Positions 1 through 53,999 of a stretch of 53,999 nucleotides of DNA are shown here, in pieces. The translations under genes were made by a program, and so were the position numbers. The notes under the pieces are model-generated. The model was given only the letters and a program-made list of their open reading frames with translations, searched no databases and was not told where the DNA came from. Source of the DNA: Chitinispirillaceae bacterium (GTDB taxonomy: Bacteria > Fibrobacterota > Chitinivibrionia > Chitinivibrionales > Chitinispirillaceae); NCBI GenBank assembly GCA_016932075.1, contig JAFGDP010000060.1:1-53999 (forward strand), read 5' to 3'. Position 1 is the stretch's first letter; each line of letters begins with the position of its first letter.

Positions 1-1088
1 AGGACATCGGGCCAGACCGTGGTGCTCACCTCGCCGAGGTGGGCGGTTCGCAGCAAATACATGAAGGTGCGCGACTGGCCGATACCGCCGCCGATGCTCA
101 AGGGAATCTCATCATTGAGAATGGCCCGGTGATAGGGCAACTGCAGGAAATGCTCCTGATCGGCTTCTTTGAGCTGCTGCACCAAGGTCTCCTTGGTCAC
201 ACGGATCCCCATTGAAGTCAGCTCATGACGGCGTCTGGTCACCGGGTTCCAGACCAGGATGTCGCCGTTGAGCCCGTGATACTGCTTTCCGTTCCTTGTG
301 ATCGTGGGCGAGATCCAGTCATCATAATCGGCGGCGCGCATCTCATGGGGATACCCGTCTTCCAGCACATAGCCGATTCCAATGATGAAGATCGCCGGGG
401 ACACCTCCTGGACCATTTTCGTCTCCCGCTGCTTGCGCGTGAGGTCTGGAAACCGTTCCAGGATCTCCTCCGCGTGAAAAAATTCCAGTTTTTTCGGTAT
501 GGCCGGATAGCCGCCCGCAGCGAGTCCGGGGAACTCTTTTTCGACCATCCGGCCCGCCTCATAGATGACCGACCAGATTTTTTCAACGACATTGCGCAGA
601 AAATCCAGATTGCGCATATCCGCGGTAATGACCCGCTCCCAGTCCCATTGATCAACATACGCGCTATGGTCATGGTCTAGGAAATAGTCCTTTCTCACGG
701 CCCGCATATCAGTGCAGATCCCTTCGCCCACCCGGCAGTCGAACTGCTTCAGGGCCATCCGTTTCCATTTCGTGGCAGCCTGGACCACCTGGGTTTCAAT
801 CCTTTTTTCAAGGCCGAGCCCGCATTCAAACTCAATGGGCGTGCGCGAGCCGTCACGGTCAAGATAATCATTGACCCCGCTCTGCCTGGTCACGATGAGC
901 GGTACCTGCACCATAAAGAGATTGAGCTCCTTGCACAGGTTCTCTTCAATGAAATTTTTTACCCTGAACAGCGCCTTCATCCGCTCCTTGTGACTCAGTA
1001 ACGACTGATAATGGTGGGGAAGAATTTTGTCCACCTCTTCATACGTGCTGATGCCCGGCCCTGCCAGATCTGCTTTTTTATCAACCAT
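1..1088 (-). CDS. asnA: Aspartate-ammonia ligase, AsnA type (C-terminus cut by window edge)
   Basis: Makes asparagine from aspartate, ammonia and ATP in the cytoplasm. About 362 codons are present. The frame reads through the family blocks FECGLGLEKRIETQVVQAATKWKR, split here as FECGLGLEKRIETQ followed by AATKWKR, then VDQWDWE and SIGGGIGQSR, and reaches VWPDV at the window edge. E. coli AsnA ends shortly after its equivalent VWP, so probably only about 5-15 residues are missing. Two ATGs are adjacent; the second (1088) has the better spacing, with GGAGG 6 bases upstream, while 1091 leaves only 3. It is a single gene read leftward, with no recognised partner on this side. The assignment is firm. 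Confidence 0.94.
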   Translation of the reverse strand, partial: MVDKKADLAGPGISTYEEVDKILPHHYQSLLSHKERMKALFRVKNFIEENLCKELNLFMVQVPLIVTRQSGVNDYLDRDGSRTPIEFECGLGLEKRIETQVVQAATKWKRMALKQFDCRVGEGICTDMRAVRKDYFLDHDHSAYVDQWDWERVITADMRNLDFLRNVVEKIWSVIYEAGRMVEKEFPGLAAGGYPAIPKKLEFFHAEEILERFPDLTRKQRETKMVQEVSPAIFIIGIGYVLEDGYPHEMRAADYDDWISPTITRNGKQYHGLNGDILVWNPVTRRRHELTSMGIRVTKETLVQQLKEADQEHFLQLPYHRAILNDEIPLSIGGGIGQSRTFMYLLRTAHLGEVSTTVWPDV

Positions 1089-1287
1089 CATATACCTCCA
1101 TGGGGGTGATGTCGTTCCCGTTCCTTGCAGTGAATATCCATTACATGAAAAAGTGATGACACCCGCTTGTTGCCTGCAATACAGTTCTCCTTGCACCGCG
1201 GTTGCCGTGCAACAAAATACATATCACCAACGGGATCGAATACTATTTAAAAAGAACAATTCTAATGGAAATTGAAGAATCGGACAA

Positions 1288-1410
1288 TTGTTGATTACAT
1301 TGCTTCTCTGTTCGGAAAAGGCAATACCGGGGCCAGTTCGTTACTTGAGTGCATTTTTTGAAAAGCATCGCGAGGATTATTACCATCATCTGCTAAATGT
1401 TAATCTCGAC
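1288..1410 (+). pseudogene. Fic-family protein fragment (C-terminal piece)
   Basis: A 40-codon stretch without a convincing start reads LITLLLCSEKAIPG, then RYLSAFFEKHREDYYHHLLN. It resembles the segment that follows the catalytic motif in stand-alone Fic proteins, where a conserved L-YLS--F--HR--YY--L pattern is usual. The HPFxDGNGR motif is absent and the reading downstream loses similarity, so this is a remnant. The rest of the 1092-1601 gap holds only a 6-bp inverted repeat (TTGCAC at 1191-1196, GTGCAA at 1207-1212) and presumably the asnA promoter, which I could not pin down. The intact Fic gene in this window at 50081 is a different subfamily member. The assignment rests on memory of the family pattern only. 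Confidence 0.42.
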
Positions 1411-1601
1411 AGGAGCAGTTCTCGATTGCTGCAAGGGCGCATACTGTATGATGGTTTTATTGCGAAACCGCCGCTAATTCTGCATATGCTCCCTTCCTTG
1501 TCTATCCACCGCCACCTTCACTATCCTATAGCCGTCACCTTTGTCAAAAACGTATACTATACCTATAGGGAGCCAACCAACAGTGATGGTAAGGAGATGG
1601 C

Positions 1602-2216
1602 ATGGGCCGCCATTGCTTCCTTATATATATAGTTTCTCTGTGCACCAGCTGTCTTGCCGGAGAAATCTTTTTCATTAAAGAGAACATCGACGTCTCTATT
1701 CTTGACCGTACTACGGTCAAGGTATACGGCGAATACTTTTTCACCGCCTCGGACTCCCAAAACAGCAGCGCTTCCCTGTACTACCCGTTTCCAATTGACA
1801 GCATTTCCCTGTATCCCTCGTTTATTCAGGTTTTGGAAAAAAACAGCGGCGCCAGTATTGGATTCGACCAGAACCCGCAGGGCGTGTTTTTCTCGTTTTC
1901 CATTGCGGGGAATGATACTTCCTGCATTGCCATTACCTATAAGCAGAAGGTGAAACAGCACACGGGCCGGTATATTCTGCTTACCACCAGCTCCTGGGGG
2001 AAACCGCTTGAAAATAGCCGGTACTGCGTACACGTACCCGCTGCTTACACGCTCTCCTATCTTTCGTACGAGTGCGACTCGGTCACGCTGGGCAGGGACA
2101 TGCTGACGTACCATTTTTTCCGGACAAAGTTCCTGCCGGACCGCGATCTCATTTTCTCGTGGACTGTGCCTGAAGCTAAAAACTCGTCTGCGATTACCCG
2201 CCCAAGAAAACGATAG
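1602..2216 (+). CDS. Secreted protein of unknown function
   Basis: A 204-residue protein with a signal peptide (MGRHCFLIYIVSLCTSCLAG, cleavage probably near residue 19). The mature part is rich in aromatic residues and beta-strand-like segments, for example VKVYGEYFF, LYYPFPID and YILLTTSSWG, suggesting a beta-sandwich exported domain; I do not recognise a named family. AAGGAG lies 5 bases before the ATG. A long open frame on the other strand (1563-2246) covers it, but only the plus frame has signal peptide, ribosome site and protein-like composition. It lies 70 bases before another exported protein on the same strand, so the two may be co-transcribed. Confidence 0.7.
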   Translation: MGRHCFLIYIVSLCTSCLAGEIFFIKENIDVSILDRTTVKVYGEYFFTASDSQNSSASLYYPFPIDSISLYPSFIQVLEKNSGASIGFDQNPQGVFFSFSIAGNDTSCIAITYKQKVKQHTGRYILLTTSSWGKPLENSRYCVHVPAAYTLSYLSYECDSVTLGRDMLTYHFFRTKFLPDRDLIFSWTVPEAKNSSAITRPRKR

Positions 2217-2286
2217 ACATCTGCCAACACCATCCTTGTTTTTCATGGTACCTGAATTTTATTCTTACGATACAGGGGGATAGATC

Positions 2287-3426
2287 GTGAAGTCGACACG
2301 CATGGTCATGATTGGTTTGTGTGCGCAGGCAATATGCCTGGCCGATCCTTCCCAGGACCTGGGAGATTTTCAGGTGTTCCCCACGGACAATGTGTGGAAG
2401 TGGGACATTTCAGGCTATCAGGTGCACCCGAATTCCGCGAATTTTTGTGCAACGGTCGGAACGGAAAGGACCATGCATCCTGATTTCGGCACGGTGTGGA
2501 ACGGCGCGCCCATCGGGATTCCCTATGTTATTGTACGCGCTGGCCAGCCGAAGCTGCCGATTGTGTACACTGATTACGGCGATGAGAGCGATCCGGGCCC
2601 GTTTCCCATTCCGCCTGACGCGCCTATTGAAGGCGGAGCGTCGTCAGAAGGCGACCGGCACGTTATTGCGGTGGACAGGGACGCACGAATGCTCTATGAA
2701 CTGTATCAAGCGTTCCCGCGTTCTGACCGCTGGGACGCCTCTTCAGGTGCCGCGTTCGACCTTTCAGTTAATGAGGACCATCCGCTTGGGTGGACATCCG
2801 CGGACGCGGCGGGCCTGCCTATTTTCCCGGGACTGGTGCGGTACGAGGAGGTGTACATACAAGGCGAGGTGAACCATGCGATCAGGATGACCTGCCGCTC
2901 GACCCAGCGTAAATATATCTATCCTGCGCGCCACTATGCCTCAAGCTCGATTGATCCCAATATGCCGCCCATGGGACTGCGGTTTCGCATGCGGGCGTCG
3001 TACGACATCTCGCGGTTCAGCGCGCCCATACAGGTGATCTGCCGCGCCATGAAAAAGCACGGGCTCATTGTTGCGGACAATGGATCTGACTGGTACATTT
3101 CAGGAGCGCCTGATCCGCGCTGGGACGACGCAGTGCTCGGCGAGATCAAGTCCATTCCGGGCAGCGCGTTCGAGGCGGTGCGTACGGTCGACGAGCAGGG
3201 CAACCCGATCAGACCTTCGGCAATCAGGTATACGATCCGGCCTGCGCGCGAAAACGTAACAACAAACGGCTATAGCGTTATTCTTCATGGACAATGGAGA
3301 TACTGCCCCTCAGCGCAGAAACAATGTACTGCTGGAGATTTACTGTTTGATCTATTAGGCAGAAACGTCTTTGTTGCGCCTGGCAGCAGAGTACGCGATG
3401 CGGTCATGAGTGGTGCGTATTACTAG
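2287..3426 (+). CDS. Secreted protein with C-terminal sorting-like module
   Basis: A 379-residue exported protein of unknown catalytic role. GTG start with AGGGGG a few bases upstream; a short hydrophobic signal (MVMIGLCAQAICLA) precedes the mature chain. The middle carries PIFPGLVRYEE, HAIRMTC, YPARHYAS, PPMGLRFRM and GLIVADNGSDWYISGAPD, a set of blocks I remember from a conserved family of secreted bacterial and fungal proteins of unknown function. The last 30 residues (DLLFDLLGRNV ... VMSGAYY) look like the DLxGRxV and SGxYxV strands of Por/T9SS-type C-terminal sorting domains, ending one or two residues early. It converges on the transaldolase gene with a 4-base overlap of stop codons. 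Confidence 0.72.
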   Translation: MKSTRMVMIGLCAQAICLADPSQDLGDFQVFPTDNVWKWDISGYQVHPNSANFCATVGTERTMHPDFGTVWNGAPIGIPYVIVRAGQPKLPIVYTDYGDESDPGPFPIPPDAPIEGGASSEGDRHVIAVDRDARMLYELYQAFPRSDRWDASSGAAFDLSVNEDHPLGWTSADAAGLPIFPGLVRYEEVYIQGEVNHAIRMTCRSTQRKYIYPARHYASSSIDPNMPPMGLRFRMRASYDISRFSAPIQVICRAMKKHGLIVADNGSDWYISGAPDPRWDDAVLGEIKSIPGSAFEAVRTVDEQGNPIRPSAIRYTIRPARENVTTNGYSVILHGQWRYCPSAQKQCTAGDLLFDLLGRNVFVAPGSRVRDAVMSGAYY

Positions 3427-4685
3427 TTGATATACTTCTCTATCCTGCTGTCCAGCGCTTTCTGGTCGGTGGCAAAAGCGCAGAGCGCGCTGATGTTCAT
3501 GAGCGCGTCAAGACCGACGGCGCCTGATGACAGTTTCTCTTTCCATAGAGCATAGTCCGGTATCTTGCCGTGACGCGTGGCTGTTTCCAGCTCCTGCAGT
3601 GACCAGCGCGGCAGGAAATCGGGAAATCCCACGTTTTCAAAGTGGCGCTGCATTGCGTCAGGCGAAAGGCTTTCAGGCGGCAGTGATGCAAGCTGTTGGC
3701 TGGAGCGGGCGAACGGCTCGCTCACGTCCCAGAGCGAGGAACCGTTGAAATCGTCAAGCGTAACGTTTTGTGACAGGGCAATGGGAAGGTCCGCATCAGG
3801 GCGTACCACCACCTCTGACGGGTGTGCATCGTGATACTGCTTTGCCGCGGCAGGCGGCATGGTGAGCACGTCGCACCCGGCAACCGCGGCAACCTGGTCA
3901 CCGTTTCTTATGCTTGCGCCGATGAGTTGCGTGGTCGTTAGACCGCGCTGCCGCAGGTCCTGTAGGTGCAGGCGTGTCGAAATGGTTGCCTTTTCGCCGA
4001 TGTTTTTCCCGTCGCCGAGCTTGTTGTCCGCCACAAACGCGTTCAGACGCCCCATGAACACGTTACAGAACGCGGGCTTTGAAAACAGCGCAATGGCGTA
4101 GTTCTGTCGCGCCGAAAAACCGAGCGTGAAATTGACCCTGATGTGGATCTCGCTCAAGCGGCGCACCGCGATAAGGCCTGCCGGCGTCAGCGGCAGCTTG
4201 ATGATAAAACGCCCGGGATCGATCGCATGAAACCGTTTCGCGCAGGCGACGGATCCTTCGAGGTCGTGCGCGAAATCGGTGTGCAGCTCCACGCTCACGT
4301 CGCATGCAAACCGGTCCGCGATCCGGAGCCCGTGTAGTGCATTCAGGATAAAGGCGATCTCCTTTACCAATTGGCGGCCGTTGATGCCGGAATCAGCCGC
4401 GCGAAGCGCCTTGACGGCATCAGGAATGAGCCGGTCATAGATGCCCTTCTGCACCTCGCTGTTGAGCAGGGTATTGTTGGTGGTGAGCGCTGAAAACGAA
4501 CTGTTCCAGAGCGCCGTGGCGGCGTTGATATCCCCGGTATCGAGCCAGAGCAGCGATCCTGCGTTGACAAGGCGCTCCCACAGGGGATCGGAGCCGAATT
4601 GTTGCGGCGTCTCTCTGAAATTGTACCGGTAATAATCGAGAATAAACCGGTGGACCGATTCGGTAAAGGGTGTCGAACTGGTCAT
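3423..4685 (-). CDS. tal: Transaldolase family protein
   Basis: Transfers a dihydroxyacetone unit between sugar phosphates in the non-oxidative pentose phosphate pathway, via a Schiff-base lysine. The 420-residue chain has WLDTGD near residue 48, VELHTDF near 133, the catalytic-lysine block FIIKLPLTPAG (K163), then NFTLGFSARQNYA and VFMGRLNAF. Classical transaldolases have about 320-390 residues, so this one carries a C-terminal extension of unknown role. Start chosen at 4685, where GGAGG lies 6 bases upstream; the frame stays open further upstream but without a ribosome site. It stands alone between two genes that are not obviously related to sugar metabolism. Confidence 0.85.
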   Translation of the reverse strand: MTSSTPFTESVHRFILDYYRYNFRETPQQFGSDPLWERLVNAGSLLWLDTGDINAATALWNSSFSALTTNNTLLNSEVQKGIYDRLIPDAVKALRAADSGINGRQLVKEIAFILNALHGLRIADRFACDVSVELHTDFAHDLEGSVACAKRFHAIDPGRFIIKLPLTPAGLIAVRRLSEIHIRVNFTLGFSARQNYAIALFSKPAFCNVFMGRLNAFVADNKLGDGKNIGEKATISTRLHLQDLRQRGLTTTQLIGASIRNGDQVAAVAGCDVLTMPPAAAKQYHDAHPSEVVVRPDADLPIALSQNVTLDDFNGSSLWDVSEPFARSSQQLASLPPESLSPDAMQRHFENVGFPDFLPRWSLQELETATRHGKIPDYALWKEKLSSGAVGLDALMNISALCAFATDQKALDSRIEKYIN

Positions 4686-4741
4686 ATTGTTCCTCCCTTC
4701 GTGCCAGGATAAAAATACGTCTTTGTGACGACGCGGACGAG

Positions 4742-5917
4742 CTAGCCGGCAACCGCCAGAAACACCGCCAGCCCGACGAGCACGACCCCCATAATGGTCT
4801 TGAGCAGCGGCAGGTTTTTCTGCGTGGTGCGTGACAGCTCTTCCCAGCGCAGGCCGTAATAGGCCAGGATCATGATGATGAGCAGGGGCAGGACAAAAAG
4901 GAAATTGTACAGGATCAGGTAGAGCCATCCGGTAAGCCTGAGCCCCTCCGCTTGGGTCATGAGAATGATGGTCGGCAGATATACCTGTCCGGTGCAGACC
5001 GCCTCGAGCAGGGTCACGAGAAATCCGGTGACCGCGGTGCCGACAATCAGGCTTTTCTGCGACAGGTTTCCGGAGATGACCTTGTGGATCCGGGACTTCA
5101 GCTTTGGCGAAAGCTGTAGCTTTATATCCTTTGCCTTGCCGGTCATCTTGTAGACGATCGCGTCACGAAAGCAGATGATCGCGACCGCTCCCGCGAAAAT
5201 GACCGCGAACCAGCGCACGCCGTCTGCGATGAGGTGATAGGACTGCAGCAGTGAAAGCGCCTTGAACGCGCCCAGGCCCAGCAGCAGGTAGGTGACGTAC
5301 ACGGCCGCTGAAAAGGTCAGACCGATGGCGAGGATCTCGCCGCGACTGCGCTTCTGCACGGCCATAAAAGAGATTAAAAAAATCATGGTAGCGATGGCGC
5401 AGGGATTGACGCCGTCAACAAGCCCGGCGAGCACGATCTGGACAAGGGTAAATTTCTGGAAACGGTGCTTGAGCGTTTCGGCGAACTTCTTCTTATCAAC
5501 TTCTATCTCCTCCCCGCCCCATTTTTCCGGGTGTGCAAGATAGGACAGGATCAGGTCCCTGCCGTGTTTCATGATCGACTCGTCCCCGAGCAGCACCGTG
5601 TCCGGAAAAAAAAGCTCCTGAGGCGATGAGACCGTGACCTTGTACTTCTCCTCCATGGAGACCGCGAGCTGAAACCCGGAATCAGTATCGAGATCGTGGA
5701 GGCGAACGTCGAGCTTGTCCCTGTACTCTTCCGCAAGGGGCTTGAGAATAGTTGCTTTTATCTCCGCGCACTCGCCGCACGTGCTTGACCCGAAGAAATG
5801 GATGACCAGCCTGGACGAGGAAAATGAGCCGCTGGCGCAAAAAAACAGTATGAGCGCGGACAGGAATGCTGCTTTTTTCATAGAATAGAAGTAAATACTA
5901 TGTGCGAGCTTTTGCAT
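4742..5917 (-). CDS. Thioredoxin-like / CcdA-DsbD-like membrane protein
   Basis: A two-part membrane redox protein of 391 residues. A signal sequence is followed by a periplasmic thioredoxin-like domain with the pair SSTCGEC, then about six to eight transmembrane helices of the CcdA/DsbD transporter type with the NPC motif (VDGVNPCAIATM) and a second cysteine helix (EAVCTGQVYLPT). In DsbD/CcdA the two membrane cysteines carry electrons from cytoplasmic thioredoxin to the periplasmic module. Start set at 5917 because GGAGG stands 7 bases before it; a later ATG at 5881 would give a more ordinary signal peptide but has no ribosome site. The periplasmic target is unknown. Confidence 0.8.
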   Translation of the reverse strand: MQKLAHSIYFYSMKKAAFLSALILFFCASGSFSSSRLVIHFFGSSTCGECAEIKATILKPLAEEYRDKLDVRLHDLDTDSGFQLAVSMEEKYKVTVSSPQELFFPDTVLLGDESIMKHGRDLILSYLAHPEKWGGEEIEVDKKKFAETLKHRFQKFTLVQIVLAGLVDGVNPCAIATMIFLISFMAVQKRSRGEILAIGLTFSAAVYVTYLLLGLGAFKALSLLQSYHLIADGVRWFAVIFAGAVAIICFRDAIVYKMTGKAKDIKLQLSPKLKSRIHKVISGNLSQKSLIVGTAVTGFLVTLLEAVCTGQVYLPTIILMTQAEGLRLTGWLYLILYNFLFVLPLLIIMILAYYGLRWEELSRTTQKNLPLLKTIMGVVLVGLAVFLAVAG

Positions 5918-6028
5918 GCAATGACCTCCGACGGTATGGTTTCCTCGTATGGCCGCCGTCCGTGTGACCTTGTACAAACGGCTTTTGGATAATATATTCA
6001 TGGTAACCCGAAGGAGAACACCATCTTC

Positions 6029-6979
6029 ATGCTGATAACATCCCTGGTCTTTATTCTGGGTCTCGCATGCCTCTATTACGGCGCCGAGTGGCTGGTAGGC
6101 GCCAGTTCCCGGCTGGCCCTGCGGCTGGGCATATCACCCCTTATCGTCGGCCTCACGGTCGTCGCCTACGGCACCTCAAGCCCTGAGCTCATGGTATCTG
6201 TCAATGCGTCGCTTGGCGGCCACGGTTCCATTGCGGTCGGCAACGTCATCGGCTCCAACATCTTCAACATCGCCTGCGTGCTGGGCGCTTCCGCCATGCT
6301 CTTCCCGATCAAAATCACGCGTCATATCATCAAGATCGACATTCCGATAATGATCGGCGCATCGTTTGTCCTGCTGTTCATACTCATGGATTCCCATATA
6401 AGCCGCCTCGAAGGCGCACTGCTCTTCTGCGGCGCGCTGCTCTATACGCTCTCCAATATTGCCATCGCCCGCAGACAGCGCGAGCAGAGCTGTGAAGCAC
6501 TGCACGGCAAGACCGCGGCCCTTTCCGGCAGTCACCTTCTCAAAGACATCTTTTGTATTATTATCGGGTTGGGCGTTCTCATTTTCGGTTCAAAGGCGCT
6601 TGTCTGGAGCGCCGTTGTCATTGCCCACCACTTCATTATCAGCGAAACCATCATAGGCCTGACCATTGTCGCAATCGGCACCGGACTACCCGAGCTTGCC
6701 ATTGCACTGCTGGCTGCGAAGCGCAAAGAAAATGATATCTCGACCGGCAATATCGTCGGATCCAACATTTTCAACATTTTCTGCATACTCGGCATCGCTT
6801 CGATGATCATGCCGATTGACTGCTCGTCCATCAGCGTTATCGACGAATGGTTCATGATCGGTGTCTCAATCGTTTTACTGCCGTTCTCCATCACCCGGTT
6901 TACCCTTACCCGGCGAGAGGGTTTTGCGCTGCTGGTGCTGTACGGAGCATATCTGGTATATCATGGCCTGCAGATTTAA
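6029..6979 (+). CDS. Na+/Ca2+ exchanger-like protein of the CaCA family (YrbG-like)
   Basis: Inner-membrane antiporter of 316 residues, close to the usual length for bacterial YrbG-type exchangers. Two internally repeated halves each carry a signature: GTSSPELMVS with GNVIGSNIFNIACV in the first half, and GTGLPELAIAL with GNIVGSNIFNIFCI in the second. These acidic and polar residues form the ion sites in characterised CaCA proteins. About ten hydrophobic helices are evident. AAGGAG lies 12 bases before the ATG, a little far. It is read divergently from the DsbD-like gene across 111 bases that must hold both promoters. The transported ion cannot be read from sequence. Confidence 0.88.
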   Translation: MLITSLVFILGLACLYYGAEWLVGASSRLALRLGISPLIVGLTVVAYGTSSPELMVSVNASLGGHGSIAVGNVIGSNIFNIACVLGASAMLFPIKITRHIIKIDIPIMIGASFVLLFILMDSHISRLEGALLFCGALLYTLSNIAIARRQREQSCEALHGKTAALSGSHLLKDIFCIIIGLGVLIFGSKALVWSAVVIAHHFIISETIIGLTIVAIGTGLPELAIALLAAKRKENDISTGNIVGSNIFNIFCILGIASMIMPIDCSSISVIDEWFMIGVSIVLLPFSITRFTLTRREGFALLVLYGAYLVYHGLQI

Positions 6980-6991
6980 ATGCCGCAGGCC
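6965..6991 (+). terminator. Possible transcript-end hairpin after the exchanger gene
   Basis: GGCCTGC and GCAGGCC form a perfect 7-bp stem around a 13-base loop that contains the stop codon of the exchanger gene. No U-tract follows, so a terminator role is weakly supported. Confidence 0.3.
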
Positions 6992-7024
6992 TGTCTCCAT
7001 GATTGTTCTGCCCTTAATCCCGGA

Positions 7025-7068
7025 GTCGCAAAAATGCGACGGCAAACCCCTGATTCGCAATAATGCGA
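7025..7068 (+). promoter_or_regulatory. Twin palindromic operator-like sites upstream of the lipid operon
   Basis: Two related palindromes lie 29 bases apart centre to centre: GTCGCA-AAAA-TGCGAC (7025-7040) and TCGCA-ATAA-TGCGA (7055-7068). The arrangement resembles paired sites for a dimeric activator or repressor. They sit 132-175 bases before the first gene of the nine-gene operon. A sequence loosely resembling a sigma-54 promoter (TGG and TTG with correct spacing, but lacking the GC at -12) occurs at 7136-7151. Function is inferred from symmetry and position only. Confidence 0.45.
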
Positions 7069-7199
7069 CGCCATCTACCCATTCCTTTTTTTCTATTTTT
7101 CTTAATTATCATAGCCTTGCACAGCCCGGCCAATCTGGTATGGATATTGAGTATCACGTAGTCTATATTAACGTCACACGGCGATAAACAGGCAGGCAC

Positions 7200-8183
7200 A
7201 TGATCGTTTTTATCAAAGCATATGTGAAATCGATGCGGCTCTATTACTCGTTTGTGACGGGTATTGCGGGCTGGATCGGGGTGGCCTACTACGAATACCT
7301 TGCGAACAATCCCCTGGAACGGTCAATTGAAACTCCCGCGCCGGCGGAAAAAAAACTGGTCATACTGGTACTGCTCTTTCTGAGCTGGGGAATCAACCAG
7401 ATCATCAATGACTACCTTGGCCTCAAGGAAGACCGCATCAATGCGCCGCACCGTCCCATGGTCACGGGAGAGCTGCATCCACAGGCAGCGCTTGCGCTCT
7501 CCATCGCGCTCATCGGGGCTTCGGCCGCGGTCACCTGGTTCTATCTGGAACCGGTCGCAATCATCTTTCTTCTGGCAGGCGTGCTTCTCAACATAGCGTA
7601 TGAGTGGGCAAAAGGGTACGGTATGCTCGGCAACATCGTTTTCGGGCTTATGATCACCATGGCCCCGCTCTTTGGCGGGTACGCGTCCGGTCCCACCACT
7701 TCGACCGTGCTTCTGCCGCACCGGGTGTCGGTCCTTGTCCTGGTATGGGTCATGAACGCGCTCATGACCTATTATACTTATTTCAAGGATTATATGGGGG
7801 ACAAGGCAGCGGGAAAGCGGACCCTGGTCGTCTCGTTCGGACTGGCCAGGTCACGCTGGCTCTCGATTGCGTCGGCGTTTCTGCCCACCCTGCTATTCGT
7901 GTTTCTCCGGATTTCCGGGCTTCACCAGACGCCTCTTAACTCGACCTTTATCATCCTTGGCGCGCTCACGGTATTTCTGCAAGTGTGGACCGGCGTGCTC
8001 TACTTCCGTTTCCCCACCGGACAGGGAGCCTACGCCTCGCTCGTTACCAATTTCCGCGCCTGCACCTGCGGTCAGGCCGCGCTTATCGGCATTTTCAATC
8101 CTGACCTGGCCATCTGGCTCTTTATTTTTTCCTATATATTCGTCGGATTCCTGTTCGACTTCCACCGCGACAGCCAGCAGTGA
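7200..8183 (+). CDS. UbiA-family prenyltransferase
   Basis: Polytopic membrane enzyme of 327 residues, the usual UbiA length, expected to attach a prenyl chain to an acceptor. Motif 1 reads NDYLGLKEDRINAPHRP (residues 70-86): N70, D71 and D78 are kept but the middle position of NxxxDxxxD is Gly74. Motif 2 is DYMGDKAAG, a regular DxxxDxxxG. About eight to nine hydrophobic helices are visible. The acceptor could be a quinone precursor, glycerol phosphate or something lipid-like; nothing here distinguishes these. It is the first gene of an operon running to 16407, followed after 15 bases by the next gene. Its ribosome site is weak (AGGCAGG). Confidence 0.85.
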   Translation: MIVFIKAYVKSMRLYYSFVTGIAGWIGVAYYEYLANNPLERSIETPAPAEKKLVILVLLFLSWGINQIINDYLGLKEDRINAPHRPMVTGELHPQAALALSIALIGASAAVTWFYLEPVAIIFLLAGVLLNIAYEWAKGYGMLGNIVFGLMITMAPLFGGYASGPTTSTVLLPHRVSVLVLVWVMNALMTYYTYFKDYMGDKAAGKRTLVVSFGLARSRWLSIASAFLPTLLFVFLRISGLHQTPLNSTFIILGALTVFLQVWTGVLYFRFPTGQGAYASLVTNFRACTCGQAALIGIFNPDLAIWLFIFSYIFVGFLFDFHRDSQQ

Positions 8184-8198
8184 CGGAGCGTCGTCGCC

Positions 8199-9416
8199 AT
8201 GCAGGTATTTGAAAACGCATCCCTCGGCTCCTTGACCATCCCCAACCGGATCATCCGCAGCGCCACGTTTGAAGGCGGATGTGACGGTGCGGGCCGTCCA
8301 GCCGGACCGTATGAACTTCTGTACCAGCGCCTGGCGCATACAGGTATCGGCGCGATTATCACCGGATTCGCATTCACGCAAAAGCATGGGAAAGCCATGC
8401 AGCCCGGGCAGGCGGGAATCGATTCCGATGACGCAATTCCGGCTTTTTCGCGCATAACCGCCATGGTGCACGGCCATGGCGGCCGCATCATCATGCAGAT
8501 CGCGCATGCGGGCAGGCAGACCATTTCCGAGGCAACAGCCGGCCCGGTATATGGCGCAAGCGACAGGCGTTCGCCGTATTTCAGGAGCAGGCCGCAGCGG
8601 CTTACGATCCCGCAGATCGAGACTATTATCGAGGGATTCAGCCGGGCCGCGCTCCGCTGCCGGGAGGCCGGCTTTGACGGCGTGCAGCTCCATGCTGCTC
8701 ATGGCTATCTTATTCATCAGTTTCTTAACCGGGCGGTCAACGATCGCACCGACCTTTTCGGTATTGATAAGGACAGCGGGATCGGCACCGCATTTCTCGG
8801 CCGGATCATACGCCGTGTGAGGGAGCTTTGCGGCGCGCGGTTTCCGCTTCTTGTCAAGATCAGCGCCGGCGACGAGTACCGCCGCGGCATGACCGGCGAG
8901 CCGTTCCTTTCCCTGGTTCGTTTCCTAGACACGCAGCCCGTCGACGCGATCGAGGTCAGCTGGGGCACCATGGACCATGCCCTGAACATCTTCAGGGGCA
9001 AAACCGTTCCGCTCAAGGCCATCCTTGACCATAATCCGCGCTACGGTTCATCGAATCCGCTCGTACGGCGGGCGTTTACCAGCTTCGTGTTTCCGCTGCT
9101 GCGTGCACGGTTCAAGCCGTTCTCCCCGGCCTACAACCTGCCGCATGCGCTGGCCGCAAAAAAACACACGCGGCTCCCGGTCATCTGCGTGGGCGGGTTC
9201 AGGTCAAGACAGGAGATCATCAACGCCATTGAACAGGAGGGAATCGATTTTGTCAGCGCGTGCAGGCCGTTTATCAACGATCCCGGCTTCGCGAATAAAC
9301 TGCGCAACAATCGAAATCATCTATCGCCGTGCATTGACTGCAACCGCTGCGCAATCATGTGCGACGCAGGCCGGCCGACCCGCTGCTACGCGCGTCCGGC
9401 TGTCAATAACCCGTAA
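8199..9416 (+). CDS. Old-yellow-enzyme-like NADH:flavin oxidoreductase, single barrel with Fe-S motif
   Basis: A 405-residue FMN-dependent TIM-barrel reductase that would reduce a conjugated C=C bond. Visible blocks are IPNRIIRSAT at the start, MQIAHAGRQ, VQLHAAHGYLIHQFLN and VGGFRSRQE near the phosphate-binding loop, all typical of the family. The C-terminus has PCIDCNRCAIMCDAG, the cysteine spacing for the [4Fe-4S] cluster found in 2,4-dienoyl-CoA-reductase-type members, but the second NAD-binding flavoprotein domain of those enzymes is absent, so electrons must come from elsewhere. An insertion around residues 275-310 is unlike short homologues. Located between the prenyltransferase and the acyl carrier protein, so its substrate may be an unsaturated lipid intermediate (inference). 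Confidence 0.87.
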   Translation: MQVFENASLGSLTIPNRIIRSATFEGGCDGAGRPAGPYELLYQRLAHTGIGAIITGFAFTQKHGKAMQPGQAGIDSDDAIPAFSRITAMVHGHGGRIIMQIAHAGRQTISEATAGPVYGASDRRSPYFRSRPQRLTIPQIETIIEGFSRAALRCREAGFDGVQLHAAHGYLIHQFLNRAVNDRTDLFGIDKDSGIGTAFLGRIIRRVRELCGARFPLLVKISAGDEYRRGMTGEPFLSLVRFLDTQPVDAIEVSWGTMDHALNIFRGKTVPLKAILDHNPRYGSSNPLVRRAFTSFVFPLLRARFKPFSPAYNLPHALAAKKHTRLPVICVGGFRSRQEIINAIEQEGIDFVSACRPFINDPGFANKLRNNRNHLSPCIDCNRCAIMCDAGRPTRCYARPAVNNP

Positions 9417-9431
9417 ACGGAGGAACGTTCC

Positions 9432-9689
9432 ATGAATTGTGAACGGAAAGTGGTGGAGCTGATCCGCTCCAACATCGAGAAGAAATACGCGGTCACGCCA
9501 AAAAGCGACCTGCGCGAAGACCTTGAAGTGGATTCGTTCGGCACCATTATGATCGTCAACGCGATCGAAGACGAGTTCAACATCGTGGTGGAGGAGCAGG
9601 ACATCAAAACAATGGTCCGCGTGTCGGACATCGTCAACCTGCTCGAACAGAAATACCTCACACCGGTGACGCCTTCACATGACGCCTGA
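9432..9689 (+). CDS. Acyl carrier protein
   Basis: An 85-residue carrier protein. The phosphopantetheine serine is S35 in LEVDSFG, followed by the acidic helix II (VNAIEDEFNI) and the VSDIVNLLEQKY helix expected of the fold. The usual DSL is DSF here, as in some specialised carriers. GGAGG lies 8 bases upstream of the ATG. Its stop codon overlaps the start of the alpha-oxoamine synthase by 11 bases, which suggests the two proteins are made together and that the carrier hands its acyl chain to that enzyme, as AcpR does for serine palmitoyltransferase in Caulobacter (known) and is proposed here. Confidence 0.93.
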   Translation: MNCERKVVELIRSNIEKKYAVTPKSDLREDLEVDSFGTIMIVNAIEDEFNIVVEEQDIKTMVRVSDIVNLLEQKYLTPVTPSHDA

Positions 9690-10863
9690 GCGGCTCTATA
9701 CGACCCTTGCGCCGGACCTCTCGCTCGCCGAAAAGATAGGATTCAATCCCTACTATCAGAAGATAACGCGCGGCGGGCAGGGAAAGCTCACCATCGCGGC
9801 GACCGGCCTGTTCGATCTGGCGTCGAACGACTATCTCGGACTTGCGACTGATCCGCGCGTGACCGCTGCCATGAGCGACGCGTCGCATCGTTACGGCGCC
9901 TCGTTCTGCGGCACGCCCATAGCCGCCGGGTACGCCGCTGTTCTTGCCGAGCTTGAATCCGCCCTGGCCGGCATGACCGGTTGCGAGGCTGCGGTCATCT
10001 TTCCCTCCTGCTATCAGGCCAACTGCTCGCTGTTCGGCTCCATAGCCGATGCCCGCGACGCGATCATCGTCGACCACTATGCCCACGCCTCGCTGGTGCA
10101 GGGCATACGGTCAAGCGGCGCGCGCGTCAAGCCGTTTCTGCACAATGACCTCGATCATCTGGAGAAGCAGCTTGCCGCATCAACAACGTTCCGCAGGCTG
10201 TTCGTGGTCACCGAATCGGTCTTCTCAACCGAGGGAAGCATTGCACCGTTTGATCGTATCGTCCGCCTGTGCAGGCGCTACCATGCCGTGCCAATAATTG
10301 ACGATTCGCACGGTATCGGCGTGATCGGCAAAGGCGGACGCGGTGTTCTGGAGCACTGCGACATTCGTGACTTCGATGGAATCTACACCGCGTCGCTCGG
10401 CAAGGCGCTCGCTAATACGGGCGGCGTGATCGCGGGCAGACGGGCCCTGATTGACTATCTTCGCTACACCTGTCCCGGGCTTATCTATTCGACCGCGCTC
10501 GTGCCGGCCAGCGCGGCGGGACTGCTCGCCGCGCTGGCCATCGTGATACATGAATTTCCCCGGCTCGGTAAGACAATGTGGAGCAACCACCAAAAACTGG
10601 TAACCAGCCTCAATGGCGCCGGCTTCTCGCTCAAAGCCGGCGAAGCGCCCATCGCTTCGGTCATGTGCGGTCCGTCTGAAACTACCCTTGCATGCGCAAA
10701 GCAGCTCTTCGAGCAGGGGATCCTGTCAACGCCGTTTATCCCTCCTTCGGTGCCGGAGAATCAGGGTGTGGTCAGGCTGATCATTGGCGCGAAAACCGAT
10801 GACGCGGGCATGGAACAAATCGGCGAGAGGATCATGACCGCCGGGCAAAGGACGCAGGCATGA
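9679..10863 (+). CDS. Alpha-oxoamine synthase (serine palmitoyltransferase / AONS / KBL family)
   Basis: PLP enzyme of 394 residues that condenses an amino acid with an acyl thioester with loss of CO2. The family residues are all present: FDLASNDYLGL near residue 45, the stacking histidine in DHYAHAS (H136), the PLP aspartate in DDSHGIGV (D208), and the Schiff-base lysine in ASLGKALANTGG (K242). The N-terminus GFNPYYQKI resembles the GxxPYFRPI block of serine palmitoyltransferases rather than that of biotin-pathway AONS. No biotin genes are near; an acyl carrier protein, ketosynthase, SDR and lipid kinase are. A sphingoid-like base synthase is therefore the favoured reading, with 2-amino-3-ketobutyrate ligase or a pyrrole-forming synthase as alternatives. 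Confidence 0.86.
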   Translation: MTPERLYTTLAPDLSLAEKIGFNPYYQKITRGGQGKLTIAATGLFDLASNDYLGLATDPRVTAAMSDASHRYGASFCGTPIAAGYAAVLAELESALAGMTGCEAAVIFPSCYQANCSLFGSIADARDAIIVDHYAHASLVQGIRSSGARVKPFLHNDLDHLEKQLAASTTFRRLFVVTESVFSTEGSIAPFDRIVRLCRRYHAVPIIDDSHGIGVIGKGGRGVLEHCDIRDFDGIYTASLGKALANTGGVIAGRRALIDYLRYTCPGLIYSTALVPASAAGLLAALAIVIHEFPRLGKTMWSNHQKLVTSLNGAGFSLKAGEAPIASVMCGPSETTLACAKQLFEQGILSTPFIPPSVPENQGVVRLIIGAKTDDAGMEQIGERIMTAGQRTQA

Positions 10864-11810
10864 ACTGCTTCGTTATTATCAACCCGCACGCGCGTAACGG
10901 CCGCGCAAAGAAAATTGTTCCACGGCTTCTGCGTCTCCTTGAACAAACGTCGCTCTCCTATGACTGGAAGTACACTGACTCAATGGAGCACGCGTTTCAT
11001 CTGTCGCAGAAAGCGCAAAAGGAAAACTACGACATCGTCGTCGCGGTCGGCGGCGACGGCACCATCAACCGGGTTCTGAACGGGTTCTTTGACGCATCGG
11101 GGCACCGGATCTCGCGTGCCAGACTGGGAGTCATCCATACCGGTACCAGCCCTGACTTCTGCAAGAGCCATGGTATCCCGCGGTCGCTCGAACAGGCGGT
11201 ACAGGCGCTGTCCCAAGGCACGACCTCGCTTGTGCGTGTGGGCATGATCACCTGCGCGTCATCGCCGGGTGCCGCGGACTCCAGGCCGCTTTTCTTCGGC
11301 TGCTGCGCCAATATCGGCCTGGGCGCTTCGCTTGCGCGCCGTGCAAACAGCGGCATCAGGAAATACTGCGGCGACACTGCCGGCACCTTTATTTCGCTCC
11401 TCCAGGTGTTATCCCGTCATAAGCCCGCCACGGTTTCCCTGAGCATCGATGGAAACCAGCGCACCCTCCACAAGGTGTATGACATCGCCGTGGGCATGAC
11501 CCGTTACATCGCGTCCGGAATACAGGTCCGCCATCAGCTCGGACCGCTTGACGACCGTCTCTACGTTGTCACGGTGAAGGAACTGACTCCGGCAAACACC
11601 GCCGGCGTTCTGCGATTGCTGTACGCCGGAAAAGACATTCCTGCCGGGAAACAGGAGATCTCGCTCGACTACGGTCACCGGATCGACTGTTCGTGCGAGG
11701 CGCCTCTTGAAGTCGAATGTGACGGCGATCCTGCCGGGTTCTGCCCCTGCACCATCGCCACGGTACCGGACGTTCTTGAACTGATCGTGGGAATCAGCCA
11801 TGCCCGGTGA
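10860..11810 (+). CDS. Diacylglycerol/sphingosine kinase-like lipid kinase
   Basis: A 316-residue member of the DAGK_cat / LCB5 superfamily, which phosphorylates hydroxyl groups of diacylglycerol, ceramide or sphingoid bases. FVIINPHARNG opens the chain and the nucleotide loop VAVGGDGTINRVLNG contains GGDGT at residues 64-68; the next block is HTGTSPDFCKSHGIP in place of the commoner GTGNDFAR. ATGA overlap with the upstream synthase and an 11-base overlap with the next gene indicate coupled translation. In a locus with an oxoamine synthase and SDR, a ceramide- or sphingoid-phosphate product is plausible; this is inference from neighbours, since the family itself does not fix the substrate. 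Confidence 0.86.
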   Translation: MNCFVIINPHARNGRAKKIVPRLLRLLEQTSLSYDWKYTDSMEHAFHLSQKAQKENYDIVVAVGGDGTINRVLNGFFDASGHRISRARLGVIHTGTSPDFCKSHGIPRSLEQAVQALSQGTTSLVRVGMITCASSPGAADSRPLFFGCCANIGLGASLARRANSGIRKYCGDTAGTFISLLQVLSRHKPATVSLSIDGNQRTLHKVYDIAVGMTRYIASGIQVRHQLGPLDDRLYVVTVKELTPANTAGVLRLLYAGKDIPAGKQEISLDYGHRIDCSCEAPLEVECDGDPAGFCPCTIATVPDVLELIVGISHAR

Positions 11811-12804
11811 ATATGAGATCATCAACCAGCTCTGCAGCCTGCTGCCGCAGGGCCGCGACAACACGGCGCATGAATCAGACTGCGAGATCATCAGGCTGGG
11901 CGGCGAGCAGTACCTGTTCACCACCGACGAGTTCAGCGGTGAAGACCGGTTCATTGAAAAAAACGGTTCGCTTCTGGGCTGGAACGTTGCGGCAGGCGCT
12001 TTGAGCGACATCTACGCCTGTGGCGGCACGCCGCTCTATTATGCGCATGCGCTGACCATCGGCGCGTCATGGGACATGCCGTTTATCCGCCAGTTCGGCA
12101 GAGGCGTGGCAGCGGCGCTCACCGCATCGGGCGCGAAAAGCATTGGCGGCGATTGCGGCAGCGCTGACGCGTGGCGCTGTACCGCGACCGTGATCGGCGC
12201 GTGCGAAGGCAGACCGCTCACCCGGAAGGGCGCGCGGCCCGGTCATGGCATTTACCTCACCGGACGGATCGGCCGTGGCAACATGCAGGCCGCCCTCTCC
12301 CTCATGCCCTTTCAAAAGCTGCCAATGCCCGACCTGTCAGGGATAAAATTTCCCCTGCGCATGAAAGAGTCGGCGCTCATCAAACGGTACGCCTCATCGT
12401 GCATTGACACGAGCGACGGCGTGTTCAGGGCGCTTTCCATAATCGCCGACCTTAACGGGTGCGGCTATGCGATTAAGCACCTGCCCTTTGACCGTGCCGC
12501 AGCGCTCCTCGCACAGGCGGCTTTCCTCCCGCGCATCATGCTGTTCTTCGGCGAATGCGGCGAATACGAGCTGCTCTGCACGGTTCCGCCCGAATGCGAG
12601 CGGCGGTTCCTCTCCAAGGCCCGAGCGCAGCGCCTGCATCTCCACCGCATCGGTACGATAACCGAACAGGGCAGGCAGGCAACCGAAGGCACCACGACCC
12701 TCGACCTCTCGACCCTTGACCTCGAAGCCCGTCGTTTTCCCGATACGCGCGCCTACGTGCGTGCGCTGTCCGCATGGGTTAAAAAACCGGGAGCGCAAAA
12801 ATGA
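11800..12804 (+). CDS. ThiL / AIR-synthase-related kinase-like protein
   Basis: A 334-residue protein with the PurM-like two-domain fold of thiamine-monophosphate kinase. Recognisable segments are TTDEFSGED (ThiL: DxxVEGVHF region), GWNVAAGALSDIYACGG (ThiL: AxSDLAAMGA), SIGGDCGSAD (GGDT region) and SSCIDTSDGVFRAL (DxSDGL). Spacing resembles ThiL, but several metal and substrate residues differ, and no thiamine genes are nearby. I infer a substrate other than thiamine phosphate, probably an intermediate of the surrounding operon. It overlaps the next gene by 4 bases (ATGA). Confidence 0.72.
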   Translation: MPGEYEIINQLCSLLPQGRDNTAHESDCEIIRLGGEQYLFTTDEFSGEDRFIEKNGSLLGWNVAAGALSDIYACGGTPLYYAHALTIGASWDMPFIRQFGRGVAAALTASGAKSIGGDCGSADAWRCTATVIGACEGRPLTRKGARPGHGIYLTGRIGRGNMQAALSLMPFQKLPMPDLSGIKFPLRMKESALIKRYASSCIDTSDGVFRALSIIADLNGCGYAIKHLPFDRAAALLAQAAFLPRIMLFFGECGEYELLCTVPPECERRFLSKARAQRLHLHRIGTITEQGRQATEGTTTLDLSTLDLEARRFPDTRAYVRALSAWVKKPGAQK

Positions 12805-14075
12805 CGCATAGGGTGGTTATTACCGGCATCGGACCGGTGACCGGGACCGGCATCGGCATTGAACCATTCTGGCAGGCGATTCTGCGGAAAAAAAGCGCTG
12901 TTGCGCCGGTTCCCGCGACCTATGACCAGAACGGCACCCTGCATTCACGGTGGTATGCGCCCATGCCGCACGTCTCCCTGTCCGAATACGACATTCGCGT
13001 CCCCTTTGAAAAAATCATGCAGCACAGCGACCGCATGGCGGTGCTCGCCGCGCGACTGGCGCTTGAAGACGCCGGATTCCACCTCACGGGCGCCGAAAAC
13101 GGCATCACCGTGCAAAATCTTGACTCGTGCAGCATACTCCTTGGAACCGGCATCGGCAGCTTGGAGCTCGCGTTCGATTCCAGTTTCGCACAGCGCCTGC
13201 CCAGGGAGCTCCATGACCGCCTTCCTTCGCAAAAAAAAATCAGATTCCATCGCACAGTCATTCCCGCGACCATGCCCAATGCGCCGGCGGCCTGGATCTC
13301 GATCTGCTTCAACATCCACGGACAGAGCGCGACAATAAACGCGTCCTGCGCCTCGGGAACCGTTGCCATTGGCGAGGCGCTGCGCAGGATCAGGCACGGG
13401 TATGATACCATGGTGCTGGCCGGCGGTGTTGACTGTCTGCGCGACGAATACGGCGCGATCATGCGCGGCTTCGACATGCTCGGCGCGCTCACGCGCTCAA
13501 GTGACGGTCTTCCCCGGCCCTTTTCGCGCGACCGGAGCGGGTTTCTCTTTTCCGAAGGCGGCTCCTGCGTACTGGTGCTGGAATCGTTTGATCACGCGCG
13601 CTCCCGGAACGCCCGGTTGTATGCGGAGCTGCTTGACTATCATTCGTGCAGCGATGCAAGCGGTATCGTGCAAATGGAAGGGAACGGCACACAGATCACG
13701 AGGCTTCTGCGCGCAAGCGCGCACGGCCGCGCCATCGACTACCTTAACGCGCACGGCACCGGTACTGCCATGAGCGACGCAATCGAAGCCAGAGTCATCA
13801 GAAGCGTGTTCGGCGACAAGGAGCGGCAGCCGCTCATCAACTCCACCAAGGGCATTCTCGGCCACACGCTCGGCGCAAGCGGCGCATTGGAAGCCGCCGT
13901 ATGCGCGATGTCGATCAGAGGCGATCTCGTGCACGGTAACCTGACCGATAATCCCCTTGACAACCTTCACCTGCCTATGGATTCTGTCGAGCATACCGTA
14001 AACACCGCGCTCACGGTTTCGTACGGTTTCGGCGGCCACAACGCGGCGCTTGTCCTGGAAAAAGCTCATGAATAA
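12801..14075 (+). CDS. Beta-ketoacyl-ACP synthase (FabF type)
   Basis: Condenses malonyl-ACP with an acyl thioester. At 424 residues it has normal FabF length and a complete Cys-His-His triad with lysine: NASCASGTVAIGEAL (C183), NAHGTGTAMSDAIEA (H318) and STKGILGHTLGASGALEA (K350, H355). The N-terminal half is less like housekeeping FabF, with an insertion around residues 100-170. It is embedded in the nine-gene operon, so it probably elongates or builds a dedicated acyl chain on the nearby carrier protein rather than serving general fatty acid synthesis (inference). Coupled to both neighbours by short overlaps. Confidence 0.9.
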   Translation: MTHRVVITGIGPVTGTGIGIEPFWQAILRKKSAVAPVPATYDQNGTLHSRWYAPMPHVSLSEYDIRVPFEKIMQHSDRMAVLAARLALEDAGFHLTGAENGITVQNLDSCSILLGTGIGSLELAFDSSFAQRLPRELHDRLPSQKKIRFHRTVIPATMPNAPAAWISICFNIHGQSATINASCASGTVAIGEALRRIRHGYDTMVLAGGVDCLRDEYGAIMRGFDMLGALTRSSDGLPRPFSRDRSGFLFSEGGSCVLVLESFDHARSRNARLYAELLDYHSCSDASGIVQMEGNGTQITRLLRASAHGRAIDYLNAHGTGTAMSDAIEARVIRSVFGDKERQPLINSTKGILGHTLGASGALEAAVCAMSIRGDLVHGNLTDNPLDNLHLPMDSVEHTVNTALTVSYGFGGHNAALVLEKAHE

Positions 14076-15102
14076 AACAGTGCTCGTCACCGGCGCCACC
14101 GGCTTTATCGGCTCCCATGTCGCGGAAGCCCTCGCCGACCGCGGGTACCGCTGCGTTGCGCTGGTTCGCGACCCTTCGCGGCTATGCCCTGAACTCGTTG
14201 GGCGGGTCGAAACGCGCATCGGTGATATCCGCGACAAAGAATCACTGATACACGCGTCACGCGGCTGCTCATCGATCGTCCATGTTGCGGGACTGTCGAG
14301 CGACTGGGGAGCGTATGCTGATTTTTACGAAACAAACGTGACTGGCACGCTCAATGTCCTTGACGCATGCAGCCATAACCGCATCGGCCAGGCTATCATC
14401 ACCGGCTCTATTTCGTCTTACGGCGAAGAGAACAGCGGTATCATCAAGAACGAGACCTTTCCGTTCAATTCCCACTATCCCTATTTCCTCGATTCGCTGC
14501 TTCCCTGCCGCATGAACTGGTACCGCGACACCAAAGCGGAGGCAACGCAAAAGGCAATGGCCATGGCACGCTCATGCGGCATCGACTGTACGGTGATCGA
14601 GCCGGTATTTGTCTATGGCGAGCGTGAATTTTCAAGCGGGTTCTATACCTATGCCAAATCGGTCAAGGGCGGGATGCGGTTCATGCCCGGATCCAAAATA
14701 AACCTTTTTCATCTGATATATGCGGCTGATTGTGCCCGCGCTTATGTGCTTGCGCTTGAAAAAAAGCTCGGGGGCGTGGAGCGGATCCTGATCGGCAATC
14801 CCGAGCCGCAGCCCATGCACCGGATCTTCTCGCTCTTTTGCGCCGAAGCGGGAGTTGCGCCGCCCCGCATGCTCCCGAAATGGGTTTTCTACGTCCCCGC
14901 GCTCGTCCTTGAAATCGCGGCAACGCTCATGCGCAGCAGAACGCCGCCCCTTCTTACCCGGGGCCGTGTAAACATGTTCTATGACTCAATCGGTTATTCC
15001 ATACAGAAAGCACAGGAGCTTCTGGATTTTTCCTGCGAATACACCCTGGAGCAGGGAATCAGAAAAACCGTGCGCTGGTACCGTGACAAAGGGTATTTAT
15101 AG
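14068..15102 (+). CDS. Extended SDR, NAD(P)-dependent epimerase/dehydratase family (CerR- or 3-beta-HSD-like)
   Basis: A 344-residue Rossmann oxidoreductase. GATGFIGSHVAE (residues 9-20) binds the dinucleotide; VHVAGLSSDWG, GSISSYGEE and WYRDTKAEATQ (Y152, K156) supply the catalytic Ser/Tyr/Lys. The C-terminus PKWVFYVPALVLEIAATLMR is hydrophobic, as in membrane-associated 3-beta-hydroxysteroid dehydrogenase-like members. Caulobacter and Bacteroides use an extended SDR (CerR) to reduce the 3-keto group of a ceramide precursor; the position beside an oxoamine synthase suggests a similar keto reduction here. The start at 14068 overlaps the ketosynthase stop; an in-frame ATG 18 bases earlier is less likely. 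Confidence 0.86.
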   Translation: MNKTVLVTGATGFIGSHVAEALADRGYRCVALVRDPSRLCPELVGRVETRIGDIRDKESLIHASRGCSSIVHVAGLSSDWGAYADFYETNVTGTLNVLDACSHNRIGQAIITGSISSYGEENSGIIKNETFPFNSHYPYFLDSLLPCRMNWYRDTKAEATQKAMAMARSCGIDCTVIEPVFVYGEREFSSGFYTYAKSVKGGMRFMPGSKINLFHLIYAADCARAYVLALEKKLGGVERILIGNPEPQPMHRIFSLFCAEAGVAPPRMLPKWVFYVPALVLEIAATLMRSRTPPLLTRGRVNMFYDSIGYSIQKAQELLDFSCEYTLEQGIRKTVRWYRDKGYL

Positions 15103-15114
15103 AACCGAGGGACC

Positions 15115-16407
15115 ATGGTCAGGATCAAAACCGTAACCGGCGTGTGGCGCATGCTCTTTCTGCTGCGGCTGCACATTATAATCTTTTTCCATTATGTTCC
15201 TGCTGTCGTTTCCGGCCGCCTGACACCTGCGCGGTTCCTGATCCTGCTGCGGCGTCTTCTCCTTTTTCTTTCAAGGCTCCGTCACAACAAATTCGTCATT
15301 ATAGACGGCGCGACCCGGCTCGATCTCTATGTGCCCTCGTTTCCAGGAAAAGCGTTCTACACCGCATGCGACAAGTTTACCGTGTTCGACCGCAGGCTTC
15401 CGTGTGTGACCGCGCTGGTATCGGTCACCTCCGCGTGCCGGTTCGACTGCGCCCATTGTTATCAGAAACGCGACATGGGAAAGGACGTGTCCATAGATTT
15501 GCTCGTGTCCGCAGTCCGCACGCTCCAGGACCACGGGGTGGCTTTTTTCAATATCGAGGGCGGTGAGCCGTTTCTGGCTTATGACCGGCTGAAAAAAATA
15601 TGCGCGTCCATTGACCGGCGCAGCGAAGTATGGGTCAACTCCACGGGTGACGCCATGACGCCCCACCGGCTCAGGGAGCTCAAACGGCTCAACCTGACCG
15701 CGATCATGTTCTCCCTGCACACGGCCGACCCAGCGACACTCAATGCGTTCATGGGCTCGGAAACGGCCTGGCAGAAACTCGAACAGGGGATCGCGTTCTG
15801 CCATGAAACCGATGTCCCGGTATCGTTTAACACCTGCATACCCAAGCAGGACTTTTTCAACGGCCGCTTTGACGCGATCATGGAAAAGGCAAAAGAGTTC
15901 GGCGCCTGCCTCGTGCAGCTCATCAAGCCCAAGCCTGCGGGCGGGCGCATGGAACTGGGCGTTGAATCCTATACCGACAAGGAGACCTCTCATATCACCG
16001 GAATGGTGAACCGCTACAACCATGATCCGCGCTATCGCTCCTATCCGCCCATTGCTGCGCAGTTTATCGAAGAGTCGCCAAAGGTATTCGGATGCACAGC
16101 CGGCGGCACAGACCGGTTCTATATCAATGCCAAAGGCGATGTGCAGCCGTGCGAATTCCTGAACATCTCATTCGGAAATATCGCACAGGAAGATTTTCCA
16201 GTAATCTATGACCGCATGCGCGCCTGCTTTGATCCTCCGGGCCAGACCTGGTTGTGCGAGGGGTATGCGCAGAAAATCGCGGCACTTGCACAGGACGCGG
16301 TTGCATTGCCACTGGACCTTGAAACATCAAAACAGGTGTATGAAACATGGGACCGGGGGAAAGAGACGGAACTGTATCAAAAGGTCGGGAATATTAACAG
16401 AGGATAA
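15115..16407 (+). CDS. Radical SAM protein with SPASM-like C-terminus
   Basis: A 430-residue radical S-adenosylmethionine enzyme. The [4Fe-4S] motif is SACRFDCAHCYQ (C108, C112, C115); FNIEGGEPFLAY is the GGEP SAM-binding strand. Toward the C-terminus, GCTAGGTDRFYINAKGDVQPCEF matches the start of a SPASM/twitch auxiliary cluster, with a further cysteine at WLCEG. The first 60 residues form a hydrophobic arm (LRLHIIIFFHYVPAVV) that may anchor it to the membrane, fitting a lipid substrate. GAGGGACC precedes the ATG and the gap to the previous gene is 12 bases. It is last in the operon. Its reaction is unknown; peptide modification is less likely because no precursor peptide is seen. Confidence 0.87.
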   Translation: MVRIKTVTGVWRMLFLLRLHIIIFFHYVPAVVSGRLTPARFLILLRRLLLFLSRLRHNKFVIIDGATRLDLYVPSFPGKAFYTACDKFTVFDRRLPCVTALVSVTSACRFDCAHCYQKRDMGKDVSIDLLVSAVRTLQDHGVAFFNIEGGEPFLAYDRLKKICASIDRRSEVWVNSTGDAMTPHRLRELKRLNLTAIMFSLHTADPATLNAFMGSETAWQKLEQGIAFCHETDVPVSFNTCIPKQDFFNGRFDAIMEKAKEFGACLVQLIKPKPAGGRMELGVESYTDKETSHITGMVNRYNHDPRYRSYPPIAAQFIEESPKVFGCTAGGTDRFYINAKGDVQPCEFLNISFGNIAQEDFPVIYDRMRACFDPPGQTWLCEGYAQKIAALAQDAVALPLDLETSKQVYETWDRGKETELYQKVGNINRG

Positions 16408-16442
16408 TAAGAGTATTTCAGGAAGGATCTTTCCGTAAAACA

Positions 16443-17987
16443 TCACTTTTTCCGGTACCCGATCACGATGCCGGCCTTCTCAAGCGAATCGAGCGGGCTG
16501 TCGGGGGAAATAGAAAAATCATCGTAATCAAACATCGGATTATAGTGAAGCACAGGTTCGGTGACCGGGGCGTTGACCGTGTCCTGGTCCTGCCCGTTTT
16601 CAAACATATTGACATTAGACATGGTGAACGGGTATGCACCCGTATAGCCGCCTTCGAAATAGATTGCCGGGTTTGCAGAAGCCGCGCCGGTTGTGGCTAT
16701 AATTGAATTTCTCACCGAAATACTTGCCGCAGGGTTATAGAGGTACAGGGCCTCCCCGCTTCCATTCTGGGCGATGGTCGCGTTCTGCACGGTAAGATTG
16801 GTGCCGGTAACCGTTACCGCATTTCCGCCGCAGTTCTTAATCAATATATTATTCAGTAATACCGTCTTTGATTGGTCAAGAGAAGACGAGATAAAAATGC
16901 CTTCGGTACCGCGCGCAACGACGCAATCGTTCATCGTCACATCAGACGAAAAAATGGTGAGCGCCTTATTGCTGGAGGAGAACATGCACGTATTAAATAC
17001 AATACCGGTACAACCGTTCTGGATTATTACCCCCGGGGTATCACTTGCTGTAAATTGAATATTATTGAATATGATGAAGGAATTATTATCCAAAATTAAA
17101 CTGGAATAGCTGATCCGTATGCTGTCGTTAGGACTCGTACCAAGGCCTTGTACGACAATAGGGCTGTCTATTGTGCCGGAATTATCAAAGGTTATCACAA
17201 GCGAATCGTAAAATCCCGTGTCAATAACAAATGTCTGTCCCCGCTTCGCGGTTTTAAGATGTGCAATTATCGAATCTGGATGATCAAGAATTTTGGATGC
17301 AAAATATAGTCGTATCGAATCATTGTATAGACGCACTCCTGCGTTTACATTTCTGATCGAGTCATTGTATGGAATAATCGTATCCGTATTTGCCGTGTTT
17401 GCTTCTGTATACATGCCCACGCCTGCCGCTTGTATGCCGGAGATAAGCGACAGAATCGAATCAAAAAGCCCTAAAATTGAGTCCCGTTGTTTTGGTGTAA
17501 AAATAACGATCGGGTTTGACCGCTCATTCACGCTCGTGATCATCGAATCGGCGCGGCTTTTTTCGCTTGTCACCCTACCGGCAAGCGAATCAAGGTGCGC
17601 GCCCGTATCAGTAAGCATGAGCAGAAAAAGGGTGTCCAGAAGCTCCTTGATCCGGTAATTGATCTGGGGAGGCTGCAACAGGCTGTTCTCAGCCTGAACC
17701 GTGTCATTATACTGTCCTTTCCTGACATTTTCCGCTTTTATTGAATTATTGCTGATACGGCGCTGCGCATTTTCCGCGGAATCGGCTGAAAGCTTACTTC
17801 TGAGCGCGGATAATTCACCAAGCGACAAGGAATTATACCCTGCCAGGACCGAATCCAGCATGGTCCGCTGCAGCACCGTGGTATAGTTGAGCGGGTCCCA
17901 GTAGTTGTCGCGGGTTAAGCAGTTAAACAGTAGAAGCGCCAAAATCGCGACACTACTCAGACGCATATAGACAGCCGGTTTTTTCAT
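16443..17987 (-). CDS. Lipoprotein with coiled N-terminal half and beta-helix C-terminal half
   Basis: A 514-residue exported lipoprotein. The signal peptide ends in the lipobox LLFNC (Cys about residue 21). Residues 40-230 are helical and rich in Asp-Ser-Ile/Leu pairs, apparently coiled. From about residue 250 short repeating strands (FIIFNNIQFTASD, GIVFNTCMFSSSN, VTMNDCVVARGTEG, TVLLNNILIKNCG) indicate a right-handed parallel beta-helix of the NosD/pectate-lyase type, often carbohydrate-binding. The start at 17987 is preceded by AGGA at 7 bases; an ATG 6 bases earlier leaves too little room. It converges with the lipid operon, 35 bases apart, and appears unrelated to it. Confidence 0.78.
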   Translation of the reverse strand: MKKPAVYMRLSSVAILALLLFNCLTRDNYWDPLNYTTVLQRTMLDSVLAGYNSLSLGELSALRSKLSADSAENAQRRISNNSIKAENVRKGQYNDTVQAENSLLQPPQINYRIKELLDTLFLLMLTDTGAHLDSLAGRVTSEKSRADSMITSVNERSNPIVIFTPKQRDSILGLFDSILSLISGIQAAGVGMYTEANTANTDTIIPYNDSIRNVNAGVRLYNDSIRLYFASKILDHPDSIIAHLKTAKRGQTFVIDTGFYDSLVITFDNSGTIDSPIVVQGLGTSPNDSIRISYSSLILDNNSFIIFNNIQFTASDTPGVIIQNGCTGIVFNTCMFSSSNKALTIFSSDVTMNDCVVARGTEGIFISSSLDQSKTVLLNNILIKNCGGNAVTVTGTNLTVQNATIAQNGSGEALYLYNPAASISVRNSIIATTGAASANPAIYFEGGYTGAYPFTMSNVNMFENGQDQDTVNAPVTEPVLHYNPMFDYDDFSISPDSPLDSLEKAGIVIGYRKK

Positions 17988-18305
17988 TTCCATATCCTGA
18001 AATATAAGAAAAACCAGGGGAGATTGTCAGGATATCCGCTGCGATCACGTTTTGATCAATCGTGACAGCGGACGAAACGCCGGGGAAATCGAGCGCGCGT
18101 TTGACCAAGGTCAGGTTTCCCGCGTCATACAGCCCAACGAGGAAAAAAGGATTAAAACCTGGAGACGGGTCCGTCTCTGCAGACGCTGGGGTGGTTTCTG
18201 CAAGGAACGGGGTGAGCTTTGCAGGACACGGGGAATTTAAACCTGTTAAACAGGCGTCATATGTTGTATTTCAAGGGATTATCGCCTCACCCACCTCACC
18301 CCTGG

Positions 18306-18331
18306 CCCCTCTCCGCAAGCGTGGAGAGGGG
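18306..18331. repeat. 9-bp inverted repeat
   Basis: CCCCTCTCC and GGAGAGGGG pair perfectly around an 8-base loop, next to CTCACC tandem motifs (18287-18302). It has the look of a dispersed palindromic element seen in many genomes; there is no second copy in this window. Confidence 0.5.
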
Positions 18332-18528
18332 AGGCAGTGAATAATGCTTATGCTGCGGCGTTCATCTGTACAGGCTGGTGTTTTACGCCGCGGCGGTGGA
18401 GTATGTCCATGTTATTATATCTGCCTGCTCCACCAGCGACCCTGACATGAACCGCTCTCCGACCTCAACTGAAGCTATTTTCATTAAGATGGGTTCAGGA
18501 TATATAGCTTAAATGAAGGGGTGTGATT

Positions 18529-18615
18529 ATGGTTACTGCCATAGTATTACTTCACGTTGAAAGGAAGCCTATCAATCAAATCGCAGGGATGATTTCAAAT
18601 ATAGTGAAACAATAA
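18529..18615 (+). pseudogene. Lrp/AsnC ligand-binding-domain protein, N-terminal fragment
   Basis: The frame reads MVTAIVLLHVERKPINQIA and then reaches a stop after 28 codons. This matches the beginning of the stand-alone Lrp/AsnC effector-binding proteins (typically MVTAIVLLNVERG-I---A). The remaining 50 or so residues are not found in any nearby frame, so the gene has been truncated rather than merely frameshifted. Confidence 0.55.
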
Positions 18616-18894
18616 GTGTTATTGAATTAATTATTTTCTGTAAATGGAATAATATTCAATTTTTTGAGCAGGAAGACATTTTGTTTCAGGAGCAATCGAA
18701 AGTAATTTTATAGATAACAAAAAACTGATCAAGGCGAAGAATATTAAACTATTGATAGATGAGGAGGAATATTTGTTCTAAATCAATTTAAACGTGCAGA
18801 AATGGCAATAAATGCAATTAATGATTATTATAAAAATTGGTATTAAAGAAGCACAGACTGGATTATTAATTAATGAAAGGGTTTCTAATGGTAG

Positions 18895-18914
18895 CAGCCC
18901 CGTCCAGGGGGCTG
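18895..18914. repeat. Small GC-rich hairpin
   Basis: CAGCCCC and GGGGCTG pair around a 6-base loop in otherwise A+T-rich sequence. No U-tract follows on either strand, so I do not call a terminator. Confidence 0.35.
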
Positions 18915-19126
18915 AGTATTATAATGCCATGCAAAATATGTTTTCAACACACAACGTACACCGTTACTCCGCTGTCGCTGCGTAACTTCCATCTGGGCGG
19001 TGGACTTTATGTAACGCCAGACCGTTGTCAATCAAGTAACAGGTAAGCTAATCATGGAAAAAATAAAGCTATTTGGTTTTTGTTAACCCCATTACGTGGC
19101 AGGAAACTGCTGAAAAGGACCGTGGA

Positions 19127-20740
19127 ATGCGCAACACACATTCTTTGCTGGCAGTAGTCATACTGCTGGCCTGTTCTTCACTTCATGCGAGGACAGTGCG
19201 GGTCGGCGTGTATGATAATCCGCCCAAAGTGAGCCTCGACAATACAGGCAAGCCCTGTGGCATATTTATAGATATCATCGAACATATTGCATCCCGAGAG
19301 CAGTGGAACATCGAATATGTTCATGTCACATGGGACGAAGGGCTGGCAAGACTCGAAGAAGCACGCATCGATCTCATGCCTGACGTAGCCTATTCACCGG
19401 AGCGCGATAAGCGGTTCAATTTCAACAAGCTCACGGTACTTTCCTCTTGGCTTCAGGCCTATTGCCGCAACGACCTTGCCATTAAATCGGTGGCCGACTT
19501 TAACGGCAGAAAAGTCGCGGTTCTCAAGTCCGGAATCCAGCAGCGGGTCTGCGGGCACCTTCGCGAACAGCTCGGCCTCGACTTCGAACTTCTGGACAAA
19601 CCCGATTACGCCGCAACCATCGAAGCGGTGAATTCGGGCGAAGCCGACATCGTGGTACTCGGACGGTTCTATGCGTTCGGCAAACGGACCAGTAGAATTG
19701 TACCAACACCGGTATTGCTCAATCCCTCTACACTTCACTACGCGGCGCCAAAGAAACGCAACAAAGATTTGCTTGCGGCTATCGATAAGCACCTGGCGGC
19801 AATGCAGAATGACGGGCATTCGGTTTATTACCAGTCGCTGGTCACCTGGCTGCACGAGGAACCGCGGTTTTTCATTCCACGCTATGTCATATGGGCCGTT
19901 GTAATTTTCAGCACAGTAGCGGTGTTCCTATTTCTGGCAAGCATGGCACTGAAATGGCAGGTGAAACAGCGTACACGTGAGCTGGAGAACGCCCTGCGGA
20001 AACTGAAAACTGCACAGGACGAAGCGCTCAAGAGGGAACGGCTCTACGCGTTCGGTCAGTTGGGGAGCGGTGTTGCCCACGATTTCAACAACCTTCTTAC
20101 CCCGATCGTGGGCAACAGCGACATGCTCCTGCAGCCGGGCGGGCTGGACGACCAGCAAGAGGCGCGGCGGGGGTTGAAGTTAATTTTTAGGGCGGCCGAG
20201 CATGGGAGGGAACTTGTAGCACGGATGCAGAAATTCTACCGAAACGCCCGGATCGCGGAGCAAAGGGAAAAAGTTGACATCAACGCCGTTATTCGCGAAG
20301 TAGTTGATCTGGCAGCCACACGATGGAAAAAAGCGACGGCAACAAGCAAAGCACCGATCCAAGTTGTGCTGAACCTTGGCAAAAACACGGAAATAATAGG
20401 GCGCATGACCGTGTGTCACGAACTGTTTCTCAACCTTGTTCTCAATGCGGTAGACGCCATGCCTCAAGGAGGAACTCTTGAGATATCCACCGAGAAGAGC
20501 GGCGATTCAGTAAAAATAGCCGTGAAAGACACTGGGGTGGGCATGACAGAGGAAGCGCGCCAGAAGTGCCTGGAGCCGTTTTTTACTACAAAAGGTGACC
20601 AGGGAACCGGCATGGGACTTACAATGGTCAACAACATCGTGAAAGAGCACGGCGGTAAGATCGACATTCAGAGCGCGGTAGGCAAGGGTACGACCATTAC
20701 AATCGTCTGCTCCTGTGCTTCGGACAATGCGGAACTATGA
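19127..20740 (+). CDS. Sensor histidine kinase with periplasmic solute-binding domain
   Basis: A 537-residue membrane sensor. A signal peptide (to about residue 21) precedes a family-3 extracellular solute-binding domain (TVRVGVYDNPPKVSLD, FIDIIEHIA, DLMPDVAYSPER, GRKVAVLKSGIQ), a transmembrane helix at 253-275, a short coiled linker, and a HisKA/HATPase core: AFGQLGSGVAHDFNNLLTP (H318), NLVLNAVDAMP (N box), VKDTGVGM (G1), EPFFTTK (F box) and GTGMGL (G2). Such BvgS-like sensors detect amino acids or similar small ligands. No response regulator is encoded nearby, so its partner is elsewhere. AAAGGA precedes the ATG at 19127; an upstream in-frame start is less likely because it would bury the signal peptide. 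Confidence 0.9.
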   Translation: MRNTHSLLAVVILLACSSLHARTVRVGVYDNPPKVSLDNTGKPCGIFIDIIEHIASREQWNIEYVHVTWDEGLARLEEARIDLMPDVAYSPERDKRFNFNKLTVLSSWLQAYCRNDLAIKSVADFNGRKVAVLKSGIQQRVCGHLREQLGLDFELLDKPDYAATIEAVNSGEADIVVLGRFYAFGKRTSRIVPTPVLLNPSTLHYAAPKKRNKDLLAAIDKHLAAMQNDGHSVYYQSLVTWLHEEPRFFIPRYVIWAVVIFSTVAVFLFLASMALKWQVKQRTRELENALRKLKTAQDEALKRERLYAFGQLGSGVAHDFNNLLTPIVGNSDMLLQPGGLDDQQEARRGLKLIFRAAEHGRELVARMQKFYRNARIAEQREKVDINAVIREVVDLAATRWKKATATSKAPIQVVLNLGKNTEIIGRMTVCHELFLNLVLNAVDAMPQGGTLEISTEKSGDSVKIAVKDTGVGMTEEARQKCLEPFFTTKGDQGTGMGLTMVNNIVKEHGGKIDIQSAVGKGTTITIVCSCASDNAEL

Positions 20741-20871
20741 CTGTTAGTACATGATGCCAAAACAGCCACCAACAAACCAAGAACAAAATATAGAATACTT
20801 CAGCCGTTGGACAAGCCGTGCGAAAGAATGAACCGCACCATGGGGATTGTCTGCCTGCTTCTCTGCGCGGG

Positions 20872-21042
20872 GCAACGGTTTCGGTTTACTCTCTTACGGA
20901 CAACAGGGTCCCATCGCTCTCCGTGCGTAATGCACCGGCGTCATTTACCCTCACTACCCGCGCTCTTGCTCCCGGCGTCTACCAGCTCGCAATTGAGCAC
21001 GAGGGCGTGAAAGCTGCAAAGGTGTTTGTTGCGGGGCGGTAA
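20872..21042 (+). pseudogene. Orphan C-terminal sorting domain of a secreted protein
   Basis: The frame reads ATVSVYSLTDNRV, then LAPGVYQLAIEHEG, then KAAKVFVAGR and a stop. This is the pattern of Por/T9SS-like C-terminal sorting modules (VxIYxLxGxxV ... LxxGxYxLxxxxxG ... KxxxxR). Nothing before codon 19 of the open frame resembles a passenger domain, and there is no signal peptide, so this is the tail of a deleted exported protein. Confidence 0.6.
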
Positions 21043-21190
21043 TCGGAATTACCTATCGTTTCCGTTTCCGCAACATTCATATCCTGATGCTTCCGGATTT
21101 ACCCTCGCAGGTTTCAATGTAAACGGCATAGGCTCGACAGCGATCGCCAATCTTCTTGATCGCCGTAGATACAGCATGTATACGCCTATT

Positions 21191-21265
21191 ATGAGGTTCT
21201 CCGGGACGAGACGAAGAACAGGGCGAGCATTTCACATCATGGCATTGCCTTTGAGGATGCCGCAG
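21191..21265 (+). pseudogene. brnT: BrnT toxin, N-terminal fragment
   Basis: After ATG-AGG-TTC (MRF) a one-base shift leads into DETKNRASISHHGIAFEDA, which corresponds to the start of BrnT ribonuclease toxins (MRFEWDxxKNxxNxxKHGxxFEDA). The remaining two thirds of BrnT are missing, and a BrnA-like antitoxin tail follows directly in another frame. Most likely a deletion fused the two genes. Confidence 0.6.
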
Positions 21266-21439
21266 GCCAAGCGATCCATATCACTGCGCCTCGATCAGGA
21301 CGTTGTGGAATGGTACCGCGAGCAAGGTCCTGGATATCAAACCAGAATGAACACGGTGTTGCGCATGTACATGCAGACCAGGACAGGGGCGGCAAGAAAA
21401 GCGCCTTCCCGAAGAATTCGCAATAATCCTAAACGGTAA
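21257..21439 (+). pseudogene. brnA: BrnA antitoxin, C-terminal part
   Basis: KRSISLRLDQDVVEWYREQG followed by GYQTRMNTVLRMYM is the ribbon-helix-helix segment of BrnA (KxxVxLRLDxDVxxWFRxxGxGYQTRxNxxLRxYM). About 60 residues can be translated from an internal ATG at 21257, but the N-terminal toxin-binding half is lost, replaced by the BrnT fragment. A short DNA-binding peptide could still be made; I treat it as a remnant. Confidence 0.65.
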
Positions 21440-21467
21440 GCGGAAGAGGGTGACGGTCATCCGGCTC

Positions 21468-22361
21468 TCACCTTGCCCCGTCCCAAAACTCTTCCGGACA
21501 CGACTGGACATGATCCGGCTGCGGGAGTACTAGCGAACGCGGCGCGCAGTCGAGCGCTCTGCGGTAAAAACGTTTCCCTGCTTCGGTATCGTTGAGGCAG
21601 AAGCTGACCATGGCGCCGGCAAGGAGCACGCGCCAGCGGCGGTAGCGTTCAGGCGCTCTGTCAAGCGAGGCGAGCGAGGAGACAAGCAGGTCTTTGGCCT
21701 GGCTATGGCTTCCCTGACGGTAGGCAATGAGCGCGCGATAGTAGTCGACCTGGGCCATGCCGTTCCATGACTTCGCTTTTTTATAGCTTTCATGCGCGCG
21801 GTCGAGCCAGGCAGAGGCTTCCGGGATGCGGTTTTTGAGCAGTGATAGCAGGGCCTGGACCGTGAGCCAGAACGCGGTTTCGTTTCCTTTTTGTAATTGC
21901 TGCGGCCTGCCGGTCCTGTACCAGGCGAATGCACTGTCATACATGCCGCTGCGGCAATAGACCAGCGCCATGAATCCTGCCGCGATTCCGGCGTTCCGCG
22001 GGTCGTTGTAAAAGCTGTATTCCCGGTATGCGGCTCCGAATGCCTCACCCGCGCTGTCAAGGATTCCCAGTTCGTACCAGGCCCTGCCGATATTGAACAG
22101 GTACCGGGCCTGCAGGAGCGGCAGGTCCGTTCGCGCGGCAGAAGCATACGCCTTTCGGTACTCCTTAATCGCGCCGGTCATGTTTCCTTCATTAAAAAGC
22201 TGCGATGCGCGCGACCCGTACATGCGCGCCGTTGAACCGGGATCGACCTTTTTCCCGCCGCAGGAAAGCAGTGCGAAAACAGCGATAATGCCGATAACGG
22301 CAACACCGAAAAAAATGCTTATCAATCTGCAATCTGCAATCTGCATTCTGCATTCTTTCAT
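21468..22361 (-). CDS. TPR-like lipoprotein
   Basis: An exported 297-residue protein with a lipobox (FALLSCGG, Cys about residue 34) and successive helix pairs typical of tetratricopeptide repeats: AARTDLPLLQARYLFNIGRA, YELGILDSAGEAF, AYRQGSHSQAKDLL, RRWRVLLAGAMVSF. Such proteins scaffold complexes at the inner face of the outer membrane. The first dozen codons (KECRMQIADCRL) are written in a heptamer repeat, GCAGATT, that also begins the dispersed repeats at 28954 and 32129. Its GTG/ATG start overlaps the stop codon of the MCE gene, with AGGA 9 bases upstream, so it is probably the last gene of the Mla-like operon. Confidence 0.75.
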   Translation of the reverse strand: MKECRMQIADCRLISIFFGVAVIGIIAVFALLSCGGKKVDPGSTARMYGSRASQLFNEGNMTGAIKEYRKAYASAARTDLPLLQARYLFNIGRAWYELGILDSAGEAFGAAYREYSFYNDPRNAGIAAGFMALVYCRSGMYDSAFAWYRTGRPQQLQKGNETAFWLTVQALLSLLKNRIPEASAWLDRAHESYKKAKSWNGMAQVDYYRALIAYRQGSHSQAKDLLVSSLASLDRAPERYRRWRVLLAGAMVSFCLNDTEAGKRFYRRALDCAPRSLVLPQPDHVQSCPEEFWDGAR

Positions 22362-23281
22362 CACGGTTCATCCTTGAGCATTTTGTCCTCGGGCTTCCCG
22401 ACCGCCTGGCGCACGAGCCAGTTTTTCTGCAGGCCGCGCATCATCACCTCGGCCTGGTTCAGGTTGTCCTGCACCTGGTCCATCATGGGCGCGAAATCGC
22501 CCGACACCTTTTTCACGTTGTCCATGATGACCGTTGCGTCGCCCAGCGCCTTCTGCACCGTGGCGAGCATAATGGTGACCGAATCGACCAGGGTCGCGCC
22601 AAGGACGCCGGTCCTGTTTAACGTGCCGAGCAGGGAGTCGACCTGTGCCATCATGCGCGTGGACTTGAGGGTTATGGCGTTTACGTTGCCGACAATTGTC
22701 TGGACCTGGTTGATCAGGGTGTCCTCGGCAAGCAGCCTGCCCAGATTGCCCTTGCCGCCCGCGATCTGGCGTATGATAAGGTCCACCTGCTCGACCATGC
22801 CCGCGATCTGGCCGGTCATCCTGTCGATCCGAAACGAATAGTCGCCTTCGAGCGTGTCCCCGTCATGTGCTATTCCGGCCGAATCGCTGCCGCCGGTAAG
22901 CTGGACCTCCCAGTCGCCGACCACCAAGTTTTTCTGGTTGAGCATGGCGCGGGTGTCTTTCCTGATGAAATCCCGGTAGGTCGGATCAACCTTGAAGGTG
23001 ACGTCGATGCACCCTTCGCGCACCAGTGTCACGCCGTCGACATGGCCGATGGCCATGCCGGAAATGCTTACATTGTTTCCCTTTGCCAGGCCCATGTTCT
23101 GGTCGTACAACGCATGGAACCGGACCCACTGCTTGAACAACTGGGACTTGATGAGCGTGTACGAAAGCAGCGCGGGAATGACCAGGAGCGGGATGAGTAC
23201 GAACAGGCCCACGAAAAAGGAGCGGTGCCGCCTGACAAACGAATCGCGCGTGTGTCTGACCGTGTGTATTTTTTTAGTCAT
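22361..23281 (-). CDS. MlaD-like MCE-domain protein
   Basis: Periplasmic lipid-binding subunit of an MCE transporter, 306 residues. A basic N-terminus and one transmembrane helix (residues about 20-45) are followed by an MCE domain: VRFHALYDQNMGLAKGNNVS, ISGMAIGHVDGVTL, NQKNLVVGDWEVQLTGG. The remainder is a long helical region (residues about 160-290) rich in heptads, as in other MCE proteins that form hexameric tubes. Encoded 52 bases downstream of the ATPase-like gene and overlapping the TPR lipoprotein gene. In E. coli, MlaD hexamers sit on the MlaFE transporter and move phospholipids between membranes. Confidence 0.88.
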   Translation of the reverse strand: MTKKIHTVRHTRDSFVRRHRSFFVGLFVLIPLLVIPALLSYTLIKSQLFKQWVRFHALYDQNMGLAKGNNVSISGMAIGHVDGVTLVREGCIDVTFKVDPTYRDFIRKDTRAMLNQKNLVVGDWEVQLTGGSDSAGIAHDGDTLEGDYSFRIDRMTGQIAGMVEQVDLIIRQIAGGKGNLGRLLAEDTLINQVQTIVGNVNAITLKSTRMMAQVDSLLGTLNRTGVLGATLVDSVTIMLATVQKALGDATVIMDNVKKVSGDFAPMMDQVQDNLNQAEVMMRGLQKNWLVRQAVGKPEDKMLKDEP

Positions 23282-23333
23282 AATCAGCTACCCGTATAGC
23301 ATCAATAATACACTAGTTTCCCGTAAAAAGGTC

Positions 23334-24017
23334 TTATACCATGCCCGGATCGTACGGCGACAATACTCCGGCTTCAAGCACAAGACGCTGCACCGGCAGG
23401 CCGGTCCAGATGTCCTGGTCATGACAGATCATGATAATGCCCATGGAGGTCCGTTTCCACCGGTCTTCAATGATATTGAGCAGCCCCTGCGCAGTACCGG
23501 GATCAACTCCGCCGATTGGATCGTCGAGCAGAAGCATTGACGGCTCATTGATGAGCGCGCGTGCCAGCGCCGCGGCCCTGCTTTGAAACGCCGACAGCGC
23601 CTCAGGATAATGGGTGTCAACATTGAACAGCAGCAACTCTTCCATAAGATCACGCACCCGTCTGTCGATCTCCTCGTCGCTGCACAGCCCCCGGCTCCGC
23701 AGCGGCAGGGCGATGTTTTCAAACACCGTAAAGTTTGAAATGAGGGCGCCGGTCTGGAACATGTAGCCGATGGACTGCCGGAGACGAAGCTGCTCTTCCC
23801 TTGCCATTGATGCGAGGTCCGCGCCGTCCCATTTCACCGATCCGAACTTTGGAACAAGAAGCCCGACACAGATCTCGAGCAGCGTGCTCATGCCGTTGCC
23901 GCTCTTGCCGCTGATGACCGTGATCCGGCCGCGCTGTGCCGTGAGGTTGACATTCCTCAGTATCGGCATTGGTCCGTACGCGAACATGATCCTTTCCATT
24001 GCAATGCTATCGGGCAT
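23334..24017 (-). CDS. MlaF-like ABC ATPase with degenerate nucleotide-binding motifs
   Basis: ABC subunit homologous to MlaF, 227 residues, intact frame. Walker A reads SGKSGNGMST: the invariant lysine is Met43. The signature is LSAFQ (141-145) in place of LSGGQ, and Walker B ends LLLDDP, with Asp166 where the catalytic glutamate belongs. The Q-loop (Gln88), D-loop (VDP) and H-loop (CHD, His199) remain. A protein like this should hydrolyse ATP poorly or not at all, so it may be a structural or regulatory subunit, or the transporter has lost activity. The start at 24017 (ATG, GGTGG 5 bases before) overlaps the permease stop by 11 bases; a GTG 9 bases earlier is possible. Confidence 0.86.
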   Translation of the reverse strand: MPDSIAMERIMFAYGPMPILRNVNLTAQRGRITVISGKSGNGMSTLLEICVGLLVPKFGSVKWDGADLASMAREEQLRLRQSIGYMFQTGALISNFTVFENIALPLRSRGLCSDEEIDRRVRDLMEELLLFNVDTHYPEALSAFQSRAAALARALINEPSMLLLDDPIGGVDPGTAQGLLNIIEDRWKRTSMGIIMICHDQDIWTGLPVQRLVLEAGVLSPYDPGMV

Positions 24018-24822
24018 AAAAACCACCCATCACCATGATCACGGTTACGATGACACTGACGACGATGATGCCGGTCATGGAGCCGACGACCGACTTAATC
24101 GCGGCCTGCGGCACGCCGCGGATCGTGGCAACCTTGAGCCCGTAATGGCAGCTCACTATTGCGATGATCACGCCGAAAATCGTGCTCTTCAGCGTTGAAA
24201 TCAGGATATCGACCCAGGTGAACGCGTCAAGCACCTTCGTAAGGAAAATGGCGAACGGCACATCCACGGTAAAACTCGCCACGATGAGACCGCCGACAAT
24301 CGCGACCATGTCAAAGTAAACGTTAAGACAGATCATGGCGCCGACCATGCCGGCGAGCGCGGGCATAACAAGGAAATAGACCGGATCAATGCCCATGACC
24401 TCGAGCGCCGCCACCTCCTTGTTCACGCGCATGGTGCCGATATGGGACGCCAGGGCCGCGCCGCTCCTGCCGATCACCACAATCGAGGTGAAGAACGGCC
24501 CGAGCTCCCGCACCACCGCGATCACCAGAATATTGCCGAAGTATTCGGAAACCCCGAACTTCGGCATATTGGTCATGGCCTGCATGATGATGGTGCTGCC
24601 GGCAACGAACGCGATGGCGCTGACCAGCCAGAAGGCCTCCACGCCGGTATAGAGCATCTGGCGGGAAAACTGGCTGAACACCGCCACGATCGACGCCCGC
24701 GTCGGCCGCATGAGAATGCCCAGCGTGGTGAAAAACAGGCTGCCGATCTCGACAAGGTTGGCGCCCGACTCGATCGTGGTCCTTCCGGTCTGGGTGATGC
24801 TGCGCACCAGAAACGTCCGCAT
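24007..24822 (-). CDS. MlaE-like permease
   Basis: Inner-membrane permease of the MCE/Mla family, 271 residues. Characteristic segments are FTTLGILMRPTRAS, VAGSTIIMQAMTNM, VVRELGPFFTSIVVIGRSG, ALASHIGTMRVNKEVAALEVMG and FTWVDILISTLKSTIFGVII, with five to six hydrophobic helices. GGGAG lies 4-5 bases before the ATG at 24822, which is 1 base from the end of engB. Order engB-mlaE-mlaF-mlaD-lipoprotein suggests one transcript. The family moves lipids between the membranes; direction and cargo here are unknown. Confidence 0.92.
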   Translation of the reverse strand: MRTFLVRSITQTGRTTIESGANLVEIGSLFFTTLGILMRPTRASIVAVFSQFSRQMLYTGVEAFWLVSAIAFVAGSTIIMQAMTNMPKFGVSEYFGNILVIAVVRELGPFFTSIVVIGRSGAALASHIGTMRVNKEVAALEVMGIDPVYFLVMPALAGMVGAMICLNVYFDMVAIVGGLIVASFTVDVPFAIFLTKVLDAFTWVDILISTLKSTIFGVIIAIVSCHYGLKVATIRGVPQAAIKSVVGSMTGIIVVSVIVTVIMVMGGFYAR

Positions 24823-24823
24823 A

Positions 24824-25411
24824 TCACTCCCTCGTCCAATTGGTAAAACGCTCCCAGAACAGCTCCCTGCATGCCTGATCGCGGCTGGAGACGAGAAGCG
24901 GCTCTTCAAACGCGGTGAATCTGCGCATGAATGCTGTTTTCCGGTTCTGGCGCTGGCCATGACCCAGTTTGTCGGCCTTGGTAAGGAGCGGCAGCACCGG
25001 ACGCTTCAGGCACGCGAGCCATTCGTATGCCTGACGGTCCATGTCCGTGTCAATATGCCTGCAGTCCACAAACCAGATGATGCCGGCCAGCGATCCGCGT
25101 TTTTCGCAGTAGTCGCGGATAAGCCTTGAGCAGCGTGACTTTTCATCGGATGCCTTTCTGGCGAATCCATAACCTGGCAGATCGACCCAGAACACGGTTT
25201 CATCGATGGCGTAGAGATTCGCACAAACTGTCGTTCCTGGTGTTTTTGAGGTCCTCGCAAGTGTTTTATTGGCGCATACATGGTTGATAAACGTTGATTT
25301 CCCCACGTTCGACCTGCCCAGGAGCGCATACTCTTTTTGCACGGGCGGCGGCAGATCGCGCATGACACCGGCGGACAGGACATACCTGGCGTTTTGATAC
25401 GGCGTGTGCAT
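24824..25411 (-). CDS. engB: Ribosome biogenesis GTP-binding protein EngB/YsxC
   Basis: A 195-residue cytoplasmic GTPase for large ribosomal subunit assembly, normal length for the family. G1 is GRSNVGKSTFIN (residues about 32-43), the switch region SKTPGTTVCANLY follows, G3 is DLPGYGFARK and G4 is LLTKADKL. It is the first gene of a leftward run that continues into the Mla-like genes. A divergent promoter region of about 200 bases separates it from trpD. Confidence 0.93.
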   Translation of the reverse strand: MHTPYQNARYVLSAGVMRDLPPPVQKEYALLGRSNVGKSTFINHVCANKTLARTSKTPGTTVCANLYAIDETVFWVDLPGYGFARKASDEKSRCSRLIRDYCEKRGSLAGIIWFVDCRHIDTDMDRQAYEWLACLKRPVLPLLTKADKLGHGQRQNRKTAFMRRFTAFEEPLLVSSRDQACRELFWERFTNWTRE

Positions 25412-25621
25412 TGATTATCCTTGAGGTGACGTGTTACATTATACCATACAGCTTGAAACACGGGCAATCGGTTTGGCCGCATCCGTTGCGCGGCAGGGCT
25501 TAAGGAACATATCTGGTGCCATGACCCGGCCAGGGAATTTATTTTGCTGTTTTTCGCCATGGCATCAACCACCCATCATTTCCGTAACAATGTTGCGGCA
25601 CAGGAAACGAGCGGACGAAGT

Positions 25622-26641
25622 ATGACCATCCAGGAAGCAATTGCTGGCATCGTAGCGGGGAAAAACCTTGCCCGCGAACAGACCATTGACGTTTTCACCC
25701 AGATCATGGGCGGCGAGGCCACTGACGCGCAAATCGGCGCGTTTCTCGTGGCCTTGCGCATGAAAGGCGAAACGCCTGACGAGATCATCGGCGCCGCCAT
25801 GGTCATGCGGGAAAAGGCTACGCATGTCGCACCAAAAGCAAATGAGCACCTGGTCGATACCTGCGGCACCGGCGGCGACGGGTCCAACACTTTTAATATT
25901 TCCACGGCAACCGCGCTGGTGGCTGCCGGCGCCGGAGCAACCGTGGCCAAACACGGCAACCGGTCGGTGTCGAGCAAATGCGGAAGCGCTGACGTGCTCG
26001 AAGCGCTTGGCGTCAATATCACGGCTCCGCCTGAGGTAATGAAAAAGTGCCTTGATACGATCGGGATCGCTTTCCTGTTCGCGCCATCGCTTCACAAAGC
26101 CATGAAACACGCGATCGGGCCGCGCAAGGAGATCGCTCTTCGCACCATATTCAACGTGCTCGGTCCGCTCACCAACCCTGCGGGAGCGCAGCGCCAGCTC
26201 CTTGGCGTGTTCTCCCAAACGCTCACGAAAACCCTTGCGCAGGCGCTCGCCGGCATGGGCACAGCCAGGGCCTTTGTCGTGTTCGGCATGGAGGGGCTGG
26301 ACGAGATCTCCATTTCAGGGCCGACCCAGGTGTCGGAGGTACGCAACGGATCGATCAAAACCTACACGGTCACCCCTGACCAGTTCGGCATGGCGCACTA
26401 TCCCAGGTCAGAACTGGGCGGCGACACTTCTAAAGAAAACGCCGACTTTGTCCTGTCTGTTCTCAAGGGACAACAGGGAGCCCGGCGTGACGTTGTCGTG
26501 CTCAATGCGGCGTTTGCCATTGCTGCGGCCGGTTTGTGTGACGATCCTAAACAGGGTATTGCTCTCGCGGAACAATCGATTGATTCCGGAGCAGCGCTCA
26601 AGAAGCTTGTACAGCTTGCAGAGATGACCACAAAGTCCTAA
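25622..26641 (+). CDS. trpD: Anthranilate phosphoribosyltransferase
   Basis: Second committed step of tryptophan synthesis: adds phosphoribose from PRPP to anthranilate. 339 residues, standard length. DTCGTGGDGSNTFNIST (PRPP-binding glycine-rich loop), KHGNRSVSSKCGSADVLEALG (anthranilate site) and GPLTNPAGAQRQLLGV are all intact, as is FVVFGMEGLDEIS. No other trp genes are in the window, so tryptophan genes are scattered in this genome. The start at 25622 is favoured because homologues begin with an MxIQEAI-like helix; an upstream frame to 25544 has no ribosome site. A palindromic element directly after the stop may act as terminator. Confidence 0.94.
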   Translation: MTIQEAIAGIVAGKNLAREQTIDVFTQIMGGEATDAQIGAFLVALRMKGETPDEIIGAAMVMREKATHVAPKANEHLVDTCGTGGDGSNTFNISTATALVAAGAGATVAKHGNRSVSSKCGSADVLEALGVNITAPPEVMKKCLDTIGIAFLFAPSLHKAMKHAIGPRKEIALRTIFNVLGPLTNPAGAQRQLLGVFSQTLTKTLAQALAGMGTARAFVVFGMEGLDEISISGPTQVSEVRNGSIKTYTVTPDQFGMAHYPRSELGGDTSKENADFVLSVLKGQQGARRDVVVLNAAFAIAAAGLCDDPKQGIALAEQSIDSGAALKKLVQLAEMTTKS

Positions 26642-26767
26642 AAAAGCGCGCACACGGAAAAAGCGGAAAATAAAGGATTTGCACGGATCTGAAATTTATA
26701 TCAATAATCCCCTTTCCTATCCTTGTGTTTTCTTTTTTTTCCGTGTCATCCGCGTGCTGCTTTTTTT
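26641..26767. repeat. Palindromic element, copy 1
   Basis: A long imperfect inverted repeat: the left arm starts AAAAAGCGCGCACACGGAAA and the right arm ends CCGTGTCATCCGCGTGCTGC followed by T7. Inner arms pair AAAGGAT with ATCCTTG around an A+T-rich loop. A second copy with the same arm sequences lies at 27581-27723, on the other side of the methyltransferase gene. As it ends in a U-run it could also terminate trpD transcription. Confidence 0.7.
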
Positions 26768-27566
26768 ACTCAAACCGCCCAAACGCCAGGCTCGTTCCGC
26801 GAATATGCTTGATTGAGCCGAAGGCCGGGCACGAAGTCTTCAGATCATTGAGCGCGCGGGTCACGTCGTGCCATTTGGTGCCGTAGTCGTGCCAGAGTAT
26901 GATGCCTTTACCGCCACGTAAAAGAGTGAGCGCTTTTTGCGAATCGCTTGTCACATATTCGTATGAATGCGATCCGTCAATAAAGACCAGATCCATGGTA
27001 TCCGCATACGGTGTAAAATCAAAGGTCGCCGAGTCGCCGTTGAGCTGCGTGATTTTATCACGAAACGCGCTCTCACGATAATAGCGGCCATTGCCGCGCG
27101 TGGCAATAAACTTCCCGTCCCAGGGATGCTGCCGCAGGCTGGTCTGCGGACCCGGTTCAAACGGCAGGTCAAGCGTGAAGATCCTGGTACCGGACGGCGT
27201 ATTAGCCGCGATATTCAGGGTGGTCCTGCCGTTGAACGTTCCGATCTCGAACACCCGGTGCGGCGCATAGTGCGCGACAATCAGATTGAAGCAGATCATC
27301 TCATACGGAAATATGCCGCCGCTCTCAAACTCCGGTTTCAGGCACCGGATCTGCAGGTCCTCAGGACAGATATCGGCCAGCGCGACTTCGGGAACGAGGT
27401 TGGGCGGATCAGGGTTTTTATCAAGCAGGGTAAAGCCGAACGCGGCATTGATCGCCCGGATCTTTTTCCTGCCGTGCCTGAACAACGCGCCTGCCGTGTG
27501 CACGTACGCGCAGCAGAGAAGGGAGACGACATACCTGATGATGAAAGCTGCAATTTTCTTTGTCAT
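26766..27566 (-). CDS. Class I SAM-dependent methyltransferase
   Basis: A 266-residue protein of the Methyltransf_24 type. The SAM-binding strand is VFEIGTFNGRTTLNIAANTP, followed by FTLDLP; MDLVFIDGSHSYEYV and LRGGKGIILWHDYG are the later core strands. A hydrophobic N-terminus (IIRYVVSLLCCAYVHTAGAL) could tether it to the membrane. The ATG at 27566 has no clear ribosome site; a GTG 27 bases upstream would put the start inside a repeat. It is bounded by the two copies of the palindromic element and precedes no obvious partner, though a glycosyltransferase lies upstream on the same strand. Substrate unknown; modification of a glycan is possible. Confidence 0.78.
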   Translation of the reverse strand: MTKKIAAFIIRYVVSLLCCAYVHTAGALFRHGRKKIRAINAAFGFTLLDKNPDPPNLVPEVALADICPEDLQIRCLKPEFESGGIFPYEMICFNLIVAHYAPHRVFEIGTFNGRTTLNIAANTPSGTRIFTLDLPFEPGPQTSLRQHPWDGKFIATRGNGRYYRESAFRDKITQLNGDSATFDFTPYADTMDLVFIDGSHSYEYVTSDSQKALTLLRGGKGIILWHDYGTKWHDVTRALNDLKTSCPAFGSIKHIRGTSLAFGRFE

Positions 27567-27580
27567 GTAACGGCTATTAT

Positions 27581-27723
27581 AAAAAGCCCGCACGCGGAAC
27601 AGACGGAAAAATACAGGATGCCCACGGATCGGATAGTGCAGTCAACAATCGTATCCTTGTTTTTTCATCGTTTCCCGTGAACTTGTCCCGAGCTTATCGA
27701 GGGATCCGTGTGCCGCCTTTTTT
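27581..27723. repeat. Palindromic element, copy 2 (with internal insertion)
   Basis: Same arms as the copy at 26641: the left arm begins AAAAAGCCCGCACGCGGAAC and the right arm ends CCGTGTGCCGCCTTTTTT. The right arm is interrupted by ACTTGTCCCGAGCTTATCGA, a motif with a relative at 32334-32351 (CCCCGAGCTTGTCGAAGG). It overlaps the last 27 codons of the glycosyltransferase gene. Confidence 0.68.
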
Positions 27724-28880
27724 GTTTCTGGCTTTGCAGCCACCTCCCGCGAAAACCGCTCTCCTTTCCACGAAAACCTGCCGAACACGCCAAATATAGT
27801 TGCCAGAATAACGAGCGGCACCTGCACGAGCGAGGCAGGCAGTATATAGGGCCGGAGTGGTTTCTGGCGAAACAGGGCGGTCCCCGGGATAAGCAGAAGA
27901 TACTCGCCTGCCAGCTTTATTGCCAGAAGAGCGAAGAAAATCAAAAAAAGACGCGGCTGGAAAAATCCTGCCGTGAACATCGCGATTATTACGCAATAGA
28001 ACATGAAAATCCCGGCAAGAAACAGAGCCTGGCCCGGCGCATACCTCACGGTCTTCGACCCCCACCGTTTCCGCTGTTCAAACACGCCCTGCAGTGTCGT
28101 CGTGGGCATGGTGACAACCGAGCCGGCAGGGTCGGTCATGAACCGCACCCGCCATCTTCCCTTGCGCGCGATCCGCTGCAGGAGCAGGTCGTCATCGCCC
28201 GATACCACCTTCCGGGACGCGCCGCCATACCCGCCGGCATCCTCAAACGCCGCTCTCCTGAACGCAAAGTTGTTCGCGTTCGAGTTGAGCGGCATGCCTG
28301 CGCCGATCGCCGCAGCAGCAACAATACCGTGCGAAAGGAAATCAATCGCCTGAAGCCCCCGGAACAGCCGGTTCATGCCGCTTTTTTCACCATAGGCGGT
28401 GATGCCCTGCACCAGGCCGGTCTGCTCTGTAAAGTAGCGGTCGATCGTGGCAAGCCATTGCGGCCCGACCCTGCAGTCAGCATCGGTCAGCACCACGATC
28501 TGGTTTGTCGAGCGTTTTATCCCCTCCATGACCGCATGCTTTTTTGGCGCAACGCCATCCGGCGTCTTTACAACGGTAATAAGCGACATGCGGGCATGGT
28601 TCCGCGCATACTCCACGCACAGGGAAGCGGTCCGGTCAACTGAACGGTCGTTGACCACGATCACCTCAAAGCGCTCCGGCGCCATTTCCTGGCCAAAGAC
28701 CGTTTCCAGGCACGGTATGATGTTCTGCTCCTCATTGCGCGCCGCGATCACGATCGAATAGGTAAGGTTGTTTTGCGGACCGGCAGGCTCGATCTTTTTC
28801 AACCCGCGGTACAGGAACAGCACTGCGGCCAAATAGTAAAGGGACAGCGCAGACGCAACGGCGGCAACAGTCATAAGCAT
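27642..28880 (-). CDS. Family 2 glycosyltransferase, membrane-bound
   Basis: A 412-residue processive-type transferase. An N-terminal helix precedes the GT-A core: SIVIAARNEEQNI, VIVVNDRSVDRT, VVLTDADCRVG (metal-binding Asp), VVSGDDDLLLQRI (catalytic region) and EQRKRWGSKTVRY, corresponding to the (Q/R)xxRW motif. Three or four C-terminal helices follow. It probably transfers sugars to a lipid or elongates a polysaccharide. The last 27 residues, from about KKAAHGSLDKLG, are encoded inside palindromic element copy 2, so the native C-terminus has been replaced by repeat sequence. No ribosome site is clear at 28880; ATG 6 bases inside is an alternative. Confidence 0.84.
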   Translation of the reverse strand: MLMTVAAVASALSLYYLAAVLFLYRGLKKIEPAGPQNNLTYSIVIAARNEEQNIIPCLETVFGQEMAPERFEVIVVNDRSVDRTASLCVEYARNHARMSLITVVKTPDGVAPKKHAVMEGIKRSTNQIVVLTDADCRVGPQWLATIDRYFTEQTGLVQGITAYGEKSGMNRLFRGLQAIDFLSHGIVAAAAIGAGMPLNSNANNFAFRRAAFEDAGGYGGASRKVVSGDDDLLLQRIARKGRWRVRFMTDPAGSVVTMPTTTLQGVFEQRKRWGSKTVRYAPGQALFLAGIFMFYCVIIAMFTAGFFQPRLFLIFFALLAIKLAGEYLLLIPGTALFRQKPLRPYILPASLVQVPLVILATIFGVFGRFSWKGERFSREVAAKPETKKAAHGSLDKLGTSSRETMKKQGYDC

Positions 28881-28953
28881 GACAATAAACTAGTTTATGG
28901 GGGGATAATTATAGCAGTGAATTATAGATAGTAATCTGTGCGCCCCTCTCTAG

Positions 28954-29075
28954 GAATTGCAGATTGCGGAATGCGGATTGCGGATTACGGATTTTAAAGT
29001 CCTAATCAATCACGATATCAATCATCTCTTCATACCATAATGCAAAAGTTCGAGTCGCTATTCACGTTTCCTGAG
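28954..29075. repeat. Dispersed repeat R1, copy A
   Basis: Begins with heptamer-like GATTGCG units (GCAGATTGCGGAATGCGGAT) and continues through ATCATCTCTTCATACCATAA and AAAAGTTCGAGTCGCTATTC to CCTGAGAGGG. Copies B and C share the same order of blocks. Confidence 0.75.
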
Positions 29076-29083
29076 AGGGCTTA

Positions 29084-29196
29084 TAATTGCGGATTTTGGA
29101 TTGCCGAATGCGGAATGAAAAAACCAAACATCCACGTTAGCAACCATTTCTTCTTCAATAATGCAGAAGTGGGCTTCGCTATTCGCGGGACCTGAT
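29084..29196. repeat. Dispersed repeat R1, copy B
   Basis: GATTGCCGAATGCGG heptamer units, then AAACCAAACATCCACGTTAG, CAACCATTTCTTCTTCAATA, and TTCGCTATTCGCGGGACCTG. It lies in tandem with copy A, 183 bases before the MoxR gene. Confidence 0.75.
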
Positions 29197-29252
29197 GGCC
29201 TCGATGTTTCTTGGCAAGCACTGTCGGAGGTCCGCAACGAGGGGGTGGCGGA

Positions 29253-29285
29253 GAACGTTGCGTCCGCGAGGCGGGCGCAACGTTC
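29253..29285. repeat. 10-bp perfect inverted repeat upstream of moxR-like gene
   Basis: GAACGTTGCG and CGCAACGTTC enclose a 13-base loop, followed by a second GGGGGA/TCCCCC-type hairpin at about 29293-29308. They may form RNA hairpins in the leader of the MoxR operon or end an upstream transcript. Except for repeat copies A and B and these hairpins, the 28881-29378 gap shows nothing. Confidence 0.5.
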
Positions 29286-29378
29286 GCAGACAGGGGGAGC
29301 CTTCCCCCATCAAATTTTATTATTTTAATCAATACAACCTGCATCGGCTATTTTTTAATTATTACTATTGAGGACCCA

Positions 29379-30308
29379 ATGAAAAAAACGACCATTGATA
29401 ACGTTGAACTGGTGCTGTCGCACCCGGTGGCGGTTACCACCGACTGGATCGGCCAGAAGGAATCCATGCGGCAGCTCTGTGCGTGCTGGCTCACCATCAA
29501 GGAGGGCGATCTACCGCTCACGCCGCGGATCATCGGCCATCCTGGTATCGGCAAGACCACGCTCGCCATGGCTGCCGCGAAAACGCGCAACCAGCCCGCG
29601 TACATCATGCAGTGCACCGCCGACACCCGTCCCGAAGACCTGCTCATCATGCCCGTACTCAGCGACAAGGGCGCCATCTCCTATCACGCGAGCCCGCTTC
29701 TGACCGCGGTCATCACCGGCGGCGTCGCGGTCCTTGACGAAGGCAACCGCATGTCCGATAAATCGTGGGCCTCGCTCGCCGGACTCTTCGACCACCGCCG
29801 CATGGCGGAATCGATTGTGGCCGGCATCACGGTATCCGCGCATCCGGAGTTCCGCGCAGCAGTCACCATGAACGAGGACTCGTCCACCTTCGAGATCCCC
29901 GACTACATCATGTCGCGGCTCCAGCCCGGGATCGCGATCCCGTTTCCCGGCCGCGAGGACGAACTAAAAATTCTCTCCTATACCCTGCCGTTCTGCGACC
30001 GGGAAATCCTCGATATGTGCGTTGACTTCCTGCAGCAGGCGCACGGCCTGGACCTGCCCTACTCGGTTCGCGACGGCCTGAACGCCATGCGCTACACGCT
30101 CAAGCTCAAAAAAAGCGATCCTTCGGCCGACACGTCCGCGCTTTTCAAAAACGCGATCGTGCAGATCCTGGGCCAGGAGGCGCTTGACCTGGAAAAGGTC
30201 GCTGCCAGGCGAAGCCTGTCCGGCGAGCACCTGCCGTCCATGAACCTGGGCGATTTCTTTTTCGGCGACGACGCGCGGCTCAATCCCGACGCCGATGAGG
30301 AACCGTGA
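29379..30308 (+). CDS. MoxR-type AAA+ ATPase
   Basis: A 309-residue chaperone-like ATPase. Walker A is [11 protein letters not shown] (residues about 53-63), Walker [13 protein letters not shown], sensor 1 AAVTMNED, and the arginine-finger region [13 protein letters not shown]. MoxR proteins usually remodel a target together with a von Willebrand A-domain protein, but here the partner is an unknown 609-residue protein whose start overlaps this gene by 14 bases. GAGG lies 5 bases upstream of the ATG. Upstream open sequence back to 29211 is repeat and not coding. Confidence 0.87.
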
Positions 30309-32124
30309 AGTGAACCTGGCGCCCGGCATTACGGCGGTGCCGATCGTGCACGGCAAGCAGGTTTTTGCCGGCCATGTGCGCAACCTGTGCATCTCAAACC
30401 GGTTCGATTGCATTGCCCTTGACCTGCCGGAGCCGCTGCAGGGCGATCTCGGCCCTGCCGTGGAAAACCTGCCCGTGATCCAGGCCATTGTGGCGCAGGG
30501 GTTTTCCGACGCCACTGCCTACTACCTGCCCATTGACCCGTGCGACGCCGCGATTGAAGGCGTGCGCCAGGCGTTGCAGAACCGGATCCCGTTTTTCTGC
30601 ATCGGATCAGGCCGCCTGACCGCACCCGTACCCATGCCGCCCCTGCCTGATGAACATGCCATTGCCTCCATCGGTTTCGACCGCTACTGCGGCCTCTGCC
30701 TCACCTCCCTTGGAAATCCCGCCAAGGGATCGGCCGACGACGAGAACGGCAGGCTGCTCGCCGCACGTATCCGCGAGCTCGGCCGGACGTACCGTAACAT
30801 CCTCGCGCTGGTCCATTTCAGGCGTTTCGTGCGCACCGTGTACCATTTCGGCATGGACCAAGCGCTCGAGCAGGCTCCCGCGTCGCCCTCCTGGCGCATC
30901 TCGACCCATTACGTCAATCCCGATCACCTCTACTTCGCGCTCGGCGAGCTGCCGTTTGTCACCGGCAAATTCGAAAAGGAGCGCCACGACCCGTTCGCGC
31001 CTCCCATCGACGTTCTCGACGAGATCAAGAACCTGTTCCGGGAAACGCGCGACAACTACTATGACGACGCAGACAAAACAGCAGAGCTGTCGCCGGTCCG
31101 GATCCAGGCCGCGCTCACGTTCCTGCGCAACCTCACGGTTCAGTCGGGGTGGCTCATCCCCTCGCTCTTCGACATCGTGGAAGCCGCCAAAGGCGTGGGA
31201 GGAAACGGGTATGCCCTGCGCACCCTGAAAAACGCGCGCTACTATCCGTACCTGCCGTTTGAAGCAGGAACTCCCCTGCTCGGCATCGGGCTTGACCGGA
31301 TCACCCTGCCTCCTGAAAACGAGACGGTTGAGGCGGTCAACCTTCTGCGCGACACCGAGGTGCAGTGGCGCACCGTGACCATCAAACCCGACCCTTCGCT
31401 CGAGCGCAAGAAAAAGTACCGCTATGCGTGGAATCCCCTGGGCATGTGCTCCCATGTTCCCGAGGACGCGGCAATCGAACGGTTCAACGCGCACGTGCGC
31501 AATAAAACGCTCAGGATGCTGCTCGAGGAGTTCGCGCGGCACGAAAAGTTTACGAGCTCGGTCAAGGACGGCATCGACATACGGGAAACCCTGCGCAACT
31601 GGCACACGGGCAGCATCTACGTGCGTGAGCTGCCGCCGTCGCGCGGAAACCTCGACACCGTGGTGATTATTTTCGACGACTCGCATGACGACCGGTACCC
31701 GCACCACACCACCTGGTATGCCGAGCACGGCGAGGAGTCAACGCTCACGTTTTACGGCACCGATCCGTTTGCCGACCTTATCGGCCCGGGCATTGCGCGC
31801 TGCACCTACGGCGGCCTGTCCCTGCTCTTTCCGCCCAGGCCGATCCCGAACATTTTCACGCTCACCCGGTCAATGGACCTGCCCAACCTGGCGGCGCAGA
31901 TCACCTACGGCGGCCTCCTGTTCAGCCAGGAGCCTGCTGTGGCCTACGTTTCCAGCCGCAAGCCCGGCGTGTTCCTGCGCACCATGGCCGGCCGCATGAA
32001 AAAGCGGCTCGTCTGGGTGCCGCTTGCATCGTTTTCAAATGAGACATTGAGAAGGCTGCGGAAGTTCCATATACTGAACGGTAAAGAGGTGAGAAGCTGG
32101 GCAACGAGGTTTATAGGAGACTAG
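30295..32124 (+). CDS. Unknown 609-residue partner of the MoxR-like ATPase
   Basis: I do not recognise a named family. The N-terminal 150 residues ([51 protein letters not shown]) recall the opening of TraB/ChaN-like and DUF5682-type proteins, in which a histidine and an acidic pair near the start are conserved. The rest is a mixed alpha/beta chain with conserved-looking blocks [32 protein letters not shown] and [15 protein letters not shown]. There is no signal peptide and no transmembrane helix, so it is cytoplasmic. The 14-base overlap with the ATPase gene strongly suggests the two proteins work as a pair. Its stop is 5 bases before repeat copy C. Confidence 0.7.
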
Positions 32125-32128
32125 GATA

Positions 32129-32240
32129 CGATTGCGGATTTCAGATTGCAGATTGCGGATTAAAACCAAACATCCACGATAGCAACCATCTCTTTGCACC
32201 TTAATGTAAAGTTCGAGTCGCTATTCACGGGACCTGAGGG
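32129..32240. repeat. Dispersed repeat R1, copy C
   Basis: GATTGCGGATTTCAGATTGC heptamer units, then AAACCAAACATCCACGATAG, CAACCATCTCTTTGCACCTT and GTTCGAGTCGCTATTCACGG to GACCTGAGGG. It has the same orientation as copies A and B and immediately follows the MoxR operon. Confidence 0.75.
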
Positions 32241-32260
32241 GGCAGGAGTTACTTGGTGAA

Positions 32261-32367
32261 GGGCGACCGTATCGGTCGCCCCACCGGTGGTCAGCATAGA
32301 AGGGGTAGCGTAATTCCGTACCCTGAGCCGTTCCCCGAGCTTGTCGAAGGAGGGAAGGGTACGGAAT
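32261..32367. repeat. Cluster of perfect inverted repeats
   Basis: GGGCGACCG-TAT-CGGTCGCCC (32261-32281) is a perfect 9-bp hairpin; CCACCGGTGG (32281-32290) is self-complementary; ATTCCGTACCC (32313-32323) pairs with GGGTACGGAAT (32357-32367) around a loop holding CCCCGAGCTTGTCGAAGG. A further GGGGAAGGCTTTCCCC palindrome lies at about 32376. Together they fill the 32125-32417 gap between two converging genes and could act as a bidirectional transcription end. Confidence 0.55.
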
Positions 32368-32417
32368 GAAGCGAGGGGAAGGCTTTCCCCGCCAGATATT
32401 TTTCTTTTTATCTTTTC

Positions 32418-34172
32418 TTATCTCACCACCGCAATCTTTTTCGCAATCCGTTCCCTTGCTTTTATTGAACCAACAACATAGCAGCCTGACCTGGTTAATC
32501 CGATCCTGTTCCTCTTTCGGACATCTCGTTGCGTCACCATGCCGATTCTCTGTCCCAAAATAGTGTACACCGCATACGGCTGCATGGTGTCAAAAAAGAA
32601 CGCCTTGTGCACTGGCCGGGCAGCAGCTGCAATGTACTGGCTGTCCTGAAACCGCTTCTGTGCCGGCAGCGTGCACTGCTGCGCAACATCAGGGCCGAAA
32701 ATGGGCCATGGCAGGTCCCCGAAAAACAACGGTTTTGACGTAAGGTAATATGACGGCGGGAACGCATGATCGCTGATTGACTGGTCCCACTGGACCGTAG
32801 CGTTTATCACATTGCCGTGCGAGAGCGTTCCGCTGATGCCGGTATCGACCAGTATGCCGTAGTCCCGGGCCGGCAGCACGTTGGCGCCCAGGTTCTGGTC
32901 ATGCGAGTGGTCAAGCACATCGATCCCTTCAGCCATCACCGTGGTGCGAAACACGGTGTTGCCCGGGCCGCACGGACCCCAGTAGTCGGCAATATCGATC
33001 TCCTGCACCACGTTTCCCTCAAACAGGTTATTGTTCGGATAATGGCCGTGCATTGAAATATCGCACGGCGTCCATCCATCATTGAGATTGGTTTCACCCG
33101 CGCCCTGAACATTTTCAACGGAATAATTGTAACCGAACACATTGCCGCTTGCGCCGACCTGCACCATCATTGCATGGCGCAAGTGCCGGAATATGTTGTT
33201 TTCAATACAGCAATCGGTCACGTGCAACCCGAGCGTGACGCCATACCCGTGCCCGTCCCCGCCATAATCATAGGCATGGTGAAAATAGGAGTCGCGAAAT
33301 TCGCACGCGTACACGGTATTGCAGGTGATATGCGCTTTTCTCGTATGATAGCTTTCCACTGCCCGTACCCGGCAATAGGCCGCGTTTTTAAGGGAGATGG
33401 TGGCGCCGTCAGCGGTCGCAACGGTTTTGGTAATGAACAGGTTTTCCACTCCGGCAAACGTCACCAATCCCTGTTTACGAATCTGCGGATGCAGGTCTGC
33501 GCGATAATCAAGATATAACGGCCTGTTCAGGGTGAGCATGTTGCCCGAAACAGCTTCAACAACAACTATCTGTCCCACAGAGTTCTCAGACCAGTCCTGT
33601 TTCCAGGCAGTATCCGTATACATGACCGCGGAGTCGTTTTCCTGCTGGATTTCAGCGAAACACCCCGGGCTGAACGATGATGCGTCCGCCACCTGAACCT
33701 GGCGCGACCCTTTGGTATATCCCGCAGTCGCGTCGGTCCATGCGCTGCGTTGATACGTGATAATATCAATGCACGGCGTTGCGTCGCTCATTTCAAAATA
33801 GAGCCTTGTCTGTTTGTATCCCGCGCCGCACAGAACAATGCCCCGGTCAATGGTCAGCGATTGGCTGATGCGGAACCTGCCTGCAGGAATGGCCACCACC
33901 CCGCCTGACGCAGGAAGCGCGGCAATCGCGGCCGTGAACGCGGCGGCATCGTCAGCCGAACTGTCACCGGCAGCGCCGTATGCCATTACATCAACCGTAT
34001 CCGGTTTGGCCGGAACAGAAACCGCGATGCCGGGCTGCCACGCAACGCGACGCTCAAGAGGAATCGGGTCTGCCCTGGTCGCGGGAGAAAAAGCAAGCAC
34101 CGCAGACACCAGGAACGCCACCGGGTAAAGGCTTGGCAAAGCGAACCGAGCGTTGACGAATGACTTTGTCAT
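32418..34172 (-). CDS. Secreted parallel beta-helix protein, pectate-lyase-3-like, with sorting module
   Basis: A 584-residue exported protein. A signal peptide (VAFLVSAVLAFSPATRA) is followed by VDVMAYGAAGDSSADDAAAF, the opening motif of pectate-lyase-superfamily beta-helices, and then by many short strands with conserved Asn/His (HAYDYGGDGHGYG, CCIENNIFRHLRHAMM, NNLFEGNVVQEID). Such proteins bind or cleave polysaccharides, but catalytic residues cannot be assigned. The C-terminus (YAVYTILGQRIGMV ... SGCYVVGSIKARERIAKKI) is a Por/T9SS-like sorting module. The start is uncertain: ATG at 34172 is given, while a TTG at 34181 sits 4 bases after AAGGGA and may be the real one. Confidence 0.78.
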   Translation of the reverse strand: MTKSFVNARFALPSLYPVAFLVSAVLAFSPATRADPIPLERRVAWQPGIAVSVPAKPDTVDVMAYGAAGDSSADDAAAFTAAIAALPASGGVVAIPAGRFRISQSLTIDRGIVLCGAGYKQTRLYFEMSDATPCIDIITYQRSAWTDATAGYTKGSRQVQVADASSFSPGCFAEIQQENDSAVMYTDTAWKQDWSENSVGQIVVVEAVSGNMLTLNRPLYLDYRADLHPQIRKQGLVTFAGVENLFITKTVATADGATISLKNAAYCRVRAVESYHTRKAHITCNTVYACEFRDSYFHHAYDYGGDGHGYGVTLGLHVTDCCIENNIFRHLRHAMMVQVGASGNVFGYNYSVENVQGAGETNLNDGWTPCDISMHGHYPNNNLFEGNVVQEIDIADYWGPCGPGNTVFRTTVMAEGIDVLDHSHDQNLGANVLPARDYGILVDTGISGTLSHGNVINATVQWDQSISDHAFPPSYYLTSKPLFFGDLPWPIFGPDVAQQCTLPAQKRFQDSQYIAAAARPVHKAFFFDTMQPYAVYTILGQRIGMVTQRDVRKRNRIGLTRSGCYVVGSIKARERIAKKIAVVR

Positions 34173-34513
34173 TATTGGCAATTGATCCCTTGCGTTTTTT
34201 TCAATTCCCGTCCCTCTATACTATAAGCTACTTATGGATTTTAAAAATATCAAGGCAATCATTAAAGCCAAAAAAGAAATAGCGCAAAACTGCCGGGCGC
34301 CACGCTTGCCGGTGCGAAGCACTATAGCGGGGTTGAGCAGGACTCTCGCATGCGAGAACCGCTCCGGAAAGGGAGGGAAAAGATATTTTTATAGGAACGG
34401 CGCAAGCACGCGGGAAATGTCGCAGCCTATTGGTAACAGTATCTCATAAATAGTACAGCACAGCACATGCAGTGCTGGGGCCTGTCCGCCCTGCCATGTC
34501 CTTCCCAGAGCTT
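34173..34513. other. Intergenic region without recognised gene
   Basis: Contains the promoter side of the beta-helix gene and an open frame (34234-34449, plus) of 71 codons with atypical composition, no ribosome site and no recognisable similarity. I see no RNA gene or repeat here beyond short dyads. Confidence 0.5.
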
Positions 34514-35632
34514 TTACAGAACAGGAACAACAATCGCTTTTTTCGATCCGGCGCCTTTCCCGTCAATACGATACATGAGATAGATGCCTTTGGGCAGGTT
34601 TTTGCCAAGTTCAGCAGCGCTTCTCGGATAGGCCCCGGTCCGCACGGTTTTCCGCGCTCCCTGCATGGTTACAATTTCAACCGATGTTCCGGCCGGGAAC
34701 AGGGTGGCGTGCGGCTTGTGCGGGATCAAGGGAGACGGCTTTTCCTCGATCGCCGTCGGGTCGCGGAATTCCGGGGATTTCGATACGCCGTTCACCTCAA
34801 AGGTGAGGTTCTTAATCGTTATTTTTCCCCTTGTATTGTCGTTGATTTCGCTCCCTATCTCAAATCTGGTGACCCACAGGTCTCGTGACATCCCTTTATT
34901 AGTGACAAGCCAATCGAGCATCGCCTTTACATTGAGTGTCCCGTTATACGTCCTCATCGGTCCGCCGTCCACCCTGAATTGGATGTATCGCCACCCGCAG
35001 GCCCAAATATCAACACTATGACAGAGGTGATAGCTGTTGGTTCCGGCGGTGAGAGTACCGTTCTGATCGCATGCCCAGCGACCGTCCTGCCATCCCCAGA
35101 AGGCCATGATTTCAGCGTACGGGCATTCACCGGTATCGATCGTCGCAGGATCCTTGGTGGTGAGCCACATTTCAAAACAGATGTTCCAGGCAACCGCACT
35201 CTGCAGATCGATTTTCATCTGGTCGACCTTGATGCTCGCTGAATTGATGTTCTTTATCTGAAGCGGTAGAAGCGAGGTGGAAGAAACGTCCCCTGTCTTT
35301 ATGTTATCTTTAATATGGCCGAACGGGTGTATTCCGAACTCAACTTCCGGAAAATCGGGCGCTGTTCCGCACGTACCCCGGTTGAATTCCCAGCCAAAGG
35401 TCCCGTCCTTTTCAATGAATACTCTGTAGGGAGTGGTGCACCCATGCTCTCTGGAGCCCCAATCGTTATGAATGAGCCGGATATCGCCCATTTTGAAATA
35501 CTGCTGGGAAACCGTGGTTTCGACTCCTGTTGTCGTCCAGACAACGGTGTTGCTGTCTGATGGCTGCCCAATGGCATGCAGGGTACAACTACCGATAAAC
35601 CCCAGGCTGAAAAGCATCTTCTTGCGCATCAT
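34514..35632 (-). CDS. Secreted GH12-like protein with C-terminal sorting module
   Basis: A 372-residue exported protein. After the signal peptide (MLFSLGFIGSCTLHAIG) the core resembles glycoside hydrolase family 12 jelly-roll endoglucanases: NDWGSREHG, GTFGWEFNRGTC, NICFEMWLTTKDP, and PYAEIMAFWGWQD, where the Glu before IM would match the GH12 nucleophile in the YEIMIWL-type strand. It may cut cellulose or xyloglucan outside the cell. The last 55 residues (VEIVTMQGARKTV ... LPKGIYLMYRIDGKGAGSKK) are a clear Por/T9SS-like sorting module. GGGAG lies upstream of the double ATG. GH12 is assigned from fold motifs only; another clan GH-C family is possible. Confidence 0.72.
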   Translation of the reverse strand: MMRKKMLFSLGFIGSCTLHAIGQPSDSNTVVWTTTGVETTVSQQYFKMGDIRLIHNDWGSREHGCTTPYRVFIEKDGTFGWEFNRGTCGTAPDFPEVEFGIHPFGHIKDNIKTGDVSSTSLLPLQIKNINSASIKVDQMKIDLQSAVAWNICFEMWLTTKDPATIDTGECPYAEIMAFWGWQDGRWACDQNGTLTAGTNSYHLCHSVDIWACGWRYIQFRVDGGPMRTYNGTLNVKAMLDWLVTNKGMSRDLWVTRFEIGSEINDNTRGKITIKNLTFEVNGVSKSPEFRDPTAIEEKPSPLIPHKPHATLFPAGTSVEIVTMQGARKTVRTGAYPRSAAELGKNLPKGIYLMYRIDGKGAGSKKAIVVPVL

Positions 35633-35694
35633 ACACCGTATCTCCCTTTTTTATTAATAGTGTTTGCGGGCGGATTCTGAACCATATACCCATG

Positions 35695-35806
35695 TGGCCT
35701 ATAACGCTGCATGCTTGGCTCTCCCGGTCGGAAAGATCGTGAGGGGACTAACCCGCGGTCCGATGCCATAGCCACCAACCGCTGTTTGGCAGCTCCGGAA
35801 AGGCCA
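35695..35806. ncRNA. Candidate structured RNA or leader element (strand uncertain)
   Basis: TGGCCT (35695-35700) pairs with AGGCCA (35801-35806), closing a roughly 100-base domain that holds several smaller helices: TCCC/GGGA around a GGUC-GGAAA-GAUC hairpin (about 35722-35755), TGGC/GCCA, and GCTG-TTTGG-CAGC (35781-35793). CGGAAAG occurs twice. The organisation resembles a multi-helix riboswitch-like fold, but it matches no class I know. The 35633-35913 gap otherwise holds the promoters of the flanking divergent genes, so it could be the leader of either the GH12-like gene or the 35914 gene. Confidence 0.35.
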
Positions 35807-35913
35807 TTACTAGTTAGTAGTATGTACCGTTAGCCAGTTCATTTTGTTTGATTTTTCCTTTCCTCGACTCTCGTTTGGATTCCGTAAATACGCATTATTA
35901 TTTTTAAATCATC

Positions 35914-36777
35914 ATGAACAATACCATGTTCTTCTCCCTGTGTCTTTTCCTTCCGCTTGTTGCGCTCAAGGACACGACCCACGACGCTTTTTACCGCCAG
36001 CTTGAGCAGGAGCTGCGCAGTGACTATCTCGCCTGCACCGACGATTCGTCGCGCCTGCCGGTAAAGGCCCTGATACGGTGGAAGCACCGGATGGACAGCA
36101 TTGCCACGCTGCCGGGGTTTGCTGCGGTTGTCAAGGCGTATGAACAGGAGACCGGCGCGTCGGCGGGAAAGAGTCGTTCCTGCAAAATCGTCATGTGGAA
36201 ACTGGCAAAGGACTCCGGGGCGGCGGCTGCGGACCATGTTGAGCAGAAACAGAAAAAGGGCCGGGAAGAGGCGGAGGAGGAATCTCTTGCCGTGCTAAAA
36301 GAGCTCAAAGCGCTTGCGGACAATCCCCGTTTTCTCGGCGCCATTCCGTTCGGCGCGTCAAAGCGGGCGTTTTTCTGGCTTGCCGCTCACGCCGGATTCG
36401 GAAAGTTCGAAGACCAGGGAAGCTATATCACCTGCGATTTTGTTCCGCTCTGCGGAAAATACTGGCTCGGCGCTTTTTATTTTGACCGGCTGGGACTCTG
36501 CAGGTTCGAGCTTGAAGGCGCACCGCGGCGTTCCGATTCGCTCGACCTGTTTGTGCGTCCCGAGGTCGAACATCTTGCCTCGTGCTTTGAGAAAAAGACC
36601 GGAAACAGGCCGCACCAGACCAACCGCGTCAACCGCGATGAAATTGTTGAGAGAAAGCTCTCTATCGTGCATGCTTGGTCCCACCGCGACTGGTCGGTAG
36701 CGCTTGGTCTGTCACGGTATGACTACCGCTATTATTCAAAAGCGGTCGTTACCAACCGCCCGCTGCCGCGAGAATAA
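35914..36777 (+). CDS. Secreted hypothetical protein
   Basis: A 287-residue protein with a short signal peptide (MFFSLCLFLPLVAL) and a mature chain of helical character in the middle (HVEQKQKKGREEAEEESLAVL) and beta character after residue 150 (YITCDFVPLCGKYWLGAFYFDRLGLCRFELEG, of which the key part is the CGKYWLGAFYFD strand). Four cysteines in the second half could form disulfides. I recognise no family. No ribosome site is visible at the ATG. It is divergent from the GH12-like gene and 246 bases before the IspH-UbiA gene, with no feature seen in that gap. Confidence 0.62.
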   Translation: MNNTMFFSLCLFLPLVALKDTTHDAFYRQLEQELRSDYLACTDDSSRLPVKALIRWKHRMDSIATLPGFAAVVKAYEQETGASAGKSRSCKIVMWKLAKDSGAAAADHVEQKQKKGREEAEEESLAVLKELKALADNPRFLGAIPFGASKRAFFWLAAHAGFGKFEDQGSYITCDFVPLCGKYWLGAFYFDRLGLCRFELEGAPRRSDSLDLFVRPEVEHLASCFEKKTGNRPHQTNRVNRDEIVERKLSIVHAWSHRDWSVALGLSRYDYRYYSKAVVTNRPLPRE

Positions 36778-37023
36778 TGCTATAGGACCACCGGCTTGCT
36801 CGTCCGCTCGCTCTCGAATTCTTGTCTCGCAAGCACCATGCAGCGGTCGCCCTGATGGATCGTACAAGAAGCATTTTCCAGAATCGTGGGATGCGAAAAT
36901 GATTTGGCGACCCGGTCGGCCGTGATGATGATTTCTGGTATACAATGCAAAAATCGATTTTGCGGAGCTGCAATCCAGACGCCTGCTCTATAGTATTTTT
37001 CTGCAAACGGTAACAGCGTACGT

Positions 37024-38796
37024 ATGAAACTACTCATCGCCAAAACAGCCGGTTTCTGCATGGGCGTGAAACGCGCAGTCGACCTGGCGCTTGAAAACGC
37101 GGGCAAGGTGCAGGGCGGGCTCAAAACCATCGGGCCGCTGATCCACAACCGTCAGACGGTCGAGATGCTCAAGGCGCGCAGGGTGGTCGAACTAAATGAG
37201 GAAAAACAAGGGGGCGATCCGCAGACGCTGCTTATCCGCGCCCACGGCATCCCGCCGGAGAAACAGGAGCGGTTCGTACGGAAAGGCCACACCATCATTG
37301 ACGGCACGTGCCCGAAGGTGAAGACCGTTCATAAGGTGATCGCACGGTACCGCTTGCTCGGGTATTCGATCGTCATCACCGGGGATGAAGGCCATGCCGA
37401 AGTGGTTGGCCTGCTCGGGTATGCCGGTGATGAAGGAAGGCTTATCCACTCGGTCCAGGAGGTCGAGACGCTTCCCGAGCTGGCGAAAATATGCCTGGTA
37501 TCACAGACCACGTTTGACCGTACGGTATTCGACCAGATCGCTGATGCGATCCGCCGCCGGTTCACGGCCGCCGATATCGTGGTGAAGAAAACCATCTGCG
37601 CCGCCACCGAGCAGCGGCAGGAAGAGACGAAGGCGCTTGCCAGGCAGGTGGACGCGCTCATCGTGGTCGGCGGAAAAAACAGTGCAAACACGCAGCGTCT
37701 TGCCACGATTGCCAGCGCATGCGGCACGCCGACCCAGCTCGTTGAAACCGAGCAGGAAATCGACTGGAACAGTATTGCAAAGTGCAAGATGGTGGGAATC
37801 ACGGCGGGCGCCTCGACCCCGAACTGGATGATCAAACGGGTCACCGACTATTTGCAGTTCATGGACCAGACCCAGAAGCGGACCGTCCCCAACCTCATGT
37901 TGCAGGCGTTCGACATCGTTGCGAACTGCAACGTGTTTGTCGCCCTGGGAGCGGTGGCGGTATACTACGTCTCCTGCAGGCTCCAGGGATTCGCATTCAA
38001 CCTGAGTGGCGCCGCGGTATCGTTCCTCTACTTTTTATCGATGTATCTCTGGAATAGCCTGACGAGCATTGAATCGACCGCGCACCATGGCATCTCACGG
38101 TACCGGTTTTACGAGCGCCACAAGCGGTCCCTGTTCCTTCTGGCGGTCGCCGCTATTGCCGCGCTCCTTATTGTGAGTTATTCGCTCGGAACACAGGCGT
38201 TTTTCATCATGCTGTTCGCCACTGCCGCAGGCTCGGCCTACCATGCGACCATCGTTCCAAAGTTTCTGCGCTCCCTCCTGCGGTATAAAAAACTCAAGGA
38301 CATTCCCACCTCGCGCGACCTTTTTGTGGCCCTGGCGTGGAGCACGGTCATAACCTTCATACCGCAGGTGGTGAGCGGCGTGTTTTCGCTCAATCAGCTT
38401 GTTGCCGCCTGCTTCGGCTGGATTTTCATTCTCGCGTTCCTTCGTTCGCTCATCTTCGATCTCCGCGACATCGAAGGCGACCGGATCATGGGCAGGGAAA
38501 CGCTCATCACCATTGTGGGCGAGCAGCGCGCGCGCACCGCTATCTATCTGATCACCGGGACCTGCGTGACGCTCCTGGCGCTCATACCCTGGCTTGCCGG
38601 TCTCGAGGAGCACCGGCAGGAGAGCACGCTCCGTTTCCTTTCGCAGATACCCGCGCTCCTCTATGCTGCTCTTTTTGTCAAACTCAATCCCCGGCTCAAA
38701 TCAAAAGTGCCGGCAGTGTTCAATGTCCTTGCCGACAGCCTTCTGTATCTGGCCGGAGCCGGCGCGCTGATTTCATTCGTCGTGGCGGGTGAATAG
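37024..38796 (+). CDS. ispH: IspH (HMBPP reductase) fused to a UbiA-like membrane domain
   Basis: A 590-residue fusion. Residues 1-285 are a complete IspH, the last enzyme of the MEP isoprenoid pathway: cluster cysteines C12 (TAGFCMGVKRAV), C96 (DGTCPKVKTVH) and C192 (KTICAATEQRQ), substrate histidines H41, H74 and H124, and TAGASTPNWMI near the end. Residues about 295-590 are a nine-helix UbiA-like domain. Its second aspartate motif is kept (FDLRDIEGDRIMG: D479, D482, D486), but at the first motif N344 is followed by Ser348 and Thr352 in place of the aspartates of NxxxDxxxD, so prenyl transfer is doubtful. The fusion may dock isoprenoid synthesis to the membrane. The ribosome site is weak. 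Confidence 0.88.
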   Translation: MKLLIAKTAGFCMGVKRAVDLALENAGKVQGGLKTIGPLIHNRQTVEMLKARRVVELNEEKQGGDPQTLLIRAHGIPPEKQERFVRKGHTIIDGTCPKVKTVHKVIARYRLLGYSIVITGDEGHAEVVGLLGYAGDEGRLIHSVQEVETLPELAKICLVSQTTFDRTVFDQIADAIRRRFTAADIVVKKTICAATEQRQEETKALARQVDALIVVGGKNSANTQRLATIASACGTPTQLVETEQEIDWNSIAKCKMVGITAGASTPNWMIKRVTDYLQFMDQTQKRTVPNLMLQAFDIVANCNVFVALGAVAVYYVSCRLQGFAFNLSGAAVSFLYFLSMYLWNSLTSIESTAHHGISRYRFYERHKRSLFLLAVAAIAALLIVSYSLGTQAFFIMLFATAAGSAYHATIVPKFLRSLLRYKKLKDIPTSRDLFVALAWSTVITFIPQVVSGVFSLNQLVAACFGWIFILAFLRSLIFDLRDIEGDRIMGRETLITIVGEQRARTAIYLITGTCVTLLALIPWLAGLEEHRQESTLRFLSQIPALLYAALFVKLNPRLKSKVPAVFNVLADSLLYLAGAGALISFVVAGE

Positions 38797-38798
38797 CA

Positions 38799-38820
38799 GG
38801 TGCGCCCTCCCGGGCGCACC
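38799..38820 (+). terminator. GC-rich hairpin after ispH-ubiA
   Basis: GGTGCGCCC-TCCC-GGGCGCACC is a perfect 9-bp stem starting 3 bases after the stop codon. No U-tract follows on the plus strand, so it is at best a Rho-assisted or attenuating terminator. Confidence 0.45.
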
Positions 38821-38823
38821 ACT

Positions 38824-38860
38824 AAAAAAAGCAAGGGAAAACGGCCGTTTTCCCTTGCTT
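38824..38860 (-). terminator. Rho-independent terminator of the small RNA gene
   Basis: A perfect 32-base palindrome (38829-38860; half-site AAGCAAGGGAAAACGG) is followed on the minus strand by a run of T at 38830-38824. On the plus strand the flank is A-rich instead, so the terminator acts on leftward transcripts, yet no protein gene is read leftward into it. Confidence 0.85.
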
Positions 38861-38911
38861 AAGAGGACCAGGTCTCCCCCTTCCTCCCCACCCTGTAGAG
38901 CTTTTTTTCTC
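38824..38911 (-). ncRNA. Small RNA gene, about 88 nt, unknown family
   Basis: The segment lies between a consensus sigma-70 promoter and a strong intrinsic terminator, and contains no open frame with a ribosome site. The predicted transcript starts near AAGGGAGAAAAAAAGCUC, continues with a purine-rich stretch (GGGUGGGGAGGAAGGGGGAG), a small GACCUGGUCC hairpin, then the terminator stem. The purine-rich, single-stranded part could pair with or mimic ribosome sites, or bind a protein. It is not 4.5S, 6S or tmRNA by length or motif. The exact 5' end is estimated. Confidence 0.62.
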
Positions 38912-38917
38912 CCTTAG

Positions 38918-38946
38918 ATTATACCCGCAAACAAGCGTCTATTCAA
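38918..38946 (-). promoter_or_regulatory. Consensus sigma-70 promoter of the small RNA gene
   Basis: On the minus strand, TTGAAT (38946-38941) and a perfect TATAAT (38923-38918) are separated by exactly 17 bases. It is the best vegetative promoter I noticed in the window and points to a small transcript ending at the terminator 60 bases further on. Confidence 0.8.
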
Positions 38947-39032
38947 GGGCTTTTTTGGGCTTTTTACGGCGGCGGCAGAGGCCATCTCGTATTTTAAGGC
39001 AGAATAACAGATCCACGATCAGCGGAAAACCT

Positions 39033-40667
39033 ATGGAGCGGTCAAATCATAGCGCAGCCCAATCCGGAGACGCCGGAGGGTCTCTTGCGGGCCGGATCAG
39101 CGAGGAAGACCTGTACAAGGCCCTTGCCGACAGGGTCTCTCTTCCTTTTGTCTCGCTTGCCGATATGACGATCGACCTTGCGGCGAGCAGCGCCGTGCCC
39201 AGGAAATTCGCTGAAAAACATCTCTGCCTGCCCATTGCGAAAAAAGAGAATATCATCACCCTGGCCATGGCCGATCCGCGCAACATCGATATCATTGCCG
39301 AGCTGGAGTTTGCGACCGGGTGCCGGATCGAGCGGGTCGTAGCGACCGAGAAGGACATCCGCGCGGCGATCGAACAGACCTACGGCAGCAGCAGCCGCCT
39401 GCGCGAGGACGCCAGGAACATCGCCCGCGACCTCAGGGAAAGCGACATCCGGCAGGCGTCGGCAAACGGCGGCGCCATCGATGCGCTGCGCCGCGAAACC
39501 GAATCCGAGCCGGTCGTGCGCATGGTCAGCCTGATCCTTGACGACGCGGCGCAGAAGGGCGCCAGCGACATTCACATCGAGCCGCACGAGCATTCGCTCC
39601 ACATCCGCAACCGGATCGACGGCATGCTGCTGGAGATGATGGAACTCCCCGGCTGGATGCAGAGCCCGATCACCTCGCGGCTGAAGATCCTTGCAAACCT
39701 TGACATAGCAGAAAAACGGGTGCCCCAGGACGGACGGATCAAGCGGCTGGTCAGCGGTGAGGAGATCGACATGCGCGTCTCCACCCTGCCCACGCACCAT
39801 GGTGAAAAGACCGTGATCCGCCTATTGCGCCACAACGCCACGCTCCTGCAGCTGGAATCCATCGGCCTGGAGCAGGGCGACCTGCACACCCTTGTCGAGC
39901 TCATCAACAAACCCCAGGGCATGCTTTTCATCACCGGACCGACCGGCTCGGGCAAGTCGTCGACCCTGTTTGCCTGTCTCAACCTCATCAAGTCCAAGGC
40001 GATCAACATCACGACCATCGAGGACCCGATCGAGTACAAGCTGCAGGGGATCAACCAGGTCCAGATCAATGAAAAGGCGGGCCTCACCTTTGCCGACACG
40101 CTGCGTTCGATCCTGCGCCAGGACCCGGACGTGATCCTCGTTGGCGAGATCCGCGACAGCGAGACCGCCCAGATCGCCCTGCAGTCGTCACAGACCGGCC
40201 ACCTGGTGTTTTCAACGCTCCACACCAACGACTCGGTGTCCGCGATTACGCGGCTGCGGGACCTCGGCATTCCGCCGTTTCTGGTCGCATCAGGCGTGCT
40301 CGGCGTGATTGCGCAGCGCCTGGTCAGAAAGATCTGCGCCGAATGCAGACAGGAATACAAACCCACGGACGAGGCGATCTTCCGCTTTAAAACCGTGTTC
40401 GGCGACACGCCGCTCCCCGCGTCGTCCGTGGGCAGAGGGTGCAAGCAGTGCAGCCAGACCGGGTACAAAGGGAGAACCGGCATCTTTGAATTTCTCCCCA
40501 TGGATGCCGTGCTGCGCGACCTCATCTCACGCAGCGAAACCGAGCAGGCGATCCGCGATTATGCACGAAGCAAAGAGATGAAACCGCTCGTGTTCCACGG
40601 ACTTGAAAAAGTAAAGACAGGGGTCACCTCCATCGACGAGTTGCTGCGGGTGGTGCTGGTGGAGTAA
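39033..40667 (+). CDS. GspE/PilB-type secretion or pilus assembly ATPase
   Basis: Hexameric motor ATPase of 544 residues that drives pseudopilus or pilus growth. An N-terminal GspE_N/MshEN-type domain (LYKALADRVSLPFVSLADM) is followed by the T2SSE core: Walker A GPTGSGKSSTL (302-312), Asp box IEDPIEY, Walker B DPDVILVGEIRDSETA, His box STLHTND, and a four-cysteine zinc site, CAEC and CKQC about 40 residues apart. The remaining apparatus lies on the opposite strand beyond the YkgJ-like gene. The start at 39033 is chosen by homology; its ribosome site is poor, and upstream sequence overlaps the small-RNA promoter. Confidence 0.92.
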   Translation: MERSNHSAAQSGDAGGSLAGRISEEDLYKALADRVSLPFVSLADMTIDLAASSAVPRKFAEKHLCLPIAKKENIITLAMADPRNIDIIAELEFATGCRIERVVATEKDIRAAIEQTYGSSSRLREDARNIARDLRESDIRQASANGGAIDALRRETESEPVVRMVSLILDDAAQKGASDIHIEPHEHSLHIRNRIDGMLLEMMELPGWMQSPITSRLKILANLDIAEKRVPQDGRIKRLVSGEEIDMRVSTLPTHHGEKTVIRLLRHNATLLQLESIGLEQGDLHTLVELINKPQGMLFITGPTGSGKSSTLFACLNLIKSKAINITTIEDPIEYKLQGINQVQINEKAGLTFADTLRSILRQDPDVILVGEIRDSETAQIALQSSQTGHLVFSTLHTNDSVSAITRLRDLGIPPFLVASGVLGVIAQRLVRKICAECRQEYKPTDEAIFRFKTVFGDTPLPASSVGRGCKQCSQTGYKGRTGIFEFLPMDAVLRDLISRSETEQAIRDYARSKEMKPLVFHGLEKVKTGVTSIDELLRVVLVE

Positions 40668-40723
40668 CCGGCAACGCGGACCGGTACGCACGACCGCACC
40701 GGCACCGCCCGACGGGATGTAGA

Positions 40724-41467
40724 ATGGCCACGACACGGGAGTTCACCATACGGATCGGCACGCCCGACGGGACGGTCGGACCCGCGCGGGTTTCCGTGTC
40801 CGGCGAGCCGCTGCAGCTCGCCGACCTGGTGCCGCCGATCCACGAACTGGCCAGCGGCGTCGTTGACCTTGCCATCAAGCGAGCCGAAAAAGAGGGGCAA
40901 CGGCTTTCCTGCAAGCCGGGATGCGGTGTGTGCTGCTGCCAGCTCGTGCCGCTCGCTCCGGCAGAGGCTTTCTACATGGTCGATCGGCTTCGCGCCATGC
41001 CCCGCGACGAACGCATACCCATCCTTGAACGGTTCCAGTCAATCGAGGCCATTCTCATTGAGACCGGCCTGAGGGCCGATCTCGGCTCGATCGATAAAGC
41101 AAGCGACAGTAACAGCATCGCCCGCGCCTATTTCGCGCTCAGGCGTCCCTGCCCGTTCCTTGTTCATGACTCCTGCTCGATCCATCCGTGGCGGCCCATT
41201 GCCTGCCGGGAGTACAACGTGACCTCGCCTCCGGCGCTGTGCGCAGACCCGTTCTCAAACAGCATCGCCTCCATACGGCTCCACCGCCGCATCTCCGCAG
41301 GACTGACGAAATTCTGCGCGGAAACTGCCGGCCTCCCGCCCGGTCTCGTGCCCATGCCGCTGTTGTTTGATTACTACGAAACCTATCGCGAAACAGCGGA
41401 GAAAACATGGCCCGGTGTCGAGCTGTTTGACCGGGTGCTGGAGTATGTGTGCGGGAAAAAAGAATAA
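40724..41467 (+). CDS. YkgJ-type zinc/iron-chelating domain protein
   Basis: A 247-residue cytoplasmic protein with the cysteine pattern of the YkgJ (UPF0153) family: CKPGCGVCCCQLVPL, then PCPFLVHDSCSIHPWRPIACREY. These cysteines are thought to chelate zinc or an iron-sulfur cluster. An N-terminal 45 residues of unknown role precede it. It starts 56 bases after the ATPase gene and may share its transcript, and converges with the platform gene 3 bases away. Function in secretion is not evident. Confidence 0.85.
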   Translation: MATTREFTIRIGTPDGTVGPARVSVSGEPLQLADLVPPIHELASGVVDLAIKRAEKEGQRLSCKPGCGVCCCQLVPLAPAEAFYMVDRLRAMPRDERIPILERFQSIEAILIETGLRADLGSIDKASDSNSIARAYFALRRPCPFLVHDSCSIHPWRPIACREYNVTSPPALCADPFSNSIASIRLHRRISAGLTKFCAETAGLPPGLVPMPLLFDYYETYRETAEKTWPGVELFDRVLEYVCGKKE

Positions 41468-41470
41468 TAA

Positions 41471-42673
41471 TTACCCGATCGACCCCACCATCTCAAACAT
41501 GGGCAGGTACATGGAGATCAGCACGCCTGCGACGACAATACCCATGAGCACGATAAGGGCGGGCTCAAGGATCGACGTGAGCGTGGTTATGGCGGTGTCA
41601 ACCTCGTTGTCGTAGTAATCGGCTATTTTCGCAAGCATCTCGGGAAGGTTGCCGCTCCGTTCGCCCACGCCCACCATCTGGATCACCATGGGCGGGAACA
41701 CGCCGGTCTCCTTGAGCGGTTCCGCCAGCGACCTGCCGCTGCGTATCGCCTCCAGGGTCCTCTGAAATCCCTGTTCCAGCACGCTGTTGCCAGCGGTGGT
41801 GGCCGTGATCTCCAGCGCCTCGGCGATCGGCACGCCGCCGGCTAGCAGCGCCCCGAAAGTCCGGCTGAAACGGGATACCGCGCTCTTTTTCTGCAGGTCG
41901 CCGAACAGGGGCAGACGAAGGTTCAACTCGTCCATCGATAACCTGAACCGCAGGTTGGTCCGGTACAGGAACATGAGCGCGATACCCGCAACGGCCATAA
42001 CGAGGATCGAAGGGACAATCCATATCTTTAAAAATTCGCTCGTGCCGATCACGATGCGGGTCGAGAGCGGCAGCTCCGCTCCCAGCTCGGAAAGCATGGA
42101 AGCAAAGGTCGGCACCACGAAGGTCATGAGCGCGACCACGGCCACGGCGGCCACGACCGCCACGAGCATCGGATAGGCAAAGGCGCCGATCACGCGGTTG
42201 CGCACCGCGACCGCCTTTTCCTGGTACTCCGCCAGGCGCAGGAGCACGCTTGAAAGGATACCGGCCGCCTCGCCTGCCTTTACCATTGCGCAATACAGCC
42301 GGTTGAAGATCCGCGGATGGCGCGACAGCGCTTCCGCCAGCGAAACGCCGGACTGGACATCGCCGGATATTTTGCGTATAGCCTCGCGAAGGATCCTGTT
42401 GCCGGTCTGCTCGGTCAGAGCGTCAAGGCTCGCGACGAGCGGGATGGCCGACGAATTCATGGAGGCGAACTGCCGGGTGAAGGCGGACGCGTCCCTGAGC
42501 CCCACCCTGCCCCGGAAACCGAAAACGGGGACCGCTCTCCTTTCCCGAAGGTCGGTCACCCGGATACGGTCCTTGCGCAGGCGCAGGCGCGCGTCATCGC
42601 TGCTTGACGCCTCGATCGCGCCCGAAACGGAGGACCCGGAATAGTTGACGCCACGATAGTTAAAGGTGGGCAT
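41471..42673 (-). CDS. GspF/PilC-type inner-membrane platform protein
   Basis: Platform protein of 400 residues that couples the ATPase to the growing pseudopilus. Two repeated T2SSF domains are visible: TRQFASMNSSAIPLVASLDAL with GVSLAEALSRHPRIFNRLY in the first, and FSRTFGALLAGGVPIAEALE with MIQMVGVGERSGNLPEML in the second. Three hydrophobic helices lie at about 170-200, 215-240 and 370-395. It is the last gene of the leftward cluster that begins with the secretin, 96 bases beyond the major pilin, with no ribosome site that I can see. Confidence 0.9.
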   Translation of the reverse strand: MPTFNYRGVNYSGSSVSGAIEASSSDDARLRLRKDRIRVTDLRERRAVPVFGFRGRVGLRDASAFTRQFASMNSSAIPLVASLDALTEQTGNRILREAIRKISGDVQSGVSLAEALSRHPRIFNRLYCAMVKAGEAAGILSSVLLRLAEYQEKAVAVRNRVIGAFAYPMLVAVVAAVAVVALMTFVVPTFASMLSELGAELPLSTRIVIGTSEFLKIWIVPSILVMAVAGIALMFLYRTNLRFRLSMDELNLRLPLFGDLQKKSAVSRFSRTFGALLAGGVPIAEALEITATTAGNSVLEQGFQRTLEAIRSGRSLAEPLKETGVFPPMVIQMVGVGERSGNLPEMLAKIADYYDNEVDTAITTLTSILEPALIVLMGIVVAGVLISMYLPMFEMVGSIG

Positions 42674-42769
42674 GCTGCAACCGTTGAAAAGTTGAAGGGA
42701 TGAATAGTTGAAAAGATAAAAAGGGACGGTTCATCAGGAATCCTTTTTACGCAGACGCCCGCCTTCTTC

Positions 42770-43180
42770 TTACCACGGGATCGTGCCGCCGCCCGTGTTT
42801 TTTTTCAGTTTCTCATTCAGGTCCGCGCTCGCGCCTGCCGGGTATTTGCCGATCTTCTTCTTGAGCGCCGCGCTGACCACCACCCCGTCCTCGGATTCGG
42901 CGGCGCTGTACTCGAAACGGGACTCCCCTTCCGGCAGATCAAATCCGATATCGGGATTCCCCTCCCCGGTTATGCCGCCGGTGGGCGTTACATAGGTCTC
43001 GTGTTCCTGGTAGTAAGCGTTATAGAGTGTTACGGCCTGTTTCAGCACCGGCTTGAACTCCGAGAGTTTCGCCTTGTCGGAAACGCCCATGAACCGGGGA
43101 ATGGCGAGCGACGCCAGGATCCCGATAATGACAATGACCACCATGAGTTCAACCAGCGAAAAACCGTTCCTGTTCCTCAT
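42770..43180 (-). CDS. Major pseudopilin/pilin (GspG- or PilA-like)
   Basis: A 136-residue prepilin. MRNRNGFSLVELMVVIVIIG is the class III leader with processing expected at G|F and the Glu5 of the mature protein; the hydrophobic helix ends at LASLAIPRFM. The rest is short and Gly/Pro-rich (TPTGGITGEG) with a compact beta region, similar in size to GspG and small pilins. The start at 43180 is 6 bases after AGGAG; the preceding ATG at 43183 is too close. It lies 33 bases after the minor pilin gene and is likely the major subunit because it is followed only by the platform gene. Confidence 0.87.
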   Translation of the reverse strand: MRNRNGFSLVELMVVIVIIGILASLAIPRFMGVSDKAKLSEFKPVLKQAVTLYNAYYQEHETYVTPTGGITGEGNPDIGFDLPEGESRFEYSAAESEDGVVVSAALKKKIGKYPAGASADLNEKLKKNTGGGTIPW

Positions 43181-43213
43181 CATTTTCTCCTGATTACTGG
43201 TTTGCACGGGCAC

Positions 43214-43831
43214 CTAAAAGAACGTTTCAAATCCTTCTCCGTCCTCACCCTGGACGGCGTTCTTGACACTCTCCACCACGGTCAGCGCTTGTTCCGGATC
43301 CTTCTTCAGCACGATCGTCGCCTGGATCCATGCGATAGCGCGCGTTTCCGAACCCTCGATCGCGCCGCTGGCGTCCAGGTCAAGCTCCCTGAAGCTGACA
43401 TTATTGTCGGCGTCGATATCGAGCAGCGAATCGCTTCCCCTGCAGTCAAAGGTAAAGCCCGCTATCGGGTTTTCTTCCGGGGAAAGCACCAGGTTGTTGT
43501 ACCACAGCGCACCGTCCTTTAAAAAATACGATGCGGTATCGCCTCCGGGCTTGAGAAAAACCCACTGCGTTTCATCAAGCATGACGGTCCCCCTGCTCGA
43601 CCTGATATTTTTGGCGATGGATTCAATCAGGGTGACCGCACTTTCGAACGCGAACGCCTTGCGCTCCCGGACCAGCACCTGCTTGTGCGCGAACAGGTAA
43701 AATGAATAGGCCATGCCGCTGATGATCGCCAGGAGCGAAAGCGCCATGACCGACTCGATAAGCGTAAAGCCGGTTGCAGCAGGTCGCCGGCGCCCCGCCA
43801 TGCGTTTGCGGATAGCAGAGGACCGGCTCAT
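43214..43831 (-). CDS. Minor pseudopilin (GspJ-like) with two EF-hand calcium loops
   Basis: A 205-residue prepilin with a long 20-residue leader and GFTLIESVMALSLLAI as processing site and helix. The globular part contains two consecutive EF-hand-type loops: DIDADNNVSFRE (residues 138-149) with acidic or polar ligands at positions 1, 3, 5, 7, 9, 12, and DLDASGAIEGSE (151-162) with the canonical Gly at 6 and Glu at 12. They suggest binding of one or two calcium ions. Its ATGA start overlaps the previous pilin's stop. GspJ identity rests on order and length. Confidence 0.78.
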   Translation of the reverse strand: MSRSSAIRKRMAGRRRPAATGFTLIESVMALSLLAIISGMAYSFYLFAHKQVLVRERKAFAFESAVTLIESIAKNIRSSRGTVMLDETQWVFLKPGGDTASYFLKDGALWYNNLVLSPEENPIAGFTFDCRGSDSLLDIDADNNVSFRELDLDASGAIEGSETRAIAWIQATIVLKKDPEQALTVVESVKNAVQGEDGEGFETFF

Positions 43832-44214
43832 CGGTAGGTCTCCCGCAGGACCCGGAGGTCGGCAAGCGTCACGGTATCGTCTTCCCGTCTGACCCTGATG
43901 GTAACGAGGCTCTGCTTTACGACCGCGCTGCCGGTATCAACGATCGCGCCCTCTTCCGTTTCGACGATCCGCTCAACGTCCCACCGAAAGCCTGCCATGG
44001 TCACCGTGTACTCCTCCCCTTCACATTCACCAAACGCCCGCTTGCTCTTCTCGATCTCGTTTCCGGCGATCAGCAGGGCGATCATCTTCTGCTCATGGCG
44101 CTTCTCGAACTTTGATTCGGCAATGAGCAGCGCGGTGAGCGGCAGGAGAAGCAGCGAAAACAGCATGATGGCGACCAGGATCTCGATCAGCGTGAAGGCT
44201 CGGTTATTGATCAT
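43828..44214 (-). CDS. Minor pseudopilin (GspI/PilV-like)
   Basis: A 128-residue prepilin with leader MINNRAFTLIEILVAIMLFS (cleavage before FTLIE) and a small domain ending in beta strands (VTIRVRREDDTVTLADLRVL). The start at 44214 is just inside the 3' end of the previous gene (11-base overlap); upstream open sequence is that gene's other frame. Overlaps at both ends show tight translational coupling in the minor-pilin set. GspI or PilV is the best guess from size and position. Confidence 0.8.
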   Translation of the reverse strand: MINNRAFTLIEILVAIMLFSLLLLPLTALLIAESKFEKRHEQKMIALLIAGNEIEKSKRAFGECEGEEYTVTMAGFRWDVERIVETEEGAIVDTGSAVVKQSLVTIRVRREDDTVTLADLRVLRETYR

Positions 44215-45622
44215 ATTCGCTCCGTTCCAGACCTTCCCGGGGCGCCGCCTCGATCCACGAAACCAGCCGAAACGGCGCGCCCTGCCTGCCGAACGCAAGA
44301 GGGACCATGAACCGCTTTGGCAGGATCCTCCGGTTGATAAGACCGCCGGCAAGCCTGTTGCGGTCGTCCTCGGGCGCCGTCTTGAGCTGCGCCGCGGCCA
44401 CGCACCCGAACACGGTCCCTTCGAGCACCAGAAACCCCCTGGTGTACAGGAGTCCGGTGAACCGGGCGTAGCGCTCGACGATCGAGCAGGTGGCGCCCTT
44501 GGCGCAAAAGAAAATTCCCGCGTACCGGGACTCCTGCATGAGCTGCAGGCCGTTCATGCTTTTCGGGTCGTTGCTCACGACCCCCTTTACATAGCCGAAC
44601 GACGGCATGTCGACCGTGGACTGTCCGGCCAGGGTAATGGTCTTGAACGCGTACATGTTTCCCGAATACCGCACCTCATCGTCGAAATAGATCATGTCCT
44701 GCGAATACAAGATGACGCGGTCCATGCGCACCTGGTCAAAGCACTTGATCTGGCCGAGCGCGATCAGCTCGACGCCGTGGATCGAGACGTTGCCCGACAC
44801 CTGGATATCGCCGGTGGCGATGATCGAGGAGGGCCCGCGGAGTTCGAGCGGGCGGAGCGACCCGCCGGTAATAAGCACATGGCCGTTGACGAAAACTGCC
44901 GCGGTGTCCCCGAGCCGGGGCATGGTGCGCTCGTCAAAGGCCTGCGATCCCTGAAACACGATCTGGGCCTGCTCCGGCAGGCTTATTTTCGTTTCAAGCT
45001 CCAGCATCCCGGACACAAGCTTCTGCTCGTCGACCGGCGGCAGCTTCACGATGGTGCCCGCGTCTACCCTGCCCTCGACCGCGCCGAGCGGCGCCTTCGA
45101 AACCTTGATGTCGCCGATGACCTTTCCGGAGCGTACGTCAAGCTGCTTGTTCTGCTCCGAAACGATAAGCGCGAACCGGTAATCAGGCGTCAGCTCCTGG
45201 CCGAACAGCGCATCGACGTCCCATGCCTCCCGGCCGGCCGTACCGTTTGCGACCACGCGCAGAAACGACCCCTCCTCGCTGGTGGTCGCTGTCCCTTTGC
45301 TGCCGCGGAGCGAGTCGGTGTACACGACCGTTGAATCGGTCAAACAGGTGGACGCGGTGTCGCCGCTCCGCACGATCTCAATGGCGCCTTCGCGCACCAA
45401 CGGCCCGCTCTGGCCCGTCCGCCGCTCGTACACCGCCTTGCTCACGGCTGATTCGGCGGCGTACCGGGCATGGAGCAGGTCCCGCTTGTGTATAACCGCA
45501 TGGGAACGCTTGACAGAAAAGATGACCCAAGCGAACACCATGAAGCTGACCACGGCGCCGATTGCCATCACCAGCATGATTGCCGATCCCCGGTTATTTC
45601 TGATCGTACTGATGCAGGACAT
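44204..45622 (-). CDS. Large PilX/GspK-like minor component
   Basis: A 472-residue protein with an N-terminal RGSAIMLVMAIGAVVSFMVF helix, followed by HARYAAESAVSKAVYERR, as in PilX- and GspK-type proteins that cap the pilus tip. The remainder (from about residue 200) is a run of short beta strands with turn residues (ITGGSLRPLELRGPSSIIAT, GDIQVSGNVSIHGVELIALG), resembling a beta-solenoid; I know no named family for it. It begins 29 bases inside the PilO/P-like gene. GspK would be shorter, about 300-330 residues, and lacks the solenoid. Confidence 0.7.
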   Translation of the reverse strand: MSCISTIRNNRGSAIMLVMAIGAVVSFMVFAWVIFSVKRSHAVIHKRDLLHARYAAESAVSKAVYERRTGQSGPLVREGAIEIVRSGDTASTCLTDSTVVYTDSLRGSKGTATTSEEGSFLRVVANGTAGREAWDVDALFGQELTPDYRFALIVSEQNKQLDVRSGKVIGDIKVSKAPLGAVEGRVDAGTIVKLPPVDEQKLVSGMLELETKISLPEQAQIVFQGSQAFDERTMPRLGDTAAVFVNGHVLITGGSLRPLELRGPSSIIATGDIQVSGNVSIHGVELIALGQIKCFDQVRMDRVILYSQDMIYFDDEVRYSGNMYAFKTITLAGQSTVDMPSFGYVKGVVSNDPKSMNGLQLMQESRYAGIFFCAKGATCSIVERYARFTGLLYTRGFLVLEGTVFGCVAAAQLKTAPEDDRNRLAGGLINRRILPKRFMVPLAFGRQGAPFRLVSWIEAAPREGLERSEYDQ

Positions 45623-46538
45623 ACGTTCCCTGCGGCGCCGCGATTGTTATGTCGGTCCGTGAGATGGAGGACACTTTCATTCCCTTGACCGCGTCGCCCC
45701 GCTTCACGATGAAGGTCCTTCCGTCAAGCGCCTCGAGGATCGCCAGCGGCGGGTCCTTCCACAGTATGCCCTTGAGGATGAGGTCGAGCGGCTTTGTGGG
45801 GGGCGAGGCGGTCTTTGTCCTGGCCTTTACCTGTGCGGTAGTAAAGGCGCCGAACGGGTCGCCCTGGCCGGAAAACGCAAAGGTGTTCGCGGGTATCTCG
45901 ATGGTGACCGCGAGCGCTTTCTCAAGGTCGGCAATATACTGATCCCGTTTCTCGAACGCGGATTCCGCCTGCCATTTTTTTGATGCGCGTTGCGCAGGCG
46001 TTGGCATGGCGTCGGAATAGCGGTACACCAGGAGTTGTATCGACGCAATGAGCACGCCGTCGCGGTTTTTCATCATGACCAGTTCTTCGACGCGCATGAT
46101 GCGGTTCAGATTTTCCACGGCCGCAATAAAGCGGGCAAGGTTATTGAACGGCCCGGCAGCCTCGACGGTGAGCGGGAACTCCGAAAATCCCTCGCCGGGA
46201 CGCGGTTGCCGCGGCGCAACGGTCATGATCACGGCCTCCGTCTCGCGCGCCTTGAGCATGAGCAGCTCGTAGAGGTCCGCCTCCGACCTGGCGCCCAGAA
46301 GCGACGACGCAATCTCCATCTTTTTATGCGCCAGCCGCTCTAAATCGCCTTTCATCTCAGGCAGCTCGCGGATATGCACGCCGGTGTTGCGTATCTTTTG
46401 CGAATACGAATGCATGGACACGATGCGTGCCCCTGCCTTTTTGATGCCGCTTGTGAGCAGGTCCTGCGCCAGCACCACCATAAAAACGGGCACAAGCCAG
46501 GTCAGCAGGCGATAGCTTCGTACCGTAGCAAGGGTCAT
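45594..46538 (-). CDS. PilO-like protein with PilP/GspC-like C-terminal domain
   Basis: Inner-membrane alignment-complex protein, 314 residues. One N-terminal transmembrane helix (LLTWLVPVFMVVLAQDLL) is followed by a coiled region and a PilO-type ferredoxin-like fold (SEFPLTVEAAGPFNNLARFIAAVENLNRIM). After a linker, the last 70 residues (LDLILKGILWKDPPLAILEA, FIVKRGDAVKGMKVSSI) have the form of the PilP or GspC homology-region domain that contacts the secretin. PilO and PilP are usually separate. The start is 7 bases after the upstream gene's stop, with GGAG 10 bases before it. Confidence 0.72.
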   Translation of the reverse strand: MTLATVRSYRLLTWLVPVFMVVLAQDLLTSGIKKAGARIVSMHSYSQKIRNTGVHIRELPEMKGDLERLAHKKMEIASSLLGARSEADLYELLMLKARETEAVIMTVAPRQPRPGEGFSEFPLTVEAAGPFNNLARFIAAVENLNRIMRVEELVMMKNRDGVLIASIQLLVYRYSDAMPTPAQRASKKWQAESAFEKRDQYIADLEKALAVTIEIPANTFAFSGQGDPFGAFTTAQVKARTKTASPPTKPLDLILKGILWKDPPLAILEALDGRTFIVKRGDAVKGMKVSSISRTDITIAAPQGTYVLHQYDQK

Positions 46539-46544
46539 ACGAAA

Positions 46545-47717
46545 TCAACTCCCTGTCCGCGGCTTGAGAACACACTCGATCCGGAACCGGTATGACGACC
46601 CCTTGCGTTCCATGGCAATAAGCGTTACCGACGCAAACGGATCGCTTTTCAGAAGCGACTCCATCCAGCTCGTAATCCATGCGGCGTCACGGGACGATCC
46701 TTCGAGCAGCATAAGCTCCTCTGCAGCGATCTTTTTTGCGCCCTTTTCAAACCGTTTCTTGCGCTCGCCGATGCGCAACTCCGCAAGCGTGACCTGGGGC
46801 GGCCGCGTTTGCGCGATCTCCTGCAGCACCGACGCGCGGCTGGTCCTGTTGAGCGACAGCTTTCTGCACAAGGTTATCTCCTCGATCAGGTTCCTCGTCT
46901 CCTTCTGCAGGAACGTGATCTCGGCAAGCGAGGACTTGAGCCCTTTCCACTTGTTTTCGAGGCGCTGTTCGACGCGCTCGAGCACCAGATCGGTACCCAG
47001 GAGCAGGAGCCAGGCCGCCGCTATGCCGGCAACGGAAAAAATCCCGGATTTTATTGCACGGACCTTCCACACGCGCTGCGTATGGGCATCGATCTCCTCC
47101 TGCAGGCCAAAATCCCACTGCTGCGCAATCGCGCTGTCGTAGGCCGGCGCCGGCGCCGGGGTAATCCGCTCGCAGGTAACTGACCGGTCGCCCAACTCCT
47201 GTATCGTTGCGTCGGCCATGAGCTCGGGCGAACAGAGAACCACCGGCGAACCCGGCGGCATCGCCACGTACTCCTTTACCTTGTCCACGGCCAACAGCAG
47301 GTCGTTTGTTCCCCCGGGATTGTTGTTTAGCCGGTACACGCGATAGATTCTGTCGGTATCAGCGACCAGCAGAAAGGCATGGTCGCGATGGACCAGATAC
47401 ACGAGCGCTCTCCTGCCTGCCGTGAGCCCGGCGCGGACCGTCAACCATGCGTAAACAGCCGCCGGAATCCTGCGGCAGGAGTTGTCCTTCGGCAAGGGAT
47501 GTTCCCGCAGCACCTTTTTCCGGGCCACGGCAATGAGCAGGCCGTCATCCGTTTCCGCAAACCGGTACAGGACGTCTGCAAGCGACTCCTCCTCAAAAAG
47601 GAGCTCGGCGATCTGGTCCTCAACGTACAGGACAGGATCCGCGTTCCCGGCAGGAAGGGGCCGGTGGAAAAAAAGAATATCCCCGGAAGGCTCAAAGCAT
47701 GGTGAAGCGCGCATCAT
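46545..47717 (-). CDS. PilM/PilN-like (GspL-like) inner-membrane protein
   Basis: A 390-residue protein with a cytoplasmic half (residues 1-225) of loosely actin-like, PilM/GspL_N character, lacking clear nucleotide motifs, then one transmembrane helix (SVAGIAAAWLLLLGTDLVL, about 235-255), a coiled-coil and a PilN-type ferredoxin-like periplasmic domain (VTLAELRIGE ... DPFASVTLIAMERKGSSYRF). GspL has exactly this organisation, whereas pilus systems split it into PilM and PilN. It follows the secretin gene by 31 bases. Assignment comes from topology and gene order more than from sequence motifs. Confidence 0.68.
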   Translation of the reverse strand: MMRASPCFEPSGDILFFHRPLPAGNADPVLYVEDQIAELLFEEESLADVLYRFAETDDGLLIAVARKKVLREHPLPKDNSCRRIPAAVYAWLTVRAGLTAGRRALVYLVHRDHAFLLVADTDRIYRVYRLNNNPGGTNDLLLAVDKVKEYVAMPPGSPVVLCSPELMADATIQELGDRSVTCERITPAPAPAYDSAIAQQWDFGLQEEIDAHTQRVWKVRAIKSGIFSVAGIAAAWLLLLGTDLVLERVEQRLENKWKGLKSSLAEITFLQKETRNLIEEITLCRKLSLNRTSRASVLQEIAQTRPPQVTLAELRIGERKKRFEKGAKKIAAEELMLLEGSSRDAAWITSWMESLLKSDPFASVTLIAMERKGSSYRFRIECVLKPRTGS

Positions 47718-47748
47718 GGCAGCTAAAATACTCTATGGATGAGAGGAG

Positions 47749-49785
47749 CTACTCTTTTGGTGACGTGTCCTGACCGCCGTCCTGCGCCGGACGGTCTGTT
47801 TCACGTTTGTCCAGCTCGATCGTTTCCCGGTTCGTGTTCATGCGCAGCTTGAACTTCTCAAGGTCTCCCTCGAGGTCAACAACGTCGTCCTTTTTCAGTA
47901 TATGCGGGGTCACGTAGATGACCAGCTCGCTCGTACTCTTCTGGTTTCCCGATGACTGGAACAGCTTTCCAAGCAGCGGGATGCTGCCGAGAATCGGCAC
48001 CTTTTCCGCCTGTCTGCTGTCCTCGGCGCGGATCAGACCGCCGATGATAATGGTTTCGCCGTCATTGAGCTGGATGGTCGTATTGACGCTCCGCGTGGAC
48101 ACGTTCGGAAAACCCTCCTTGTTGTCGCCCATGGAGTTTGAGATCTCCGGGCTTATCTCGACCGTCACCTGGCCGCTCTGCGAGATCCACGGGGTCAGAT
48201 CGAGCTTTATGCCGGACTTGATCTCCTGGAACCGGACAAAAGGATTTTCAATGGTGCCGCCCTGCAACCTGAAATAGCGGGTGATGCCCACATTGATCGA
48301 CGCCTTGTTGCCGTTGAGCGTGGCGATCCTGGGCTGCGCCATCACCTTGGCCTTGTTCTCGGATTCCAGCGCCTTGAGCGAGATCCAGAAATCGTCGGGG
48401 AGGAATCCCATGGTGCCGAATTGAAACCCTTCGATCTCACTGTTGACGTTCTCTATCATGTTCTTGATGCCGCGGCCGCTCATGGACCCCCAGTACCCGG
48501 GAATGTAGTTTTCAGTACCCGGCGAAATGGTGGAATCACTTCGCGTTCCTTTTCCCGCCCTGATGCCCCACTCCCTGCCCACGTCCTTTGAAAACTCCAC
48601 CACCACGGCCTCGATCATGATCTGCGGGGTCGGGATGTCCACCTGGGCGATGAACTCCTGGATCTGGGTGATGAGGTCCATGGTGCCGGTGACCAGCACC
48701 GCGTTCTGCTCCTTGATGAGCTGCACATTGGTCGCCGGGACCGACTTGGGAAGCACGGTCACGAAATTGTCCGCCTTGATGTGCTTGAGGTGCAGGAGCA
48801 CCGAGGTGCTGAGCGCCTGGCCCGAAGGCGTGGCGGAATTGCGGTCGCCCACGAGCAGGATACTGTCCCTGATCGAAAACGTGTAATTGGTCCCTGCCAT
48901 GATGAGCCCGATCGCCTTTTCAATGGGCACGTTGTCGAGCCTGGCGTTGATCTCGCCCCGGATATCGCCGTAGGTGATGAAATTGAGCTGGCTCTCATCC
49001 GCAATCTGCTTGAGCGCGTCCCCGATGTCGGCATTGGCAAGATCAAGGGACACTTTGCCGTCTCTTACGCGCACATCAAGCTGCTGCGCGCCTGTGCCGC
49101 GGGACATGGTCATGCCGATCCCCTTTTTCCCTCCCCTGATCGGACCGGTCTGCGCCTCTTCCTTGACGCTGACCATGATGATGTCGCCCCGGAACCGGGT
49201 GGCAAAACCGTTCGCCTCAAACAGCGCGCGGATGCCGTCTTCCACGCTGATGTTCCGCAAGGTGCCGCTCACCCGGCCTTCAACGCCCTTCTCCGCGATG
49301 ATATTGATCCCGGTTTTTGCGGATATGTCCTTGATAAACTCCCTGACATCCATGTTGTCGATGTCCATATTGAGCGTATCGCGCCGCGACACGGCAATGG
49401 CGCCCTTGCCCTTGTCCTGTGCCTTGGTAATGCGGTAGATGTCCCCCTCTTTCTGGAGCGCCAGATCATGGGCCTGCAATATGGTCCGCAGTCCCTCAAG
49501 CACGGGCACGTCCGTGAGATGGATGGTCACCTTGGCCGCAATGTCCTTGTCAATGATGATATTCAGGCCATAGCCGATCGAAATGGAGCGCACCACGTCC
49601 CTGATGTCCGTGTCCTTGAAATCAAAGGTCATGCGCTGCGACTGTTCATTGGATGGCGGAGCCGCCTTTTTTTGAGCGGAACGAGCCGGTTTGTTGGATT
49701 GCTGACTCTTTGGCGGCTGGGCAGACAAGGAGAAAAACAACATACCCACCGCGCAAAGAAGCACTATTCCTGTTCGTTTGATCAT
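47749..49785 (-). CDS. Outer-membrane secretin (PilQ/GspD family)
   Basis: Forms the multimeric outer-membrane channel of the secretion or pilus machine, 678 residues. A signal peptide (VLLCAVGMLFFSLSA) is followed by two STN/N0-like domains (FDFKDTDIRDVVRSISIGYG; DMDNMDVREFIKDIS and a third copy near residue 235), an N1-type domain with the usual LKHIKADNFVTVLPKS strand, then VEAVVVEFSKDVGREWGI and the secretin core KAKVMAQPRIATLNGNKASI and NDGETIIIGGLIRAEDSRQA. The C-terminus VIYVTPHILKK closes the barrel. It heads the leftward cluster and its own upstream 295 bases must carry the promoter. Confidence 0.92.
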   Translation of the reverse strand: MIKRTGIVLLCAVGMLFFSLSAQPPKSQQSNKPARSAQKKAAPPSNEQSQRMTFDFKDTDIRDVVRSISIGYGLNIIIDKDIAAKVTIHLTDVPVLEGLRTILQAHDLALQKEGDIYRITKAQDKGKGAIAVSRRDTLNMDIDNMDVREFIKDISAKTGINIIAEKGVEGRVSGTLRNISVEDGIRALFEANGFATRFRGDIIMVSVKEEAQTGPIRGGKKGIGMTMSRGTGAQQLDVRVRDGKVSLDLANADIGDALKQIADESQLNFITYGDIRGEINARLDNVPIEKAIGLIMAGTNYTFSIRDSILLVGDRNSATPSGQALSTSVLLHLKHIKADNFVTVLPKSVPATNVQLIKEQNAVLVTGTMDLITQIQEFIAQVDIPTPQIMIEAVVVEFSKDVGREWGIRAGKGTRSDSTISPGTENYIPGYWGSMSGRGIKNMIENVNSEIEGFQFGTMGFLPDDFWISLKALESENKAKVMAQPRIATLNGNKASINVGITRYFRLQGGTIENPFVRFQEIKSGIKLDLTPWISQSGQVTVEISPEISNSMGDNKEGFPNVSTRSVNTTIQLNDGETIIIGGLIRAEDSRQAEKVPILGSIPLLGKLFQSSGNQKSTSELVIYVTPHILKKDDVVDLEGDLEKFKLRMNTNRETIELDKRETDRPAQDGGQDTSPKE

Positions 49786-50080
49786 GATAGTTCCCGCTGT
49801 TTTTTAATTGTGCTATTTAAAATAGTATTTAGCAATGGGATTATGCGTTCTTTTGCCCTCAGTCCATATACGAGAATACTGTTCCCCATTTCGGATAGGC
49901 TGTTATAATTATTGCAGATATGGTTATTTTGCTTTCTGCCTCATGAAAATAAAACGGTTTTCAACGCATTTTCTAATATTCGGACAAATTCCTGCTGGAT
50001 ATCTGCGCGCACGGCTTACTCGACCTATCCAAGAAATAATGCCATTGTATATATGGGTATTTTTGGGTATATTTATGGGT

Positions 50081-51142
50081 ATGAAAAAATACGAAATCAT
50101 TCTGCCCAGGCAATTGCCGACCGAAACAGTCAACAAAATCGCCGAAATCGATGAGTTCAAAGGCCGGTGGGATGCGCTTAAAAATATCGCCCCCGACAGT
50201 CTTTCACGACTTCAACGGATCGCAACCATTGCCTCTATTGGCTCATCAACCCGAATCGAAGGAGCACAGCTTTCCGACGCGCAGATTGATGAACTGCTGT
50301 CGCATATCGACAAAAAATCATTCCGGTCGAGAGACGAGGAAGAAGTCGCCGGATACGCCGAAGCCATGGAGCTTGTCTTTGAATCGGCCGAAGACATGCC
50401 AATAACGGAAAACCACATCAATCAACTGCACGGTATTCTCCTAAAGTACAGCTCCAAGGACTCCCGGCATATGGGCGAGTATAAAAAATTCCCCAACAAT
50501 GTCGAGGCTTTCGATGCAAACGGTAACAGCGTCGGCGTACTATTCAAAACGGCCGAACCATTCGATACGCCATTCTACATGGAAAGCCTCGTTCAGTGGT
50601 ATCGCACGGAGATACAGACCCGCAACTTTCACCCGCTTATAGTCATCGGGGCATGTGTCGTTCATTTTCTGGCCATTCATCCGTTTCAAGATGGCAACGG
50701 CCGGTTGTCAAGGATTCTTACGACGCTGATGCTGTTGCAAAACGGCTACCAGTACGTTCCGTACTGCTCGCTTGAAAGCATCATCGAAAAAAACAAAGAT
50801 CAATACTACCTGGCATTACGCAAAGCCCAGAAATCCTTCACCGCACACCATGCCGGAATGAAAGACTGGCTCAACTATTTCCTGCGCATTCTGATAAAAC
50901 AAAAAAACATCCTTCAGCAGCGGATCGCGCAGGAAACACAAATTGCGGTCGGGAAGCTATCGCCGGTATCAACACAAATTTTACAGATGGTCAGCCAAGG
51001 GCAGAAGACCACAATCTCCGACATCGTCATGCTGTTGAATATCAACCGCAACACGGTTAAAAAGCATTTAAAGGAACTGACGGTTAAAAATTTGATACGG
51101 CAGAATGGAACCGGCAAGGGTACATGGTATTCACCGGCTTGA
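50081..51142 (+). CDS. Fic family protein with N-terminal inhibitory motif and winged-helix tail
   Basis: AMP-transferring (Fic) enzyme of 353 residues. The catalytic loop is HPFQDGNGRLSR (H200 onward), complete. The inhibitory motif (S/T)xxxE(G/N) lies in the N-terminus as S56-TRI-E60-G61 in SIGSSTRIEGAQLS, typical of class II Fic proteins that autoinhibit. The C-terminal 70 residues are a winged-helix domain (TISDIVMLLNINRNTVKKHL). The start at 50081 is chosen because homologues begin here; upstream in-frame sequence is A+T-rich, with three GGGTAT motifs in a row just before the ATG. The target protein is unknown. It stands alone and opens the mobile-element-rich end of the window. Confidence 0.88.
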   Translation: MKKYEIILPRQLPTETVNKIAEIDEFKGRWDALKNIAPDSLSRLQRIATIASIGSSTRIEGAQLSDAQIDELLSHIDKKSFRSRDEEEVAGYAEAMELVFESAEDMPITENHINQLHGILLKYSSKDSRHMGEYKKFPNNVEAFDANGNSVGVLFKTAEPFDTPFYMESLVQWYRTEIQTRNFHPLIVIGACVVHFLAIHPFQDGNGRLSRILTTLMLLQNGYQYVPYCSLESIIEKNKDQYYLALRKAQKSFTAHHAGMKDWLNYFLRILIKQKNILQQRIAQETQIAVGKLSPVSTQILQMVSQGQKTTISDIVMLLNINRNTVKKHLKELTVKNLIRQNGTGKGTWYSPA

Positions 51143-51308
51143 AAAAAATCATATCAGTGAAAGCCCGGGCCATGCTACGATGGGCAAGACCGGCATGGCC
51201 TATTCGCGCTTCGCGGGGCATGGATGGCATGAGAAAATTCAATACTTTCGCTTAAACACAGGGCATACTGTTCATTTAATCCCTGTTTTTTCACTTTCAC
51301 CCACTGAT

Positions 51309-51422
51309 TCACACAGACCATACGTCCAGAACCACCATAATGCCCATTACAACAAATGTAAATGCTATAAACAGCGTTTTTATTCGATTTATGTCAGGGG
51401 GGACATAAGAAAACAGAGGCAT
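51309..51422 (-). CDS. Possible 37-residue membrane peptide
   Basis: A short open frame from ATG reads a polar start (MPLFSYVPPDINRIK) then a single hydrophobic segment (TLFIAFTFVVMGIMVVLDVW). It ends with a stop and begins 11 bases after the truncated toxin gene on the same strand. The ribosome site is weak. It may be a real small membrane protein, or a leftover of a larger one; no family is recognised. The rest of the 51143-51432 gap shows no gene. Confidence 0.25.
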   Translation of the reverse strand: MPLFSYVPPDINRIKTLFIAFTFVVMGIMVVLDVWSV

Positions 51423-51432
51423 GCTGTTGGAC

Positions 51433-51660
51433 TTACTCGTAATGCGTCCACATACGAATAATTTTTACGGCCCTCTCCTTTTCAAAAACCTGGTAAATTA
51501 ACCGGTGTTGAATGGTGATTCGTCTGGAAATTGCCCCGGACAAATCCCCTACAAGCTTTTCATAGTGAGGCGGGTTCTGAAATGGATTTGCTTCCAAAAT
51601 TGAAAGAAGGTATTCTGCCTTGTGCCGCAAGCCGGCAGCAGAAAGCTTTATTGTGGTCAT
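51433..51660 (-). pseudogene. Txe/YoeB-type mRNA interferase toxin, N-terminally truncated
   Basis: A 75-residue frame ends with the conserved part of Txe/YoeB toxins: NPPHYEKLVGDLSGAISRRI, TIQHRLIYQVFEKERAVKII and the terminal RMWTHYE, with the SRRI, HRL and C-terminal HYE residues used in catalysis. Full-length homologues have 15-20 further residues at the N-terminus (a KDxKKL helix); here the frame opens at MTTIKLSAAGL, so that helix is cut. No antitoxin gene is next to it. A GGGGGTATACCT ribosome-like site precedes the ATG, so a shortened protein might be made; activity is doubtful. Confidence 0.68.
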
Positions 51661-51686
51661 AGGTATACCCCCGGTCAGCTATAAAG

Positions 51687-51702
51687 GTACGTTATAACGT
51701 AC
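51687..51702. promoter_or_regulatory. 16-bp perfect palindrome upstream of the truncated toxin
   Basis: GTACGTTATAACGTAC is fully self-complementary and lies 27 bases upstream of the toxin ATG. It resembles an operator of a dimeric antitoxin, and overlaps a possible -10 box (TATAAC); it may be all that remains of the antitoxin-controlled promoter. Confidence 0.45.
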
Positions 51703-51861
51703 GCTTTTGCAAGGTTTTTATCGTATGCCTCTCACTACACAACCGGAGCACTCTCGCAGGCCACACATTCCACCTGTTATGTTTTTTTGAAGGTCACACG
51801 TGTTGAGGAAACCCGCAGATCCGTTCACCTGTGATGAATCACCGGGCACACAAAGCATTTT

Positions 51862-52070
51862 TTAGGTCACACAGGGCACCCGCGCAATATTGGCTTTGCT
51901 GCAATACGCTTCAACGGGCTGCCCGCTTTTTTGATGATTGGATAAATGTGTCCGAATTTCTTCAGAAGTATGAAAGTGAATCCGGCGCTTCATGACGTGC
52001 CTCCTTTGGCGAGGCACTACTATCAATTAAGCGTCTGGTCGCGGAAAGATGGGTTCACAGAACTGATACT
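51862..52070 (-). mobile_element. IS66-family remnant: first 37 codons of tnpA plus upstream end
   Basis: On the minus strand, ATG at 51993 preceded by AAAGGAGGCACGTC reads KRRIHFHTSEEIRTHLSNHQ then KSGQPVEAYCSKANIA, after which similarity ends and a stop follows at codon 44. It aligns with the tnpA start of the copy at 53838, and upstream sequence to 52070 also matches (GAAAGATGGG shared). So this is the left end of a second IS66 copy, truncated inside tnpA. Confidence 0.72.
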
Positions 52071-52154
52071 ATTTTTTTCTTTCTGAACCTGGGTCACAGA
52101 CCCAGGCCACATGGGTTTTTTTTGTCACTCGTTAAGGGCACCCAGGCCACACAG

Positions 52155-52205
52155 ATGCTATTTTTATTCTTTCTTTCACGCCTGTCTTCTCACTCAGGCC
52201 ACCCG
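52155..52205. repeat. About 50-bp direct repeat, copy 1
   Basis: ATGCTATTTTTATTCTTTCT then TTCACGCCTGTCTTCTCACT and CAGGCCACCCG. It matches copy 2 at 53279-53331 with about six differences including a 2-base indel. The two copies enclose the XRE pseudogene and the ORF6N gene. Nearby (51780-52260) are several weaker CCAGGCCACA-like motifs; apart from these and the IS66 piece the 51720-52360 stretch holds no gene. Confidence 0.72.
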
Positions 52206-52360
52206 CCACAGGATGTACCGGACGGCCTTTTTTTCTTTTTGCCAGAACTCTGTCAAGGGTTTCATTGAATTTCATAACTAACCATTTAACGTTAGCTTTG
52301 GAAGTGTCTTGTTATATTTTATGCTTGAAGAAAAAAAAGAGGCACAAAAAAGGAACAAAG

Positions 52361-52727
52361 ATAATCGGAACGAACCTTTATCATTTCGGGCGAACACTGG
52401 CAGCAGCACGCCGCAAGAAAGGGTTGACGCGGGTTGAACTCGCTCCACAGTTGGAAATTACCAGCAGAACAATTTCCTATTATGAAGACGAGTCGAAGAA
52501 TCCTTCTCTGGAGATGGTAAAAAAATCGCCGATGTACTGGCAATACGTCCCGAAAACCTGCTCGATCTTCCCAACGATGACAATGGGAACGGAGGCTCTG
52601 AAGACAACACCATCGACCGCAACTTGAGTAAAAAGTTTGATGTCGCGTAGAAGTTGCCGCCGGAAGCGCGAGCGCAGCTAAAAAGTTTATCGATACACTG
52701 GCAAAGGCAAACAATATTCCGGAGTGA
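52361..52727 (+). pseudogene. XRE-family transcriptional regulator, frameshifted
   Basis: Reads IGTNLYHFGRTLAAARRKKG, then the helix-turn-helix LTRVELAPQLEITSRTISYYE and SLEMVKK. A one-base shift in a run of seven A (52517-52523) is needed to continue as IADVLAIRPENLLDLPND, which is the normal family sequence; a stop (TAG) then interrupts ...NLSKKFDVA, and a second shift leads to KKFIDTLAKANNIPE and a stop at 52727. So at least three lesions exist. The usual ATG seems to have become ATA at 52361. It directly precedes the ORF6N gene. Confidence 0.72.
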
Positions 52728-52729
52728 CC

Positions 52730-53266
52730 ATGAAAGACATCGTACGGCAGGACGCGGACATTATCGCGGCAAAAATTTTTTCATTACGCGGCAAAAAAGT
52801 GTTACTCGACAGAGACCTCGCTCCGCTTTATGCCGTAACGACCGGCAACCTCAATAAAGCGGTGAAGCGCAACCTCGACCGTTTCCCCGAAGATTTTATG
52901 TTCCAGATCACCAAAGAAGAAGCCGATTCTTTAAAATTCCAATTTGGAAGCTTAAAGCGCGGGCAGCATTCAAAGTATCTGCCCTATGCGTTTACCGAAC
53001 AAGGCGTATCGATGCTTTCGGCCGTCCTGAACTCTCCCATTGCCGTCGACATCAGTATCCGCATTATGAGAGCATTCGTGAAGCTCCGCTCGATTTTGGC
53101 AGAAAATGAAGCATTACGCTACGCCATCGAAGGGCTGGAACGGCGTGTCGGAAAGAACGAACGGGACATTCAGCTTGCCATCAAAGCGATTCAATCGATT
53201 TTGACACCACCGGAACCGACCAAGCCAAAAATACGTATCGGATTTACCCCGCCGGAAAAGAAATAA
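52730..53266 (+). CDS. ORF6N-domain protein (KilA-N/Rha-like)
   Basis: A 178-residue protein with the phage- and element-associated ORF6N DNA-binding domain: KIFSLRGKKVLLDRDLAPLY, AVKRNLDRFPEDFMFQIT, LPYAFTEQGVSMLSAVLNSP and VDISIRIMRAFVKLR. A short coiled C-terminal region (EGLERRVGKNERDIQLAIKA) and a Pro-rich tail follow. The ATG at 52730 has CCGGAG 5 bases upstream, inside the end of the XRE pseudogene. Function in the cell is unknown; such genes are typical cargo of prophages and mobile islands. It is bounded by the 50-bp direct repeats. Confidence 0.85.
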   Translation: MKDIVRQDADIIAAKIFSLRGKKVLLDRDLAPLYAVTTGNLNKAVKRNLDRFPEDFMFQITKEEADSLKFQFGSLKRGQHSKYLPYAFTEQGVSMLSAVLNSPIAVDISIRIMRAFVKLRSILAENEALRYAIEGLERRVGKNERDIQLAIKAIQSILTPPEPTKPKIRIGFTPPEKK

Positions 53267-53278
53267 GGTAGCCCGCAA

Positions 53279-53331
53279 ATGCTATTTTTATTCCCTTTCT
53301 TTCACACCTTTCTTCTCGCTCAGGCCACCCG
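53279..53331. repeat. About 50-bp direct repeat, copy 2
   Basis: ATGCTATTTTTATTCCCTTT then CTTTCACACCTTTCTTCTCG and CTCAGGCCACCCG; partner of the copy at 52155-52205. Its right end coincides with the point where the IS66 tnpB frame is cut. Confidence 0.72.
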
Positions 53332-53520
53332 TCCGCTGCGGTCCCAGAACAAGATCTTGGCCATGGTTCGAGGCCGGTTAAAAAACACGAACAGATGTCC
53401 GGAGAGCGGGTCCTGGCATATGACTCTTTCTACCGCCGCAGCAAGGCTGTCGAACGATTTTCTCATATCGGTCGGTACGCAGCAGATAAACACCGATACC
53501 GAAGACGGCAAGGTCAGCAT
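53320..53520 (-). mobile_element. IS66-family TnpB, truncated
   Basis: The frame reads VPTDMRKSFDSLAAAVE and DPLSGHLFVFFNRPRTMAKILFWDRSG, the signature of IS66 accessory protein TnpB (IS66 Orf2). After RSGRVA the frame stops at the repeat boundary, so the C-terminal half (about 50 residues of a normal 110-120) is lost. It lies 6 bases downstream of tnpA on the same strand. Confidence 0.85.
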
Positions 53521-53526
53521 CGGTGA

Positions 53527-53838
53527 CTATCGCAATACCGCAATGAGCGCCTTCAAGGAGTCCGGATCAAAAACGGATGGAACCTTGAGACGGGTGTTAT
53601 TCGCAAATACAATCTCAAACAGTGACGAGCCGTGCACCGGTGCCGTCGGAAGACGGAAAAAAGAAACAGCCGACTTTCCCGGAATTTCTGACCGGTACTT
53701 TTTCCGCCAATTCCAGAATGTTGATGCAGCTATTTTTGCCCGTGAACAATATTCCGCAACAGTTAGTCCGCTTTTCTTGTAATTGGATAAATGCGCGCGA
53801 ATCTCTTCTGGCGTATGAAATTGAATGCGGCCTTTCAT
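53527..53838 (-). mobile_element. IS66-family TnpA
   Basis: A 103-residue helix-turn-helix accessory protein of IS66 elements. RIQFHTPEEIRAHLSNYKKS and GLTVAEYCSRAKIAASTFWN followed by WRKKYR are the typical first half; the second half LPTAPVHGSSLFEIVFANN and RLKVPSVFDPDSLKALIAVL is also present. AAAGGAGGCACGTC lies directly before the ATG. Together with the truncated tnpB and without tnpC, this is a partial IS66 copy. It appears to have inserted into or next to an IS3-type gene (53912-53999). Confidence 0.87.
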
Positions 53839-53911
53839 GACGTGCCTCCTTTGGTGAGGCAGTAATATCGATCAAGCGTCGCGGCGGCGAAAGATGGGAT
53901 GACGGAACGGA

Positions 53912-53999
53912 TACAATGCGCTTGAGCCGGCCATTCTCGGTTTCCAGCTCACGTAACCGGCGGACTTCTTGCACACCCATGCCTGTGAATTTATTGCGC
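53912..53999 (-). mobile_element. IS3-family OrfA fragment (window edge)
   Basis: RNKFTGMGVQEVRRLRELET followed by ENGRLKRIV matches the end of IS3/IS150-type OrfA (KYGGMxVxxxRRLKxLExENxRLKxLV) before the programmed frameshift to OrfB. Similarity stops at 53912, exactly where IS66-related sequence begins, so the IS3 gene was interrupted there. The rest lies outside the window. Confidence 0.72.

Follow-up and report, generated by a model that had tools for sequence, protein, structure and literature searches.

The window, by which we mean the whole analysed stretch of 53 999 nucleotides, contains a run of nine genes that form one dedicated pathway of patchy distribution, whose product would appear from the gene content to be an amino-lipid, fatty and probably membrane-bound. 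The nine ORFs all lie on the + strand between positions 7200 and 16407, and the tight same-strand arrangement reported in the initial annotation is borne out by their coordinates, with neighbouring genes either overlapping or separated by no more than 15 bases (successive spacings, 5′ to 3′, of +15, +15, −11, −4, −11, −4, −8 and +12 bases). Each ORF has a Pfam match above the curated cut-off, and the nine are as follows.

7200..8183, + strand: UbiA-superfamily intramembrane transferase with an altered first Asp-rich motif (Pfam PF01040, 102.2 bits, cut-off 34.2)
8199..9416, + strand: Old-yellow-enzyme (OYE)/FadH-type flavin reductase with a C-terminal Cys cluster (Pfam PF00724, 154.8 bits)
9432..9689, + strand: acyl carrier protein (ACP), attachment Ser35 (Pfam PF00550, 27 bits)
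9679..10863, + strand: alpha-oxoamine synthase of a separate clade (profile scores, tree and residues)
10860..11810, + strand: DAGK/YegS-family lipid kinase (PF00781, 88.6 bits; PF19279, 46.4 bits)
11800..12804, + strand: ThiL-like kinase (TIGR01379, 140.2 bits)
12801..14075, + strand: FabF-type ketosynthase (KS) with C183/H318/K350/H355 (PF00109/PF02801)
14068..15102, + strand: extended SDR (PF01370, 113 bits)
15115..16407, + strand: radical SAM/SPASM protein with an N-terminal helical extension (PF04055/PF13186)

The SDR start is taken as the ATG at 14068; the ORF list has an upstream TTG at 14050.

Related loci were gathered through the ThiL-like gene, and the best 80 of 106 confirmed loci, 79 of them distinct, were compared; since retrieval was through one of the nine genes, the nine-family count is conditional on that gene. 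All nine families are present on one strand in 37 of the 79 loci (pieces of split genes being counted as one), in the order of the window in 31 of the 37 and in a single rotated order in the other 6, and the proposal that the genes are a co-conserved biosynthetic unit thus holds. Loci with at least five families occur in 16 named phyla, and the holders include cultured Desulfosporosinus, Bacteroidota, Omnitrophota, Fibrobacterota and others. The cluster was probably spread by transfer. Its radical SAM gene is present in 15 of 29 Desulfosporosinus genomes. A COX1-family match is absent from 14 of 22 cluster-bearing genomes and present in the other 8, and the latter lead us to reject a pathway confined to anaerobes.

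Among the 44 untruncated loci with at least five families, the synthase, UbiA, radical SAM and ThiL-like genes are present in all 44, which for the ThiL-like gene is a consequence of locus selection, and the DAGK gene is present in 43, the lone exception (L064) being fragmented. The KS gene is missing from 8 of the 44, which retain the rest of the cluster, and KS and ACP are a dispensable, optional module of the pathway. Loci L043 and L051 hold a set of seven genes. OYE was not found in loci L008 and L024 in the family count over the 79 loci, and L060 and L064, both fragmented, are without OYE and ACP. The SDR is scored as missing in L060, yet one ORF there fuses SDR and radical SAM, and also in L070 and L078, where it is present in divergent form, so that these are not true losses. 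In L016 the UbiA gene sits several kb upstream.

The DNA similarity between the window and L147, the nearest whole-genome relative found, extends over positions 7209–12588 and 12789–16399 and ends there. Its limits coincide with the edges of the operon, exactly the nine-gene stretch being common to both. In each of the nine genes third codon positions are 41–55 % identical and second positions 76–92 %, and this combination of a low third-position and a high second-position match indicates constraint at the protein level.

The synthase has the residues of the alpha-oxoamine synthase superfamily, and N50, H136, D208, H211, K242 and R366 are identical in all 53 of the cluster synthases aligned; we take these to include the PLP lysine with its His and Asp partners and a carboxylate-binding Arg. 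H136, D208 and K242, noted as intact in the initial annotation, are among these six. The best-scoring model is BioF (TIGR00858), at 306.9 bits for a cut-off of 426.45, and the scores against KBL models (TIGR01822, 229.1 of 493 bits; PRK06939, 270.5 of 460 bits) and against three SPT models (257.2, 214 and 163.2 bits; cut-offs 640, 500 and 670) are likewise below cut-off, a Dyadobacter SPT scoring 716 bits for comparison. A phmmer search of the PDB gives KBL (1fc4) as the top match with 195.6 bits and SPT with 191.3 bits. A quick tree with SH-aLRT support only and few references was built from the window, 33 of 52 eligible cluster loci chosen by hand to cover the spread, and 11 named reference rows. 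It unites the 34 cluster synthases in a single clade (SH-aLRT 100) that excludes the KBL, BioF and SPT rows; the five KBL rows form their own clade, the four BioF rows do not, and the two SPT rows lie outside the cluster clade. On the model scores and the tree we reject a KBL or AONS identity, and by the same two measures the synthase does not fall with serine palmitoyltransferase. Where the initial annotation held that a synthase grouping firmly with KBL or AONS, and partner genes failing to co-occur with it, would count against its reading, we find a separate clade and nine-gene loci. A Pro at position 80 is not specific to the clade, being shared with 4 of 10 unclassified paralogues and L072, and Ser180 is also found in one of four BioF and 3 of 10 unclassified rows.

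The remaining catalytic sites were compared in family alignments restricted to rows with a length coverage of 80 % or more and an identity of 35 % or more (any identity for the ACP); 28 of the 120 homologues listed, from 254, entered alignment set A1, and set A2 comprised 27 of 30 listed loci and the window. The ACP attachment Ser is present in 46 of 46 aligned proteins, and all four of C183, H318, K350 and H355 in 52 of 52 KS proteins, although on the fabF equivalog model the KS scores 264.1 bits, short of the cut-off of 493.75 (among the best 25 of 28 NCBIfam matches). KS and ACP, to which the initial annotation gave the building of a dedicated acyl chain, are not essential to the pathway. 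In the OYE, Cys residues 378, 381, 384 and 396 are present in 53 of 55 proteins, with a gap in the other two, and C388 in 49 of 55, suggesting that C378, C381, C384, C388 and C396 form an Fe–S centre. Y151-x3-K155 of the SDR (residue 1 being the codon at 14071) is found in 61 of 61, and its best NCBIfam score, among the best 25 of 42 matches, is to HpnA (131.4 bits, cut-off 367.65). Both the CxxxCxxC cysteines of the radical SAM protein (C108/C112/C115) and those of SPASM (C327/C346/C381) are present in 59 of 59. Its predicted model (pLDDT 90.5) has helices at residues 9–32 and 38–53, and Foldseek returned general matches only, with SkfB at the top by E-value (TM 0.53/0.58); the best 25 of 31 NCBIfam matches were considered. 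Together with those of the two kinases described below, the catalytic residues tested in the synthase, SDR, KS, ACP and radical SAM protein are thus conserved.

The two kinases are unrelated. The DAGK homologue has DAGK_cat and YegS_C domains with GGDGT in 59 of 59 proteins, and its nearest solved relative is DgkB (57.5 bits), sphingosine kinase 1 scoring just 22 bits. The ThiL-like protein has the ThiL fold and largely keeps the acidic residues to which we ascribe metal and ATP roles (the VIA-align residue table of its model covers residues 1–316). Against solved structures its sequence profile is led by ThiL (112.5 bits; SelD, 57.8), although it lies below the ThiL cut-off (140.2 of 184.15 bits). 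Of 8 cluster-bearing genomes searched, 3 encode a separate protein above that cut-off (253–322 bits), as do both Dyadobacter; G004, G006 and G009 hold proteins above it. The sub-cut-off score and the true ThiL elsewhere in some genomes lead us to reject a housekeeping ThiL role. Its assignment as a ThiL-like kinase stands, but the initial annotation gave it no part in series with the DAGK homologue, and it is as the second kinase of such a series that the gene is best read.

In the UbiA protein the second Asp-rich motif, K196-D197-Y-M-G-D201, is kept (D197 in 57 of 58 aligned proteins and D201 in 58 of 58), but the first reads N70-D71-Y-L-G74-L-K-E77-D78, that is N-x3-G-x3-D rather than N-x3-D-x3-D. 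G74 is present in all 58 proteins, the window included, and aligns by motif spacing with D66 of MjDGGGPS, the catalytic Asp of DGGGP synthase. Two other UbiA proteins examined (L120 and L121) have Asp at this position. The UbiA assignment therefore survives through its Pfam match and second motif, with the qualification that the first Asp-rich motif has Gly for Asp. The nearest solved relatives are DGGGP synthase (42.6 bits) and chlorophyll synthase (36.3 bits).

UbiA enzymes act on diphosphates, and a scheme may be proposed, inferred in its substrates, step order and diphosphate relay, in which KS and ACP, as an optional module, would supply or lengthen an acyl chain, and the synthase would couple this to an amino acid, yielding an alpha-amino-ketone. 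Reduction of the ketone by the SDR would leave an amino-alcohol, which the DAGK homologue would phosphorylate. The ThiL-like kinase would add a second phosphate onto the first, much as ThiL acts on thiamine phosphate, and the resulting lipid diphosphate would be used by UbiA; tailoring of the product would fall to the radical SAM protein and to OYE, the latter reducing an enoyl or enone group. We prefer this relay through two kinases to UbiA over the other readings, but put it forward tentatively, as one that may well prove wrong. Phytol salvage, in which VTE5 and VTE6 provide a two-kinase activation ahead of a UbiA enzyme, is a precedent for it. A second type of cluster also bears on it: locus L072 has, in one run, genes for a ThiL-like protein, synthase, DUF3419, an unassigned protein, DAGK and UbiA, and Dyadobacter locus L074 has the same set but with the synthase not adjoining, so that the trio of DAGK, ThiL-like protein and UbiA recurs in two settings. 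The Dyadobacter type is rare, turning up in 1 of 148 genomes from a sampling of the order, that one being the seed itself, and the two types have the synthase, DAGK, ThiL-like protein and UbiA in common.

A sphingolipid-like product is plausible, and the DAGK family includes CC_1160 of Caulobacter. The latter is known as a ceramide kinase (PMC11324152), which lends some weight to a different use of the same genes, in which the synthase, SDR and DAGK homologue would make a sphingoid base phosphate, UbiA would add a polyprenyl group from a cellular prenyl diphosphate, the ThiL-like kinase would act at a second site and OYE would saturate the prenyl chain. The closest relatives of the UbiA, the DGGGP and chlorophyll synthases, are users of prenyl diphosphates, and a CFB-type SPT above cut-off was found in none of 22 cluster-bearing genomes (with the CFB-type model only), so that the cluster synthase could fill the place of SPT. 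Against this, the synthase lies outside the SPT rows and below all three SPT models, UbiA is without its motif-1 Asp, no CerS-type N-acyltransferase is among the nine, and the recurrence of DAGK, ThiL-like protein and UbiA as a set is left unexplained; we consider such a prenylated product unlikely, though a serious contender. A nitrogen heterocycle lipid (an alkyl-pyrrole, pyrroline or similar), with a beta-keto chain from KS, an amino group from the synthase and ATP-dependent ring closure driven by a ThiL-like protein of AIR-synthase fold, is quite improbable, because ThiL leads by sequence with the acidic residues largely kept, KS is dispensable while the rest stays, and DAGK and UbiA have no part in it. 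Slightly less probable again is that UbiA and the radical SAM protein serve to make a redox cofactor or a lipid carrier resembling a quinone, with the long chain a mere anchor: UbiA enzymes do make quinones, the radical SAM/SPASM protein and the Cys-rich flavin reductase suggest redox tailoring and most of the cluster-bearing genomes are without COX1, but the others have it, no aromatic-precursor enzyme is among the nine, and the patchiness of the radical SAM gene within Desulfosporosinus is unlike a core electron carrier. That the genes adjoin by chance, or are what is left of a decaying unit with no joint function, can be dismissed, since gene order is kept across phyla, the residues are kept and the similarity to L147 has sharp edges.

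Returning to the two-kinase relay, the cluster could, though less likely than not, represent an additional kind of lipid pathway built on an oxoamine synthase, with five or more of its families together in 16 named phyla; two unrelated kinases in series would raise an amino-lipid alcohol to a diphosphate, which a UbiA with a rebuilt metal site would then transfer, giving an undescribed class of lipid. In agreement with the initial annotation, no description of the gene set was found among the papers listed from the open PMC literature, judged by title and the start of the abstract. The vitamin-pathway names on some cluster genes are misleading, and the source annotations thiamine-monophosphate kinase and 7-keto-8-aminopelargonate synthetase-like enzyme would need correction. 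A lipid pathway shared by cultured Desulfosporosinus and the other holders named above would offer a new biomarker candidate, and a comparison of cultured Desulfosporosinus relatives with and without the radical SAM gene could reveal the lipid.

Among known systems, Pseudomonas fluorescens reportedly makes sphingolipids by polyketide-type chain building with an oxoamine synthase, in a cluster in which we know of no UbiA or ThiL-like protein, and the genes of sulfonolipid synthesis beyond its first step are, to our knowledge, not in common with the nine. The former products are described as polyketide-synthase-derived (PMC12134224). Sulfonolipid synthesis, like our scheme, begins with an oxoamine synthase, which couples an acyl group and an amino acid (PMC9304779), but the solved cysteate-C-fatty acyltransferase 28eh is a distant match (143 bits). 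Sphingolipid synthesis in Caulobacter involves Spt, AcpR, AasR, CerR, CerS and the CC_1160 ceramide kinase (PMC11324152) and resembles the window in pairing an oxoamine synthase with a dedicated ACP and in using an SDR and a lipid kinase besides. The window synthase, in contrast, is in another clade with changed active-site motifs, KS, ThiL-like kinase, UbiA, OYE and radical SAM are additions, and neither a CerS-type N-acyltransferase nor AasR is among the nine, as the initial annotation had said of N-acyltransferase and ACP synthetase. Ding et al. set aside synthases outside the Spt-like clade as of divergent activity, and report CerR or bCerS near the Spt-like gene in 0 of 33 Cloacimonadota MAGs (PMC11334938); the cluster bears on the question of which oxoamine synthases are responsible for sphingolipids in anoxic waters.

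The ebo operon is likewise a unit of several conserved genes, an unusual UbiA among them (PMC5133447), but we reject it here on the EboC model score (25.4 bits, cut-off 250), and the other ebo families named in that source are absent from the nine. Archaeal DGGGP synthase (PMC9385802) is the nearest solved relative of the window UbiA but differs in the motif-1 Asp, replaced by Gly in 58 of 58 by the equivalence of motif spacing; an archaeal-type ether lipid is rejected, since no GGGP synthase is among the nine genes. Mycobacterial Rv3806c has a UbiA fold, works with PRPP as donor and with a lipid phosphate, and binds Mg through Asn73 and Asp77, a spacing of N-x3-D (PMC10994848). The window UbiA scores very weakly on the Rv3806c model (20.5 of 234 bits). 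The use of PRPP by Rv3806c is a precedent, in the UbiA family, for a diphosphate donor other than a prenyl one.

The nine genes lie on one strand with overlaps of 4-11 bases or spacers of 12-15 bases, and the tight operon described in the initial annotation is thus confirmed in the ORF list.

The operon and its flanks, with Pfam assignments in gene order
7200-16407, + strand: nine ORFs
First, UbiA: UbiA
Second, OYE: Oxidored_FMN
Third, ACP: PP-binding
Fourth, oxoamine synthase (AOS): Aminotran_1_2
Fifth, DAGK: DAGK_cat and YegS_C
Sixth, ThiL-like: AIRS and AIRS_C
Seventh, KS: ketoacyl synthase
Eighth, SDR: Epimerase (ATG start at 14068, +)
Ninth, radical SAM (rSAM): Radical_SAM and SPASM
Upstream flank: Na/Ca exchanger ORF
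Downstream flank: ORF on the opposite strand

The flanking genes on both sides look unrelated to the nine-gene set. None of the nine proteins reaches an NCBIfam cut-off among the models listed (for KS, SDR and radical SAM, the best 25 models), and each is therefore a divergent member of its own family. The public names thiamine-monophosphate kinase, 7-keto-8-aminopelargonate synthetase-like enzyme and glycine C-acetyltransferase receive no support from curated cut-offs for the window's proteins. By eye, a candidate lipid-transport set of three ORFs (Mce/MlaD, ABC ATPase and permease; 22361-24960, - strand) lies about 6 kb from the operon. A single 590-aa ORF at 37024-38796 (+) combines IspH/LytB (290 bits) and UbiA-type (40.6 bits against a cut-off of 34.2) domains, and is read as a fusion between an isoprenoid enzyme and a putative prenyltransferase.

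The ThiL-like protein was used as query (E <= 1e-20), matching 254 homologues, and a scan of named species genomes yielded 79 loci (L numbers), their gene content being scored by profiles made from the first matches. The loci were selected through a single gene of the cluster, and many of them are metagenome bins; named isolates and the complete chromosome of Petroclostridium sp. X23 (L026) are also included. All nine families are present on a single strand in 37 of the 79 loci, 31 in the order of the window and six in a rotated order (ThiL-KS-SDR-rSAM-UbiA-OYE-ACP-AOS-DAGK), and in 32 of the 44 loci that are uncut at their edges and have at least five families. Loci with at least five families span 16 named phyla, plus two loci without a phylum: 21 are in Bacillota, 13 in Bacteroidota, five in Omnitrophota, four in Ignavibacteriota, three in Fibrobacterota and one or two in each of eleven further phyla. 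The distribution is patchy: 15/29 Desulfosporosinus genomes and 4/167 genomes of the Fibrobacterota group carry the radical SAM gene. Directly upstream of UbiA in 17 Bacillota loci is a small, conserved helix-turn-helix protein (Pfam on one of them; e.g. L005:4698-5159), a candidate regulator. Of the relatives found with a whole genome, G227 is the nearest; it was sampled from the phylum to which the Chitinispirillaceae locus L069 belongs, and it carries the nine genes in unchanged order, with protein identities of 59-81 %. Proteins still more similar (78 % and 86 %) are, among the matches listed, on short metagenome contigs only. DNA similarity to G227 spans 7209-12588 and 12789-16399 and ends there, with matches at 76-92 % of second and 41-55 % of third codon positions. 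The nine-gene unit stands, more strongly than could be known from the window.

KS is absent from eight of 44 untruncated loci, and ACP also from five of these (L043, L051, L073, L070 and L078); in L043 and L051 the genes adjoin directly, with no replacement for either. KS with ACP thus looks like an optional chain module, and in clusters lacking both, general metabolism may supply acyl chains to the synthase. In L041 (Mangrovibacterium lignilyticum) a carbamoyltransferase (Carbam_trans_N and _C; 11008-13215) occupies the usual KS site, and OYE is absent from L008, L024 and the fragmented L060 and L064. The Armatimonadota (L070) and Kiritimatiellota (L078) loci have the other seven genes in a different order, and their synthases fall outside the main cluster clade.

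A second cluster type is seen in Dyadobacter (L074, 9917-14940), with ThiL-like, a DUF3419 protein (BtaA-like), a protein without family assignment, DAGK and UbiA in one run; L072 (9920-16169) adds an oxoamine synthase. The L072 contig is filed as Williamsia, yet is Dyadobacter-like in these genes and is perhaps misbinned. Synthase, DAGK, ThiL-like and UbiA thus recur jointly despite different remaining genes. This type is rare (1/148 genomes sampled from the order, that one being the seed itself).

The synthase's PDB sequence matches are a near tie between KBL (195.6 bits) and SPT (191.3 bits), and its best NCBIfam model, BioF, is under cut-off. In a tree with NCBIfam-labelled paralogues from ten genomes (eight cluster-bearing, two Dyadobacter; five KBL, four BioF and two SPT rows), 34 cluster synthases lie on one side of a single branch (SH-aLRT 100, stem 1.47 changes per column), apart from the KBL and SPT rows, which form clades of their own; the BioF rows do not form one clade. 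The neighbours of the cluster synthases are two unclassified Dyadobacter paralogues (support just 81). The initially noted H136, D208 and K242, together with N50, H211 and R366, are kept in 53/53 cluster synthases. T79 (53/53) and T184 (52/53) occur in 0/25 other rows; P80 (53/53) is also found in 4/10 unclassified paralogues and L072, and is Arg in the 11 named reference rows. T79 may match the position of Thr83 in glycine-specific aminolevulinate synthase, so glycine might, at a guess, be one candidate amino acid.

Tested residues of KS, ACP, SDR, DAGK and radical SAM are conserved, as are four of five OYE cysteines. The predicted radical SAM model (pLDDT 90.5) has two N-terminal helices preceding the barrel, which may hold the protein at the membrane; its best Foldseek E-value is to the RiPP maturase SkfB (TM 0.53/0.58), with viperins and others just behind. 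Of 22 cluster-bearing genomes, 14 lack a COX1-type oxidase and eight have one, so the link to low-oxygen life is only a tendency.

A genome-scale scan with the CFB-type SPT model gave no score over cut-off in the 22 cluster-bearing genomes, both Dyadobacter genomes being positive (highest other scores 582 and 488, cut-off 640). We tentatively propose, with somewhat more doubt than confidence, that DAGK would phosphorylate an amino-alcohol and the ThiL-like kinase convert it to a diphosphate for use by UbiA. Of the pathway first suggested, an amino-lipid with prenyl-type and radical chemistry survives in outline, but an established sphingolipid pathway does not; we rate the nine-gene cluster as a further variant among oxoamine-synthase lipid pathways.
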